From: Isoetes taiwanensis | Lineage: Eukaryota > Streptophyta > Lycopodiopsida > Isoetales > Isoetaceae | DNA: 64,000 nucleotides | Direction of reading: 5' to 3' | NCBI GenBank assembly: GCA_021234155.1 | Contig: JAJEKV010000021.1 | Span: 16,567,563 to 16,631,562 of the forward strand | In this document: in pieces, positions 1-64,000 of the stretch | Layout of the letters: the number at the start of each line of letters is the position of its first letter | How positions within the stretch are numbered: position 1 is the first letter of the stretch | Position numbers and translations under genes: made by a program | The notes under the pieces: generated by a model | Databases searched by the model: none | What the model saw: the letters and a program-made list of their open reading frames with translations, nothing else | Told to the model about the DNA's origin: nothing

Positions 1-79
1 CCCATTTTCTCCCTAACCTTGCCTAAATCTCCTCCCCTGTTAATCAACTTAACGTAATCAGTTTGCTTAACCGTAAGAT

Positions 80-1240
80 ATGGCGAGGACAAAATGCACT
101 GCAAGGAAGCTTAGCCCAAGGTGCACACCCTCAATGGCGGAAGCAGCAGCAGGCCCAGGGAAGAAGATCCCCGAACATCTTCGGCGGGGGAGGGAGGAGG
201 AGGAGTCCAGTTCCACGGACGAGACCTTCCACGCCTCTCAAAAGGAGGCCCAGAGTAGCTCCTCTGTCGAGACACAACGGACAGACGAGACCCTTCACTT
301 CGGTCCTCTGTCCGACCAGGAGGACGAGCAACAGCAAGAGCAGCAGCAGTAGCATCAAGGGCAGCAGCAGCAAGAGCAGGAGCAGCAGCAGCAGCAGTAG
401 CCACGCTAGGAGGAGGTTGGCACCTCCAAAAAGAAGAAGGGCAAGGAGAAGGTGGCGGAATGGCCAGAGGAAAGGGCAGCGAGGAAGAAGAGGGAGCGGG
501 AAAAGGAGGCAAGAAGGAGAGAAAAGAGGTCCAAGAGGGACCAGGACCGCCCAAGAGGGACGGTCCACATTGAGGAGCCTCGTCGAGACCCCACTGATGA
601 GGAGGAGGAAGAGGAGGAGAGCGAAGCAGCCGGGCAATCAGAAGAAGAGCCCGAAGGAGACGCCGGGGAGCCCTCAAACCCCGACGCTCGCCCACCATAC
701 CCCAAGTGGCCCAAGCCACCTAAGGTCCTCAAGAAGCAGAAGGTGGGCGAGCGGGAATTCATGTTAAAACAAGATCGTGAATTCCAGCATCGCAAGAAGG
801 TGTACCAAGAGTACCTCTGCAGATGGAAGAGGTACAATGACTGGTACTGTAAACAGAACGTACAAAAGTACGTCAAGGGTGGGCGGCCGAAGAACCAGCC
901 AAAGTCGCCACCACCAAGACCGGAGCCACCCAAGAAGGTGCACCATGGGCCCAACTCTAAGCATGTCCGTGTGTTCAGGGATATTAGGCACTTCCAGCAG
1001 TGCACTAATCTCCTCATTAGGAAGGCGTCGTTCGAGCGGCTTCTTCGCGAGATTATGCAGGAGTTCAGGACGGACTATAGGGTCACACCCCTAACCGTCC
1101 GGGCCCTGCAGGAGGCAGCAGAGGCAGAGGTGACACAGCTTTTCGAAGAAGGGAACCTCTGCGCAATCCACACCAAGCGGGTAACAGTCATGCCAAAGGA
1201 CCTGCACCTGGCGCGGAGGATTCGCAAGGAGAAGCCCTGA
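80..1240 (+). pseudogene. Histone H3-like protein with long inserted tail, three in-frame TAG codons
   Basis: One frame of 386 codons runs from an ATG at 80 to a TGA at 1238. It starts MARTKCTARK, close to the canonical H3 tail start, with K4 and K9 positions kept, Q5 changed to C and S10 to L. Residues about 295-386 match the H3 globular domain for about 92 residues: [17 protein letters not shown] (alpha-N), [12 protein letters not shown] (alpha-1), [20 protein letters not shown] (alpha-2) and [17 protein letters not shown] (alpha-3), ending where H3 normally ends. Between them are about 280 extra residues: Gln runs, Lys/Arg-rich and Glu-rich stretches, and a Trp/Tyr-rich segment. TAG codons at 350, 398 and 407 interrupt the Gln-rich part; two stand in CAG runs. 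It is not a normal chromosomal H3. It probably belongs to the retrotransposon downstream, but this is not proved because the 5' LTR is not visible. Confidence 0.8.
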
Positions 1241-1462
1241 CGGCCTCTAATTTTGTAAACTGCATAAAAATAAGTTTTCCTGTATATTTTACTTATTATC
1301 TATAAAAAGTGTCTTCCTCTGTAAATTAACCCCTTATTAGCATAAAAGTGTACTTATATGGATTGAATTGTAAAATAATCTTTTGCATCATAGTTAGAAT
1401 ATCCCTAATTATTTAATCTCTATAAAATTTTGTCTCAAAAATAAAAAATTGGGTCAAAATCG
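1241..1462. other. AT-rich spacer after H3-like frame
   Basis: Short AT-rich stretch between the H3-like stop codon and the first ~200-bp module. No frame or RNA gene was recognised. Confidence 0.5.
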
Positions 1463-1943
1463 CCCACTCCGGTCATTCCGCGCCAAACGCCTCTGCGTTC
1501 GCAACGCAGGCCCCTTTCGCGCGAAGTGACCCGAGTCACTCGATTTGAGGTAAAATTGATCCAATTTCTGTACTAAAAGATGTTAGAATGCTTAGATCGT
1601 CTAGAAATGTATTGTAGCACTTAATTTCTGCTAAAAATATCCAAAAATAGCCAAGATCGACCCACTCCGGTCACTCCGCGCTAAACGTCTCTGCGTTCGC
1701 GACGCAGGCCTCTTTCGCGCGAAGTGACCCGAGTCGCCCGAAATCACACTTTTAGATGTCCAATTAGCATGAAACAAGTTGTTAGCTAGCCTAGAATTGA
1801 TCCAAATAGGCATTTTAGTATCTTACAACCCTTAGAAATGTTTGTTTTGCATAGAAATCAGCCCACTCCGATCACTCCACGTCAAACGCCTCTGCGTTCG
1901 CGACGCAAGCCTCTTTCGCGCGAAGTGACCCGAGTCGACTTAG
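1463..1943. repeat. Three ~200-bp modules with a conserved GC-rich core
   Basis: An ~83-bp GC-rich core begins with CCCACTCCG and contains CTCTGCGTTCG and TTTCGCGCGAAGTGACCCGAG. It occurs at 1463, 1661 and 1862, so the period is 198-201 bp. Copies differ at few positions, whereas the AT-rich spacers between them are much more diverged. Each core contains the self-complementary TTCGCGCGAA. The cores lie between the H3-like frame and a TATA box, so they may act in transcription or packaging of the element, which is inference. Confidence 0.8.
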
Positions 1944-2113
1944 TTTGAGCATAAATTGCCCAAATTTGACCCAGCAAATTGCCATGTAGAGTTCCTTAAC
2001 TTGTTTTGCTTAAATTTGCACTTCATGTTACCTTATTTGGAGATCCATAGCCTTAGAACAAAGGCCTGTTCGATCAAGAACCCTTGTGCACAGAAACCTA
2101 GGCAGCCTTAGCC

Positions 2114-2121
2114 TATATAAG
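2114..2121 (+). promoter_or_regulatory. Candidate TATA box inside the retroelement
   Basis: TATATAAG lies in a pyrimidine-rich setting, followed about 25-40 bases later by a CT-rich stretch typical of plant transcript starts. It precedes the frames at 2310-3709, and the gag start is about 1.7 kb downstream. A retroelement normally transcribes from its LTR, so an internal promoter would be unusual. This is motif evidence only. Confidence 0.35.
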
Positions 2122-2309
2122 GGGACCTCATTTGCCATTTCCTCCCCACCAAAATTGCTCTCACTGCCTTAAGCGATTTTCCAAGCCTTTGCCAGTTCTT
2201 CCAAACCATCTTCTACACCCATCTCTGCTCAATAGCGCCCACGAACTTTTTTCAATGGTACAACAGTGCCAACCACATCCGTGATTTCTCTGCTGAAGAG
2301 GCCTTCCAT

Positions 2310-2549
2310 GTGTTTGACCATCTCTTTGACCTCCATGCAATCCTGACCAGAACCCCTTACTATACCGACATAGTTTGCCAATATGACCAACAGAACTTCG
2401 TGGAAGTTAGCCTTCCTCCTAGGGGAGGAAAGTGGGTATCTTTAGAGTCACCGAGCCAAGTCATTCTGGGATCTAGAGTGAAAGGGCAGCCGTGGGACAG
2501 ATCTAAGAATATGGCGCACTACATGAGCCGCAAGGCCCGTGAGGCATAG
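2310..2549 (+). pseudogene. Unrecognised frame upstream of gag (frame 1)
   Basis: The frame is open from about 2170 to a TAG at 2547, but it has no ATG before 2511, so either the start is lost or it is an exon. The product includes FFQWYNSANHIRDF and EEAFHVFDHLFDLHAIL, which looks coding (mixed amphipathic composition), and ends in a basic stretch. I do not recognise the family. It follows the TATA box and precedes two more frames in the same orientation, so it may be an accessory protein of the chromovirus. A host-derived exon is the alternative. Confidence 0.35.
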
Positions 2550-2591
2550 GTATGTTTCAAACATTACGCCCCTCTCCTTATTTATGCAAAG

Positions 2592-3374
2592 ATGTGGCCG
2601 CCAACAGGGGTGGGGGAACCCTTGATCCAGCCTTTGGACCTAGCGCCACTCAACACTAGGATGGAGCAAGGCCAGATCCATGAGATCGAATCAGCAGAAT
2701 ACGAGTACCATAACACGGCATCGGGAGCATTCCAGATTGAGCAAGATTATGAGCAGTTAGGAGAGGAAAACCTAGAGTGGGAGAGCAGAGAGGCGGTAAG
2801 AATGGAGAGGCAGATAGCAAGGCATGATGAGGACATCAGACGGGCCAATGAACCACCAATCGGCATCACAGCTTTATCGCCGATAGTAAATGAAGGAGAA
2901 GAATACATCTTGGCAAATGACATCCTCAACCTTCTATACTGCCAAGAAGAAGGCCTTAGAATCGACGAGCTCTTAGGCCTGATTGCAAAGGAACAACAGA
3001 GCGACTTCATCGATTACTCCTATCAGGAAATCCCAAGGGAAGTAACGGAACGGCACTCCTACGCCGGCGAAACAATGTCCGACATCGCTGCCTACAAACA
3101 AATAAGGGAGTTGTATCACCGACAATAACCATTCATTGCAGAGGAGGAATTTCAAGAAATCCAAAGCAGGTTGTACAAACCAGGGAGGGGCCCGAGCTCT
3201 AGCCGAACGGTTCGATCAAGGAGCATGCGGGAAGCATCCAGCAGTATCAACTTGGAGAGCGCAACCACCATGTGGAGGGATCACGAAGACCTCCTAGCAT
3301 TGGATGTCTACGGTGGAACGGCTCAAAGAAAGGGCACAGGTACTCAGACCATAGGAAGGGGAAAGGCGCTTTGA
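2592..3374 (+). pseudogene. Unrecognised acidic protein upstream of gag, one in-frame stop
   Basis: A single frame runs from ATG 2592 to a TGA at 3372, with one internal TAA at 3126 that a CAA-to-TAA change would explain. The N-terminal 178 residues are strongly acidic and helix-rich (EQDYEQLGEENLEWESREAV; ILANDILNLLYCQEEGLRID). After the stop the frame continues for about 80 residues, Ser/Arg-rich, with RTVRSRSMREASSS. No catalytic motif was seen. Its position between the H3-like frame and gag, and the matching decay pattern, suggest an accessory frame of the element. No function is proposed. Confidence 0.45.
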
Positions 3375-3403
3375 TATTATCTTCCAGTCCTTAGTCAGGA
3401 TAG

Positions 3404-3709
3404 ATGATAGTCTTCCACAAGGAGTTCGGCTTGCGAGGGGAAGAAGCCATGGCGCTCCTCATAGTGCTCTCGGGTTTTGGACAGCACGCCAAGCTGAGCA
3501 GCAACACGGATCACATCATCTTTTTCAAGAGATCCGTGGCCCTCTACAGCCTCGACTTTGCAAGGGGTCACTTAAGAGACACACCAATGACGATCGTTGC
3601 AGCAATAACACCCCCACTCCCTCCACCTCAAATGGCTCGAGCTCTCGAAGGTGGATATTCCAGGAACACTTTGCGGAACATCGGCAAGGCCTTTGACTCA
3701 AGGATGTGA
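3404..3709 (+). CDS. Small unrecognised frame upstream of gag
   Basis: An open frame of 101 codons starts at an ATG at 3404. The product contains a hydrophobic stretch (EEAMALLIVLSGFG), a Pro run (TPPLPPPQ) and ends KAFDSRM. It lies about 150 bases before the gag start and on the same strand. It may continue the accessory frame at 2592-3374 after a frameshift. It is not recognised and too short to judge alone. Confidence 0.3.
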   Translation: MIVFHKEFGLRGEEAMALLIVLSGFGQHAKLSSNTDHIIFFKRSVALYSLDFARGHLRDTPMTIVAAITPPLPPPQMARALEGGYSRNTLRNIGKAFDSRM

Positions 3710-3862
3710 AGAACTTCTTCAGATCAAGGAAGGGCTCTCGCCGATGAACAACTCTTGCGTCCTCGTATGATTAAATATCTAAAAATATGTCTTGAGCTTT
3801 CTATGTACTATTACATTTCCCTATAATGTATAAGTTTAATAAGACACGACGATGAACAAGAC

Positions 3863-4906
3863 ATGACAGTGGAAACAGTGAATACAAGGCTGGTGCACAT
3901 GAGGAATCAAATGCAGCAGTTACTACAGTGGGCAACACCACTTATGCATGCACAAGAGTATGGACCTCCACCACCACCTCCACCACCTGTGGGAGGTATT
4001 GACGAAGCTCCTCAGCCAGAAAGGGAGGAAAACCAGACTGCGGAGAAGGATAGAAAGAGGAAAAGAAGAAGCAGGAGGAGTCCATCCCCGTCCAGCTCTA
4101 GCAGATCAGAGACCCCAGATAGCGGATCGGACAGTAGTTCCAACAGTAAATCAGATACATCACAGGGCAGGAAAAGAAACAGGAAGACAGACGACTACCA
4201 GAAGAAGGTAGATAGCGCAATGAGTAATGTCTGGAAAACGAGAAGATTGGGACAATTCTCGGGGAAGGATAGGTCTGGCATGGAGGCCAAGGCATGGTTA
4301 GACGAGATGGAAGAATTCAGAAATTCTTACGGAATGAAAGATAGGGACATAGGCAAAGTGGCGACAGCAAATCTAATAGGGCCAGCCAGAATATGGTGGA
4401 AAGGTTATGCAAAGTCCAACAAGCTCAGAAGAAACAATTGCAAGTTTAGAACCTTCAGCAAGGCATTCCGTAAGCATTATGTGTCGAGATCCCATACAAG
4501 CAGGCAGATACAACAGTTTTACAGGTTGGATCAGGGCAACTTATCCGTAGCCAAGTACACCGAGGAGTTCATGAGGCTGAGACTCAATGTTCCTAGGATC
4601 ACGGAAAGACAAGCAGTGGATGGATACATTGAAGGGCTGAACAGCAACATTAAGAGGTTGGTTCGGGCAATCAATCCAAGGACAGTCGGGGAGGCTAAGG
4701 ATAAGGCTTTGAGTTTGGAAGAGGCGCCAGTAACTCCAGGGCAGAAACAGCTCCCATACAAAGGAAAAACAACAGGGCAGTATCAAACTAGACAGGCGGC
4801 CTCTACGCTAACAATAGGCCAGTACCAAGGAAAGGCTCAGGGGAAGTCTTTTGGAGACCGCAAGCCACAGGAAGGATCGGGGGCAAGTCAATTAAGTTCC
4901 TCCTAG
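3863..4906 (+). CDS. gag: Gag polyprotein of the chromovirus
   Basis: A 347-residue frame begins at an ATG at 3863. Residues about 35-115 are Pro-, Arg- and Ser-rich. From about 125 the Ty3/gypsy Gag (retrotransposon gag) domain follows: FSGKDRSGMEAKAWLDEME, ANLIGPARIWWKGYA, FSKAFRKHYVSRS and VAKYTEEFMRLRLNVPRITE are the conserved helices of this family. Gag forms the particle that packages the RNA. The frame stops at TAG 4904, before the nucleocapsid zinc knuckle, which survives only as a relic in another frame just downstream. The start is chosen because upstream codons in this frame are interrupted. Confidence 0.85.
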   Translation: MTVETVNTRLVHMRNQMQQLLQWATPLMHAQEYGPPPPPPPPVGGIDEAPQPEREENQTAEKDRKRKRRSRRSPSPSSSSRSETPDSGSDSSSNSKSDTSQGRKRNRKTDDYQKKVDSAMSNVWKTRRLGQFSGKDRSGMEAKAWLDEMEEFRNSYGMKDRDIGKVATANLIGPARIWWKGYAKSNKLRRNNCKFRTFSKAFRKHYVSRSHTSRQIQQFYRLDQGNLSVAKYTEEFMRLRLNVPRITERQAVDGYIEGLNSNIKRLVRAINPRTVGEAKDKALSLEEAPVTPGQKQLPYKGKTTGQYQTRQAASTLTIGQYQGKAQGKSFGDRKPQEGSGASQLSSS

Positions 4907-5102
4907 ACAGTATCCCAAAAGAGAAAAGGCAGGAATACATAGAGAAGAAATTGTGTTTCCGGTGCTTCTAGCCAGGGCACTGAACGCACAATTGTCCCTT
5001 TGTCATGCAGGCGGCATTAGCGAAACTTGCTGATTGGGAATCACCAGCCGAGGGAGATGATGAAGAAGGCGACCAACAGGAACCCAAGACTTCATAGAAG
5101 GT
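4907..5102 (+). pseudogene. Relic of the Gag CCHC zinc knuckle and gag-pol junction
   Basis: In a different frame from gag, positions 4954-4998 encode C-x2-C-x4-H-x4-C: CFRCF, a TAG, PGH, a TGA, then THNCP. All four metal ligands are still readable, but two codons between them are now stops (TAG at 4969 and TGA at 4981). An acidic stretch follows, to about 5090. The knuckle normally binds retroelement RNA. Its decay and the frame change against gag show that the copy cannot make an intact Gag. Confidence 0.65.
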
Positions 5103-7627
5103 GAGTATAAAATTTGTGCAGCCATTGAGTCAGGGGATATTAAGAATCAGTCTACAGTCATCTCGCCAGAAGGAATTATAGATAGCAAGCCATATATAGT
5201 CTTGATAGACACTGGTAGCTCCCACAACTTTGCCTCTCCAAGGCTTGCTGCTCTCATGAAGAATAAGATCTTGAAGTCCAAGCCAAGGCCAGTTAGCATG
5301 GCAAGCGGCGCCATTCGCCACACTAAGGGGAGGAGAATCAGTTTCGACATAGACCTCAGTGGAAGCAAGTGGCCTATGGGGGCAGAGGTAATGGACATTG
5401 GGAAATATGATCTCATAGTAGGAATGGAGTTCCTAAGGCCAGCAAAAGCTATGATAGATTGCGACCGCAACGAAATCTCCATGACGGGGCCAGACGGCAA
5501 TCAGTACATAGTAAAAGGTAAGCAGGTAACTTCAGTTATGCAATGTATCTCCACGAAGCAGCTGAGGAAAAGCATAATAAGAAATAGAGTGGATTACATC
5601 TTGAGGCTAGAGGCAGTTGACCCAAGTAAAGCAAAGGGAAGTGAGCCAAGTGGAAATCAGTTGCCTAGACCGATAGCAAGGCTCATTAAGGAGTTTCAGG
5701 ATGTATTCACGGATGAAATCCGTCAGCTTCCACCTTATAGGGGTGTAGAGCGTGAAATCACACTAGCTCCAGATGCTAAGCCTACCAGCAAGGCACCCTA
5801 TAGGATGAGCACTCCAGAGATGATGGAGCTTAAGAAGCAGTTACAAGAACTGTTTGAGCTCGGATTCATAAGAGCATCCGTGTCTCCTTTTGGAGCACCC
5901 ATCCTTTTCGTCAAAAAGAAAGACGAAAGTCTAAGGATGTGCATTGATTATCGTCAGCTTAATAAGCAAACGATAAAGAATAAATATGCTCTGCCAAGGG
6001 CGGATGACTTGATGGACCAGCTCCAGGGAGCAAAAGTCTTCTCCAAGATTGACCTGGGATCGGGCTACCATCAAATAAGGATTAAGGAAGAAGCTATCCA
6101 TAAAACTGCCTTCAAAACACGGTATGGGCACTATGAGTTCACAGTAATGCCCTTCGGCTTATCAAATGCCCCGGCAACCTTCATGCGCCTAATGAATGAT
6201 ATCTTCCGGGAATTCTTAGATGAGTTTGTCATCGTATTCTTCGACAACATCCTAGTCTACAGCAAGACAATGGAAGAGCATTGCCAGCACTTGAGAAGAG
6301 TTTTGGAGAAGCTAAGGCGGCATCGATTGTATGGTAAGCTTTCCAAGTGCCACTTTGCAACAGGCCGAGTGGAGTATTTGGGGCACGTGGTGACATTCGA
6401 AGGGATCTCCACAGACCCGGCAAAGATTGAAGCCATAGTAGATTGGCCGGCTCCAAAGAATGTGGGCAAAGTAAGGAGCTTCCTCGGCTTGGCAGGGTAT
6501 TATTGGAAACTCGTGAAGGACTTCGCGAGGTGGGCATCCCCTCTGTCGGACCTCACCAAAGATAAGAAGGTGAAGGATTGGACAAAGCATTGGCTCGAGA
6601 ATGTCCAAGCCTCCTTTGAGAAGCTCAAAGAGGCATTAACCACAACACCAGTCCTCGTTCTGCCGGATCCAAACAAGGATAAGCTAGTGGCAACAGATGC
6701 TAGCAAGCTGGCAACTGGAGCAGTCCTCATGCAGGAGAGAAGGGTAGTCGTATACGACTCCAAGAAGATGAATGACGCAGAGCAACGCTACCCGACGCAT
6801 GACCAAGAGCTTTTGGCCATTGTCAGGGCCCTCAGAATCTGGAGACACTATTTACTGGGAAGGAAGTTTCAATTAGATACGGATCACCAAAGTCTCCAGT
6901 ACATCTTCACACAACCACTCCTTAATCTAAGGCAAAGGAGGTGGATGGAGTTTCTCGAAGAGTATGATTTTGAGATAGTCTACAAGCCAGGTAAGCTGAA
7001 TGTGGTCGCAGATGTGCTCTCTAGGAGGCCATTCGAGACAAGAACGCATTGCAATGCCATATCAACTCTTTCAAGCGAGTATGGCAAGAAGATCGAAGAA
7101 ACATTGCCACTAGATGGCGACTTTAAGGAGGCATGGGCAAGCCTCTCTAAGAAGGCAAGAACGGATAAGGGAAGGGAAGCCTTCAAATATTTTAAAAAGG
7201 AAGATAACCTATTATACCATAAAAATAAATTGTGTGTACCAGAATCCTCGGGAGTAAGGAAGTTAATACTTTATGATACACACAACAGCCCCATAGCCGG
7301 AGCCGGACATGCAGGGTTCATGAAGACGTATTTCAAGATAAGAAGTAGCTACTTCTGGCCAGGCATGAAGAAATAGATAGCCAAATATAGTCGGGAATGT
7401 CAGCTATGTCAGCAGACCAAAGCGGAGCAACTCTGAATTCCAGGGGCCTTAGAGCCATTGGCCGTGCCTAATGCAAAATGGGAAGTCATATGGATTTCAT
7501 CACAGGACTCCCAAGAACAGCAAGAGGCAAGGATGCATTGATGGTGGTTGTGGATAAGTTGTCCAAGATGGCACATTTCGTGCCTTGTAGAACCACAGAT
7601 ACGGCGTTAGACACCGTCGTCTTATTC
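5103..7627 (+). pseudogene. pol: Pol: protease, reverse transcriptase, RNase H and integrase N-terminus
   Basis: The frame is open from about 5103 to TAG 7374. Protease is marked by [11 protein letters not shown] near 5200. RT follows, with [35 protein letters not shown] and [18 protein letters not shown]. The catalytic box reads FFDN at 6237-6248 where gypsy RTs have YxDD, so one catalytic Asp is now Asn. RNase H shows [25 protein letters not shown] and [11 protein letters not shown]. The integrase zinc finger (H...H...CQLC) spans about 7275-7410, broken by TAG 7374 and a TGA near 7430. A small deletion near 7490 shifts the frame just before [13 protein letters not shown], which holds the first catalytic Asp. 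The segment ends where a retroposon is inserted. Confidence 0.9.
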
Positions 7628-7886
7628 TTTTTTTTTTTAATTGAAGGCTAAAGTATATTGAAAATCCGTATGGTAAAAGTTACATACAAAGCTTTTAGAA
7701 GCTATTTTAAAAAGAACCTTTAGGATAGGGTAGATGCAGGACCCTAATAAAAACAGAACTATCCAAATCCAAAAAAGAATAAAAAAGTTCCTGATAGCTC
7801 AAAATAACAAAGCAGCTGGTTCCAATATTAGCATGGTGATCAGTATTCACCCAAAAATCTTCTTTTCTTAGGCTCCCTTCGAGATC
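7628..7886 (-). mobile_element. 259-bp poly(A) retroposon inserted in integrase
   Basis: The insert is bounded by a perfect 14-bp duplication, CCGTCGTCTTATTC, at 7614-7627 and 7887-7900. Its left end is a run of T, which is a 3' poly(A) tail if it is read on the minus strand. The sequence next to the tail (TTGAAGGCTAAAGTATATTG) resembles that next to the poly(T) at 28,074-28,107, so it may be the 3' end of an L1-like LINE. No Pol III boxes were found. The long duplication and tail show target-primed reverse transcription. Confidence 0.85.
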
Positions 7887-8842
7887 CCGTCGTCTTATTC
7901 ACAAAGGAGTTTTTTAGACTCCATGGCATGCCTCGTGAGATTATCTTGGATAGGGATTCTAAGTTTATGAGTGCTTTTTGGCAGGATCTATTTGCCACCA
8001 TCCAGACCAAGCTCTCCATGAGCACGGCCTATCATCCTCAGACGGATGGTCAGATGGAGCGGACCAATCGGATCATTGAAGATATACTAAGAAGTTATGT
8101 TTGGAACAAACAATCCAAGTGGGATGATTTCATCCACTTAGTAGAGTTCGCCTACAACAGTACCAAGCAGGAGTCATCCCAGATGTCTCCCTTCATGATC
8201 AATTATGGATACCAGTGCCTGACGCCTGATACTTGGCACAACCCAGTGTACTCCCAGCAAATGCTATCAGATATGCAACAGCTGGTTGAAGAGGTAAGGG
8301 GATATTTATTGGCAGCAAGAAGTTGGCAAAAGAGTATAGCCGACAGGCACAGGACTGTAAGGGAGTTCAAGGTAGGCGACAGCGTGTGGCTGAAGATTAA
8401 GGTGAAGCAAGCCAAGCTTCGCATAGGGAATTGCAAGAAACTCGCTCCCAGGTGGGCAGGTCCTTTTAAGATTTTGGAGCGGATGGGCACCCATGCCTAC
8501 AAGCTAGACCTCCCAGCACACCTCAAAGTCCATAAGGTCTTCCATGTGAGCCTCTTAAAAAGGCACAATCCGAATCCTGATGAGGTTTTGGAAATTCCAA
8601 CCCTGTTGGAAATGATGGAGGAACAAGTAGAAATTATGCCTGAATTGATTCTTGATAAGGCATTCAAGAAGACCAGAAGGTCCCAATTCCTCCAGTATTT
8701 GGTCAAGTGGAAGCACTTGCCCGTGGAAGACGCAACGTGGGTATTAAAGAAAGATCTTGAGAAGCAATACCCGGACTTCATGAGGGACTTCGATGGGCGA
8801 GTCGTCTCCGAGCTGGTCGACGCCGACTTGCCAGGTGCTTAG
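7887..8842 (+). pseudogene. pol: Integrase core, GPY/F module and chromodomain
   Basis: This is the right part of integrase after the inserted retroposon, open to a TAG at 8840. It reads VVLFTKEFFRLHGMPREIIL, then LDRDSKFMSAFWQDL (second catalytic Asp) and STAYHPQTDGQMERTNR (catalytic Glu). The C-terminal module has LAPRWAGPFKILERMG and HVSLLKRHNP (GPY/F type). The last ~60 residues are a chromodomain: FLQYLVKWKHLPVEDATWVL, KKDLEKQYPDF. In chromoviruses this domain steers integration to chromatin carrying particular histone marks. The three catalytic residues survive, but not in one readable frame. Confidence 0.9.
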
Positions 8843-8928
8843 CTTAGTGTGCTTCTCAGTTAGCTTAAGTGTGAGGCATGTGCATTCTGGCTAGTAGAGT
8901 GCATATGCCAAAATCTTGGACGTGTAGG

Positions 8929-9246
8929 CGATGATGGGATACGCCCCAAGGGCATTCTCTAGGCCAACACGCACCAAGGGTGCGCATGACCAAAAGGATC
9001 ATGTGAGAGAGGAAGTTAGGCATAGTGGACGATGATGGGACATCTGTCGGATGATCTCTATGCCACGATGCGGGGCATGCGCACCTGACCATAGGGGGAT
9101 CATGGTGACGTATAAGTGATCATGCGCGATGATGGGATCGTGAGACGTTCCCTAGCTTAAAACCCTCGGGGGCATGAAGCACTGGGATGTACTCGATCAT
9201 GGGAATTGAGTACAAGGTAGCATTTGATCATGGGCGATGATGGGAT
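8929..9246 (+). repeat. Four ~100-bp repeats in the retroelement 3' untranslated region
   Basis: The 11-12 base core CGATGATGGGA(T) recurs at 8929, 9030, 9127 and 9235, giving spacings of 101, 97 and 108 bp. Flanking words such as GATCATG and CATGCGC also recur. The array lies between the pol stop codon and the polypurine tract. No frame crosses it. A role in RNA structure or packaging is only a guess. Confidence 0.65.
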
Positions 9247-9700
9247 CATCTTAAATGGTTCTTAAGCTCAAATCCTTATGGGGCCATGATCGAGTGCAAG
9301 ATAGTAGGGTAACCTTGAGCTAGTAGTTCGGCTCAAGGGGATAATTAGGGTGGTGGTCCCCTAAAACCACAAACTTATTAACTAAACTAACGTAATGTGC
9401 TACTCGTGCAGGCCAGTGATAGGGGAGCATCGGGGAGGAGCGTATTACGTGGAGATGGGGAGTCATGATTTAGATTTAAATTATGAACCCTAATAACATT
9501 TGTAATAATGTTTTGAATTATTATAAGGAGTAACCTTGTTAAGGCTATATAATTTTGTATAAGTACAAATATAGCCATATTATATGTTAACTGTTTAATA
9601 GGAAGTTGATCATTTCAATTGAAGTTGTATACTTATGTGTGTTTTGCAGGAATAGTGTAGGTTTGTCACCTTAGCGCAATGCTGAGGACAGCATTGTCCT

Positions 9701-9712
9701 AAGGGGGGAGAA
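9701..9712 (+). other. Polypurine tract, plus-strand priming site
   Basis: AAGGGGGGAGAA directly abuts the TGTGACG start of the 3' LTR. This is the expected place and composition of the plus-strand primer of LTR retroelements. Confidence 0.8.
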
Positions 9713-10517
9713 TGTGACGTTCCGGGGAAATATACGCCATAAATACATATATTTCTGGGTCTGTCACCATACAAGTCTACCTCGTAGCCTTGCATACCTT
9801 AGGAAGTGGCATGGGTGTATATCTAAGTTATGTATATAACTAAGATAACCTTAGGATAAGGCCCATTTCCACATGGCCTCATCCTATTGGGCAACCGCCA
9901 TATGGCCACGTCCCATTGGAGCCACGTGTCATCCCATGTGGACTCTAATCTATATTAACCTAAACTCTAACCCTAGGCCTCTTTTCCTGGCCCTAACACC
10001 ATGGGAACCTTCTTCGCACTCGAAACCCCGTTTCGAGCGTCGTTTGTTGTGCCATAGCCTAGTGCAGCAGCCCCCGGAGTGTGTGCACGATCTTGGAGAG
10101 AGCACGGCTTCGACCACGTCGAGGAGCATCGAGACGCCAGGAATGGGAGGGAGCGCTTCGGGAGCAGGTATTTGGAGTAGTGTCCATAGTAGTTCATCTG
10201 GAAGTTAGCACTCCAGATGAGTCAGTATGTTATATCTAGAGTAGAGCCATCCCAGAACCCTTATTCAACATCTTGAACCCTAATCAAGAAACCCTAATTG
10301 TAAGTTAGATATGTATGATTAGGTTAGATGTTATTCCGATGATTATGATGATATGATGTTAATATGTGATGTTGGTTGATCATGTTTGCTCCTCTTGTAT
10401 TGGGAAGGGGGGTAGAGACCTAGTAGCCTTACTTAGTAATGCTCCTAGTTAGACCTTTTAGTTCCTATTATTATGCGGCCTGTGCATAGGAACCCACCGG
10501 GCTACGGGGGCTCTACG
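9713..10517 (+). repeat. 3' LTR of the chromovirus
   Basis: It begins TGTGACGTTCC immediately after the polypurine tract. The first part carries CACATGG/CCACGTC words and TCTATATTAACC near 9950, a candidate core promoter about 240 bp into the LTR. The end is not certain. CTCTACG near 10,517 is a plausible degenerate CA terminus, but the partner LTR is outside the window, so neither the end nor the target duplication can be fixed. Confidence 0.6.
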
Positions 10518-12671
10518 AAAAATATTCATTATTATACATCTTAAGCCATATAACCCAATACTGTTACCATGTTTCCATCCATATCATATTTCACATAAAC
10601 ATATTCAATGTCTAATTCTCATGTATACCAAACACAATGTCATACTGCAGCATCTTATTCATAGACGCATGCATCTGGATCAGAAGTACATTTCAATCTC
10701 AGGACCCATTCCACCAATTTTAGCAGATATTTAAGCTTGGTATCCCTTTGTAAATTACACAACCAGCTTTGTATGATCCATTTAAAGGAATGCTATCCTC
10801 CTAAGATATAGGCCTATAGCCTAAGCCATGTATTGCTGATAAATAGTCAAAGAGGCATATCTAGCCCCGGGTTTATACTTACTACTTAAAACACACTAGG
10901 CCAATGGTTCATCCCCACATATTTTTTATTTCAACCAACATTCATGCATATATCATTTAAAAGGAACCATTACTATATGGTCTCCCCAATCATCGCTTTT
11001 TGGTTAACAAAAGTTAACAAAGGTACAACCTAGTATCATGATCTTAGATACTAATCTAAATCACAGCTAATACTTAAATTTTATCAACAAGCATACCTCT
11101 GATTTTTCCAATGTGTACAGACCTGTCACTCTCATATTGTGCCAGTATCTTTTTAAAAAAAAAAAGAAAGTCTCAATTCCAATAATCAAAGATAAAGCAT
11201 TACCAAGACTTTTACAACGATCAGCCTTTATCAAGCTAACCATATTTTAAAGAGTCAAATCTATATGATCTCATAAAAACAACAAGAGGTCATTTGTTGT
11301 TAACCAGCCTAAACAGCCTAGTTCGATGCAACAGATGTAGCAAATGTTTAAACATTCTCAACCCTGTTTTTGCTGAACTAGCAATTTAAACAACAAAGAC
11401 CATACTATATCCGCCTAGCTACAATTCATGGATAACATATGTAAACGCTTATAGAAGAAGAGGTCCTTATTAAACCAGAGTTGATATTCTTCCTATATAA
11501 GGTACAATGGGGTTTTCAACCTACAAAACAATCAAGATTTCAATAATCTTAGATCACCCATTGTCCCTTTTGTCCCTTTGGGTTAATAAAGGATGTATGA
11601 ATAAGAATATGACAGATAAAAACATTTAAACATGACTCTATACATCTTTAAACATGATAGATATTGGTATATTCCAGATATGATGAAAAGGTATCATGAC
11701 GAGAGATGATTTAACTGTTCTAAGAATCATGCATATGCATGTAATATATTAGATATATGTCGTAAATTAATAGCAGATACATAACAGTAGATTTTTAGGC
11801 ATCCATTTTTATTAGATCCATATGGTTCATCATATTAAAAGTCTGGTACTAAATATTCAGTTAGTTCTAAAGTTAGCTAGACAGAAAAGATCAAAAAACC
11901 TGATTCAGTTCTAGATCATCATCGATATCTTGTGTTTCATCCACGTTTTGAGCGGTCATAAAATCTCCTTGTCTCTTTCTTCCAGAAGCTCTAGGCCCCT
12001 TTTGAAAATTATCTCTGCCCCCTCTCTCTGTATGGATTCCTATTCAACCAAGCCTCCCTAGAGCCTCTAGGTTCCATATTCAGATCTTCGCTATCACTAT
12101 ATAAGCCACGCTTCCTTCAAAATCCCTTCTAAGGGCTTCGAATTAAGCCATTCACTATCGTAGTCCAAGACTCTTCTTCGTCAGATAGAGCTCATAAGTC
12201 GCACCAAATTTAACTTTAGGTTACGCCATATAGGGTTAATCAGAATCGGATAGGTCAAATGACCTAGATCAATATTTAGGTATTTTAGAGTTGGAAATAA
12301 ATCATATCTCCAAATAAATTTTAATTTTAGCCTAGGTCCCTTATACCCTTGGACCCATACTATTACAAGTATCATTCCATGGTATTTCCACCATGGTTTT
12401 CTATTAGTGTAATTCAATATTTAGCAGCCAATGTTTAAATGTTAATCTTATACCTTCTATAATGATTCCCATACACTGATCATTCACACATATGTGTCCA
12501 ATGGGTGCATCTCACCATCCATCCAGCACCCTACACCACCAAAGAGTCGCCACATCTTAAATCGGGCCTCATGCTTAACATGTGGATAGGTTATCATCCT
12601 TATTATGTAATTACAATTGGGCCATCCACTAACATTATAAACCATTCCCTGATACTACAGGGGTTTATCAT
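10518..12671. other. AT-rich region without recognisable genes
   Basis: About 2.1 kb of low-GC sequence with short A runs and no convincing frame, RNA gene or repeat shared with the rest of the window. It ends at an 18-base A run (12,672-12,689) that marks the left border of the duplicated TOM1-gag segment. Confidence 0.5.
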
Positions 12672-13050
12672 AAAAAAAAAAAAAAAAAAGCATTTAAAAA
12701 TCCACCAAAATAGAAACAAATCCAGTAAATCAAACCAAACAAGCTGTTCAAATTGACTCAAATGTACCATTTTTTATACAATACTCTACCAGAATCATAG
12801 TCCCAACCATTGTGAGAATACCCTCCCGCAATCTAAAACCAATTGTGCAAACTTTATGCCTTTATATTATTTTATTGGACATATATTTGACTACATTAAA
12901 AATATTATCATTAAGTTTCTTGTGAATGCAAGTTTTGTAAAGCCTATTTTCATAATGTTATAAGCTGAGCAATGAACCTACATGTTGATAGAAAGGTGCA
13001 ACCATTGTGGATGTTTTAAACAATATAGAGTATTGACAAAGTGGAGCATG

Positions 13051-13503
13051 CTAGTTATGATATATTATGATTAGATTTCTAATGACTATGCAAGTCGGGA
13101 TATTTATGGCAAGCAAGGTTTGCAATTGTGATTCTAAAGAACAATGAATGTGTATAAAACCTAGAGAAAACAGTTTACTAAAGCAAAATCTACATATTCT
13201 AGACTGACAGCAGGTATATGTGTCCCAGCCAAGGAATGTGAATGAAACTAGTAGAAGCAGAGCTTGGTAACCAATTCTGGCATTGAGATTGTGGAAAGCA
13301 GGGTAATAAGTATCTTGAGGATTGAGCTTGGTAACATGTCCTATTTCTTGAAGATATAGGTTCGTACTGATAAATGCATTTCTTGTAGGAGTTCCTATTG
13401 TCGGGTTAAAAATGTGGGGGAATGAAAAGCCTTTCTCGGAGATATAGGAGCCCAAGGGGACATAAGAGTAGAAGGATGTTTTATGTTGTCAAAGTAGTAT
13501 TAA
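13051..13503 (-). CDS. Unrecognised exon-like frame, conserved in both segment copies (A)
   Basis: The minus-strand frame includes FYSYVPLG, FNPTIGTPTRNAFISTNLYL, QEIGHVTKLNPQDTYYPAFH and a hydrophobic LLLLVSFTFLGW stretch. The counterpart at 37,009-37,461 keeps the frame, with about ten residue changes over 134. There is no ATG at the upstream edge, which suggests an exon rather than a complete gene. The last ~40 residues look non-coding. It lies downstream, in the sense of transcription, of the TOM1-gag gene. I do not recognise the family. Conservation of the frame may only reflect recent duplication. Confidence 0.4.
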
Positions 13504-14109
13504 ATGGAGACCTTAGGGAATATGTTTTTGGAGTTATAAACCCAAGAGAAAATATTGAGGATTTTTCACTTGATTAGATGAATTAGATAGCAGTTTTAGC
13601 TTTTCTTGAGTTCGATCTAATTGCCCAATAAGCATGGAGTAGATAATTCCATAGACCCATCTTGAAAGAAATTTTTGTAGTCTTATTCAATCTGGTTAGG
13701 AGCTTTATCTCACATTTGCCTTGCTGAATGAATGCTTATATTTGAGCAAAGCAACTTGAATGAATATCTATTTTTGAGATGGGAATGCCCTTTTTGCTCT
13801 GTTTATAGAAGAAATGGCCTGAATTAAAAGCCAACACTTACTTACATGAATCAGCTGATGGGAAAACCCTAGTCCAGGACACGAGAAGAGGATGAAGGTG
13901 TCATTCTCAGTCGCCCCTATGGGCCCCTATAACAGCGGAAGCAAATACATCTACATTAGCACTAGCAATAATAGTAACAAATAACTAGCACGAAGGGTAG
14001 TGAAAACCATCCATCTGTGGCATCTGATACATCCGTATAATTATACATCAACAGAGCTCCCATCAAACTCTTGAAAAAGTTGACTGACGGTTGGGGTCTC
14101 AAAAAAGAA

Positions 14110-14140
14110 AGAAAGAAAGAATAATTTCTATCGTCCACGG
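14110..14140 (-). mobile_element. Probable LINE 3' tip with (TTTC)n tail
   Basis: Read on the minus strand, CTCCGTGGACGATA is followed by a TTTC repeat. The same CTCC(A/G)TGGACGATA motif ends LINE sequence at 39,105-39,120 with a TTCC repeat, and occurs at 53,692 with a TATTC repeat. It lies exactly at the end of the Gag-fusion frame and supplies its last residues and stop codon. Only the tip is present, so the call rests on this comparison. Confidence 0.45.
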
Positions 14141-15183
14141 AGAATTTCAGTCATACTCAGAAATTCGTCCACGGTTGAATTTCGGTCATACTCAGAAAGT
14201 TGACTGACGGTTGAATTTCGATCATACTCAGAAAGTTGACTGACGGTTGAATTTCGATCATCATACTCAGAAAGTTGACTGACGGTTGAATTTCGGTCAT
14301 ACTCAGCAGTTCCAGCAACCTGCTGCCCGATGTTATTCATGTTTCTCCATTTATGGGGACAGCGTGCCACATTATGCCCAGCCTCCTTGCAGAAGAAACA
14401 TAATCTTTTCCGACGGCATCGTTCTCGTTCCTCTTGGCTCATCTGAGCTGGTGCATTTGTCTGCCTTGCAGGTGTAGGACGACGTACATTTCCTCCAGGA
14501 CCACCAGGAGCAACAAAACCCCTCTCTCTCTGCTTAGGAAGATTTTCCTTTGTAGGCTTCCAGTGTTTGACTGCTTCTTCTTGAGTCTGCTTAATCCTAT
14601 CGTGGACTTGCTCTTTAAACTTAGAAACTCTTATAGCTTCTTCCAAGCCAGGATATGTCACTCCCCCTACTAACAGAGTTAACTCGGGCTTCAACCCACG
14701 AATAAACTTATCGGCTAACTGTGCCATAGTCATAGTAGGTCCATATGGTTGCAATGCCCTGAACTTATTGGCATATCCTTCCACAGTGTCCTCTTGTACA
14801 AGATTCTGGAATTTGTTCATTTGCTCCAGTTTAAAACCAGCAGGTAAGTAATGGAGTTTGAAAGCGTCCTTAAAAGTATCCCATGAAATTTGGCTCAGAA
14901 CCAAAAGATTACATTTCTTATACTCATCCCACCATATCTTAGCAGGTCCAGTCAGCAACATATCAGCAATAGTTGCCTTTAGCAGCTCTGGAGTTTTCTT
15001 TACTTCAAAATAGAACTCAATTCCCTTTAGCCATGCATCAGCATCCTCACCCGTGGTATCCTTACCACTGAAAGTCTCCCGTTTGAGCTGCTTCAAAACT
15101 TTATTAACTTCATCAAGGTCAGTTATGCTCGGAGGGTTATTGCTACCTCCAGCTCCCAAATTGTTATCCTCATTTCCAGACAT
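14128..15183 (-). CDS. gag: Gag domain fused to the TOM1-like last exon (locus A)
   Basis: This is the last 351 residues of the fused exon. It starts at MSGNEDNNLG, directly after the TOM1-like end (PYQHIRR), without intron or stop. A Ty3/gypsy-type Gag domain follows: FSGKDTTGEDADAWLKGIEF, LLTGPAKIWWDEYKK, FKDAFKLHYLPAGFKLEQMN and EGYANKFRALQPYG. Then come a basic linker and a CCHC knuckle, CFFCKEAGHNVARCP. The tail is a 12-residue tandem repeat (VSQLSEYDRNST). No protease or RT follows. Copy A is fully open; the locus B copy has two CAG-to-TAG stops. It is related to, but not the same as, the Gag at 3863-4906. It could be a retroelement Gag trapped as a terminal exon, or a domesticated Gag. 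Confidence 0.85.
   Translation of the reverse strand: MSGNEDNNLGAGGSNNPPSITDLDEVNKVLKQLKRETFSGKDTTGEDADAWLKGIEFYFEVKKTPELLKATIADMLLTGPAKIWWDEYKKCNLLVLSQISWDTFKDAFKLHYLPAGFKLEQMNKFQNLVQEDTVEGYANKFRALQPYGPTMTMAQLADKFIRGLKPELTLLVGGVTYPGLEEAIRVSKFKEQVHDRIKQTQEEAVKHWKPTKENLPKQRERGFVAPGGPGGNVRRPTPARQTNAPAQMSQEERERCRRKRLCFFCKEAGHNVARCPHKWRNMNNIGQQVAGTAEYDRNSTVSQLSEYDDRNSTVSQLSEYDRNSTVSQLSEYDRNSTVDEFLSMTEILRGR
14170..14307 (-). repeat. 36-bp minisatellite within the Gag tail
   Basis: About four tandem copies of a 36-bp unit encode VSQLSEYDRNST and lengthen the Gag C-terminus in frame. Copy B (about 38,085-38,150) has a different, shorter repeat at the same place, so expansion followed the duplication. 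Confidence 0.8.
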
Positions 15184-15599
15184 CCTGCGGATATGCTGAT
15201 ACGGTGTAGGTAGTGCCCGCTTTGGGGGTAGTTTCCTCAAAATATAGAGAACAAAGGCAGAGGGAGCAATTTCCACAAGCTGAAAAGGCCCATGAATAAG
15301 TTATTGCAACAATTAAAGGGAAAAAAGCATTGGCATAAAAGAAAATGCATAAACATTGTCACTTACAAAATAGACAGCAGCATTTAATACAGGATGGTCA
15401 AGAACATCGAGATCCAGATGTTTATCAAATGCAGCCCATGCCATCTGGTCCGGTATGCCAACAAGTAAACAAATCGTCCACAAAATAGCATCACGCAGAG
15501 TATTTTTAAGCAGTAAAATCTTACAATTGTAGATCTGATTATAAAGCAAGTAAAACATATTGCCGTAACCCAGCCAACCTGAATATAGGAATATATCAG

Positions 15600-15661
15600 T
15601 CAACAATCCAAAGAAATTAATCTAGAGAAATAAAAAGTTGATTTGAAAAGAAGACAAGGAC
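15600..15661 (-). promoter_or_regulatory. Intron 8 with atypical 5' splice site in locus A
   Basis: After exon 8 the intron would start GTCCTTG rather than GTAAG or GTATG as in the other introns. The acceptor TTCAG before exon 9 is at 15,579. In locus B the acceptor region of this intron is deleted. Splicing here is therefore the weakest point of the exon model. Confidence 0.4.
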
Positions 15662-17375
15662 CTCCCGAAGCTTGTTGCGACGCCCTTTAGATTCAATAGG
15701 AAACCTTTGCAGCATAAGGAAGAGCCTAACAGAAATAAAACCCAAATCAAAATTCACAAAGAAGAGCGCTCTTTACAAATTAGTTTTTAAGTTTAATGTA
15801 TCATGCTTTAAACACGGAAGCAGGGAACAAACCAACTGACTAATTCACTTAAACAACATAAGCAGAAATCACACAAAAGAGAAACCACTAAACATAAACA
15901 ACATTTTTTTCATTCAATTGCTTTAAAATATGGATTTAAGGTGGACAATCAAACTTACCAAGAAATTAATTAATTAAGACTCCCTCAAAAAACCCCTTTT
16001 GCAGAATACAATACTTACCGCCCTCCATACAACAGAAAACCAATGGCGGCAGTAAATGAAACCCCTGAACAACCATGTCAGTATATCACTGCTTTTGCGG
16101 ACCAACAAACAAAAACAAATATACCACAATACCTGCAAAGAAGATTTTAGAAACGCTGTTGAGAAAGTGGACTGGCTTCCACCACATTCCTAACCATATG
16201 AAAATCTATCATTAAAGGAAGTATCTTTAGATAGTGCAGTCAAGAGAAGGTAAAAAAACGCTTATAAAACGTTCTTACCTGAATCACATATATGACAGTG
16301 TTGACCCCCATAAAGGTTGGACGCAGTTTGTCAGTAGGTAGACAACGTGCCTATCATTATAATGACAACTTTAAGCAGATTATTTTCTTCAGAAAGCAAA
16401 CTGGTTGGTTTGAAAAATAAATGCTTATACCTGATGGTATATTTCAGCCCAAAACATAACAAGAAGGGTGTAGGTAGTAAAAAATAGGAGGCCTGGAAGG
16501 TCCAAAAGAAAAGCCTGGAGAATCTGCATTAGAGCGCAAGGTGTCCTGAATCCGTTCATATGATTATCACAAAACAATAAACATAATCAAAGTAAAGGAT
16601 TTCTTGTCAACAAAAGTTATAATTTATAAATTCTAAGGTATACCCCTATGATTCATCACAATTACTAATCTTTGTCAGGATGAAAATTTTCCATACCTCA
16701 GGCTTAAGGAACTGAACCTGCTGGCGGAAAACAAAAACAATAGCCCTCACTGCACAGTAAGATGGTACAATTTTACTAATCCAAAAATTTCTATTACAAG
16801 AACCTCGCTTTGAATGCTTTCCCTCACCTCCATTGAGCAAGAAATTCAATAAGTGGAACACTTTTTGAGTGGTCCATCCGTATTCCGGAACCCGAATCTC
16901 AATCCTTATAAGTTGTACCTGTTGATAAGGCACGAACCATTAACTTGTAGTTGTGGAGCACAAGGAACAAGGAGCGAGAATAAAGATTTCTTACAAGGGC
17001 AATAGTCGCTATAAGGGCGTAAGCCCCAGCTAGACCATAAAAGAATCGGTCTTGGACTCATTCAAAGTCTCCCACCAATCCACCCCCGACCTTAATCCCA
17101 AATACAAGTAACTAGTCACAGGCTCGTCCATCTTCAACGCTTGTTATTCTTTGCGCTCCTAACCCTAGAATTTAAGTGCTACCATGCCTTTTCTCCAAGC
17201 ATTTTCAGATCAACAGGCTCGTTTCCACATAATTAAGAAGCCAAACTAGGCAGTTATTCAAAGCTTGTGCTTTTGAACTAGCGGAGAAGATTACCTCAGA
17301 AGCATCATAAGCCCATAAACAGATAAAAACGTTTGATCTTCCTTCCAGCCGCCAAGACGGCTAAGATCCGTCCGT

Positions 17376-17440
17376 CCTCAAGTCAAGTCAAGTCAAGTCA
17401 AGTCAAGTTAAGTCCGTCCGTCCTCAAGTCAAGTCAAGCC
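17376..17440 (+). repeat. TCAAG pentamer repeat upstream of locus A
   Basis: Two runs of TCAAG (about seven and three copies) interrupt the upstream region at the point where loci B and C have unique sequence (compare 32,984-33,015 and 45,555-45,590). CCGTCCGTCCTCAAG is duplicated around the first run. This looks like slippage with loss of the original upstream bases. Confidence 0.8.
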
Positions 17441-18354
17441 ACGCAGGAATATTCGCATTACTTGCTTGAATGCTTATCTCTGGACGGTAGCATCTGTAGC
17501 TTTACCGTGCACTGACGAAAAACTGTAGCTCAAAAAATCGGCATGAGGAAGCAGAGGACTTAGCAAAAACCGACAGATTGAAGCTGCTTCAGCAGAAGCC
17601 GGCAGAGAAAACCAGTTTGTTGCCATCAGAGAAAGCTCTAGACGGCGCCAGTTTGTTGCTGAAGAGGTTTCGTTGGATTAGTTAAGATTTGTTGCAGATC
17701 TAGCTAGGTTTTTGGTCAACCCATCGTAGAAGGAACAGGTCAGTTGGTTTTCGCAATGCCGGCTTTGTAGAAAGCTTTTGGGTCCAAAAAACTAGATTAG
17801 CCAAAGCCTTATGCAACATTCGCCTCCTTTTCAACGTAAGTTTATGCATTAACAGATTTGCATTGTTCCATTTGCCACAAAACCTGCTTTTGGCCTTTCT
17901 ACAACCTGTTCTTTCAGTAACACTAAGAAAAATATTAACTTATGCCCGTGTGCTTCTATTGCAACTTACTCATTATCTTTGTACTTGGACACGTGCACAT
18001 TAACAACAATCATTAACAAAGTAAAACCACGAGGGAAGCAATTTGTCTGGATCTTAGTATTACCTATTCCATGTCAAGGTCGTGATATCATTGTTGCCTT
18101 GATGCCAAAAACATCTTTCCGTAAGCTTTTAGGATCTCATATGGAGCTCAAGGTAAATTTTCCGGGTTGTAATCAAGTAGGCTAGGCTTTCAAATGGAAG
18201 AACTTTGCAAAGGCATGCTCAAGCATGATTTTAATGGCTTCTTTCCTTCAGTAAGTCATTTGCAATAATGAAAGACTCATGAGCGCGTTTATTTCTTTTC
18301 AATTGCAAACCTAAAACAAGTTATCTAGGCATTTTTTAATGGCGAGCAATCGGA
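17441..18354. other. Upstream flank of locus A, no gene seen
   Basis: Mixed AT-rich sequence beyond the TOM1-like upstream region. Short frames only, none with a recognisable motif. Confidence 0.4.
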
Positions 18355-18735
18355 TGTAGATGCACCAATCAGGTGCAAAGTTTATGGTCACTATTTAGGA
18401 TTCTCCATTTGATAATGGAGTCCATGTGTAAAATCTATGGTTGGTTGTTTAGAATTCTCCATTTGAGTTCTACATGCTTGCAATGTTCCAATCATTTGTC
18501 CGACATGTATTGGTGCAAAGGATGCGTATATGCCGCCCATTTGGAGGGAGCTAGGCATGAGAAAGAAGCCAAATTTGGTAGTTGTTGTGATTTTCATTAA
18601 CTCAATCGTTCTAAAGTAGTTCTTAATGCAAGTATATGATGGAAAACATTTGTGAAATAGGATCTTAATCCAAAGGTCCGAGAGGGGCTTCGCTACATCA
18701 AATATTCATGCTTTTTATTTGTTATGGGTTTTTCA
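18355..18735. repeat. Repeat shared with 32,034-32,376
   Basis: About 350 bp match the stretch just left of the third TOM1-like fragment, including a 75-codon frame ending EKEAKFGSCCDFH in both. The unit holds an internal near-duplication (ATTTAGGATTCTCCATTTG and TTTAGAATTCTCCATTTG) and the inverted pair CTCCAT/ATGGAG. Near locus A it lies upstream of the gene; at 32 kb it abuts exon 2 instead, so the order has been rearranged. Confidence 0.75.
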
Positions 18736-20333
18736 ATTGTTCTTTCATGACATTGTATGATTTTAACTATCGCCAATGGATCATGTCCATTCTATCATCA
18801 AGGCCTTATGGGAATCCATAAAGGAGAAAATATAATTGTCCTCACTGCCTGTGCCAGGAAATGTGAGAATGGAAAACTTAAAGACTCTCTTTCTCCAACA
18901 AACTCATGGTCATAGCAGGGGATATGTTGAAGACGAATATAAGGCTACTTTGACCACTAGCTTTCCCACTATCCCACAGGTATACAATGCTGGTGATAAA
19001 GAAGATAATTAATGACATGAAACCATACATTTTAGATTTGTGTTGTCCTTTGATCTCTTTTGTATTTATGCACAAGGAAGGGCAGCGATTAATGAGCTTA
19101 GAAAACATTTATCACTTTCAGCACATAGCACATCATACGCAATTCGGAAATACATTCTCATGAATTTGGCCTATATGAAAGCCAAGGAAAGGCTAATAGG
19201 ATATGGCAATTGTATTAGCAATGGATTGAAGTGCGGGACAATCAACATGGCAATAGATATTTAGTCTGGTCAAATTTGAGTTTTATTGCTTTGTTGGAAT
19301 TTATTGTGAGGATCGGTGTCCAAAAGCACAGTAATATTCTTTTCTGAAAATCCAAACTTTTCTACCAGACCTTGGTGCATACGCTTCACATCATTGACAC
19401 AGCCATGAAGCTCTGCCTTTGTTGCAACCAAACAGGGAAGTTCTTCTGCACACCCTGGACGTTTTCATGCATGTCACATACAGAAGGTTTGGCACAGACC
19501 TTGCAGCAGTTGTTGTGAGTACATGTGATCAAATTGCATAGGAGAATTATGCTTTGGGTAAAACACATAAGACACCTGAATCTTGGCCATCATTCATTGT
19601 GTCTATAGTAAAAACTATTCCCTTTTCTGCTAGTTTGAAGACCAGCTAGTCTTTGTTAAAGGCTAGTCTCCATCTCTGAATGTTTGAGACCTCGGTAATC
19701 CTTGAGAAGGGTTTGTGCTACATCAAATTGTTAGAATGGTCTGGAAGATCAAATAAATTGCAGAGGTAATCCGTCAAGTATAAATAAAAAGGAAAACAAC
19801 TATGTTCAGAGAGAGATAAACCTGCTGGTTACTAGACTCTCGTTGTTCTAACAGAAAATTTGCATTTGTTAGTTGCTTCAACTGGAATAAATATGAAATA
19901 ACTTTGACGCAGATAAAATATCTGATGATGTGGCAATACGCAATTAAATGGTACTTTTGCATAAGGTACCCAGTTACAAAAGGTCTGGCACAGACCTTGC
20001 AGCAGCTGTTGGAGTACTTTTAATGTCCACCATGTTTCATACTGCTTGCTTCAAGTCTTGCCAAGCTTCTCATTAAATGTCATGTTCAAAGATATAACTG
20101 AGGAACTCAAGGTTTAGTGTGGCATGTTTCCTGTAAGCAATATAATTAGTAACAAAACTGAACATTCCAAATTATCTATGAACTTTAAAATACGTATAGA
20201 TTTTTCTTGCATTGCATATGTATTTCACGATGTGAGATAAATATGTGTATTACAAACTAAATAAGATAAGGATGAAAAAGGAAAATTAACTATGACTGGC
20301 TAGTGAATCAAGCTCAAATTCCAAGTACGCCCC
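18736..20333. other. AT-rich region, no gene seen
   Basis: About 1.6 kb with scattered short frames and no protein motif that I recognise. The phrase TCTGGCACAGACCTTGCAGCAG near 19,984 partly repeats TTGGCACAGACCTTGCAGCAG at 19,490, a small dispersed repeat. Confidence 0.4.
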
Positions 20334-20600
20334 TATCTTTTGAAATGTTAGGGATTTTGAAGGAATATAATAGAATATGAAGAGAATTTCATAGAATCTA
20401 AGGTAATCTTCGAAGAATTTTAGAGATGACGTCTAGGGCATGACTTGACTGAATCTAGAAGAATATTTCCATATCTTTTGAAATTTTAGGGATTTTGAAG
20501 GAATCTAATAGAATATGAAGAAAATTTGCACAGAATCTAAGGGAATCTTGGAAGAATTTCAGAGATGACGTCTAGGACATGACTCGACTGAATGGAGCTA
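20334..20600 (+). repeat. Two tandem ~138-bp units
   Basis: TATCTTTTGAAAT-TTAGGGATTTTGAAGGAAT starts at 20,334 and again at 20,472, and GAGATGACGTCTAGG-CATGACT recurs at matching places. The internal wording (GAATCTAAGGGAATCTTGGAAG) resembles the degenerate arrays at 59.5-61.1 kb, so it may be a distant relative of that repeat. Confidence 0.75.
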
Positions 20601-20989
20601 GACAGTTGGTTTCCTCCATGTTCTTTTGCATCTCAAGGATGTCGAGAATTGAGATCTATTCGCCTTAGCACAAAACTTCTTTTGCAACGGGTTGGAGAAG
20701 AAAAATGTTCGCGGCGGTCGCCACGATAAATTTCTTGTATATCTAATGGATGTTGGAAATGTGACATGACATAAAATTTGCTTTTCTTTTATAGCCTTCT
20801 AGAATTTGTAATGTTGGTGTGGTGAGTGTGTCATGTATCCATGGAATAATAATAATAATAATTGTATTATCAAGCCATTTAGGCCCCCAGGCCTCTATGG
20901 CAAAAATCTACAACACTAGTATGCGCTCATTCTAGAGCATTATTAAATTCAAACCCTTCCATAAGATTGAACAGATTAATTATGTCCTC

Positions 20990-23446
20990 TCTTTCTTTCC
21001 ACAATTCTCTGACTACGAACTTAGAGTATGGGCAGGAAGATCAAACAACTCCTTCAAAGCAGATATGTGAATTCCATATTTAGCTCTTATATGTTCATAA
21101 GAGTAGCATTCTAATAAAGCATGGTTTCTGTCTCCAGCTTCGGATCTAAACAACCAGGACAAAATCTCTCTTCTCGTACTAACCCGTGCATTCTACCAGT
21201 TTCAATATGTAGATTATGGGATGACAATCTAAGCTGCGAGATTGCCATTCGCTTCTTTCTACTAATATGAGAGGCTAAATAAGATTGATCTGTATATACT
21301 TTTAGGTCATCTATCTCTTCTAGATAAAACCTCTTTTTTGTGTCACCATCTGCATTTAGCTGCCACATTTTTTTAACCACTATTTCATCCAAGCCATCTA
21401 GTCGCCCATCTTCTTATATCTGCATACCATCCTCTTTCTCTTGACTGTTCTAGAGCCAGCCTAGGCCATCTATCCAAATCCATGGACAAAATCCTATTTA
21501 CATAAGTGATGGTCCTGCAAAGTGCATCTACTTCCAAGGGTAGCAAACCTGCCTCCGCAAGAAGCATGCAGTACGGTGTTTGTGGTTTTACACCAAATTC
21601 CCAAAGAAGAAACCGCTTTTGAATTTTCTCAATCTCGTGCCAGCATTTTTTAGAGAGTCCAGGTCCCCATATTGGGCTGCCATATAATATTACTGGTTTA
21701 ACTTGTATGCCAAAAAGCAACTTCCTTAGTTTCCAATGCTCGAAATTATTCACTTTACACTGGTGCATCATATTATAATAAGCCCTGAGGCCTCCGGAAG
21801 CTCTCTTTCATATTGCGACCACCCATCTATAGTCATTTGTGATCTCAATTCCAAGATATTTATATGCTTTTACCTGCTCCAAGGGAATCCCTCCTACTGT
21901 AAAAAGGGTAGAATCACGACCACCAACAACCATTACCTTGGACTTAGCTGCATTTATCTGCATACCTTTATGCTCACAAAACTCTTGCAGCACATCTAAA
22001 TGCTGCTGAAGCCCATTGGCAGTTTTGGAAATCAAAACTATATCATCAGCAAATAGTAATAATTGCACAATATACTTACCAAGTTTTGCGCCAACACCAC
22101 CAAGCCTGGCCAGCCACCCCTCCAGCTCATCGATAAAGAGACCAAAAAACATTGGGGAACAAGGACACCCTTGTTTAACCCCAATGGTGTTCTCTATGCA
22201 TTCATGTCTTGTAAAGGGAAAAGAGAGTTCAACCATTACCTTTTTGTATAGACAAGCAATCGCTTGCCTTATTTCTAATGGCACCTGTAAAAATTCTAAG
22301 CGTGAAGCAAGATCTGTCCTTTTAACCTTATCAAATGCTTTAGTTAAATCAATAAAAGCAAAATATCTCTTATTTCTTGACCCCTTTGCACCCTCAGCCA
22401 GTACCCGCAATGTGGCCAGATGATCAAGTGTGGAGTAAGCTTCTCTAAAACCTGCTTGTCCAATCGCTCGGCCATCATGAGAGTCCGCCCAAGCTGAAAG
22501 TTTTTGTTCAATCATAGAAGCAAACAATTTGGCAAATAAACTACCCACAAGGATCGTGCGATAGTTCTTTATGTCATCCTTATCTCCTGATTTGTATATT
22601 GGAATAACTCTATTCACACACCAATCTTGGGGAAACTGTCCTGCTAAAGGAGCATCATTACAAATTTTGGCCAATAAAACATGAAGTGACGTACCTCCCC
22701 ATTTAAATAATTCAGCTGACATGCCATTAGCATCAGTGGCTCGGCCATTTCCCATATTTTTCAAAGCTTCTTGCACATTTTGCAATGTAAAGATTGGAGA
22801 TGCATCCCCTTCACAGGCCATCTGGTTCATGTGTGGCGTATTATATAGCTCCTCTACCCATGATAACAACTCCTTTCTAGAGATATCTCCGATCAAATTT
22901 TTCTTTTTGGAGCGGTTAAAAAACCTCTTTGGATCAGTATCCATCTCATGCATAAGCATTTCAGTGTGTTTTCTCAGCCAAGCTCTTTTTTTACGCTTAA
23001 TAAGCTTTCTATAAAGCCCAAGTTTATCAGGATCTTTAGATTGTTTCCACACCTCTTTTGCTGTTCTGCAATCCCTATCAAACCACTTGCTATTTACCCA
23101 ACTCGCTCTCTTTGGTTTTGTAAGGCCAAAATTGGTTTGTGCTACATCCAAAATGATGCTCATTAGAGCTTTGCTTCTATTTCGTAATGATCCTTTCCAT
23201 TGCATCTCCATCAACTTTGCATCCAATGCTTTTTCATAATTATTTGCAAGTCTATATGACAGCTTTAGCTTTGGTAACGGTATTGCATCTCTCACTTTGC
23301 GCTTTGTTTTCATATCCAATGTGAACACATAAGGGACATGATCAGAATCAATATTCCTCTCTAGCATGTAAAAATCCGTTACTAGATTTACTGCATTTGG
23401 ATCCCCAATAAGATAATCAATAGTACTGCTCCCATTTGGCTGATCA
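20990..23446 (-). pseudogene. LINE reverse transcriptase and C-terminal zinc-binding region
   Basis: The main frame is 23,367-21,808 (519 codons; the frame is open further upstream). It has PIYKSGDKDDIKNYRTI, FIDLTKAFDKVKRTDL, GVKQGCPCSPMFFGLFIDEL and the catalytic FADD at about residues 439-442. A frameshift near 21,800 moves to 21,771-21,385, and another near 21,390 to the C-terminus, with SSHNLHIETGRMHGLVREER and the cysteine pair FCPGC. This order and this C-terminal motif are usual for LINE pol proteins. The upstream edge is cut by the DNA element at 23,447. Confidence 0.9.
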
Positions 23447-24336
23447 TTAGGGCGGATTTAGGGTCTCAAAATGGCCCATATCTTGGATGCCAGAATTCCA
23501 CGTCATGTTTCTCGCGACCAATGATGTTTGCGCATTTTTTTCCAAAGTCAGTATTAGTTGGCAAGTAGAAAGAGGAGCAGGCTTACTTGGCATCCACATG
23601 GCAAAATTTCATAGGACATGTTTGTGCATTCATTGCAACCACATTAATGGCCCGCATTTTTCGAAAATCGTATCGCGGACCAAAATAATGGCTACTTTTC
23701 CCGCCTACTGTGCACATGCCCACATGCACCAACCACCTTATCAAAATTTGGCACCAAGATTTCCATTGTTCACATTAGCGCCGCATTGCATCCTCTCCGC
23801 CTTCGCTTCATTTTGGAATCCAAGTCTCCAATAGTGTCTCTGTTTTTTTTATGGGCGAGCATAGAGTTAAGCAACAACGGCGAGGCGATGTGCGGACAAG
23901 CAAACGTACGTTACATGCCATGTTTTTACTACCCAAATTTTCATTCTGAAGTTTTCCTACTTTTCAGCTCTTCCCATTCATCGTATTGCTCCCTGCCATT
24001 CATTCTTACAATTCAACGACCGACCAGATTCTCTAATTGCATCCATCATTGCTCCTAGTACTCCTACATTGCTTCCGCAGCTTCATCACTTACAAAACAA
24101 TAAAGGCATGATTATGGAAGGATATCTATCCATAGGCTCGTGGGTGAGAATGCTATCCTTAACGAAGGGTGACTATGGAGTTACATCGCCGGAGCGACAT
24201 TCATACGCAATGAATAGGTAGAACTATAGGGTTCAAAATAAATGCTATGGATAGTATATTGCAAAAAAAAAAAGGGAAGGGGGGGGAAGGGATTTGAAGA
24301 GGAGGATATTTGCAAATTTGCACCCTCAATAATACA

Positions 24337-25767
24337 TGGATCACACCATGCGAAAATGCATATGCACTTTGTAAATGTGTAGTGAGATTTCGCGTCATGT
24401 GATCCTTGCTTTTTTTTCCCTCTTCTTGATTTATATTCACTCACCGAATCAAATATTTTTCTTTGGGCTATATTTATCGATGTCGGGATTTGAGACTAGG
24501 GAAAAGCATTACTAGCATCGTTGTTGTCCAACATATGGACATAAGAGACATGCTTTTCCAAGATATACATTCAGGGCAATGGGCATCTAGTTTTACGCTG
24601 TAAAGTTGTGGGAGCCGAGCTTCATTCCCCATGACCTCTTTTAAGCGAATTGTGCAAGCCTTATGAGAATGGTGTCCTTGCAATGAAGAAATGTTTGATA
24701 AGACGTGCATCCGTGGTTGTTGAAAAATGAGTTACAAAATATTTGCTCCATTAGAGGTGTTTACTAATGCCAATGCCACAAAAAGCTCCAAAGATATATT
24801 GTATAAAATGTCGCCATTAGCCTTTGGATCAGTTAACTCAAAGTGTCACATATGGAAACATTGTTAGGTTTGATAAAATAACATAAAAATCTTATTTAAT
24901 AAAGCTTTGGTTGTTGGTAAAGTGTTGGCTTATTGATTAAGTGTTTGTATTTTGCTTTGGGACCCTCTTTGAAAAAGTTTAGTTCATAAAACATAATATA
25001 ACTTGGAATGATACATATTTTATATGCAAATGGGAGACTATTGATGAGGGACTTGGTATTATTATCTATTGACAACAAACAAGAAAGTGGATCACACCAT
25101 GCGAATTTAGTATATTCCAACCTTTTAGCTTATACAAAATTCGCTTGGTGTGATCTTTTTGAAAAAGATGACTTCCTATAGTAAAATTACTTTGATTATC
25201 TTTTAATAAAAGAAATATATATGTGTCTTATTTGAAGTTAAGTGTGGATATGTGACGTGCTCATTTATTGATAAAGTGTTTGCTTTTTTTGAAAAGGCTA
25301 ATAACTTTATGTACTACTAGAGTTGGTAAAGTATTTTAGATGCAAATAGGATGCTTGATGTGATCCTTCTTAAAAAAAGATATGCTCTTTGAAAATGACT
25401 AATAACTTTATGCACTTGGGGTGGTAAAGCATTAAATGAGAAGGGGTACTTGTGTTTAATTTTAATTTGACAACAAATAAGAAAGTGGATCACACCATGC
25501 GAATTTAGTGTGTCCCTTTTTTTTGCATATGGGTGTGATACATCTTGAAAAAAAAAAGCTTTCAAGTAAAAGGAAAGAAAGAAATATCTTATTTAAAGTA
25601 TAAAGTGTTAGTATGTAAAGTGTTGGTTTATTAAAATACTATTTGTTTACGCTAAGTTGTAAGTTCAATATTTGTGTTTCTATTTATTTTTTTACGCAAG
25701 GATCACACTAGGCGAATTTCTTATATGCAATTACTTCTGCGCATGAAGATTTCGCATCATATGATCC
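24337..25767. repeat. Recurrent inverted-repeat pairs within the TIR element
   Basis: The word GGATCACACCATGCGAA(T) occurs forward near 24,337, 25,089, 25,487 and 25,700, and in reverse complement near 24,387, 25,136, 25,350, 25,525 (weak) and 25,749. Forward and reverse copies pair 30-50 bases apart, so each pair can form a stem of about 18-20 bp with a short loop. The pair at 25,089/25,136 is nearly perfect. Confidence 0.75.
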
Positions 25768-26686
25768 TCTTTAAACAAGGATGGCTTTGACCTTCAATGT
25801 TCATAAATTTTATGAATGTTTGCATATAAGAATGTGACATATCATATTTTCTTAAAAAATGGTCATCAAATGGATAACTAGTCAAAGAGTTCTTCTACTA
25901 CTTAAAGAGTTTCAAGACTCATTTTTGCTATAATTTAAATAGCAATAGATTTTTAAAGGAATCTATTGTGAAAAGTAGTCAAAGACTTCTTGTATTAGAG
26001 GTATCTAAACACAAACACCATAACCTTTGTACTTCAAGAATGTATAAACCATTCGCATTGCAAAGTATAATGTCATTTATTAGCATCTTCACGGACATTT
26101 CCCCTTCCTTATCGGAAGCAGCTCATCTCAAGGAACTGTATTCGATTCCGAATGCCTTCATCCTCTCTCAATCTCTCACAATATCCCAGAGGCCGAGTTA
26201 CCGCCACCACAAAATCGGACTAAACTTGAAACGTCCCAAAATGACGGTTTCTTGCCACTCAACGGATCCAATGGATATAAACTGCCATCCGCCCAGATGT
26301 CGACACTTTTTGAGCCTGCAAGACGCAACACGTCGAGGTCTAAGTTCTTATTTTTTAGACCTCCTTTTTTTGCGATTGAAGACTGGAGCATATTCGTGAG
26401 TCAGTTGGATCCTTATCTACACATCATTTGGAGCTTCCATATCATGCGTGGATCGCATCGGCGCGAAAATGAAGGTGTACAATTTGTATGCCCCAAAGAC
26501 AATTAAACTTCGTGTGAGCCGAACGTCCGTACTAACCTCGTTTTTGAAATTTGCAATGTGCATATGGAAATCGAAAAGTCCATTCTCCTACAATCCATGC
26601 TTTTATACATTAAGCAAATTCAAATTTCTAATTGTAGGGGGCGGGAAGCCTGTATTGGGATGAAGTAAAGATCCCGGTTAATGCTG

Positions 26687-26881
26687 GGTTCACATGGACG
26701 AACTGCGAAGCGCTAGCTTAAAACCTGCTGAACTTGGGCTGAGGCAAAAAAATTCAGCCCCGTTTTGGAAAATTAGCCCTCGCAAGATCCAACTTGCGTA
26801 GATGATGCAGCGCTGAATTTTTTAATCAGTGCTGACTCCGCCAGAACTCAGCGGAGGGCCTAAACTTCTCCATGTGAACCA
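26687..26881. mobile_element. Possible ~195-bp MITE
   Basis: GGTTCACATGGA at 26,687 is matched by TCCATGTGAACC at 26,869-26,880. The interior is GC-richer than its surroundings and has GCGCTAGC and AGCGCTGA words. No target duplication was identified. It is nested in the larger TIR element. Confidence 0.45.
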
Positions 26882-27309
26882 CCCATAAGGCGCAGCCGCA
26901 GCGCCTCGAAATGAAAGTCTGATACAAAGCTTCAACCTACACATTCAAATTTTGAAATGTGGAAGGCGGGAAGCTTGTGCCATGGCCTCTAAATGAAGAT
27001 AGCGCAAGAATCGGTGACGCGCACGCTTGGTATCTGACAAACCAAGAGACATCGTCATGAGTTGTCGGTATGCTATAATGCAAGTGGCTTTTTAGAAGCG
27101 CCACGTGTTGCATCAGTCTGTCTGACAACCAACAGAATTAAATACATATGGCGCCATGAATGCACGACCCCCCTTATTCCGGGAGAATATTCCAAGTAAA
27201 TCTGTAATGATGAGATTTTGGTATCCTAGGTGGCATGGGAAAAAAGGAGCGGAAATATGACGTGGAATGGCTGATAGGAGGCCATTTTCAGACCCCAAAT
27301 CCGCCCTAA

Positions 27310-28000
27310 TGGGTACGTGGGGCAACTGGAATTAGAAAATCTAGTTATTCCATTGTATACAATAAAGCTAAAAGCCTCACATAATGCAAGTATATGTTTG
27401 CCCATCTTATTGGTGACCGTATCTGCTGATTTGCGGGGCCAACAAGTTTGCTTATCTGATTGCTCAACAAGCCACAGGGGATTCTCATCTTCAGACAGGA
27501 GAGGCTTGTCTATTGCTAATACGACCATTTAGGTCTCCCGCAATAATAACCATGCCGAATTCTCTATACTTTGCAATATCTGTTGCAAGATGGATGAAAG
27601 GATCATCAACATATAGCCCATCGGTTGAATAAACAGGTGCTGGATAAGGTTCAAGCGGAGCAAAATAAGCAAGTGCCACATAAATTTCAGCAGAGTTATT
27701 CTTTAATTTCAGCCAAATATACTGTGCAAATTTGTCCTTGCTAACTACTGAGACTGTCTTTTGTAGATCCCTTTTGATATAACAAGCAACTCCACCCCAT
27801 CCTCTTTTACTATTACCCAAAACATTCCATACTGAGTCCAAAAGACAGAAACCTGGGATTTCTAAAAGTCTACTAGTTTCATGTTCCGAAGTTTCACTCA
27901 AAGCTACAATATCGTACTTCTCAAACAATTGCAGATTGGTCACAATGGTGTTCTCACATAAGCCATGCACATTCCATAGAAGAAACCTGAGGGCTGCGAT
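27310..28000 (-). pseudogene. LINE endonuclease domain
   Basis: In minus-strand order: FLLWNVHGLCENT (N-terminal Asn motif), YDIVALSETSE (catalytic Glu), WGGVACYIKRDL, YVALAYFAPLEP and MVIIAGDLNGR (Asp/Asn motif), then after a frameshift near 27,530 a C-terminal stretch with NSSCPTYP. This is an exonuclease-endonuclease-phosphatase fold as in LINE ORF2. It runs into the DNA element at 27,309 and resumes at 23,446 with PNGSSTIDYLIGDP. Confidence 0.85.
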
Positions 28001-28071
28001 TTCCTATGCTCGATCTCTTACCACAAGCCTGTTGTTCACTATGTATGCATTTTTCCCTTCGCTTTTGAGTT

Positions 28072-28073
<2 letters not shown>

Positions 28074-28108
<35 letters not shown>

Positions 28109-29500
28109 AAGGCAAGGTATTTTTATATTTTATAAATAAAGGTGGTCCAAAGACCTTATTACAAGACTCCTCAAGAGCCAGATAGAAAGAATTATATCAG
28201 TCAGTAGAACACATAGAACATCACATAACAAAATATCAAGTACTTAGGTTGGAACCCCCTCGTCCTCTTCTTTGCTCTAAGTACTATGTGGGGCACTGCT
28301 GGTTCCCATCAGTACTAGAACAGTGACCACAACCTCTTCCCCAGCAGCAAATACTATGGAAGAAGGTTCCTTGCTTTTCCACTGTTATTTTGCTTCTGCT
28401 CCTGTCCACGTGCTTCTAGTAGGCCTCCAAAAAGGACTGCTCAAAGATATGACATTTTAAGCACAACACTCCCGTAGGTCATCCTAGCCAATAATGTTAT
28501 GCAACAGGCCCATATCTGCTGCTAAAATCAGAGCCTGCATTCCCATGAAGATCCCCTCCGGATGTAGCAAGCCTTAAGCTAACTCTGAAATTCAGGCTCC
28601 AAAAGTAGCCCACATGCATCCAACTCTATGGTCTTGTCAGCCCATATAAGTCAAGTGTTCACATATTAGAACCCTCCCGATTTCTAAATGTGTATTGAGC
28701 CCATCACACTTCAAGGTTGGTTAAGATTTCCTCAGAGCATTCTCCTGGCTGGGACAGCAGATCACGAGCTGCTCCAAATCCCCGTCCTAAAGATACTAGT
28801 TCCTTTACCAGGCATGGGTTAAAAGGCCAGAACAAAAGAGACTGTTTCTTAGTAGTACAACAGGTTTAGCTGCCATAGTTTCCTGCACTATCTCACGAAA
28901 ATAGTTTAAGCCCCCATCTGAAACAATAAAGCAAACCAGACAATCCCCACCGAAAGATGTTCTTGCAATACTGCCCGACATGTTACCTTAGCATAAGCAC
29001 ATCAAACATAATCTCAAGCCCAGCCACAGATGCCGGCTTAATAAATCTGTAGCTAGACAAAATCTTTAGCTAACATACTTCACTAAAGTAGCTTGAAACG
29101 ATTCAGAAGATAGAAAGAAAGAAAGAAACAAGACTGCGAACCAGCCATAGACAAGATTCGATCCTCAAGTAGGCCCCTTCTGCACATGCTTAGAGAAGAA
29201 ACACTGATGTAGTAAGGGATTTAGATAAATGGCAAGTCCCAACAGCATACAACACATAAGCCCTCGAGATTCCTCCTCTGAAAATAGCTGAACTTGTTCC
29301 CAACCGCGCGAGGTTGGAGATCTCTATTCTGTAAGAACCCAGGCTATAAAAATAAGGAGACTAACAGGCCTTCTTCATATCCGGGCAAGACACTGCAGTG
29401 AGTGCAGGTCATAACCGCACTGGAGCAGCCTTCTAACCAAAGCTGAAGACAACCTGATATCCAAAAACGACCAAGCAGCTCAAAGACTGAAAAATCGCCA
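28074..29500 (-). mobile_element. Poly(A)-tailed retroposon relic
   Basis: A run of 34 T (28,074-28,107) is followed by GAAGGCAAGGTATTTTTATA and about 1.4 kb without coding frames. Read on the minus strand, it is a 3' untranslated region ending in poly(A). The sequence next to the tail resembles that of the 259-bp insert at 7,628, so both may come from related L1-like LINEs. The right (5') limit and the target duplication were not found; 29,500 is approximate. Confidence 0.5.
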
Positions 29501-30038
29501 TTAGGGCTTACCATAGTAGGCATGATCAGGATCGAAATGAATCAGAGGCAGGGTCTGCGTATCTGTAGCTTGAGACCACAGAAGAAGCTCCACACACCAT
29601 TCGTTATCCACAGCCTGAACCATGCTAGCTCCGTCCAGAGCTCATCCAGCAGCATCTTGGGAAGGATCTGCAAGAGCAACAGGGTCGGGCCTCCCGGCGC
29701 CGGCCCTAAAGAGGTTTCTATGCCCTAGCCGCCATCGCCGGCTCGTTGTCGGCTTCCTCGTCTCCAGTCCTGTTCTTCCAAGGCCTATTTTCGTTCCTTC
29801 TACTGCTGAATAGTTAGATCATCATTGAGCCAGGTTTTTTCTCCTTTTAGATGGCTCCTGTGTTGGATGATTCTTGCTTTTGCTTCTACACTGCAAAATT
29901 TCAGCAGAATGGGACGAATTCTATCATCAGTTCTTTTGCCTAATCTTCTAGAATATACAATTCCTGGATCTTATGTTCTTGAAAAACTCATCAATGGTTG
30001 CAGAAATATCCTCACCTTCTTCTTCTTTCAAGCCTGAA

Positions 30039-31056
30039 ATCCCATCGATCCGAGACATCGGATCGCCATTCTAGAATGGGACGAGCATGCATGTTTTGCA
30101 TGCATGCGGGCGGCGCATGCCCGTTACGGTTGGGAGTTAAGCTATTTTAAAGGCGCGTTTACGCCCGACTTCTCATCGGCTTCTTCCTCTTCTCTCTCTC
30201 CAGATGCTTTATTCTCTTTGAATTGTTTCCGGCGGGGAGGGGCTTCTTCCCCACTTTGTTTGGCCAATTGGCGTTTCTTTCATCTTGTCCTTTCTCGCCT
30301 TTAGCCTTCATCCTGTGACCTTCGTCCCCGATCCTAGTTTGTTAAGGAAGTCCTTTGGTATTCCTAAGCGGTTTGTTGGTTTCATGCGAGTCCCATTCTA
30401 GAATCCCATCGATCCGAGACATCGGATCGCCATTCTAGAATGGGACGAGCATGCATGTTTTGCATGCATGCGGCGGCGCATGCCCGTTACGGTTGGGAGT
30501 TAAGCTATTTTAGGCGTTTACGCCCGACTTCTCATCGGCGCTTCCTCTTCTCTCTCAGTACCTTATTCTCTTTGAACCCACCCTCCCCTTCTTTGTTATT
30601 GTATTTTTATCGCGTGGCACGCGTGCAGAATCAGCCCCCTCCACTCGGGAGGTTTGTTTTGTCTTGTTGTTTTGTTGGTGATGTGCGTGTACAAAGTTAG
30701 CGAGCCAGATCTGCTTCGACTTTTCCATTCGTGGGTTTTGGGAGCGATTTTTATGCCTTACGTTTGTCCAAGCCCCTTGCCGAAGGCTTATCACTAGGGT
30801 TTTTCCTCGAAAACCCGAAAGGGCGGGGTTTTTTAATCCCGGTGATAAGCTTTCAGCAGGTACACTAGCCCAGTCTCTATTAGCATTGTAATTTGTTGGG
30901 GTCCAAATGATATAATTGGATTTTCCCTTTATTTTTTATGGGTAGTTCGCATGTGTGCGGCTACCCACTATCCACCATTGTAGAAAATCTGCTGAGATGA
31001 ATGAGAAGCGAGTCGGGCGGTTTGTTGGTTTCATGCGAGTCCCATTCTAGAATTAA
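30039..31056 (+). repeat. ~365-bp tandem duplication with strong palindromes, plus a partial third copy
   Basis: ATCCCATCGATCCGAGACAT begins near 30,040 and again near 30,403, and about 140 bp are almost identical. The closing phrase GCGGTTTGTTGGTTTCATGCGAGTCC is at 30,369 and again at 31,017. Each unit holds the self-complementary GCATGCATG-TTTT-GCATGCATGC and CATTCTAGAATG. Short frames here are not convincing. It could be a promoter-like duplicated region or a fragment of an unknown element. Confidence 0.75.
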
Positions 31057-31151
31057 TAAATTTTGTGCTCTGGCTGCTCTATCCTCTTGTTCGGTGAGTT
31101 TGTCAGCAATCTTCATCATCTGGCTTTCTACATTGGAAGTAATTTGGGTGA

Positions 31152-31376
31152 CTAATTGGGTGTGGTCCCTTTTTCTCCTTGTTCTTCACGTAATTCTCCC
31201 TGTTCTTCTCTTAATTCAATGATAGTTTCCTTTAATTCGTCCACGTTTTGTTTTAAAGCTTTTATTTGTTCCCTTACTGCTTGCATTTCTTCCTGTGATG
31301 CCTTTACTTCATCTCTAGATGTTTTGACTTCCAAAGTAAGCTGCCGAATCAGCTGTAGGAGCTCAGAATTTTCCAT
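31152..31376 (-). CDS. Small coiled-coil frame
   Basis: A 74-codon frame runs from ATG 31,376 to a TAG. The sequence has heptad spacing, for example LIRQLTLEVKTSRDEVKASQ and VDELKETIIELREEQ, and ends with a short EEQGE repeat. It would form one continuous coiled coil. Many plant retroelements carry such a frame near gag, but no Gag follows. The family is not recognised. Confidence 0.4.
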   Translation of the reverse strand: MENSELLQLIRQLTLEVKTSRDEVKASQEEMQAVREQIKALKQNVDELKETIIELREEQGELREEQGEKGTTPN

Positions 31377-31835
31377 GTCTTCTATTTCCTTCCTAGCCCT
31401 AAGACCTAAACTCTAAGTTTGTGGTATGGTGGCATGGTTGATAGCATTGCCTTCTTATATTCTAAATCTTTAGAATTCAGAATACGATAAAGTTGTCACC
31501 TCTAAAGCCTAAACCGAACCCTTTAGAATGGTCTCCATTTTTAGCCATCTAATTAAACACACAAACCCTAAACACAACTCTAAATCATGGTGTAATGACA
31601 TAGTTGATAGCATTGCATGTTCCATCCATAGAGTTAGAATTCGTAATATGATAAGAACGTTGTCACTAAACCCAAACACAATGCCGAGCAATAAATCTTA
31701 AATATGGCATTGGTGTGCCAAGAGAGAGAGAGGCCCCTAGTGTTTAGGCTATTTACTTTTTTTGGATGACGGCAGGATAACAGTCTTGCCAAACATTGAA
31801 TGCCTAGACTCCCCCCCCTTTTTTTTTCCGGAGGG

Positions 31836-31838
<3 letters not shown>

Positions 31839-31919
<81 letters not shown>
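31839..31919 (+). repeat. (TG)n microsatellite, about 40 units
   Basis: An uninterrupted TG run of about 80 bases follows a run of C, T and G. It lies about 120 bases before the copied 18.4-kb repeat at 32,034. Confidence 0.97.
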
Positions 31920-31920
<1 letters not shown>

Positions 31921-32033
31921 GAAAACTGACGTAATAATGGTCTTGTAAAACGAAAAAATAAATCATGTCAACTCAAGATTCTAACATAAGGATCAAAGCA
32001 GTCATAAGAATTGTTTTTTCTTCTTCGTACAAT

Positions 32034-32376
32034 CTGTGTGCAAAGTTTATGGTCAGCTATTTAGGATTCTCCATTTGATAATGGAGTCCATGAGTAAAAT
32101 CTATGGTTGGTTGTTTAGAATTCTCCATTTGAGTTCTACATGCTTGCAATGTTCCAATCATTTGTCTGATGCAGGGCTGGTGCAGGCGATGCAGATATGC
32201 TGCCATTTGGAGGGAGTTAGGCATGAGAAAGAAGCCAAATTTGGTAGCTGTTGTGATTTTCATTAACTCACTGTTCTAAAGTAGTTCTTAATGCAAGTAT
32301 ATGATGGAAAACGTTTGTGAAATAGGATCTTAATCCAGTGTCTGAGTTCATGCTTTTTATTTGTTATGGTTTTTCA
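32034..32376. repeat. Second copy of the 18.4-kb repeat
   Basis: Matches 18,367-18,730 with a few indels. It ends at TTTTTCAAT, after which TOM1-like exon 2 sequence (CCTTATAAG, plus strand) begins directly. The join falls at CAAT, which both parents share. Confidence 0.75.
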
Positions 32377-33185
32377 ATCCTTATAAGTTGTACCTGTTGA
32401 TAAGGCACGAACCATTAACTTGTAGTTGTGGAGCACAAGGAATAAGGAGCGAGAATAAAGATTCCTTACAAGGGCAATAGTTGCTATAAGGGCGTAAGCC
32501 CCAGCTAGACCATAAAAGAATCGGTCTTGCCAAACTTTGGACTCATTCAAAGTCTCCCGCCAATCCACCCCCGACCTTAATCCCAAATACAAGTAACTAG
32601 TCACAGGCCCATCCATCTTCAATGCTTGTTATTCTTTGCGCTCCTAACCCTAGAATTTAAGTGCTACCATGCCTTTTCTCCAAGCACTTTCAGATCAACA
32701 GGCTCGTTTCCACATAATTAAGAAGCCAAACTAGGCAGTTATTCAAAACTTGTGCTTTTGAACTAGCTGGGCCAAATGGGTAGTAAATGAACCTCAATAA
32801 AAGCCGCAAATAAGCGCCCACCGGAGAAGATTACCTCAGAAGCATCATAAGCCCATAAACAGATAAAAACACTTGATCTTCCTTCCAGCCGCCTGCTATT
32901 CTTCCTCTGGGGATACTACTGCTGGAAAAAGAAGCTTGATCCTGTCCTGGGCTGTGCCAAGACGGCTAAGATCCGTCCGTCCTCAAGTCATGGAAACATC
33001 TGATCCGTTGACGCCACGCAGGAATATTCGCATTACTTGCTTGGATGCTTATCTCAGGACGGTTCAGATTTCATCCTTGTCGGATTTCTTCGTTTCCTTC
33101 CACCCAAAAGGTGAGGATCATTGCCTTTTTTCGGCTTTCAATATGCCACGGACTATTTGGTTTTGGACGGCTCAGATGCGCTCGT
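32376..33185 (-). pseudogene. Third TOM1-like fragment: exon 1 and start of exon 2
   Basis: Exon 1 is intact at 32,616-32,470 (49 codons): LGLRSGVDWRETLNESKVWQ and FFYGLAGAYALIATIAL, then a GTAAGG donor. Intron 1 and the acceptor CAACAG are present, but exon 2 is cut after about 17 bases at 32,376. The upstream region to 33,185 matches locus B to 45,755. Without exons 3-11 it cannot encode the protein. The cut coincides with the site where locus B carries its 3.6-kb insertion. Confidence 0.85.
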
Positions 33186-33188
33186 ATA

Positions 33189-33561
33189 ACCATTGAATCC
33201 AACACAATTAAATTACAATCCCCCTTAAACCCCCTTTGGTTTGGGTGCATATTCACACGGGGGGTGACTCCGGGCAACGAGAGCTGTCGGATTGGCATAT
33301 TCGCCCCTTATTCCTTAATCTACACCATACGTAAAGTTCCTCATTTGTGGGGTATGCAAGTACAAGATTTGCTATACTGTATAACAAGATTTGCAAAATA
33401 CTATAAGATTTCAACCGGAATACTATATGGTGTTGATTTCGTACGTGCAAAATACAATTATGAGGGCTCTCGCTGCCCTACGTCACCCCCCGTGTGAATA
33501 TGCACCCAAACCAAAGGGGGTTTAAGGGGGATTTTAATTTAATTGTGTTGGATTCAATGGT
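33189..33561. mobile_element. MITE with ~85-bp near-perfect inverted repeats
   Basis: The left end, ACCATTGAATCCAACACAAT onward, is repeated as the reverse complement at the right end for about 85 bases with one clear mismatch. TATA flanks both sides (33,185-33,188 and 33,562-33,565) and may be the target duplication (TA or TATA). The interior, about 200 bp, is AT-rich and non-coding. It sits at the upstream edge of the third TOM1-like fragment. Confidence 0.85.
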
Positions 33562-33565
33562 TATA

Positions 33566-34970
33566 TTAATTAATGTCAATGGTAGTTATGTGTTGGTTAT
33601 TATACTAAAATTTTTGGCCTTCGGCCATAAAAAAAAAAAGACGTGAGAATATAAAAGATATCTAAAACATGTAGCAATATGTGTTATGTAATATGCACAT
33701 TAAGAAAAAAAAAAAAAAAGGGAATATAGTAAAATGAAACATGACTAACTATAATATCAAAGCATAATGTAATATAATTATATATGCTATAAAAGCATTT
33801 TATTTAGAAATTTATTGAGTTATTGAAAATAGCCAAGGTACCGTGACCTTACATGTGATGCTATGCTTTGGTCTTCATTTAGCTAAATTGAATAATAGAA
33901 TCCTTGATGGAAACCATCACATAAACTTGCAGAAGTTGCATAGTATGCATTGCTCCAATAATACCAATCACTTATCACTTATGTAGAAATAAATGGCGTT
34001 GTTCTTACAAGCACTACAACCAAGAATTTCATCCAGATTTAGAATAAGAATTCTTATTGATATTAGAATGCATTTTCAGCAAGAATTCAAAATCAGCAAC
34101 TTTTGCTTACCATTTATGAAAACTCCATCTATAGAAACTGGATACCAATCTAGGTTTTTGGATATGACAACTCTAGATTCTTCATGTCCTTAGAGATTCA
34201 ACTCTGTACAATTCGTCCTCATAGTCCTGATATCTGTACAATTGTCTCTCCATTGTATACTCCAAAATCTGAGGCCTAACTACCTGTGTCTCCTATTTTG
34301 ACCTCAATCAAAGGACGTCGGCACTGTTCTGGTATTCTTATGCTATCTCGGCAAACCACAGTCACATAAAAATTTCGACACAATTCTTCCAAGTTGGTGC
34401 GATTCCTAAAGCTAGATGGACTTACAAGGCTACCTAACGTCATCATGATACACGCTTGGCTGTGAGGTCATATTGGCATCAACAGAGGTTTAACCGAGGT
34501 AAGACAAGTAAAATTAACAGGAATTTCTTTGAAAGCAAAATAAGAAGAAAAGCGAGAAGTTTAGTGCAGGGCAACATCGCATCGGGCAGAGAAAAATGAT
34601 TGTTCTGAAACCATGAATGGGACTAGTATTCAGAAAAGGAGGAGAATCTAAACGAGCTAGCCATTTGAGGCTTGTAGCAGAAGCAAGAAACCAAGGCTTT
34701 CAACCCAAAACTCATCATCAATCTTCTTACAAATTGCTGCAGAAGCTATGGACCGACATCAATAGAGCCTGAGTAAGTGTATCTAACAAAGGGCTTCTGC
34801 CACTGTCTTATTAGCAAAAGCAGTTCCAATCGAAAAAAATTTGAGCTTAAGCCATTAGAAGAGTTCTCTGTTGTAGAGCTCTTTTGGCAGCCCCTGACGA
34901 AAAGAAAAGCCCCAAGAGCAAGAGCTTAAGTGACATCTGAAGCACAGATATGGCAGCCAAAGTTCAATCT
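33566..34970. other. AT-rich region, no gene seen
   Basis: Low-GC sequence with A runs near 33,630 and 33,705 and a short palindrome, GGCCTTCGGCC, at 33,618. No supported coding frame. Confidence 0.45.
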
Positions 34971-35422
34971 TCAGCCCCATTTCAAATGAAGAAAATCAAG
35001 AATCGATGTTTCAAGACCGGAAAAGATCTGCATGGCCAATCTGTAATCTGCACCATTATTCTCTGTTAAAAACGCCACAAATCCATGGCTGGTTTCTTCC
35101 GATCTGAACTCATTAACCTTTTCTGCCCCTGCTTCTTCGTCCTTCAACCCCAAATTCATGTCGGAAGAGGAAACTCGCCTTCACCTGCAAAAATTTCCTT
35201 AAAATCCGACCTGGGCTGCAGCGTAACCTGGTACCTCTTCTCCTCCCGCAGATCTACCAGATGGGTAGAGGTTTTGTCACTCATTTTGGACTCTGTATAT
35301 CCAGATTCCTTCAAAAACTGAGCCAGGTTTTGCATGTTTTCAACAGCTGCGAAGCCTTTAAAATCAATAAAACGTTGACGAATCTGACCTCCTCCACGTA
35401 GCTGCAGATTTAGCTTAGCCAT
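34971..35422 (-). pseudogene. Unrecognised protein in two overlapping frames
   Basis: The first frame starts at an ATG at 35,422 (MAKLNLQLRGGGQIRQRFID) and ends FPLPT at 35,156. A second frame (MNLGLKDEEAGAEKVNEFRS) starts inside its end (ATGA-type overlap) and runs to 34,971. Composition suggests one charged, probably soluble protein of about 150 residues split by a one-base shift. No motif identifies it. Upstream is an A/T-rich stretch containing CTCCCATTATT near 35,520. Confidence 0.35.
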
Positions 35423-36079
35423 GGTTTCATTCTTCATTCTGGTAGAGTAAATATCTACCCAAACCAAGACCTGGATTATGGCCCTAATCCACACAACCCT
35501 AAAAAAAACCCTAAAAATAATGGGAGGATATTGACACCCACCACAAAAAAGCCTCCACCACAGGATTTGCCCCCTTTTCTAAAATCAACGGCTAACAAAA
35601 GGGTGCACTCTAGAAATACTATTTAGTACACCTAGATGAATACGGCCACCAAATCATATGAAAACCTTAGAGAAAACAGTACAAAAACAGGAAAAAAAAC
35701 CCCCTGTTATAATGCTACATATTCATATTAGATTTATCCATATCGTGCTTTTCAACTGAAGGTTGTAGCAGCTTGTAGATGACTAGCACAAAAGCACCAT
35801 AACAACAATGACAAGTTTGGTCTCAACAATTTTGATTATATTAAGTCTGAAAGCGTCACTAATATCTACCATAATAACTTGGGTCCTAGAGGGAGATTGC
35901 TTCAGTTGTGTAAAGGACTATACATTGCTTAGAGATTCATTTTATTCCCAAACAGGGGAAGAATGGGGGGGTTGCACAAACATGAGTTGAGGTTTTTTTT
36001 TTTGAGGGGGGAGGGGGGGAGGGGGGTTTGTACACGCTTTTTTATAATTCATTCTTTGCAAATATTTTCTTAAATTAGC
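35423..36079. other. Region without recognised genes
   Basis: AT-rich, with a purine-rich GGGGAGGGGGGGAGGGGGG stretch at 36,006-36,025. No supported frame. Confidence 0.4.
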
Positions 36080-36084
36080 GTGCA

Positions 36085-36480
36085 CTGAAACTCAACAGAA
36101 ACTTCTCTGGTCAAACTCCGAATGTATCCCTTTTCAATCTTATTGTATGCGATCTGCGTCTTAACCGAATGGATGGAAACATTCCAACAAGCTTTGCAAT
36201 GCTGAATCTTCCTTCCTGCTTCTAGGCTACAATCGTCTGCAAGGCACAATTCCAAACACCTTTGGAAACCTGTCAAGCCTTTCCAGACTATCGCATAACT
36301 TTTTAACTGTAAAAGAGAAGGATTTTTCCTTTAATTATTTTGCGAATCCAAACAAATTTTGAGACCTCAATTGTAATGCATCTTCTGCTAAGCAGGATGT
36401 TTGTATTCCACCTACAACAGGTGTAGGAGGAAATTTCAAGATTAAAGGCCGAGAAATTAGATTTAATGGCTCCAAACCCT
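36085..36480 (+). pseudogene. Leucine-rich-repeat gene relic
   Basis: Consecutive 24-residue plant LRRs can be read on the + strand: LKLNRNFSGQTPNVSLFNL, then LRLNRMDGNIPTSFAMLNL. After a frameshift near 36,220, LGYNRLQGTIPNTFGNLSSL follows. A Cys-containing stretch with NCNASSAKQDVCIPP comes next, as often after the LRRs of receptor-like kinases. No kinase domain or start codon is seen. It is a truncated, frameshifted fragment immediately before the left border of duplicated segment B. Confidence 0.65.
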
Positions 36481-37008
36481 ATTTCTCCCTCATATCCACA
36501 AATGTGGCAAAAATTCAGGCTTAAGAGCAAAGGAAGAATCGCTTCAGCCAAGCTGGGCTCCAGGCAATGCTCCAATCCCGGTCCAATCGACATGAAACTA
36601 GAGAGAAGGGATCGTGTTGCAAGTCCCGAGCATATATTTGCATACCATTTCAAAAAAAAAAAGCATTTAAAAATACACCAAAATAGAAACAAATCCAGTA
36701 AATCAAACCAAACAAGCTGTTCAAATTGCCTCAAATATACCATTTCTTATATAATACTCTACCAGAATTGTGAGAATACCCTCTCGCAATCTAAAACTAA
36801 TTGTGCAAACTTTATGCCTTTATATTATTTTATTGGACATATGTTTGACTACATTAAAAATATTTATCATTAAGTTTCTTGGGAATGCAAGTTTTGTAAA
36901 GCCTATTTTCATAATGTTATAAGATGAGCAATGAACTACATGTTGATAGAAAGGTGCAACCACTGTGGATGTTTCAAACAATATAGAGTATTGACAAAGT
37001 GGAGCATG

Positions 37009-37461
37009 CTAGTTATGATATGTTATGATTAGATTTCTAATGACTATGCAAGTCCGAATATTTATGGCAAGCAAGGTTTGCAATTGTGATTCTAAATAAC
37101 AATGAATGTATACAAAACCCAGAGAAAACATTTTACTAAAGCAAAATCTACATATTCTAGACTGACAGCAAGTATATGTGTCCCAGCCAAGGAATGTGAA
37201 TGAAACTAGTAGAAGCAGAGCTTGGTAACCAATTCTGGCATTGAGATTGTGGAAAGCAGGGTAATAAGTATCTTGAGGATTGAGCTTGGTAACATGTCCT
37301 ATTTCTTGAAGATATAGGTTCGTACTGATAAATGCATTTCTTGTAGGAATTCCTGTTGTCGGGTTAAAAATGTGGGGGAATGAAAAGCCTTTCTCGGAGA
37401 CATAGAAGCCCAAGGGGACATAAGAGTAGAAGGATGTTTTATGTTGTCAAAGTTGGATTAG
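37009..37461 (-). CDS. Unrecognised exon-like frame, copy B
   Basis: Counterpart of 13,051-13,503 with the frame kept: YVPLGFYVSEKGFSFPHIFN, PTTGIPTRNAFISTNLYLQE and NLNARIGYQALLLLVSF. Differences from copy A are scattered substitutions. It lacks a start codon and a recognised family. Confidence 0.4.
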
Positions 37462-39080
37462 ATGGAGACCTTAGGGAATATGTTTTTGGAGTTATAAACC
37501 CAAGAGAAAATATTGAGGATTTTTCACTTGAATAAATGAATTAGATAGCAGTTTTAGCTTTTCTTGAGTTCGATCTAATCGCCCCAATAAGCATGGAGTA
37601 GATAATTCCATAGAACCCATCTTGAAAGAAAATTTTGAAGCCTTATTCAATCTGGTCAGGAGCTCTATCTCACATTTGCCTTGCTGAATGAATGCTTATA
37701 TTTGAGCAGAGCGACTTGAATGAATATCTATTTTTGAGATGGGAATGCCCTTTTTACGCTTGCTCTGTTTATAAAAGAAATGGCCTGAATTAAAAGCCAA
37801 CACTTACTTACATGAATCAGTTGATGGGAAAACCCTAGTCCAGGACACAAGAAGAGGACGAGGGTGTCATTCTCACTCGCCCCTATGGGCCCCTATAACA
37901 GCGGAAGCAAATACATCTACATCAGCACTAGCAATAATAGCAACAAATAACTAGCACGAAGGGTAGTGAAAACCATCCATCTGTCGCATCTGATACATTC
38001 ATATAATTATACATCAACAGAGCTCCCACCCAGCTCAGACTCTTGAAAAAGTTGACTGACGGTTGTGGTCTCAAAAAACACAAAAAAAAAAGTTTCGGTC
38101 ATACGCAACAGTTCTAGCAACCTGCTCATACTCAACAGTTCTAGCAACCTGTTGCCCGACAATATTCATGTTTCTCCATTTACGGGGACAACGTGCCGCA
38201 TTATGCCCAGCCTCCTTGCAGAAGAAACATAATTTTTCCCGACGGCATCGTTCTCGTTCCTCCTGGCTCATTTGAGCTGGTGCATTTGTCTGCCTTGCAG
38301 GTATAGGACGTACATTTCCTCCAGGACCACCAGGAGCCACAAAACCCCTCTCTCTCTGCTTAGAAAGATTTTTCCTTGCAGGCTTCCAGTGTTTGGCTGC
38401 TTCTTCTCGAGTCTGCTTAATCCTATCGTGGACTTGCTCTTTAAACTTAGAAACTCTAATAGCTTCTTCTAAGCTAGGATATGTCACTCCCCCTACTAAC
38501 AGCGTTAGCTCGGGCTTCAACCCACGAATAAACTTATCGGCTAACTGTGTCACAGTCATAGTAGGTCCATATGGCTACAATGCCCTGAATTTATTGGCAT
38601 ATCCTTCCACAGTGTCCTCTTGGACAAGATTCTGGAATTTGTTCATTTGCTCCAGTTTAAAACCAGCAGGTAAGTAATGGAGTTTGAAAGCGTCCTTAAA
38701 AATAACCCATGAAATTTGGCTCAGAACCAAAAGATTATCTTTCTTATACTCATCCCACCATATCTTAGCAGGTCCAGTCAGCAACATATCAGCAATAGTT
38801 GCCTTTAGCAGCTCTGGAGTTTTCTTTACTTCAAAATAGAACTCAATTCCCTTTAGCCATGCATCAGCATCCTCACCCGTGGTATCCTTACCATTGAAAC
38901 TCTCCCGTTTGAGCTACTTCAAAACTTTATTAACTTCATCAAGGTCTATTATGCTCGGAGGGTTATTGCTACCTCCAACTCCCGAATTGTCACCCTCGTT
39001 TCCAGGCATCCTGCGGATATGCTGGTACGGTGTAGGTAGTGCTCGCTTTGGGGGTAATTTCCTCAAAATATAGAGAACAA

Positions 39081-39724
39081 GGAAGGAAGGAAGGAAGGTA
39101 TTTTTATCGTCCATGGAGATCAATCGGTCTATGGGACCCAATACAAAAGCGCAGCAAGTGGATTACTATCCAGATTAAAAAACCCCCGCCCCGAAGTGTT
39201 TTCGAGGGAAAAACCGTGGCAGCAATCAGCCTGCTGACAAACTGTTCCAATATACAAAATGCAAAAACACACAAATATATACACTCATGCACCGCACCCG
39301 TAGTGCCTGATCAGCGGGCAGCCGGGGACAAAGGTGAGCTCGCAGATCCAAGCCTCCCGAATGTATGACCCCAGAGCACGCATCGATGGTGTGTTCATCA
39401 GCAAATGTAATGGGCAAGTCCGGCCGCATTTAAATGAGCCGATCGGCCCGGATCCGACCAATGCTGGGCAACTCTGGAAAGTGTGAGACCCATCCTCAAT
39501 GGCACTCGCTTGACAAAGACCGACAGAGCTCCCGCTCCGGCAGAGGCTCCCCAATCCACCTGCGCGTCTCGATGCGAAGATGGTGGGCACCTGTGCGAAT
39601 GGAGGCAATGAGTCTGCGCCTTTTCAGGGGCAGCTGGGAACGCAGGTAGAGCTGCGGGCCCCGGGCTAACACGGGGTTGATGTGCTCCTTGTAATGGGCC
39701 ATTTTGACCTGCTCTAGAGCGCCG
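39081..39724 (-). mobile_element. 5'-truncated LINE in the last exon of locus B
   Basis: The minus-strand frame from 39,724 contains LKRRRLIASIRTGAHHLRIE and PLPERELCR, the cysteine-rich C-terminal region found in LINE pol proteins; the LINE at 21.1 kb has a related SSHNLHIETGRMHG. Further pieces are in shifted frames. The 3' end is CTCCATGGACGATA followed by a TTCC microsatellite at 39,081-39,097. Copy A has no such insert. Confidence 0.75.
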
Positions 39725-42589
39725 GAGGGAGCAATTTCCACAAGCTGAAAAGGCCCATGAATAAGTTATTGCAATAATTAAAGGTGAAAAAGCATTGGCA
39801 TAAAAGAAAATGCATAAACATTGTCACTTACAAAATGGACAGCAACATTTAATACAGGATGGTCAAGAACATCGAGATCCAGATGTTTATCAAATGCACC
39901 CATGCCCTCTGGTCCAGTATGCCAACAAGTAAACAAATCGTCCACAAAATAGCATCACGCAGAGTATTTTTAAGCAACAAAATCTTACAATTGTATATCT
40001 AATTATAAAGCAAGTAAAACAAATTGCCGTAATCCAGCCATCAGTCAACAATCCAAAGAAATTAATCTAGAGAAATAAAAAGTTGATTTGAAAAGAAGAC
40101 AAGGACCTCCCGAAGCTTTTTGCGACGCCCTTTAGATTCAATAGGAAACCTTTGCAGCATAAGGAAGAGCCTAATAGAAATAAAACCCAAATCAAAATTC
40201 ACAAAGAAGAGTGCTCGTTACAAATTAGCTTTTAAGTTTAATGTATTGTTCCCATGCTTTAAACACGAAAGCAGGGAACAAACCAAATGACTAATTCACT
40301 TAAACAACATAAGCAGAAATCACACAAAAGAGAAACCACTAAACATAAACAACATTTTTTTCATTCGATTGCTTTAAAATATGGATTCAAGTGTGGACAA
40401 CCAGACTTACCAAGAAATTAATTAATTAAGACTCCCTCAAAAAACCTCTTTTTGCATAATACAATACTTACCGCCCTCCATACAGCAGAAAACCAATGGC
40501 GGCAGCAAATGAAACCCCTGAACAACCATGTCAGACAACTGATATCACTGCTTTTGCAGACCAACAAACAGAAACAAATATACCACAATACCTGCAAAGA
40601 AGATTTTAGAAACGCTGCTGAGAAAGTTTAACCATATGAAAAACTATCATTAAAGGAAGTATCTTTAGATAGAGCACTCAAGAGAAGGGAAAAAAACGCT
40701 TATAAAACGTTCTTACCTGAATTACATATATGACAGTGTTGGCCCCCATAAAGGTTGGACGCAGTTTGTCAGTAGGTAGACTACGTGCCTATCATTATAG
40801 TGACAACTTTAAGCAGATTATTTTCTTCAGAAAGCAAACTGGTAGGTTCGAAAAATAAATGCTTATACCTGATGGTATATTTCAGCCTAAAACAAAACAA
40901 GAAGGGTATAGGTAGTAAAAAATAGTAGGCCTGGAAGGTCCAAAAGAAAGCCTGGAGAATCTGCATTAGAGCGCAAGGTGTCCTGAATCCGTTCATATGA
41001 TTATCACAAAACAATAAACATAATCAAAGTAAAGGATTTCTTGTCAACAAAAGTTATAATTTATAAATTCTAAGGTATATCCCTAGGATTCGTCACAATT
41101 ACTAATCTTTGTCAGGATGAAAATTTTCCATACCTCAGGCTTAAGAAACTGAACCTGCTGGCGGAAAACAAAAACAACAGCCCTCACTGCACAGTAAGAT
41201 GGTACAATTTTACTACTCTATTACAAGAACCTCGCTTTGAATGCTTTCCCTCACCTCCATTGACCAAGAAATTCAATAAGTGGAACACTTTTTGAGTGGT
41301 CCATCCGTATTCCGGAGTCCGAATCTCAATCCTAACAAGTATTAAAATGAAACACACTTATTTAAGAAGTGCGTTTGAAAGATTCCTTCTGAAAATTTAT
41401 AAAATTCTGAAATCCCTCTAAAAAGGGCCTTTTTATTACCTTTAGTCCAAAGATTTATAAAACTGCTCGTGAAAACAGACATTTTAAGAAGACTTAGTAT
41501 TAAGGAAAAACACACACACACAAAAAATCCCATTGTAGAGGGGGAAAGAACTACAATGAAATTCAAAGATTTACTATGGGGCAAATTCGTATGAAGAAAT
41601 TAGATGCTTTTGTACCTTGTCCCTGAAAATTTTTATATTAGCTGTTTTAGAAGACAGGAAATTTGCTATTTCACAACCATTTTGGCTAAACATCCTAATG
41701 GACCTTAAAACACATTGGGAGGCAGTTGAACAAACTTCTTGAATGACAAACCATTGTTTTTGCATCACATAGTATTACAATTACCAATACATCCACGATA
41801 TTTGTAGTTAAGCTGAAGTTTTAGTTGATGATGCAGTATAAATTTATACCGAGGATACAAAAGTTGAAGTAATGAAGCCATGTGATTACATGCCCTCCTT
41901 TTTTATTCTCGGAGATGTATTTTGAACGCACATACCAATCTACAACATGGTGATGCTCATGAGATAGTCAATCTCCTTAGCAATGTTGAGCATATTCATC
42001 ACAATTACGCTATCTCAGCGTGGGGGCACCATGCACATTTCTCTGGCGAAGAAGTATTCGTCACATTTTACCCTTTCCTAAATATTTTGTAAATAAATAG
42101 GTAAACTTCTGAGGGGTTGCTACTCCTCGTTCCCCTCTGGATAAACCACGTGGTTTCCTTCTAGTCAAACACCTGTGTCACCATAATATTTTGGAGTTCT
42201 TTGCCTTTAGTAGCAATTTTTTAGCTGGCTGAAGTGAAGTTCGCATGTATGTAGAGAAAAAAAAGTAGAAATAACGACATGATTCGACTACTTTATGCTC
42301 TAACATTGCATTACAAGCTCAGAAATTTTAGAACCGTTTTAGAACTTTTTAGACTAAAAAACTAAGAAAAGTGTGTAAAATTATCCCTTATGTGTGTTAC
42401 TTTAGTAGTTTTCAGTTGCCAAACCCTTTGGCGAGTAAGAAAGACCCCAAAAGATTTTACACGATATATACTTTACCTCTGGACTGCATATATATATACA
42501 TATATATACAAGAAAATTAATACGTCCTACGGCGCATTGTTCCAATTTTAGCATGTTCCTACGTGCAAGTTCTTATAAAAGAATCTCTT

Positions 42590-43290
42590 GAAAATACTCT
42601 AAATTCATAGATTATCTAACATTCTACCAAGGTTCTCTCAGATTCTACCAAGGTTCTCTAAGATTCTACCAAGGTTCTCTAAATTTTATAAGATTCCCTA
42701 GATTTTCCAAGATTTTATGAAGATCCCCTTAGATTCTCTTAGATTCATTTAGATCTTATGAGATTGCCCTAGGTTCCCTTACATTATATGAGATTCAAAG
42801 AGATTCTATAAATATTCCCTTACATACTCTAAGATTTCATCAACATTTTCTTAGATTACCTTAGATTTTATGAAGATCCCTTTAGATCCCCCAAATTTTA
42901 AGAGATTCCCTTAGGCTTGTAAATATTTTTCTAGATTCTCTTATATTTTATAAGATTTTCTTACATTTTATTAGATTCTTCTGGATTCCTTTACATTCTA
43001 GAACTTTTTAGAACATTCTAAGACTTTCTGGAACATTCTAAGACTTTCAATATATTCTAGAACTTTCTGGAAGTATTTTCCTAGATTTCCTTACATTCCC
43101 GTAGATTCCCCTACATTCTAGAACATTCTAAAACTTATTAGGACAATTTAGAACTTTTTGGAAGAATTTTCTTAGATCCCCACTAGATTCTCTTATGTTC
43201 TAGAACTTTCTAGAAGATTCTAGAACTTTCTAGAGCCTTCCAGAACATTCTAGAGCCTTCTTGAACTAGCTAGAATATTATAGGTTATTT
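42590..43290 (+). repeat. Degenerate TTAGATTC/TTCTAGAA array with a heat-shock-element core (copy 1)
   Basis: About 700 bp of short degenerate repeats. The best part, 43,198-43,265, reads TTC-ta-GAA-ct-TTC-ta-GAA-ga-TTC-ta-GAA-ct-TTC and continues in 5-bp register to about 14 blocks, two of them GAG. Alternating nGAAn/nTTCn blocks at 5-bp spacing are the binding unit of heat-shock factors, which need three. A looser stretch lies at 42,997-43,070. Only sequence evidence; no expression data. Confidence 0.8.
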
Positions 43291-43345
43291 TATTTTAATG
43301 GCAATATTACCCTTAAGTATATTTGAAACATAAATTATTCATTGA

Positions 43346-43418
43346 ATTAATGCTTGGTCTAGTGGTTAGAGTGGGGGGTTTGGGGGGTTGAGGACCAGGG
43401 TTCGAATCCCCCCAATAA
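43346..43418 (+). promoter_or_regulatory. tRNA-like Pol III promoter pair (copy 1)
   Basis: A box TGGTCTAGTGG at 43,355 and B box GGTTCGAATCC at 43,399 are 44 bases apart, the usual tRNA or SINE spacing. The flanks do not fold as a full tRNA, as the acceptor arm is missing. The downstream AATAACATAAAAATTTTAAAAG is shared by all three copies. It is a tRNA-derived SINE head or an embedded promoter rather than a functional tRNA gene. Confidence 0.7.
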
Positions 43419-43454
43419 CATAAAAAATTTTAAAAGCCTTTCCTTAAGGGACGA

Positions 43455-43870
43455 GCATTCAACATGAGCCTTAGGATCTTAGACTCGATCAACGATCAAG
43501 ATCTCACCATATAAAAGCAATATGAGCCGTAGGATCTGTCACATATAATTCCTAAAGCCATGTGGACCGTAGGATATGTGCCAAGCCACCTGAGCCGTAG
43601 GATCTCGGATCGACGATCAGGATCAAATCAACATGGACCGTAGGATCGTTACATATAGTCTATATAAGAACCCCAACCCATCTGGGCCTTAGGATACGTC
43701 CCAAAGCCACGTGAGCCGTAGGATCTCGGATCCACGATCAGGATCAGATCAACCTGGACCGTAGGATCGTGTCTATATGGGCTGTATGTAAACTCCCAAA
43801 CCATCTGGGCCGTAGGATGTGTCCCCAAGCAACGTGAGCCGTCGGATCTCGAACGGACGGTCGGATAAGC
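43455..43870 (+). repeat. CCGTAGGATC box array (copy 1)
   Basis: About ten boxes in three alternating contexts: GAGCCGTAGGATCTCGGATC, TGGACCGTAGGATCG and CTGGGCCGTAGGATAC. The GAGCC type recurs every 120-125 bp (43,592, 43,712 and 43,837). GATC words and their near complements are dense in between. Confidence 0.85.
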
Positions 43871-43884
43871 GCGACAAACATAAG

Positions 43885-43931
43885 AACATATGATATGATG
43901 ATATGATATGATATGATATGATATGATATGA
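43885..43931 (+). repeat. ATATG microsatellite
   Basis: Nine or so copies of the pentamer ATATG/GATAT between the box array and the palindrome cluster. Confidence 0.95.
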
Positions 43932-43957
43932 TAAACGTTTTATATATATATGCAATT

Positions 43958-44388
43958 CGGTATAAATTTATACCGTTTCTCGGTATAGATTTATACCGCA
44001 AGAGTTCTCTTTTCTTCGGATATTATATATGTAAGTATATGTATATATATTGTCATATATATATATACACACATATGTGTATAAATTGATTGTCTGAAGG
44101 TTGTCTGCGGTATAAATTTATACCGAGAGAGCTGTCGCGGTATAAATTTATACCGAGAGAGCTCTCGCGGTATAATGAGGGAGCTCTCACGGTATAAATT
44201 TATACCGTGTGGGAGCTCTCGCAGTGAATCGAGAGAGCTCTCGCGGTATAAATTTATACCGCTCGAGTCCTCTTGCGGTATAAATTTATACCGTTCGAGT
44301 CCATTTGCGGTATAACTTTATACCATGCGAACTCTCTGGCATGTTATATCCGCACAACACTACCTATTGTGGTATAAATTTATACCAC
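43958..44388. repeat. Cluster of CGGTATAAATTTATACCG palindromes
   Basis: Nine copies: 43,958, 43,981 (one mismatch), 44,108, 44,138, 44,190, 44,244, 44,276, 44,308 (imperfect) and 44,370. A tenth, trimmed at one end, is at 41,835 near the other end of the element. Most are perfect 18- to 22-base palindromes. GAGAGCTCTC palindromes lie between several of them. Flanks differ, so the palindrome itself is the conserved unit. Confidence 0.9.
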
Positions 44389-45769
44389 CCAGAAATTTAT
44401 TTTGAAGACTTAATGTCCACGCATTGTCATCGCGGTATACATAAGTCTTTAGCAAGACGGATGAGCAAATAAGAGCAAGTATATAAGACGAAGAGCAAGC
44501 GTCTTCGACTCCAACTTGCGCTTCAAAGTGTAAGTTTGTTCAATGAGGCATACTTCCATGTGAAAATGTTTGCTTCAATGAGGCAATGTCAAAATGTGTT
44601 GCATTTTTTACAGTTTTGTTCATAGTTTTGTACTGATTTTGAAAACTTTGAATAAAATACCTTTTTTGACACTTTAGTGTGCTTGCTGTTTTTTTAAATG
44701 TCTATTTTGTTTAGTTTTTGAAAATATTACTATTTCTCAAACCAAACTAGGGGCCAAAAAGGGATGTCAAACAATTTTGAATGGAAGCTAAGTTCACACC
44801 CCCCCTCAAAAATGATGCCTAAAATTTTTAAATTGTCACACTTGTCACAAATATACCATGAAAAGGGACCTTTTTGGGGGGATTTTAGGGAATCTTTCAA
44901 AGATTCCTTTTGAAGTGCGTTTTGAGCAAATTAGTGCGTTTCATTTTAAACTTTGTTTCCTTATAAGTTGTACCTGTTGATAAGGCACAAACCATTAACT
45001 TGTAGATGTGGAGCACAAGGAATAAGGAGCGAGAATAAAGATTCCTTACAAGGGCAATAGTTGCTATAAGGGCGTAAGCCCCAGCTAGACCATAAAAGAA
45101 TCGGTCTTGCCAAACTTTGGACTCATTCAAAGTCTCCCACCAATCCACCCCCGACCTTAATCCCAAATACAAGGAACTAGTCACAGGCCTGTCCATCTTC
45201 AATGCTTGTTATTCTTTGTGCTCCTAACCCTAGAATTTAAGTGCTACCATGCCTTTTCTCCAAGCACTTTCAGATCAACAGGCTCGTTTCCATATAATTA
45301 AGAAGCCAAACTAGGCAGTTATTTGTGCTTTTGAACTAGCTGGGCCAAATGGGTAGTAAATGAACCTCAATAAAAGCGGCAAATAAGCGCCCACCGGAGA
45401 AGATTACCTCAGAAGCATCATAAGCCCATAAACAGATAAAAACGCTTGATCTTCCTTCCAGCTGCCCTGCTATTCTTCCTCTGGGGATACTACTGCTGGA
45501 AAAGGAAGCTTGATCCTGTCCTGGGCTGTGCCAAGACGGCTAAGATCCGTCCTTCCTCAAGTCGTGGCAACATCTGATCCGTTGACGCCACGCAGGAATA
45601 TTCGCATTACTTGCTTGGATGCTTATCTCTGGATAGTTGTCGGATTTCTTCGCTGCCTTCCACCCAAAAGGTGAGGATCATTGCCCTTTTTCGGCTTTCA
45701 ATATGCCACAGACTATTTGGTTTTGGACGGCTCAGATGCGCTTTTACCTTTGCCGCATTATCTGAAACC

Positions 45770-46379
45770 CTAAATTTCAGAGTTAACAATAAACAACGAA
45801 TTTCATATTGTCTATTTTACCATAAAGGACAGTGAATACTTTTTTGCTATAGGAGTCCCATGTTCCCCATTACCTTATATTCAAAATTTTAGTAAATGTC
45901 AAGTTCTAAATCATATTCAAAGTCATATTGCTAGGCCAACTCACCTTTAAGTCCATACTTCTGCCAGAACTTACATCCAAAAGGGGAAAGCGTATACTAA
46001 ATCCAATGTCTAGATAAATCAATCATATGGTGACATGCCATTATATTTATACTCAATTCCAGCTATTTGAAAAGAAGGGAAAGGAAAATAATCCCATGTC
46101 TAGCCATGTAAGATTTAAAGCCCAAATCCAATTCACAATATATCATGGAACATGATTATTCTAACCATATCATCAATTGAATGTCCTCTAAGGTTTTCTT
46201 TGGTACACAACAGACCACCCCCAAAGACAAATTCCATAGCCTACTTCTTGTCACAGTGTAAGATAACCAGTATTACTTATCTTAAAACCTGGTTATAGAC
46301 TGTATTCTGAGAAAGGCCCTTGTAAATAACCAGCCATTTGACAATTTTCCATATCACTAGGTAGTTAACATGGCTACAC
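45770..46379. other. AT-rich region, no gene seen
   Basis: Sequence beyond the upstream end of locus B. Short frames only, none recognised. Confidence 0.4.
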
Positions 46380-47535
46380 TTGTTTAAACTTCTGCAATCA
46401 GCATCATGGCTCATGGCTTATGGCTATCTGTCATGGTCTATAGACAATCATATTTTTGCCTCATTTGTCTTTATACCATATCATTTGCATTCCACATTAT
46501 TCACAATGAACCTTGCAGTTGGTTTCATAGCTTGCGCTCTAGCTATCTCGCCACAGTCCTCAAAAGCTTTCCTAAGATCTTATTCTGTTGCTGATGGGTG
46601 CAAGAACCTAACAAACATTCCATGCTTTGGTGCTTGGGCAAAAGTTCGTAAGCTGAATCCTGCACCATCTTTTGGAGATAATTTATCTGCACTTAGAACT
46701 GTTTAGTCAGGCCTAGGTCCATCTTCTGAACGGGCAATGATGATGATTGAAGAAATTTCTCGGCAGCATAACTACCAGATGCATCCTGCCCTCATTCTTT
46801 TGCTGCGAAGATTCTGTGCCAAGGCTACGAATATGTTTTAAAATATCAATATGCCTCTCGATCTCCCCTCTCGTCTCTCCTGTCATTTTTCTGAAGTTGC
46901 TTATCCCTCCAGGCTTTTCCTGCTCCTTTGAGATTTCAAATTCAAAATCAGAAGCAATTTTTGAATAAGAGCTCTTCGAAGATATTGTGGAACTTCGAGA
47001 TATTGCAAGACACGAACTAAAAATGATGCTCCATGATATTCTGCTGAAGAAACTTGCAGATTCATCACCATCATACAAAAAAGACAATCTGCTCGAAAGA
47101 GGAAACCAGTAGCCTAAAAAGATCAAGCAGAATCCATCACTAAAAACCAACTGCATATATTTATAGCCACCAGGCTACAGTAATGTGCATACCTCGTCTA
47201 TCCTGAATATTTCGGCAGCCCTTGCTAAATGAAGAATCTTGCTAAATTATAGTCAGGCATAAGGATAAATGAATTGGAGCTTTGAATGCAAGATAGGCAT
47301 TTGAAAAGAACACAGATTCCAGATATCTTGCCAACATCCAAAGAAGGGGATATAGCTTTTCATCCAAAGACTGTTTCTCATACCAGTCACGTACTGCTTG
47401 CGCTGGACAATCCGCCATGCCTAGCTCCAGGTTTAAACTGGCGGTCACAGAGTCGAGAAGAAGGGATAACCCTACTGAACTTGAGTCACTTTTAATCTTC
47501 ATTCTTTCAATTGTATTCTCATTTTCTATCTGCAT
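46380..47535. other. Exon-like frames on both strands, unassigned
   Basis: On the + strand a frame from 46,380 includes MNLAVGFIACALAISPQSSK and, after a TAG at 46,704, continues in frame with SERAMMMIEEISRQ to about 46,835. On the minus strand, 47,535-47,242 (DCPAQAVRDWYEKQSLDEKL) and 47,156-46,713 (KMTGETRGEIERHIDILKHI) also look coding. They cannot all be real. The minus pair could be two exons of one gene, the plus frame one broken exon. No family is recognised on either strand. Confidence 0.3.
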
Positions 47536-47990
47536 TATAACACACCTTCATTCTCATGCAAATTCTGATGCCCACACCCTCCACGGCTCTGTCCATGGGT
47601 TGCTCGGCCCCTCTTTCGGGCCCCCGCAGTCATCGCCATCGCTAACTGCGGCTATTGTGACCTTGTATAGGTCACTTTAACTTGCCGTCCATCTTTTACG
47701 TCCAGTTAAAATTCTGTTAACAATACTAACCATGATTTCGGGTGTGAAGGAATATCCCGTTAGTGTTTTTAGTTAAAAAAAAATTAACAGCCCGTAATTA
47801 CTAAACACTAACTTAAATGTTGGTGTGAAGTAGGTCGTAGTTAAAAACTCTAACTAAACCTAACTTAACGATGGGTCTGAATAGACCCTAAGCCTGTCAT
47901 CCATCAACAATGAGCTTGATTGCCTACTGTTCTGAGCAACCCCACATTGCAGTGACTTTCAGAAGAATGAATGATCATCCGATAGATTCT
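47536..47990. other. Region without recognised genes
   Basis: GC-rich start (47,575-47,650), then TTAGTG/TAACTA-rich sequence with CCCGTTAGTGTTTTTAG and partly inverted TAACTAA words between 47,690 and 47,890. It may be a decayed small MITE, but clear ends were not found. Confidence 0.35.
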
Positions 47991-48058
47991 TGACACACTA
48001 TATTGCTTTTTACCTTCACAACCCCATGAGATGGAGTCAGCTGATCCATTCCAGTTAC

Positions 48059-50778
48059 TCAAAGCCTGTGATACTGATGTAAAGACTTTCTTATTTGTCT
48101 GGAATCACTGACCTTTGTCACGATTTGCTGCCAGGTAAGCCACCTACCATTGCACCTGAGATCAGAGATAGTTTTTAGACCAGAATCACTCCATTCTTTG
48201 TATTTCCTTGGATGCTTAAGAGCTAAGCAACCTGCCTCTGTAGGAAGTAAGTTATGATGCCAAAAGAAATGAAAACCTGAACTTACACATTTGAGATCAT
48301 CTGCATGAAAACAATGTGAGACTTCATTCCAAGACATTTCATGATAGACCAGCTGTGAGCTGATAAAAAGCCGAGTCTGGTAGCTGATGGTATATGGAGA
48401 TCCTTCCCACTGGTTTAGACTTCTCAATCCAATATTTGATAAAGGACATGGCAGTAGAGTCATAGGATCCATGCAGTCCCATGTCTAAGGCAAGAGGAAG
48501 CCCCAGTAGTTTGGTGGCCATATTTTTCTCTAGAATGGGGATATCTGCAATACTAGCTTTTGAGGTGTCCAAAAGGATCACACATTTAGACCTGTTCAAG
48601 TGAACTCCTGAGGCTTTGCCAAATAACTCCATTGCAGACAAAAAGGTGATAATCCTTTTACCATCATCCTCTAAAAAAATAAGCATGTCATCTGCATACT
48701 ACATCAAAGATAGAGACTTACAATCATCAGGCATTTGAAGACACTTAATTTGCCAAGTTTGTTGAAGTTTATGGTAATTCTGGTCACCATTTCTGCCACT
48801 ATAAGAAACAAATATGGGGCAAGAGGGCACCCTTGTCTGACTCCTCTTTTGCAAGGAATAGAAAGGGAAGGAGAGCCATTGACCAGAACTGCAGATCTAG
48901 CCTCTTTATTGAAAGCATAAACCAAATTGATTACCTGCTGAGAAAAGCCAAGGAACTCCATTGCCCTATATAAGAAATCACAGTGAATGGTATCAAAAGC
49001 CCTTTTGAAATCAAGCTTTAGTAGCATGCAATTTTGCTTGGAAAGTTATTCCAATGCAGGCCTTCACATGCTCCAATGAAATTGTCAAGAATGCTCTGGG
49101 AAGGAAGAAAAGCAGATTGCAGGGGATTGATAGTTATTTCCAACATGGGCTTGAGCCTATTTGCCAACAATTTGGCCAATATTTAATAGCTCGTGTTAGT
49201 CAAAGAGACAGGTCTCCAGTCAGAGAAATCTATAGGTTGATCCACCTTTGGAACCAAAGGTTTAAGACCAGCATTGATTGCAGGGTGTAAACTGTCAGCA
49301 GTCCAAGCCCCTTGAATAAAAGTTGTGATGTCATCTTGCATAATGTTGTGATTCTGGGGGAAAACCATCATGACCTGGACTTTTACCAGAAGCGATAGAG
49401 TTCAAAGTGAGAAAGATTTCCTGCTTCTGTGGAACAGCTATAAGAAGCTCATTGTTAATTAACATGGGACCAGAATCAATAGAATTGAAAAATTCTTTAA
49501 GATCAACCTGAAGATAAGACTGCACATCAAATAACTCAAAGGAATTTCTGGGCAAAGAAGGATTGGATTCCTTGCTGTCCCTGAATAATGTTGCTTTGAT
49601 CATCTTGGACTGAAAGGATACTATTATTGATAACTCTACTTTTGGCAGCTCGAAAAAAGAAAGAAGAGCTACTTTTGTCCATCAAGTTGACATATTGACA
49701 TTTACTTCTGATGGCCAAGGATTGAGCCTCTAACTCCTCAATGTGTTTGACATTGATTTCTAGCCTTTCTTCCTGCTCCTGCAAAGACTGATTATCCTTA
49801 TCAAGAAATAAGAGTTCCCTCACCTTTTTTATCTGAGCATAAACCTCATTTTTTTTGTTGCCTTTTCTTTTTTGCCCAATCTTTTTCCCAGTTTTTAATC
49901 CAATACTTCAGCTTTTTTTAATTTCTGCACAAAACTTGCCATTGATCTACTATTTCCAAGCTTGGGAAGGGACACATAGGATTCCCTTAATTGTAAGCAG
50001 AATTGCTTAATATGCAGTAGCTGAACATTAAATTTAAAGGGAGTGTTTACCTTGGCAGCACGTGAGGCATAAGAGGGGGACTCTAAAACCTGTGGAAAAT
50101 GATCAGAGATGGAGTTGCTACAATCTGACTTGATGAGAATTTGATCCCAAATGTCCAAATCAGTTGATGAACTATAGAACCTGTCTAGAACACAGAAGGT
50201 ACTCTCAAGGCCTTTTCTTTTATTGCTTCAGGAATAGGTGGCCGAGGAGGAAGGGGGATGATAAACAAACATATCAATAAGCTTTTCCCATTCTCTCCTT
50301 TCATTTTTTGTCATGTTTAACTTCTTACCCAATTTCTGATCCCAGTGGGGGGTATTATTAAAATCCCCTGTTAAGAGCCAATTATGCATCTGATTTTGAC
50401 CTTCAATCCAAATTCTCATTTCACTCCACTGTCTTTCACTTTCATGAGGCTTTGTTGCAGCATAGACATTAATAATGCCTGAAATTTGACCTTTAATATC
50501 CAGAAAACTGACAGACCATCGACCTGAAGGGGCTACGTAAGAGTCAGAGGATGAAAATCCTTTCCAGATCATGCAAATGCCTCCTCGGATACCATTGACA
50601 GCAACCCAAGTGGAGCCACTCCCTGGACACAGTCTCCTAATTTAGAAGATTTAAGAAAGGGAAGTCTATGCTCCTGCAATAAAATAATGTCTGCTCTCAT
50701 TTCTTGTATGGCAATCAGAGCCTTTTTTCTTTTTAAAGGACCCTTTATGCCTCTAAGATTCCAACAAACAATCTTCAC
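48059..50778 (-). pseudogene. LINE ORF2: endonuclease and reverse transcriptase
   Basis: Endonuclease: MKIVCWNLRGIKGPLKRKKA, ADIILLQEHRLP and WLLTGDFNNTPHWDQKLGKK. RT: NSIASGKSPGHDGFPPES, FSDWRPVSLTNTSY, LKLDFKRAFDTIHCDF, GVRQGCPLAPYLFLI and the catalytic YADD near 48,685, with a TAG just before it that a CAG-to-TAG change explains. Then LNRSKC and the C-terminal region with FHFFWHHNLLP. At least six frame breaks or stops separate these blocks. ORF2 copies the LINE RNA at a nicked target site. Confidence 0.85.
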
Positions 50779-50855
50779 AAAGATTTATTTTTGGTATTAG
50801 AGGCAGGCCCATCCAAATTGAAGAGGACCATTTTCTTGTGCTTTTTCTTCGATGT

Positions 50856-52632
50856 TTATGGGGTATAGAATTCCTCAAGCCCAGATTGTGCAGAAAATGA
50901 CATAACCAAATCATTTATTGGGTATACCTCTTCTAGACTAACATCCACAGCAGCCCTTGTACCTTGATCAGCACAAATAGCTTGAACAGATTGTTGGGGT
51001 TTTGAAGGCTGGATTTCTGAGCCCTCTCTAATAGCAGAAGTCTCAACATGATTTGGAGATTTTGGCTGTTGCTTTAAAAGCTCACCAGTATCTACCTGAT
51101 TTCCAATCCCAGAATTATGGATCAGAGGCATTGGCTATTGCTTCTGAAGCTCACCAATACCTTTTAGATGTGGTTTGTCAGGGCCAGGAAAAAGGATTTG
51201 GACAGGAAGATCAGAGACCATTTTAGAGGCATGTGAACATTCACCCTTCTCCACAGCAGCAGAGGGAGAAGCAGACAGAGCCCCATTCTCCATAGTTGGC
51301 TCCCTAATTATAATTCCTCGGTTTAAAACCTTTACACTTCCAGGAAGCTCATCAGACTTCCGAATCCAGGCCATTTTTCCTTTCTTCTGAGCTAATTGAG
51401 CCTGTTCAGCTCTTTCATGCTCTTCTCTAATCTTTTGTTTACGGGACTTTCTCTTCACATTGCCATTAACATTCTGCTTCTTGGATGCAGGGGATGATTC
51501 CTTATATGGTGTAATCCATGGGTTTGGGGGCTCCAAGTTGGCTTTTTGTTCTCAATAAAGCCTTTGCAGATCCCGCCACCATGCAACCGGATTCCACAAG
51601 TACCACAAGGAGTGGGGATCCCTCTCCATTGCAAAGGAAGACATTTTTGAAGGCCAAAATAATCATAATAGTCAATTCTCTCAGGGATTGGCTTGAGAAG
51701 ATTTAATTGGATCCAGATATGCGGAGGTTGATCCGGCATGGCTTCCATTCCAATGAAATCCCCCAATTCCTGAAAGAGATTCCTCAGAATTTCTTCACTC
51801 CAATAAATTGGACTAAGGCCTTGCATCGAGGTCCATGCAGGATGGAAGAGTTGCTTGATGTCCTGAGGATCAAAGGCCGGGTACCATCTTTGAAAGAAAA
51901 TTTGGGTATTGGCTCTCGTAATTGTGCCTTGTTTAAGGAGCATTTTAATAGATATCTCATTTCCACATTCCACAAGGAAGAAAGGGAAACCAAGCCAATA
52001 AATCTTAGAAATAGAGATACTTTCAATCAATTTTTCGAGCTCGGCTCTTATCATCGGGAGTTTCACTCCTTCATGTCTAACACAGCTAATCACTGCTCGA
52101 TTCACCATCTGTTTTAGCCTTGCTTCCACAAAAGGGTTTTTCAAAATTTTACCATGGAATACATGCTTGGTTTTTTCCTCAACTGGCCCACCCTGCTCCT
52201 CTTGCAAATTGTTCAAATGCTCCAGAATTGGCACACAATATTCTGCTGCCTTTGCACAGCTCTTATCTCCATCTGTTGCCTCGTTGCCACCATATCTACA
52301 GGAGTTACACTTGTCTTTTGCTTCTCCGGCTCTAAGTCCGACAGGTACGTGAAAAAGTCGCCAAACGCCATCAAATTTTCTGCGTTCTCTTCGACTTCCT
52401 TTCCTTTTCTCACCCTATTGGTTTCATCATTATTGACTGCTGCATTCTGTCCTTTTGCAGGCTCCAAATCTTTCAAAAATTGTACCAATTTCCTCCTTTC
52501 AAAATCTAACATAGCAGACACTCTTCTTGCAATCATTTTGATCTCATCTGGCACAGAATCCAATGTTTGGCTGTCACTCGCTTTTCTCAAATTGTCTTTC
52601 CACGACAAAATAGCGGATTTACCATTATCCAT
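50856..52632 (-). pseudogene. LINE ORF1, nucleic-acid-binding protein
   Basis: The start ATG at 52,632 gives MDNGKSAILSWKDNLRKASD. After a frameshift near 52,220 the frame 52,234-51,455 has the plant L1 ORF1 core (YWLGFPFFLVECGNEISIKM; PPHIWIQLNLLKPIPERIDY) and a knuckle-like CGTCGIRLHGGGIC. A second shift leads to a Lys-rich tail (KSRKQKIREEHERAEQAQLA) ending near 50,856. It binds the element RNA in family members. Confidence 0.8.
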
Positions 52633-52706
52633 AACTAACTTCTCAAAAAACTATGAACCAAAACCAAGAACCAAATCTGTTTTTCCTTTTGAGTTTTTCT
52701 TCTTCC

Positions 52707-52728
52707 TTTTTTTTTTTTTTTTTTTTTT
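52707..52728 (-). repeat. Poly(T) tract, possible retroposon tail
   Basis: 22 T just upstream of the L1-like ORF1. Read on the minus strand, it is a poly(A) tail for sequence to the right (52,729 onward), but no target duplication was identified. Confidence 0.5.
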
Positions 52729-52994
52729 AATACTATGATTTTCCCATCATGCCAATCACAGAAGACATGGAATATACCATTGGCAGCAGCATGAATTCTC
52801 CTAACCAAAACTCTTCAGCAAGAATAGCGTTTTCAGGAATGGTTGAAAAAATGGGGGCAAAAAGTTGATCTGGGAAGAATTGCTGCATCACCAGGGAGTT
52901 CCATAGTACATCAGGCTCCCCTTCGAGCCACCCACATGAATACCGACCGTTCTGTATCAAAATTGCAAGTAGTCTCACCATGGCACCATTTTTG

Positions 52995-53115
52995 AGTGCT
53001 CAGAAAAATCCCGTGAACTTAGGATCTCGGTCAGACACTATAGCTCTTCGCATACCATGCAAGCTGAATATGTTGGTGGCAAATAGCACTGCCGTTTCCA
53101 ATGCTGTGATCGTTG
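52995..53115 (-). pseudogene. pol: Integrase core fragment of an LTR retrotransposon
   Basis: A minus-strand frame reads ETAVLFATNIFSLHGMRRAI, then VSDRDPKFTGFF, which holds the second catalytic Asp of Ty3/gypsy integrase. About 40 residues only. The sequence downstream (52,981-52,733) continues open but shows no integrase motif. It is a small relic of a second gypsy element, different from the one at the left. Confidence 0.7.
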
Positions 53116-54180
53116 ATTTACATCAGTGTGAAGATAGGCATTGAAAAACTGGGGGCTTAATTTCTATTTTTCGGTTTGCATTTTTGCTTACCACTAAAAA
53201 GTTCCTAGGAATTTTGAGGTTTCTATACAAAATTCGGCAAATAATGAAGCCACCTTTATTCATGTCCCTATTAAAAAGTTAACCTAACATCAAAGCTAGT
53301 GTGAGCCACCCATATTCATGTCCCCATGGGTTGCTGTCATTAAAAGAAACTTAAAATCTAACCTAAGAAAAGTCACCCTTATATTGCTTATTCTGCTCTT
53401 GAATGTCTTCCATAAGGCCATTACGCCTAACATGAAATGGGCCGTGACATGCCATTTTTATCAAAATACGGCGGTCAGACCAGTTCAAAACCAAACTATG
53501 GCCTCACAGCTAAGTAAAATTCACGGCATATTTTTTCAGGCGGAGATTTAGGCGCCATATTTTCACACGATTGGCTCTCCGTCTTCCTCATAGCCAGGGC
53601 TTTTCCCGTAGTAGCTCATTTGATCCTAAATTGCGTTCTTATGTTTTCCCGGCAATTCAATGCATCAGTCGATCTTGAGGAGCTAGTGCCTCCGTGGACG
53701 ATAAAATCATATTCTATTCTATTCTATTCTCAAGCGTGATGGGTTCGTGCAGTGGTGATATTGAAGGTTTGCAATCTCTCCCTTCTTGAATAAACATGTA
53801 GTAGCAGTCTCTCTCTTCTTGAAGGACTGCTTGTAAATTTGATTTTGATATAACTTTCCTTTTATTGAATCAATTATCTGCCTTATCTAACTTTGGTATG
53901 AATCTAAATTATGGAAAACTTAAATTGTTTGCATATGATATATAAGCGCATATCAGTAGAAATCGGTCTAACAAGCAGGGAGCCCAAGACCGCAACCTTA
54001 CCCCAAGACCGCAACCTTAGATTTAAGCGCATGCGAAAAAAAAATAGCCTTCGCTATGGCGCCTGGCAAAATCGGAGCCCACAGGGTAAGTACGAAAGTC
54101 AAAATGAACGAAAACTCTGGAATTTTCTAAATTTTCCGCATGAACCATGCCATAGCATTATTTTAAAAATAATTAATGTT
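53116..54180. other. Region without recognised genes; LINE tip at 53,660-53,730
   Basis: Mostly unassigned. At 53,690 CTCCGTGGACGATAAAAT precedes TATTC repeats (to 53,730), matching the LINE 3' end at 39.1 kb, here on the + strand. CCCAAGACCGCAACCTTA is tandemly doubled at 53,981-54,019. Confidence 0.45.
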
Positions 54181-54479
54181 GCCACCTCACGTTCAAACGT
54201 CACCTCGTATTTAATTGTCTTGCCACCTTGCAACATGGGCCTTGCCACTTCATCATATTATTAATACGCTAACTTCCATGCACTTTCCCATAAGTATATT
54301 TGGATGGTGCAGATTTTTCACCTCCCTATCTGACGGTTCACGCATGGGGTACATGCCCATGCATGCCCCCTACACCCTCCAATGAGGTGGCAACATCAAG
54401 GCCCTTTATTTTTTAGATGAACGGATGGGATCAATCTCTATATATATGACCCCCCATGTTACGTACATGCCCCCCATGG

Positions 54480-55395
54480 AATAATTATATATATAGTATG
54501 ATATATATACACAAGAAATTTAACACGTCCTACGGTGCGTTAATTTTAGCATATTCTTACGGTGCAAGGCCCTGTCGTGCTCTAGGTAACCAACAATTCT
54601 ACTGAGATTCTCTTGTGATTTCTCTATATTCTTCAACATTCTATGTACTATATTTAGCATTCATGAAGATTCCCCTAGATTCCCTTAGAATTTTCAATTT
54701 TGATTGAGGTGCTTACCCATGAGCATTTAGAACCTTCCAAATAATCTATTTTGGATCTGTGCAACATTTCTAAAAACACTTTCTATTTTTAGACTAAGGC
54801 GCCAGAACATTCCAGAACTTTCTTGAACTATCTAGAACTTTCTAGAGCCTCCAGAACATTTTAGAACTTTCTTGAACTATCTAGAATGTTATATTTTATT
54901 TTATCTTAATTAGAACATTACCCTTAAGTATAATTGAAATATAATTATTTATAGAATTAATGCTTGGTCTAGTGGTTAGAATGGGGGCTGGGAGTCTTAA
55001 TGACCAGGGTTCAAATCCCCCCAATAACATAAACATTTTTAAAAGCCTTTCCTTAAAATTTGTTGAAAATACCAAGGCCCGAGTATGCAATGTGAGCCGT
55101 AGGATCTTGGACCAAGGATTATGATCAATCTGGACCGTAGGATCATGTAGGATATATCTAAAGCAACGTGAGCCGTACGATCTCGGATCAACGACCAGGA
55201 TCAAGAATAACCTAGACCGTAAGATCGATTACATATAATTCCCAAAGCCATGTGCACCGTAGGATATGCCCCCAAGCAACGTGAGCAGTAGGATCTCGGA
55301 CCGGCGGTCAGGATCAGATCAACCTGGACCGTAGGATCGCATCTATACGGATTATATATAAACTCTCAAGCCATCTGGGCCGTAGGATTGCCTAA
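54480..55395 (+). repeat. Heat-shock-like array, tRNA-like boxes and CCGTAGGATC array (copy 2)
   Basis: Begins with ACACGTCCTACGGTGCGTTA, as copies 1 and 3 do. The GAA/TTC array at 54,803-54,890 reads GAA-ca-TTC-ca-GAA-ct-TTC-tt-GAA with further in-register blocks. The A box TGGTCTAGTGG is at 54,965 and the B box GGTTCAAATCC at 55,008. CCGTAGGATC-type boxes run from 55,095 to 55,390. The array is shorter than in copies 1 and 3. Confidence 0.8.
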
Positions 55396-56120
55396 GGAAA
55401 TGTCCCTTTATTCCATGTTGGACACAATGATCACGTGGCAAGCAAAAAGAATGCAAAAGCAAGATAAGTAATAAATACATACCTTAAAATGATGTCATTT
55501 GCAAATAATTGTGAGCCTTTTGCAAAATGAAAGGCCCATCCAAGAGCCTCGTATAATGAGGTGTGTAAAGTTCCCTTTCATTTGAGGCAATTTAGAAAAC
55601 AGATGCCATAAGTTAGCATCATAGATTCACTGGTGCCATGCTACCATACGCCCCCAAAAAAAGCAAGGTAAAAGTAGCAAAATGGTCACATTTTTCTCTG
55701 AGCTAGCTGATCAAGGTCCAACCAACAACAACCTTGATATCATAATAATATATATAAAATTACTTTGATGCCCCCATGAAATAGATATCTATATATTTAA
55801 ATGCATCTTAGCCGTTAATTTTGGAAGAGACAAGGTGGCAAAGTCTTGGTCGTCGGATCTCCATGTGGGCATTTATGGGCATACATGGGGCATAACCCAC
55901 ATCTGAGCACCGTCGGATTTGAGGGGCAGGTGAAATTATAGCCGCCAGATGGGTGATAAGGAAAGATGGCAAAATTGGGGCATGCTATCTTATCCATTGA
56001 AACTAGAGCATACAATCTAAACCGTTGATTAATAAGTCCATATTAAATGCTGTGGGATGAGGTGGCAATACGTCTTTTATTATTAGATAAGATGTTACTT
56101 TTCTGAAAATCACAATTCTC
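55396..56120. other. Right flank of copy 2, no gene seen
   Basis: The end near 56,045-56,080 (TATTAAATGC and GATGAGGTGGCAA) resembles 61,528-61,562 beside copy 3, and in inverse sense 54,178-54,215 left of copy 2. These may be diverged ends of the element that carries the array. Confidence 0.4.
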
Positions 56121-56124
56121 AAAA

Positions 56125-56820
56125 TTGGCGGCCTGCGGGCAGAGAGCGTTGTTGATGCTCTGCCGCCATGGCTACTTGCCGCCATGGCCAGAGCATTCAT
56201 TTTTGGCATCAAAGAGCAGACACCGGGGAGGGATGAAGGTCCGGCTTCTGAAAAATTTCCATATCTTGGGTTATTGCTTTTGCATAGGTGCCGAAGTGGA
56301 AATCGGGACTGAAGCAGGAAGTTTGTGGAGATGGATTGAAGCGAGCAGAGAAATGGGAAGCGAAAGGGTAACTAGTTTTCCTTCTCGGATTCAGATACTG
56401 CTCCTCTGTGTAAATCTTCCATTTCTTTCCAAGTTTAATTTTTTTGCTGTTTCTTGCAGAGAAAGATTCAACTGGGAATGATCCAAATGCTCTAAAACAT
56501 GACAGGTCAGGGCTTACGGCGTATTCTTTCTCTTACAAATCCAACTATGGCCAAAAGTAACCTTCTCTTACGGCCTTAAATGCGAACTTTTGCCGCGTAC
56601 CAGAGATGTATAGGAAGCCACATTTTATTCCGGCATGGGTCGGCATTGTATAATACAATGGCTGAAGCGGTTGGGCATAATGAGGTTCCAACACCACCTG
56701 AATCCAATATTTACATGCCCCCTCCGCCTCCTTCTCGTCCCGGACCATCTGTGCCAGAATATTCAAGGCGTATGAATATGCAATGGCAGAAATTTCAGCC
56801 GATTGACATAGACAAATGAA
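56125..56820 (+). other. Exon-like frames, unassigned
   Basis: A frame with MARAFIFGIKEQTPGRDEGP starts near 56,184. A second, 56,580-56,819, has MAEAVGHNEVPTPPESNIYM then PPPPPSRPGPSVPEYSRR and a stop. A GC-rich start and proline-rich composition suggest coding, but no family is recognised, and the minus strand is also partly open (57,024-56,545). Confidence 0.3.
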
Positions 56821-58070
56821 GCATGGAAGAAGGTTTTGGAAAGTACTGAACTGGACTTGGCATACGTTTGGACCTGTCGCGTGATTCCCAGCTTTGGAGC
56901 TCGTTCTTTGCTTTGATAATCGGGAACATTTAGGTACAAGCTTGAAATGCATTTTATTTGGTAAAAGAAAGAAATGCCGGTGGCTTTGATGACAAGCTTC
57001 TGTGGAAGTGGAAACGGGACACACAAGCCGGGTTTTAATAGGTTGATCTCTATCCCTTGCGGGGACATTTTGCTCGACCTTACGCTCAATTTATTTGTGC
57101 CCTGTAGAGGCTAAGTTATAGGTTGGTTTATCCACCGGTCATCTTTAGTTTCTTAGAAATGGGCTTCATTGCATGTTTATTCAACCACATTTTTATCTTT
57201 GCCGATCATTTGGAAATTATCGTGGGTTTTGATCGAAGCGTCATGGCCTAACCTTCGATATGAGCCCCCCGCAAAGGCCTGATTCCATGAAGATCTTGTG
57301 AACACTTTGCATTCACTTTTACGGATATCTTTCTAAACATCTATTTTCTATATTTTTTGGACGTTTTTCGAGTTCTGGTTCGTTGAAATACTGGAGGTAT
57401 ATGTTTATGTACATGTATTCTTATTCTGTATGCTAGATCTCTCTCTGAAGATACGAATATATTATTTGCTGCAGCACCTTAAGCACAGTTCTCAAGCCTC
57501 GGGACTATAGGCTTTTCTTGAGAGGCACGAGACTGTTGAAAAATTACTCTGATAGTAATTCTGCTGGAGACATGCATGGTTAGTGGAGCTGGTGTGCTGA
57601 CTATATCAATATCAGGTGTCAAACTCATATTTTTGTCATTTTGATGGGCTGTAACGTATAGTTTGAAAATAGTATCTGGTATTCAAACAGTGACCCACTA
57701 CCTATCTTCAGTTCGTAGGTATATATTGTTGCTTTGATTAGGGCTAGTAAAGTGTTTTTCTCGTACAAAAACTGTTGCGTTTGTGTTGTAAGTGGAAGAA
57801 TGAGCAGAGGACTTTTTGATATGATTGCCATAGAAGGTAGAAGTGCATGCATATAAGTAATGATCACAGCCAAATCACAGGCTTTTGGAGTGTGAAATCA
57901 TTTCAAGACTCCCGAGGGCTGTTACAAGCTTTTCCAGGAAAAAAAAAGTCATCCAATAGGTCTTTTACATTATAATCATGGCAAGACTGTTACCTATGAC
58001 ATTTGTGGAAAATAAATTTGTCAACCTAGATTCTCTCTTCTTTATGCCGCTTTGGCACATCTCAAAGGCA
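56821..58070. other. Region without recognised genes
   Basis: AT-rich sequence with short frames only. Confidence 0.4.
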
Positions 58071-58074
58071 AGCC

Positions 58075-58545
58075 TGCCCAAGCAAACTTTGAGAACTCTA
58101 GAGAAGGTGGAATAGTGGGGATGCAATTTCCGACAGTGAGGTTGTTAGGGGATTGCAATGGAAGCAGAGCACTTGGATTTGTTGGGGGAAATGACTTTGC
58201 TAGCAACTTTAGTTGAGGGCAAGTCCAATCTTTATTTGTCTTGAATGTAGGAGTAAGTAATGGTGCTGTCTTATCAAACTTTGATGGTCAGGGTAATGTC
58301 GGTGATGCCCTTTTCATCAGTGAATACAATTTAAATGAGAAGGCAAGCAAGCTTATTGGAGCGCATCTTATCAACTAACCATTTCTCAGAATGCATGCTT
58401 TGATATTGCAGGACCCTGCAAAAAGCCTTCACGTCAATAATTCCAACCTAATCTGTCATGCGTTTGATCCTCAGGCTAAGGATGGATATGATCTTATTGG
58501 ATTAATATCAAGAGATGGCTAGGATATTCTGTATGCTCAGGTTTA
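58075..58545 (+). pseudogene. Exon-like relic, unassigned
   Basis: A + strand reading includes QANFENSREGGIVGMQFPTV and LGFVGGNDFASNFS, with a stop, then LSNFDGQGNVGDALFISEYN. A second block, 58,413-58,541, is bordered by TTGCAG and a GTTTAA donor-like site and reads NLICHAFDPQAKDGYDLIGL, with a stop (TAG) near its end. It looks like two decayed exons of one gene. The family is not recognised. Confidence 0.35.
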
Positions 58546-59460
58546 AACCCTAAATATGGTCTCACGAATTCTGTTAAAGATCTATCATGAATAGATTTAG
58601 AGATAGAATGAGCTAGTTATACAATTGAAGTAAATTGGAGTTTTTTTTTTTCGTTTCCTGTTCATGCACTAAAATTTGTGAGATTTGTGATGTCTGTATT
58701 TATGCAGGGGAGCATTGAACACATTCGTTGCCATTGGAGCATCCAACTAAGAACTGCTAAAATGCATTGAAATTGTAGTGATTTTGCTGCTTCATTCTGG
58801 GGATGTATACATCTTATTGTTTATTTGGCTTCATATGGCTTATATGGCCTAGTATGTATATGGCTTATTGTTTTATATGGCTTCATATGTATGCACTTAT
58901 ATACTGTAGTGATATTGGGCTTTGATACTGCAACAAAAGTTGTTTCTGTTTCATACGCATACAAGAACTACAATTGTGCTAAAAGTTGTGGTCGCATTCC
59001 TAGCAGTGTAAATTACAAACCATCCATTGCCATTTGTTAACGAGGTAAGCTAACGAGGCAGGTTATGGTTTCCCTCCACATTTTTGGGCAATAACTGGTG
59101 CTGCCCATCATGAATGAAGAACAAACATTTGTAAACTTGGAGACAAGCATTGTACTTATCTTTGTGGCTTCTATAATAGAAGTCAAAATTTAAGTTGCAA
59201 GACAAATTGCATAACAACTAGAGATAATTTTGATGTAAAGGTCGGCCTAATGTTGGAGTACGTTAGCTTAATTCTGCTATACAATGTTGAGAAGCAGCAG
59301 CTTCTGTGTTGCGAGTTTCTAGGAAGCTTCCTTTTTCGTAACGGCCTTCAAAGGCCCGTAACTTGCAGCAGAGGGGTCGGCTGAAGGTGAGGCCCACATC
59401 TTTGGATTTCTCTAGTCGAGAACTTTCCAATGAATGATGCTTTGGCATCGCTCTGTCGCA
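58546..59460. other. Region without recognised genes
   Basis: Contains a TATGGCTT-rich tract (58,830-58,890). No supported frame. Confidence 0.4.
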
Positions 59461-59469
59461 GTTAGAGTC

Positions 59470-61265
59470 AATGTGATCGAATTCTAAGAATCTTCTTGAA
59501 ATCTTAGAATTTTATGGAATCTACACTAATTTATGGAAATATAAGGGAATCTTCATAGAATCTTTGAGATTCTATAAGAATCTCAAGAGAATCTTGGAGA
59601 ATCTATAGGAATCACAAGAGAATCTTTGAGAATCTAGGGGAATCTTGAAGAATGTAGGAGGATCTACATAGAAACTTAAAGAATCTAGAGAAATCTTGGG
59701 ATCTCAACATCTTAAGGAATAATGGAAAAATATAAAAAGAAGAATCTTAAGGAAATTATGGAAATCTCAAGAGAATCTTTGAGAATCCAGTAGAATCTAA
59801 GAGATATATCTTTGTATTTGGCTTCTAATTGGATTTGTACAGTCCCTAACTCATACAGGCCCTACATAGTACAAAGACTTGTATATCTGATATATATATG
59901 TTCTTATGTTTGTCCTCCTAAATCCGACCGTTGATCCGAGATCCTACGGCTCACGTGGCTTTGGGACGTATCCTACGGCCCAGATGGCTTGGGAGTTTGT
60001 GTATAGACTATATGTAAGCGATCCTACGGTCCAGGTTGATTTGATCCTAATCGTCGGTCCGAGATCCTACGGCTCACGTTGCTTTGGGACACATCCTACG
60101 GTGCACATGGCTTTGGGAATTATATGTAATCGATCCTATGGTCCAGGTTGTTCTTGATCTTGATCGTCGATCTAGGATCCTACGGCTCATGTTGCTTTAG
60201 ATTTTTGCCACATGGCACGATCTCGGCCCTTGATCGAGTCCAAGATCCTACGGCCCACGTTGAATGCTCATCCTTTAAGGAAAGGCTTTTAAAATTTTTA
60301 TGTTGTGTGGGGGATTTGAACCCTGGTCATTGGCCCCCCAACCCCCCATTCTAACCACTAGACCAAGCATTAATTCTATGAATAATTTATGTTTCAAATA
60401 TACTTAAGGGTAACAATACAGTTAAGATAAAATGGAGTATAACAGTCTAACTAGTCCAGAAGAGTTCTAAAATATTCTGGAAGGCTCCAGAAAGTTCTAG
60501 AATCTTCTAGAAAGTTCCAAAATATTCTAGAAAATCCTAGAACATAAGAGAATCTGGGGGAATCTATGAAAATTCTTCCAGAAAGTTTCAAATTGTTCTA
60601 ATAGGTTCTAGAATGTTCGAGAATGTAGGAATCCATGGGAAGGTAAGAGAATCTAGGGAAATACTTCCAGAAAGTTCTAGGATATTTTAAAAGTCTCAGA
60701 ATGTTCCAGAAAGTCTTAGAATGTTCTAAAAAGTTCTAGAATATAAAGGAATCCAAGAGAATCTAAGGGAATCTAAGAAAATCTCATAAAATGTGAGAGA
60801 ATCTAGAAAAATATTTACAAGCCTAAGGGAATCTCTTAAAATCTAGGGGATCTAAGGGAATCTTCATAAAATCTAAGGCAATCTAAAAAAATGTTGATGA
60901 AATCTTAGAGTATCTAGGGGAATCTTTATAGAATCTCTTTGAATCTCATATAATGTAAGGGAACCTAAGGCAATCTCATAAAATCTAAAGGGATCTAAGA
61001 GAATCTAAGGGGATCGTCATAGAATCTTGAAGAATCTACGGAAATCTAATGGAATCTAGAGGGAATCTTATAAAATTTAGAGGAATCTCCACGAAACCTC
61101 CAAGAGAACCTTAGTAGAATCTTAGAGAATCTATGAATTTAGAGTATTCTCAAGACATTCTTTTAGAATGTAGGGCACGACAAGAACTTGCAGCATAGGA
61201 ATATGCTAAAACTCGAACATGCACCGTAGGACGCATTAAATTTCTTGTATAGATATATCTGTTAT
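59470..61265 (-). repeat. Heat-shock-like array, tRNA-like boxes and CCGTAGGATC array (copy 3, inverted)
   Basis: On the minus strand: GCGTCCTACGGTGCATG (near 61,235), then a long degenerate array to 60,450, tRNA-like A and B boxes (60,365-60,312), and CCGTAGGATC boxes (60,260-59,930). A second AGAATCTT-type array follows at 59,820-59,470. The strongest GAA/TTC part is 60,465-60,545: TTC-tg-GAA, GAA-ag-TTC-ta-GAA-tc-TTC-ta-GAA-ag-TTC, about 16 blocks in 5-bp register with a few single-base deviations. Confidence 0.8.
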
Positions 61266-61319
61266 ATATCTGTTATCTGTTATATATATACAATTATTTG
61301 AATCTAGGCGCCGAGGTGT

Positions 61320-62490
61320 CGCCGTCTGGACGGTTCAGATTGTGAGATCCAACGGTCCTGACGAAGCCACCTCAATCCACCCAAGCACCCCCTTATATAT
61401 AAGACATTGAGGTGTCGCCGTCTCCACCGTCCATGTTTGAGATCGATGGTTTGGATCAAAAGCCCTTTCCTTTGGGGCTTTTAATCTAGACCGTCGAAAG
61501 TGCTGGATTAATGGTCAAGATTTAGCCCCGAATATTAAATGCAATAAATGCTGAGGTGGCAAGAAAAATTAATGACCAGTGTTGGCATAATTGTGGTAGC
61601 GAATTTAATCACGTTGGGCTTTGAGAATAGTCTAGAAACAAAACTGGTGCTCGGATACTGCAGACAGACGATATCCGAAAGCTAGCTTGATTTTGAGTTG
61701 GGGCGATTATCCTCTTCTAATATATTTTGTTGTGAGAGAGCTTAGCAGATCCGACATTGGCAAATCTATTGGCCTATCCCATCTCCGCTTTGAGCTGTTG
61801 TTGCACCTCTCCGCCATTGCCATATTTGATTGAGGAAAGAGGTCGGCTGTCGACATGGAGGCGTCGGCGCTCCCGGCCCACGATAAAGCAAAGATTTTCT
61901 TACATTCAAAGCTGTGGTTTCTCCCTCGCTTTTTACTGCATTGTGCAGATTGAGAAGTAAGACACGCTGGCATCGCATCTCATGGTGCCAAAAGCAAGGT
62001 GGTTTTGGGGCAAATTGTTCGGGTTCAAATCTTCTGCCTATTGTGATATGGCGGCAAGCAACTATCCGAGATAGTGCGGATATTATCCGATACAATCTCG
62101 ATATTATCGCTGGCAAGGCCAAGCTCATAGCAGACCAACATTCTTTTAAACAAGTTCATATGGACACCGATGAAGTTTCTTTGGGTTATTTTGCATCTAA
62201 TTCATCCGGTTGTGCTCGCTCGTAAGTTCTTTATGTGTTTAAGTCGAAACTTGTGTGCTTTATGTGGTCATCCGTGATAAGTTTCAATATCAACGTCTGT
62301 GGTAATTAGATTTGTTTTATGGTCGAAACTTTCAATCACAATACCAGCGGGGGAGACATGAACCGAAGCTCAAGATGCAGCTCGGGCAAAGCGTTTATTT
62401 GTTGAAATATGCCATACTGTACAAATTGGTTTACAAGACATGGATCTGACTTGGAGCTAGGGCTAGGAGATGTTAACAATGACTTCAGTT
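61320..62490. other. Region without recognised genes
   Basis: 61,310-61,510 has GAGGTGTCGCCGTCT twice, 112 bases apart, with GACGGT/ACCGTC words typical of plant DNA-element ends. 61,850-62,225 is partly open on the + strand (MEASALPAHDKAKIFLHSKL, then a stop) without a recognised family. Confidence 0.35.
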
Positions 62491-62491
62491 C

Positions 62492-62800
62492 ATGAAATGC
62501 TATTGTTATCCAAATAGAGCGGGAGGGCTACCAAGGAAAGTATCTGCACCTGTAGATGATGATCAAAGAGTTGATGTAAGGTCAACGACACAAAGGTTTC
62601 AGTGGCTACCGGTAAGAACCCAAATTTGGTCTGTAAGTTTGTGCAATAGGTTTGTTAGTGAGATTCATAATAATCCGTTAGTGTTCTTCCTTCTGTTTCC
62701 ATTGCTCGTTTCGCTTTTGAATTTACCTTAGAAATTGATTCTTAGGCATGTTCATAAATCTGCTTTTGCAGGCAACAGAAATGACCTCACCTAATTAGAG
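62492..62800 (+). other. Possible 3' exons of a small gene
   Basis: MKCYCYPNRAGGLPRKVSAP continues to FQWLP and a GTAAGA donor at 62,611. A TTTTGCAG acceptor at 62,771 would join a short ATEMTSPN exon with a TAG. The splice sites are good, but the peptide is short and unrecognised. Confidence 0.25.
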
Positions 62801-64000
62801 CTTCTACGGTGACGTGGCAAAGAAATAAAAAGACAAATAACCGCGAACCCATTTGCTATTGTTGCGCGAAGCCTACCGAGTTTATCGCATGTAATGTTTA
62901 ATTTTGACACCGACTTCCATTTTCCAAGCTCTTTCAAATCTGGCATGTCTAGATAGCCCTAGTGCCCACGGATTTCAATAAAGTAAGATTTATCGTGAGA
63001 AGAGTTCTTTCATCAATCTATACTTTAACAATTTGTTTCTCTGTTTGATTTGCAACAAACCATTCGGCGAAGCTCGATCGGCATTTAGCTGGCTAATAAC
63101 TGGCGGTTGAGCTCAAAGATGTCAAGTTGGTCAAGTATTAATCTTTTTTTCCGAAGTTACATATATTCCCCCTTTGTTATTCCTTAAGGCTAGGCTTTCC
63201 CCTTTTTATGAACAGTTTTAATGAAGAGGAGAGGATATATTAGTCCGAAAATTAGGCTGGGCAATGAATGGTAGAATGATGAAAAACAAAGGCCAAGATG
63301 AGCTCAACACCAAAGATCGCCTGGAATTACCTATCCATGTCAAGTTTCTCAAAGACCACAAGATTTTTAGAATAAGCTAGCCATTTCCCTAAACCGACCG
63401 CTTGATGACACCCTAGTACCATACCAATCGTGGATACGAAGAACATTGAAGGTTTCCACCATCAAAATATCAAGAGCTCAGGACAAAAATCTAGAGTTTG
63501 GCTTTGCTCCACATCTGCTCTTTGAATTTTCTCTTAGTATGAAATCGAAGCTTACGTTGATACCATCCATTGGCTCTTTGTTTTCCTTCCTTTGCTTAGT
63601 TTTGTATGCAATTATTTGGAGGCTTGTGTAGTTAAACCTATTGGATGCTTTACCCCTTATTTGAGAAGATAATTGTTAGAGGATCTTTTTCAAGCTTCCA
63701 ATACCAAGTAGATAGCTTCTGATCTGTTATTACCAGAATGCAGCCTCGAATAATTGCCCAAAGTTCTATTAAACTTTGATGTGGCAGACCACTCTACTGT
63801 TGCAATTGTGCAAAGGTCCATAGAGAGTTTCTGGCTTTAGAAAGGTCACCTCCATTTAATATGGGTTGTAAATCGTCTTCCTTTCTTCTTCTGCTGAAGG
63901 CTAGAATGGTAAAATTTGCTTAAGAAAATGATTTTGAAGTGTGTACATGAAACTCTGATTATGGGAAAGGCAGAGAATTGACCATCTTCATTGCGAGTGC
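62801..64000. other. AT-rich region, no gene seen
   Basis: Short frames only. No repeat shared with the rest of the window was noticed. Confidence 0.4.

Follow-up and report, generated by a model that had tools for sequence, protein, structure and literature searches.

Host-Gag fusions with a suggested antiviral role have been reported in plants, and the retrotransposon GAGs fused there to host proteins include sunflower HadGAG1-3 and Ctrg10, a GAG joined to KELP (Wang and Han, cited in PMC9784723). In the excerpted passages of that paper these genes are described as transcribed, with homologues in other species, and TOM1 is not named as a Gag partner. Chimeric genes at tandem-duplication breakpoints are described in Drosophila yakuba (excerpts of PMC5460883 and PMC6776367), while TOM1 has a role in tobamovirus replication (excerpt of PMC3234234). 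The locus analyzed here, from the lycophyte Isoetes taiwanensis, resembles HadGAG1-3 and Ctrg10 as they appear in the excerpts in that a retrotransposon Gag is combined with a host protein at a multi-exon locus without LTRs. Unlike them, the TOM1-Gag fusion is described at the DNA level, with a Gag that appears to drift neutrally. With the D. yakuba chimeras, as excerpted, it shares a local duplication array and a gene end joined to foreign sequence, but the partner is a retrotransposon gag and the breakpoint origin is unproven. No TOM1-Gag fusion occurs among the literature matches listed.

An in-frame joint between TOM1 and gag

In the window (the whole 64,000-nucleotide stretch that was analyzed), exon 11 of a TOM1-like gene, locus A, passes in frame and without a stop into a Ty3/gypsy gag, as the first-pass annotation had claimed. 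The TOM1 end LPPKRALPTPYQHIRR is followed directly by Gag MSGNEDNN..., and the frame, read on the minus strand from 15279 down, stays open to 14128. Locus A comprises the following parts:

16995..17131, minus strand: TOM1-like exon 1, with a private 10-bp deletion at 17055/17054 and a TAG at codon 34 (17032-17030); the 10 bp are present in copies 1, 2, 5 and B
15367..16918, minus strand: TOM1-like exons 2-10 and introns, with exon limits under which copy 1 reads as an uninterrupted 288-aa protein
16918-16828, 16749-16697, 16523-16431, 16350-16279, minus strand: exons 2-5, copy-1 limits
16205-16133, 16064-16019, 15725-15662, 15578-15525, 15444-15367, minus strand: exons 6-10, copy-1 limits
15187..15279, minus strand: exon 11, TOM1 end without a stop codon, where copy 1 has TGA
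15186..15188, minus strand: joint of TOM1 and gag (15187/15186), with the 2-nt GC at 15188-15187 shared by the end of TOM1 and the leader of gag
14128..15183, minus strand: Gag frame, 351 aa, with a tandem-repeat tail near the 3' end, from frame and domain matches
12696..14143, minus strand: flank F, found after the gag remnant in each of the four fused copies

The junction had been placed at the expected stop, with introns retained, and both statements hold: the unfused copy 1 ends ...CCTATCCGC-TGA where locus A reads ...CATATCCGC-AGGATG, and the introns of the TOM1-like gene are kept in the fused copies. Copy 1, outside the window, is an ordinary TOM1 of 288 aa with a TGA stop and no gag (PF06454, 470.8 bits, profile 4-272 of 273). 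Domain matches in copies 1 and 5 liken the gene to the TOM1/TOM3/THH1 family (PF06454), and copy 1 and four of seven other loci stop at or just after the point where the fused copies enter gag. On the other side of the joint, similarity to the element starts 5 nt before the gag ATG, with the GC common to both sides.

A 24-nt pattern across the joint, searched with zero mismatches, matches at four places in the genome (1.66 Gb), which form a single cluster on this contig; read backwards, the pattern has none in the same genome. The four fused copies (loci A and B in the window, copies 2 and 5 outside it) have the same orientation and span ~207 kb. The in-frame TOM1-Gag joint in the DNA is genuine and, being common to all four copies, older than the duplications that spread it. 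Locus B had been said to carry the same fusion, which would then predate the duplication; this stands for the joint, shared by B and the two outside copies, but not for the frame, which is broken in B.

State of the fused copies

The claim that all eleven exons of locus A join in phase fails at the private 10-bp deletion, which puts the gene out of frame after exon 1, so that translation ends after 33 codons. Because of this frameshift, translation of locus A from the TOM1 start cannot yield the fusion, and PF06454 is not present over nearly its whole length in one spliced frame. Exons 2-11 have no further gap relative to copy 1. A missing splice acceptor at exon 6 was also considered and rejected, as splicing at the acceptor GATAG followed by ATTTTC puts copies 1, 2 and 5 in the correct frame.

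The Gag of locus A, described earlier as complete with a CCHC knuckle, does resemble Ty3/gypsy Gag (PF03732, PF19259), with domain matches of 55.2 bits (Retrotrans_gag) and 44.8 bits (Ty3_capsid) and a knuckle C-X2-C-X4-H-X4-C at 14400-14359, read from the translation. It is nevertheless incomplete, since 69 nt (23 codons) near the N terminus, present in copy 2 and in the nine element loci aligned, are missing in A, B and copy 5, and the frame ends in the tandem-repeat tail. A further difference from Ty3/gypsy elements is that no protease or polymerase follows this gag, flank F standing there instead. As query in a protein database search, the frame returned only two distant Gag proteins, from a database that apparently holds few plants.

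Locus B has the joint but is wrecked by an insert of 645 bp, deletions and stops. Read from the start of TOM1, it too is unable to encode the fusion. Its remains, and an orphan piece nearby, are:

44958..45466, minus strand: locus B exon 1 and upstream sequence, ~3.6 kb apart from exon 2
39725..41340, minus strand: locus B, decayed TOM1-like sequence from exon 2 through exon 10 into the start of exon 11, with deletions and one stop
39081..39725, no strand assigned: ~645-bp insert in locus B exon 11, carrying a (TTCC)n tail and by eye resembling a SINE or LINE
38126..39009, minus strand: locus B gag with two in-frame stops
32374..33182, minus strand: orphan copy of TOM1-like exon 1 and upstream sequence

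A search for an unbroken fusion elsewhere in the genome, as had been suggested, yielded two copies in frame. Copy 2 reads for 380 aa and stops early in gag. Copy 5, ~183 kb from locus A, is open for 520 aa with both domains above their cut-offs (PF06454, 426.4 bits in two stretches; PF03732, 48.6 bits), while Ty3_capsid (PF19259) reaches 27.3 bits, under the cut-off of 29.1. Neither fused frame includes the CCHC knuckle: copy 2 is cut short upstream of it, and in copy 5 it has been lost. Both therefore lack the component of the proposed mechanism that would bind RNA.

The parent element and the origin of the joint

The gag of the fusion belongs to a dispersed family of Ty3/gypsy LTR elements, copies of which elsewhere carry an LTR, a primer-binding site and pol. 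A gag DNA query gave at least 40 long matches (40 scored of 171 candidates); 37 of these lie outside the cluster, with identities of 76-96%, and 24 of 27 leader-side match pieces start at query nt 2-4, nt 8 being the A of the gag ATG. The leader TTCCAGGTGAATAGCAGGATG is found, in some version, at all ten gag starts from nine element loci (at L058 without the ATG itself). Upstream of gag, the TGGTATCAGAGC site, which we take to be the tRNA primer-binding site, is exact at four of the ten starts and present in a near version at two. One locus, L056, has direct repeats of 0.84-0.88 kb with 87.6% identity, the second of which reaches the end of the stretch compared. Copy 2 keeps ~3.6 kb of element sequence before flank F, with protease- and RT-like sequence after gag. 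Genomic copies of this Gag with their own LTRs, revealing a chance insertion unique to the locus, had been named as grounds for giving up the fusion. This is borne out in part: the Gag sits in a dispersed family with its own leader, at some gag starts the primer site and, at one locus, long direct repeats, but the joint is not unique to locus A.

Flank F is present over its full length beside A, B and copy 5, and at copy 2 it is split into two pieces. Among the 40 matches scored of 2130 candidates the others are partial, F at or near full length lies only beside the four fused copies, and no extra F-gag with a native leader is found. In the 6 kb to the right of copy 5, only the flank common to locus A was seen, again with no F-gag bearing a native leader. 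No match to the ~3.1-kb 3' flank of copy 1 turned up in L011, L049 or the window.

How did the joint arise? The point at which element similarity sets in, together with the shared GC, makes a chance rearrangement the best explanation: the last exon of a TOM1/TOM3-like gene and the gag of an element fragment were brought together, duplicated locally and then left mostly to drift, a reading to which we give a probability of about 0.82. The last exon of one TOM1/TOM3-like copy would have been joined to the gag start within a fragment of a Ty3/gypsy LTR retrotransposon, in-frame gag replacing the stop codon, perhaps by end joining or by a replication slip at the 2-nt overlap. The rearrangement may itself have been the breakpoint of the first local duplication. 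Were that so, a further F-gag with its native leader should lie at the far end; none was seen among the 40 candidates scored of 2130, so this detail is unproven, and a tandem-duplication breakpoint is a possible exact origin of the joint. Local duplication of the joined stretch (flank F, element fragment and gene) would have left four fused copies beside one normal gene. In later, probable drift, A has lost its TOM1 through the 10-bp deletion, B has been wrecked and copy 2 has come to stop early in gag; copy 5 alone still reads full TOM1 and the capsid part of Gag, without the zinc knuckle.

A variant of the route, compatible with this explanation and ending in the same state, would place a whole LTR element at the TOM1 3' end, with the 5' LTR and leader later deleted to 5 nt before gag. 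Element copies are common and a long element stretch is kept in copy 2, but the 2.65 kb on the 5' side of L056, which comprise its repeat and leader, have no match of at least 80 bp in L009, L010, L011 or L049, the 3' flank of copy 1 is not found beside the fused copies, and a single rearrangement is simpler; the variant is thus conceivable but doubtful. Uptake and spread of TOM1 and gag pieces by a gene-capturing transposon (Helitron or Pack-type) would agree with pieces duplicated together with their introns, and with other TOM1 fragments (L015-L017) that lie on three contigs and have one altered 3' end in common. The confinement of the four fused copies to a single short span of one contig, in one orientation, makes capture very improbable. 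Scarcely credible is an assembly error behind the 10-bp gap, with locus A intact: the 10 bp were assembled in the other four copies, exons 2-11 of A are otherwise gap-free against copy 1, and even then the Gag of locus A, at 11 nonsynonymous to 2 synonymous changes, would be unconstrained.

Drift or a working fusion

Private changes in gag, nonsynonymous to synonymous, are 11:2 in A, 7:4 in B, 14:8 in copy 2 (two of them stops) and 13:5 in copy 5, the last over 142 codons with those past reliable alignment excluded; a looser count for copy 5 over a longer stretch gives 24:6. None of the four falls significantly below the neutral expectation of about 71-72% nonsynonymous, with small counts throughout. 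The comparison of Gag between copies proposed at first pass thus finds no purifying selection, all four fitting neutrality. The same kind of count for an element copy (L051) gives 2:13, so the count can reveal constraint where it is present. In gag, A, B and copy 2 differ by 5-7%, and copy 5 is set off by length changes of its own; the tree of copies is star-like, with a short stem joining copy 1 to the fused copies. Of the 136 private changes in the four fused copies, 37 are C-to-T at CG/CHG sites; copy 1 has none among its 22. A methylation footprint as a sign of silencing was dropped, since in the TOM1-like pairs L013/L014 and L015/L017 outside the cluster such differences make up just as large a share (0.39 and 0.38) as in the fused pairs (0.32-0.37).

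The fusion is probably drifting. Running counter to drift, all 11 TOM1 exons are in frame in copies 2 and 5 at 3-5% divergence, and the TOM1 part of copy 2, at 5:7, has fewer nonsynonymous private changes than neutral (P=0.036, before any correction for the five tests made). In exon 2 and alignable gag, copy 5 also changes length without losing the frame; these changes were set aside as a sign of selection, being too few and partly duplications with uncertain alignment. Transcription of copies 2 and 5, if it occurs, would yield TOM1 extended at its C terminus by a tail that most likely has no selected role.

Could copy 5, and perhaps copy 2, be a working fusion gene, in which seven-helix TOM1 with a Gag capsid tail would act on the RNA or particles of tobamoviruses or retroelements at the vacuole membrane? 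The open frame of copy 5 with its two domain matches would suit such a gene, as would the excerpted reports of plant host-Gag fusions with a suggested antiviral role (PMC9784723). The Gag of copy 5, however, changes neutrally, is truncated, falls below the Ty3_capsid cut-off and is devoid of the knuckle, its TOM1 part (6:3) is not below neutral, and A and B are broken; we consider a working fusion highly unlikely. That copy 5 is a living gene, encoding a TOM1 protein of the vacuole membrane to which a Gag capsid tail is attached, is likewise very improbable. If it were, it would put a self-assembling capsid domain on the membrane of tobamovirus RNA copying, and its product would be a natural decoy or poison of replication complexes, obtained from one rearrangement. 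The earlier suggestion of a membrane-anchored Gag acting on viral or retroelement RNA finds no support in neutral gag changes and in-frame copies that have no knuckle.

With chance rearrangement and subsequent drift as the preferred reading, a single contig holds an ordered series, from the normal gene through an in-frame gag-joined gene to four copies in different stages of decay. From such a series it can be asked how often in-frame host-Gag joints arise by accident, and that rate is the background for judging claims of Gag domestication in plants. Copy 5, if expressed, would offer a case open to testing in which a virus host factor has a capsid protein as its fusion partner.

Joint between the TOM1-like gene and gag

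In locus A, a TOM1-like copy on the minus strand of the window (14128-17131), the frame at 15279-14128 (minus) stays open across the joint, with the TOM1 end LVEIAPSAFVLYILRKLPPKRALPTPYQHIRR first and MSGNEDNN... directly after it, as the first-pass annotation had described in reporting that the last TOM1/TOM3-like exon passes into a complete Gag without a stop. That annotation also proposed that such a Gag, held at a membrane by the TOM1 part, could act on the RNA of viruses or retroelements. Pfam recognizes Retrotrans_gag (55.2 bits) and Ty3_capsid (44.8 bits) in the fused frame; residues 2-25 match the last part of the TOM1 domain with 23 bits, under the cut-off of 25. Given the continuous frame, these domains and a CCHC knuckle in the Gag part, the joint is present in the sequence. 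Element similarity starts at GCAGG-ATG, 5 nt ahead of the ATG, and TOM1 ends CCGC in copy 1 (an unfused copy), so GC is common to the gene end and the element side. At the end of the Gag frame (14128-14300, minus) lies a tandem repeat coding for RNSTVSQLSEYD, built of sequence resembling the start (CAACCGTCAGTCAACTTT) of flank F, the stretch at 12696-14143 (minus) found next to the gag remnant in every fused copy; the TGGACGATAGAAATTATTCTTTC tail that follows is similar to the end of an insert in locus B, the other fused copy in the window.

A PF06454 profile search of the 1.66-Gb assembly (1110 contigs), whose gene and element families suggest a plant, gave 50 exon-level matches. On contig C1025, where the window spans 16567563-16631562, the matches resolve into a single TOM1-like gene present five times, always on the minus strand:

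C1025 about 16546-16549k, minus strand: copy 1, PF06454 matches
C1025 16558-16561k, minus strand: copy 2, PF06454 matches
Inside the window, minus strand: loci A and B, PF06454 matches
C1025 16765-16768k, minus strand: copy 5, PF06454 matches
Window 32374-33182: orphan exon 1 of the TOM1-like gene
Window 14400-14359, minus strand: CCHC knuckle CFFCKEAGHNVARC, read in the locus A Gag frame

Copy 1 ends PYQPIR-TGA, without gag; the joint is carried by copies 2, A, B and 5. A 24-nt pattern across it has four matches in the genome, exactly these copies (reversed pattern, 0), which extends to four a fusion previously claimed for A and B. In four of the seven other TOM1-like loci read (L012, L013, L014, L018), the stop lies three codons past HPI or an equivalent motif, roughly at the place of copy 1's stop. 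L015, L016 and L017 (G000:C1058, C1007, C285) are partial copies of another TOM1-like gene on three contigs, with introns kept and the 3' end swapped, just ahead of the stop, for one common foreign sequence (HPIPL followed by VLVGIGSNYAAG...). This is a second altered end in the family, at nearly the same place as the gag joint.

Parent element and origin of the joint

Judging from its sequence, the parent of the fused gag is an LTR retrotransposon. The leader TTCCAGGTGAATAGCAGGATG stands, in some version, at 10/10 gag starts from nine element loci (L058 without ATG); about 100-130 nt upstream is a TGGTATCAGAGC site, presumably the tRNA primer site (exact in 4/10, near in 2/10, none recognisable in 4/10); and one element (L056) is flanked on both sides by direct repeats of 0.84-0.88 kb with 87.6% identity, their limits being approximate. 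A search with locus A gag DNA returned 40 long matches as the best 40 of 171 candidates, and 37 of these, with 76-96% identity, lie outside the cluster; this count is a lower bound, since the gag of copy 5 falls outside the best 40. The window also contains a Ty3/gypsy element of another family (3863-8842, plus; gag, protease, RT, RNase H and integrase zinc-binding matches), LINE-like pieces (21808-27970, minus; reverse transcriptase frame 21808-23367, endonuclease frame 27491-27970) and a frame matching DUF4283 (51455-52234, minus; 50.7 bits).

Copy 2 keeps about 3.6 kb of element sequence ahead of flank F. Loci A and B, like copy 5, keep gag wholly or partly, then flank F, and all three share a 69-nt deletion in gag. 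The 5' part of the element was not found in the stretches with copies 1, 2 and 5, nor the 3' flank of copy 1 beside the fused copies. The simplest account is a single rearrangement joining the end of the TOM1-like gene to an element fragment, in which the shared GC served either for end joining or for slippage during replication; roughly one in three joints of this sort should be in frame. The joint may mark where the first local duplication had its breakpoint: distances from copy 1 to the fused copies (3.2-3.8%) are no larger than those between fused copies (3.8-4.6%), only 22 sites set copy 1 apart from all fused copies, and the 20 two-against-three sites join A with B in 6 cases and every other pair in at most 3. 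A plain tandem duplication is expected to leave an extra F-gag with leader, and none was present among the best 40 of 2130 candidates. One upstream flank (window 17282-20738; L011/L059) is common to A and copy 5, whereas a different one is common to copy 1, B and the orphan exon, so the array underwent reshuffling after the first duplication.

Decay and constraint in the fused copies

Exon limits were taken from copy 1, where they give an unbroken 288-aa protein (PF06454, 470.8 bits). Locus A is a pseudogene: ten bases kept in copies 1, 2, 5 and B are gone at 17055/17054, and the frame is lost after exon 1 and stops at codon 34. The earlier observation thus stands as regards a real fusion, common to several copies and older than their own duplications, and fails as regards an intact locus A with all eleven exons in phase, a reading probably explained by the equal lengths of exons 2-11 in locus A and copy 1. 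No in-frame ATG was seen by eye between the deletion and exon 4, so a later start would cost the first helices. In locus B a 645-bp insert interrupts exon 11, and the TOM1 part further has an exon-6 deletion, single-base losses and one stop. Its gag contains two stops; one of these is at the same codon as a stop in copy 2, where most aligned element copies have CAG and A has CAA, and may reflect either common ancestry or two separate events. The insert (window 39081-39725) ends in (TTCC)n and is perhaps a SINE or LINE 3' end.

The frame of copy 2 is open over all 11 exons (380 residues), with a stop early in gag, and that of copy 5 for 520 residues. Copy 5 scores 426.4 bits for PF06454 and 48.6 bits for Retrotrans_gag, each over its cut-off, and 27.3 bits for Ty3_capsid, under the cut-off; the zinc knuckle is absent from the fused frames of both. 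Exon 2 of copy 5 carries an in-frame insertion of 18 codons, which resembles an imperfect partial duplication of that exon.

With transitions weighted four to one, about 71-72% of changes are expected to be nonsynonymous under neutrality. Private gag changes (nonsynonymous:synonymous) number 11:2 in A, 7:4 in B, 14:8 in copy 2 (two being stops) and 13:5 in copy 5, the nonsynonymous share being below chance in none of them (P 0.92, 0.39, 0.27 and 0.59, respectively); as a yardstick, a similar count in nine element copies ranges from 2:13 (L051) to 23:9 (L058). On these small counts, the Gag part shows no sign of constraint. For TOM1, omitting joint codons (copy 1, codons 286 and 289; copy 2, codon 288), private changes are 1:2 in copy 1, 5:7 in copy 2, 5:2 in A, 6:3 in copy 5 and 11:6 in B (one being a stop), under the neutral level in copy 2 only (P=0.036, uncorrected). 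The exon:intron ratio of private rates (copy 1, 1.08; copy 2, 0.80; A, 0.97; copy 5, 0.76; B, 2.04) deviates only in B (p 0.05), and pairwise dS among TOM1 copies is 0.035-0.088. There may be weak constraint on TOM1, again on small counts. Taken as a whole, the array resembles a product of neutral decay.

Relation to known host-GAG fusions

Fusion of host proteins with GAG is a kind of event already known in plants, as indicated by PMC9784723, which describes GAG proteins of sunflower in fusion with host proteins and cites Wang and Han on the domestication of plant GAGs through fusion, e.g., Ctrg10 (GAG with KELP). No TOM1 partner is named in the portions of the literature searched. The role suggested there for such fusions is in an arms race with viruses (PMC9784723). 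The sunflower and Wang and Han cases, as presented there, persuade through transcripts and conservation, whereas the TOM1-gag joint is seen here in genomic DNA. Copy 5 is the fused copy worth testing.
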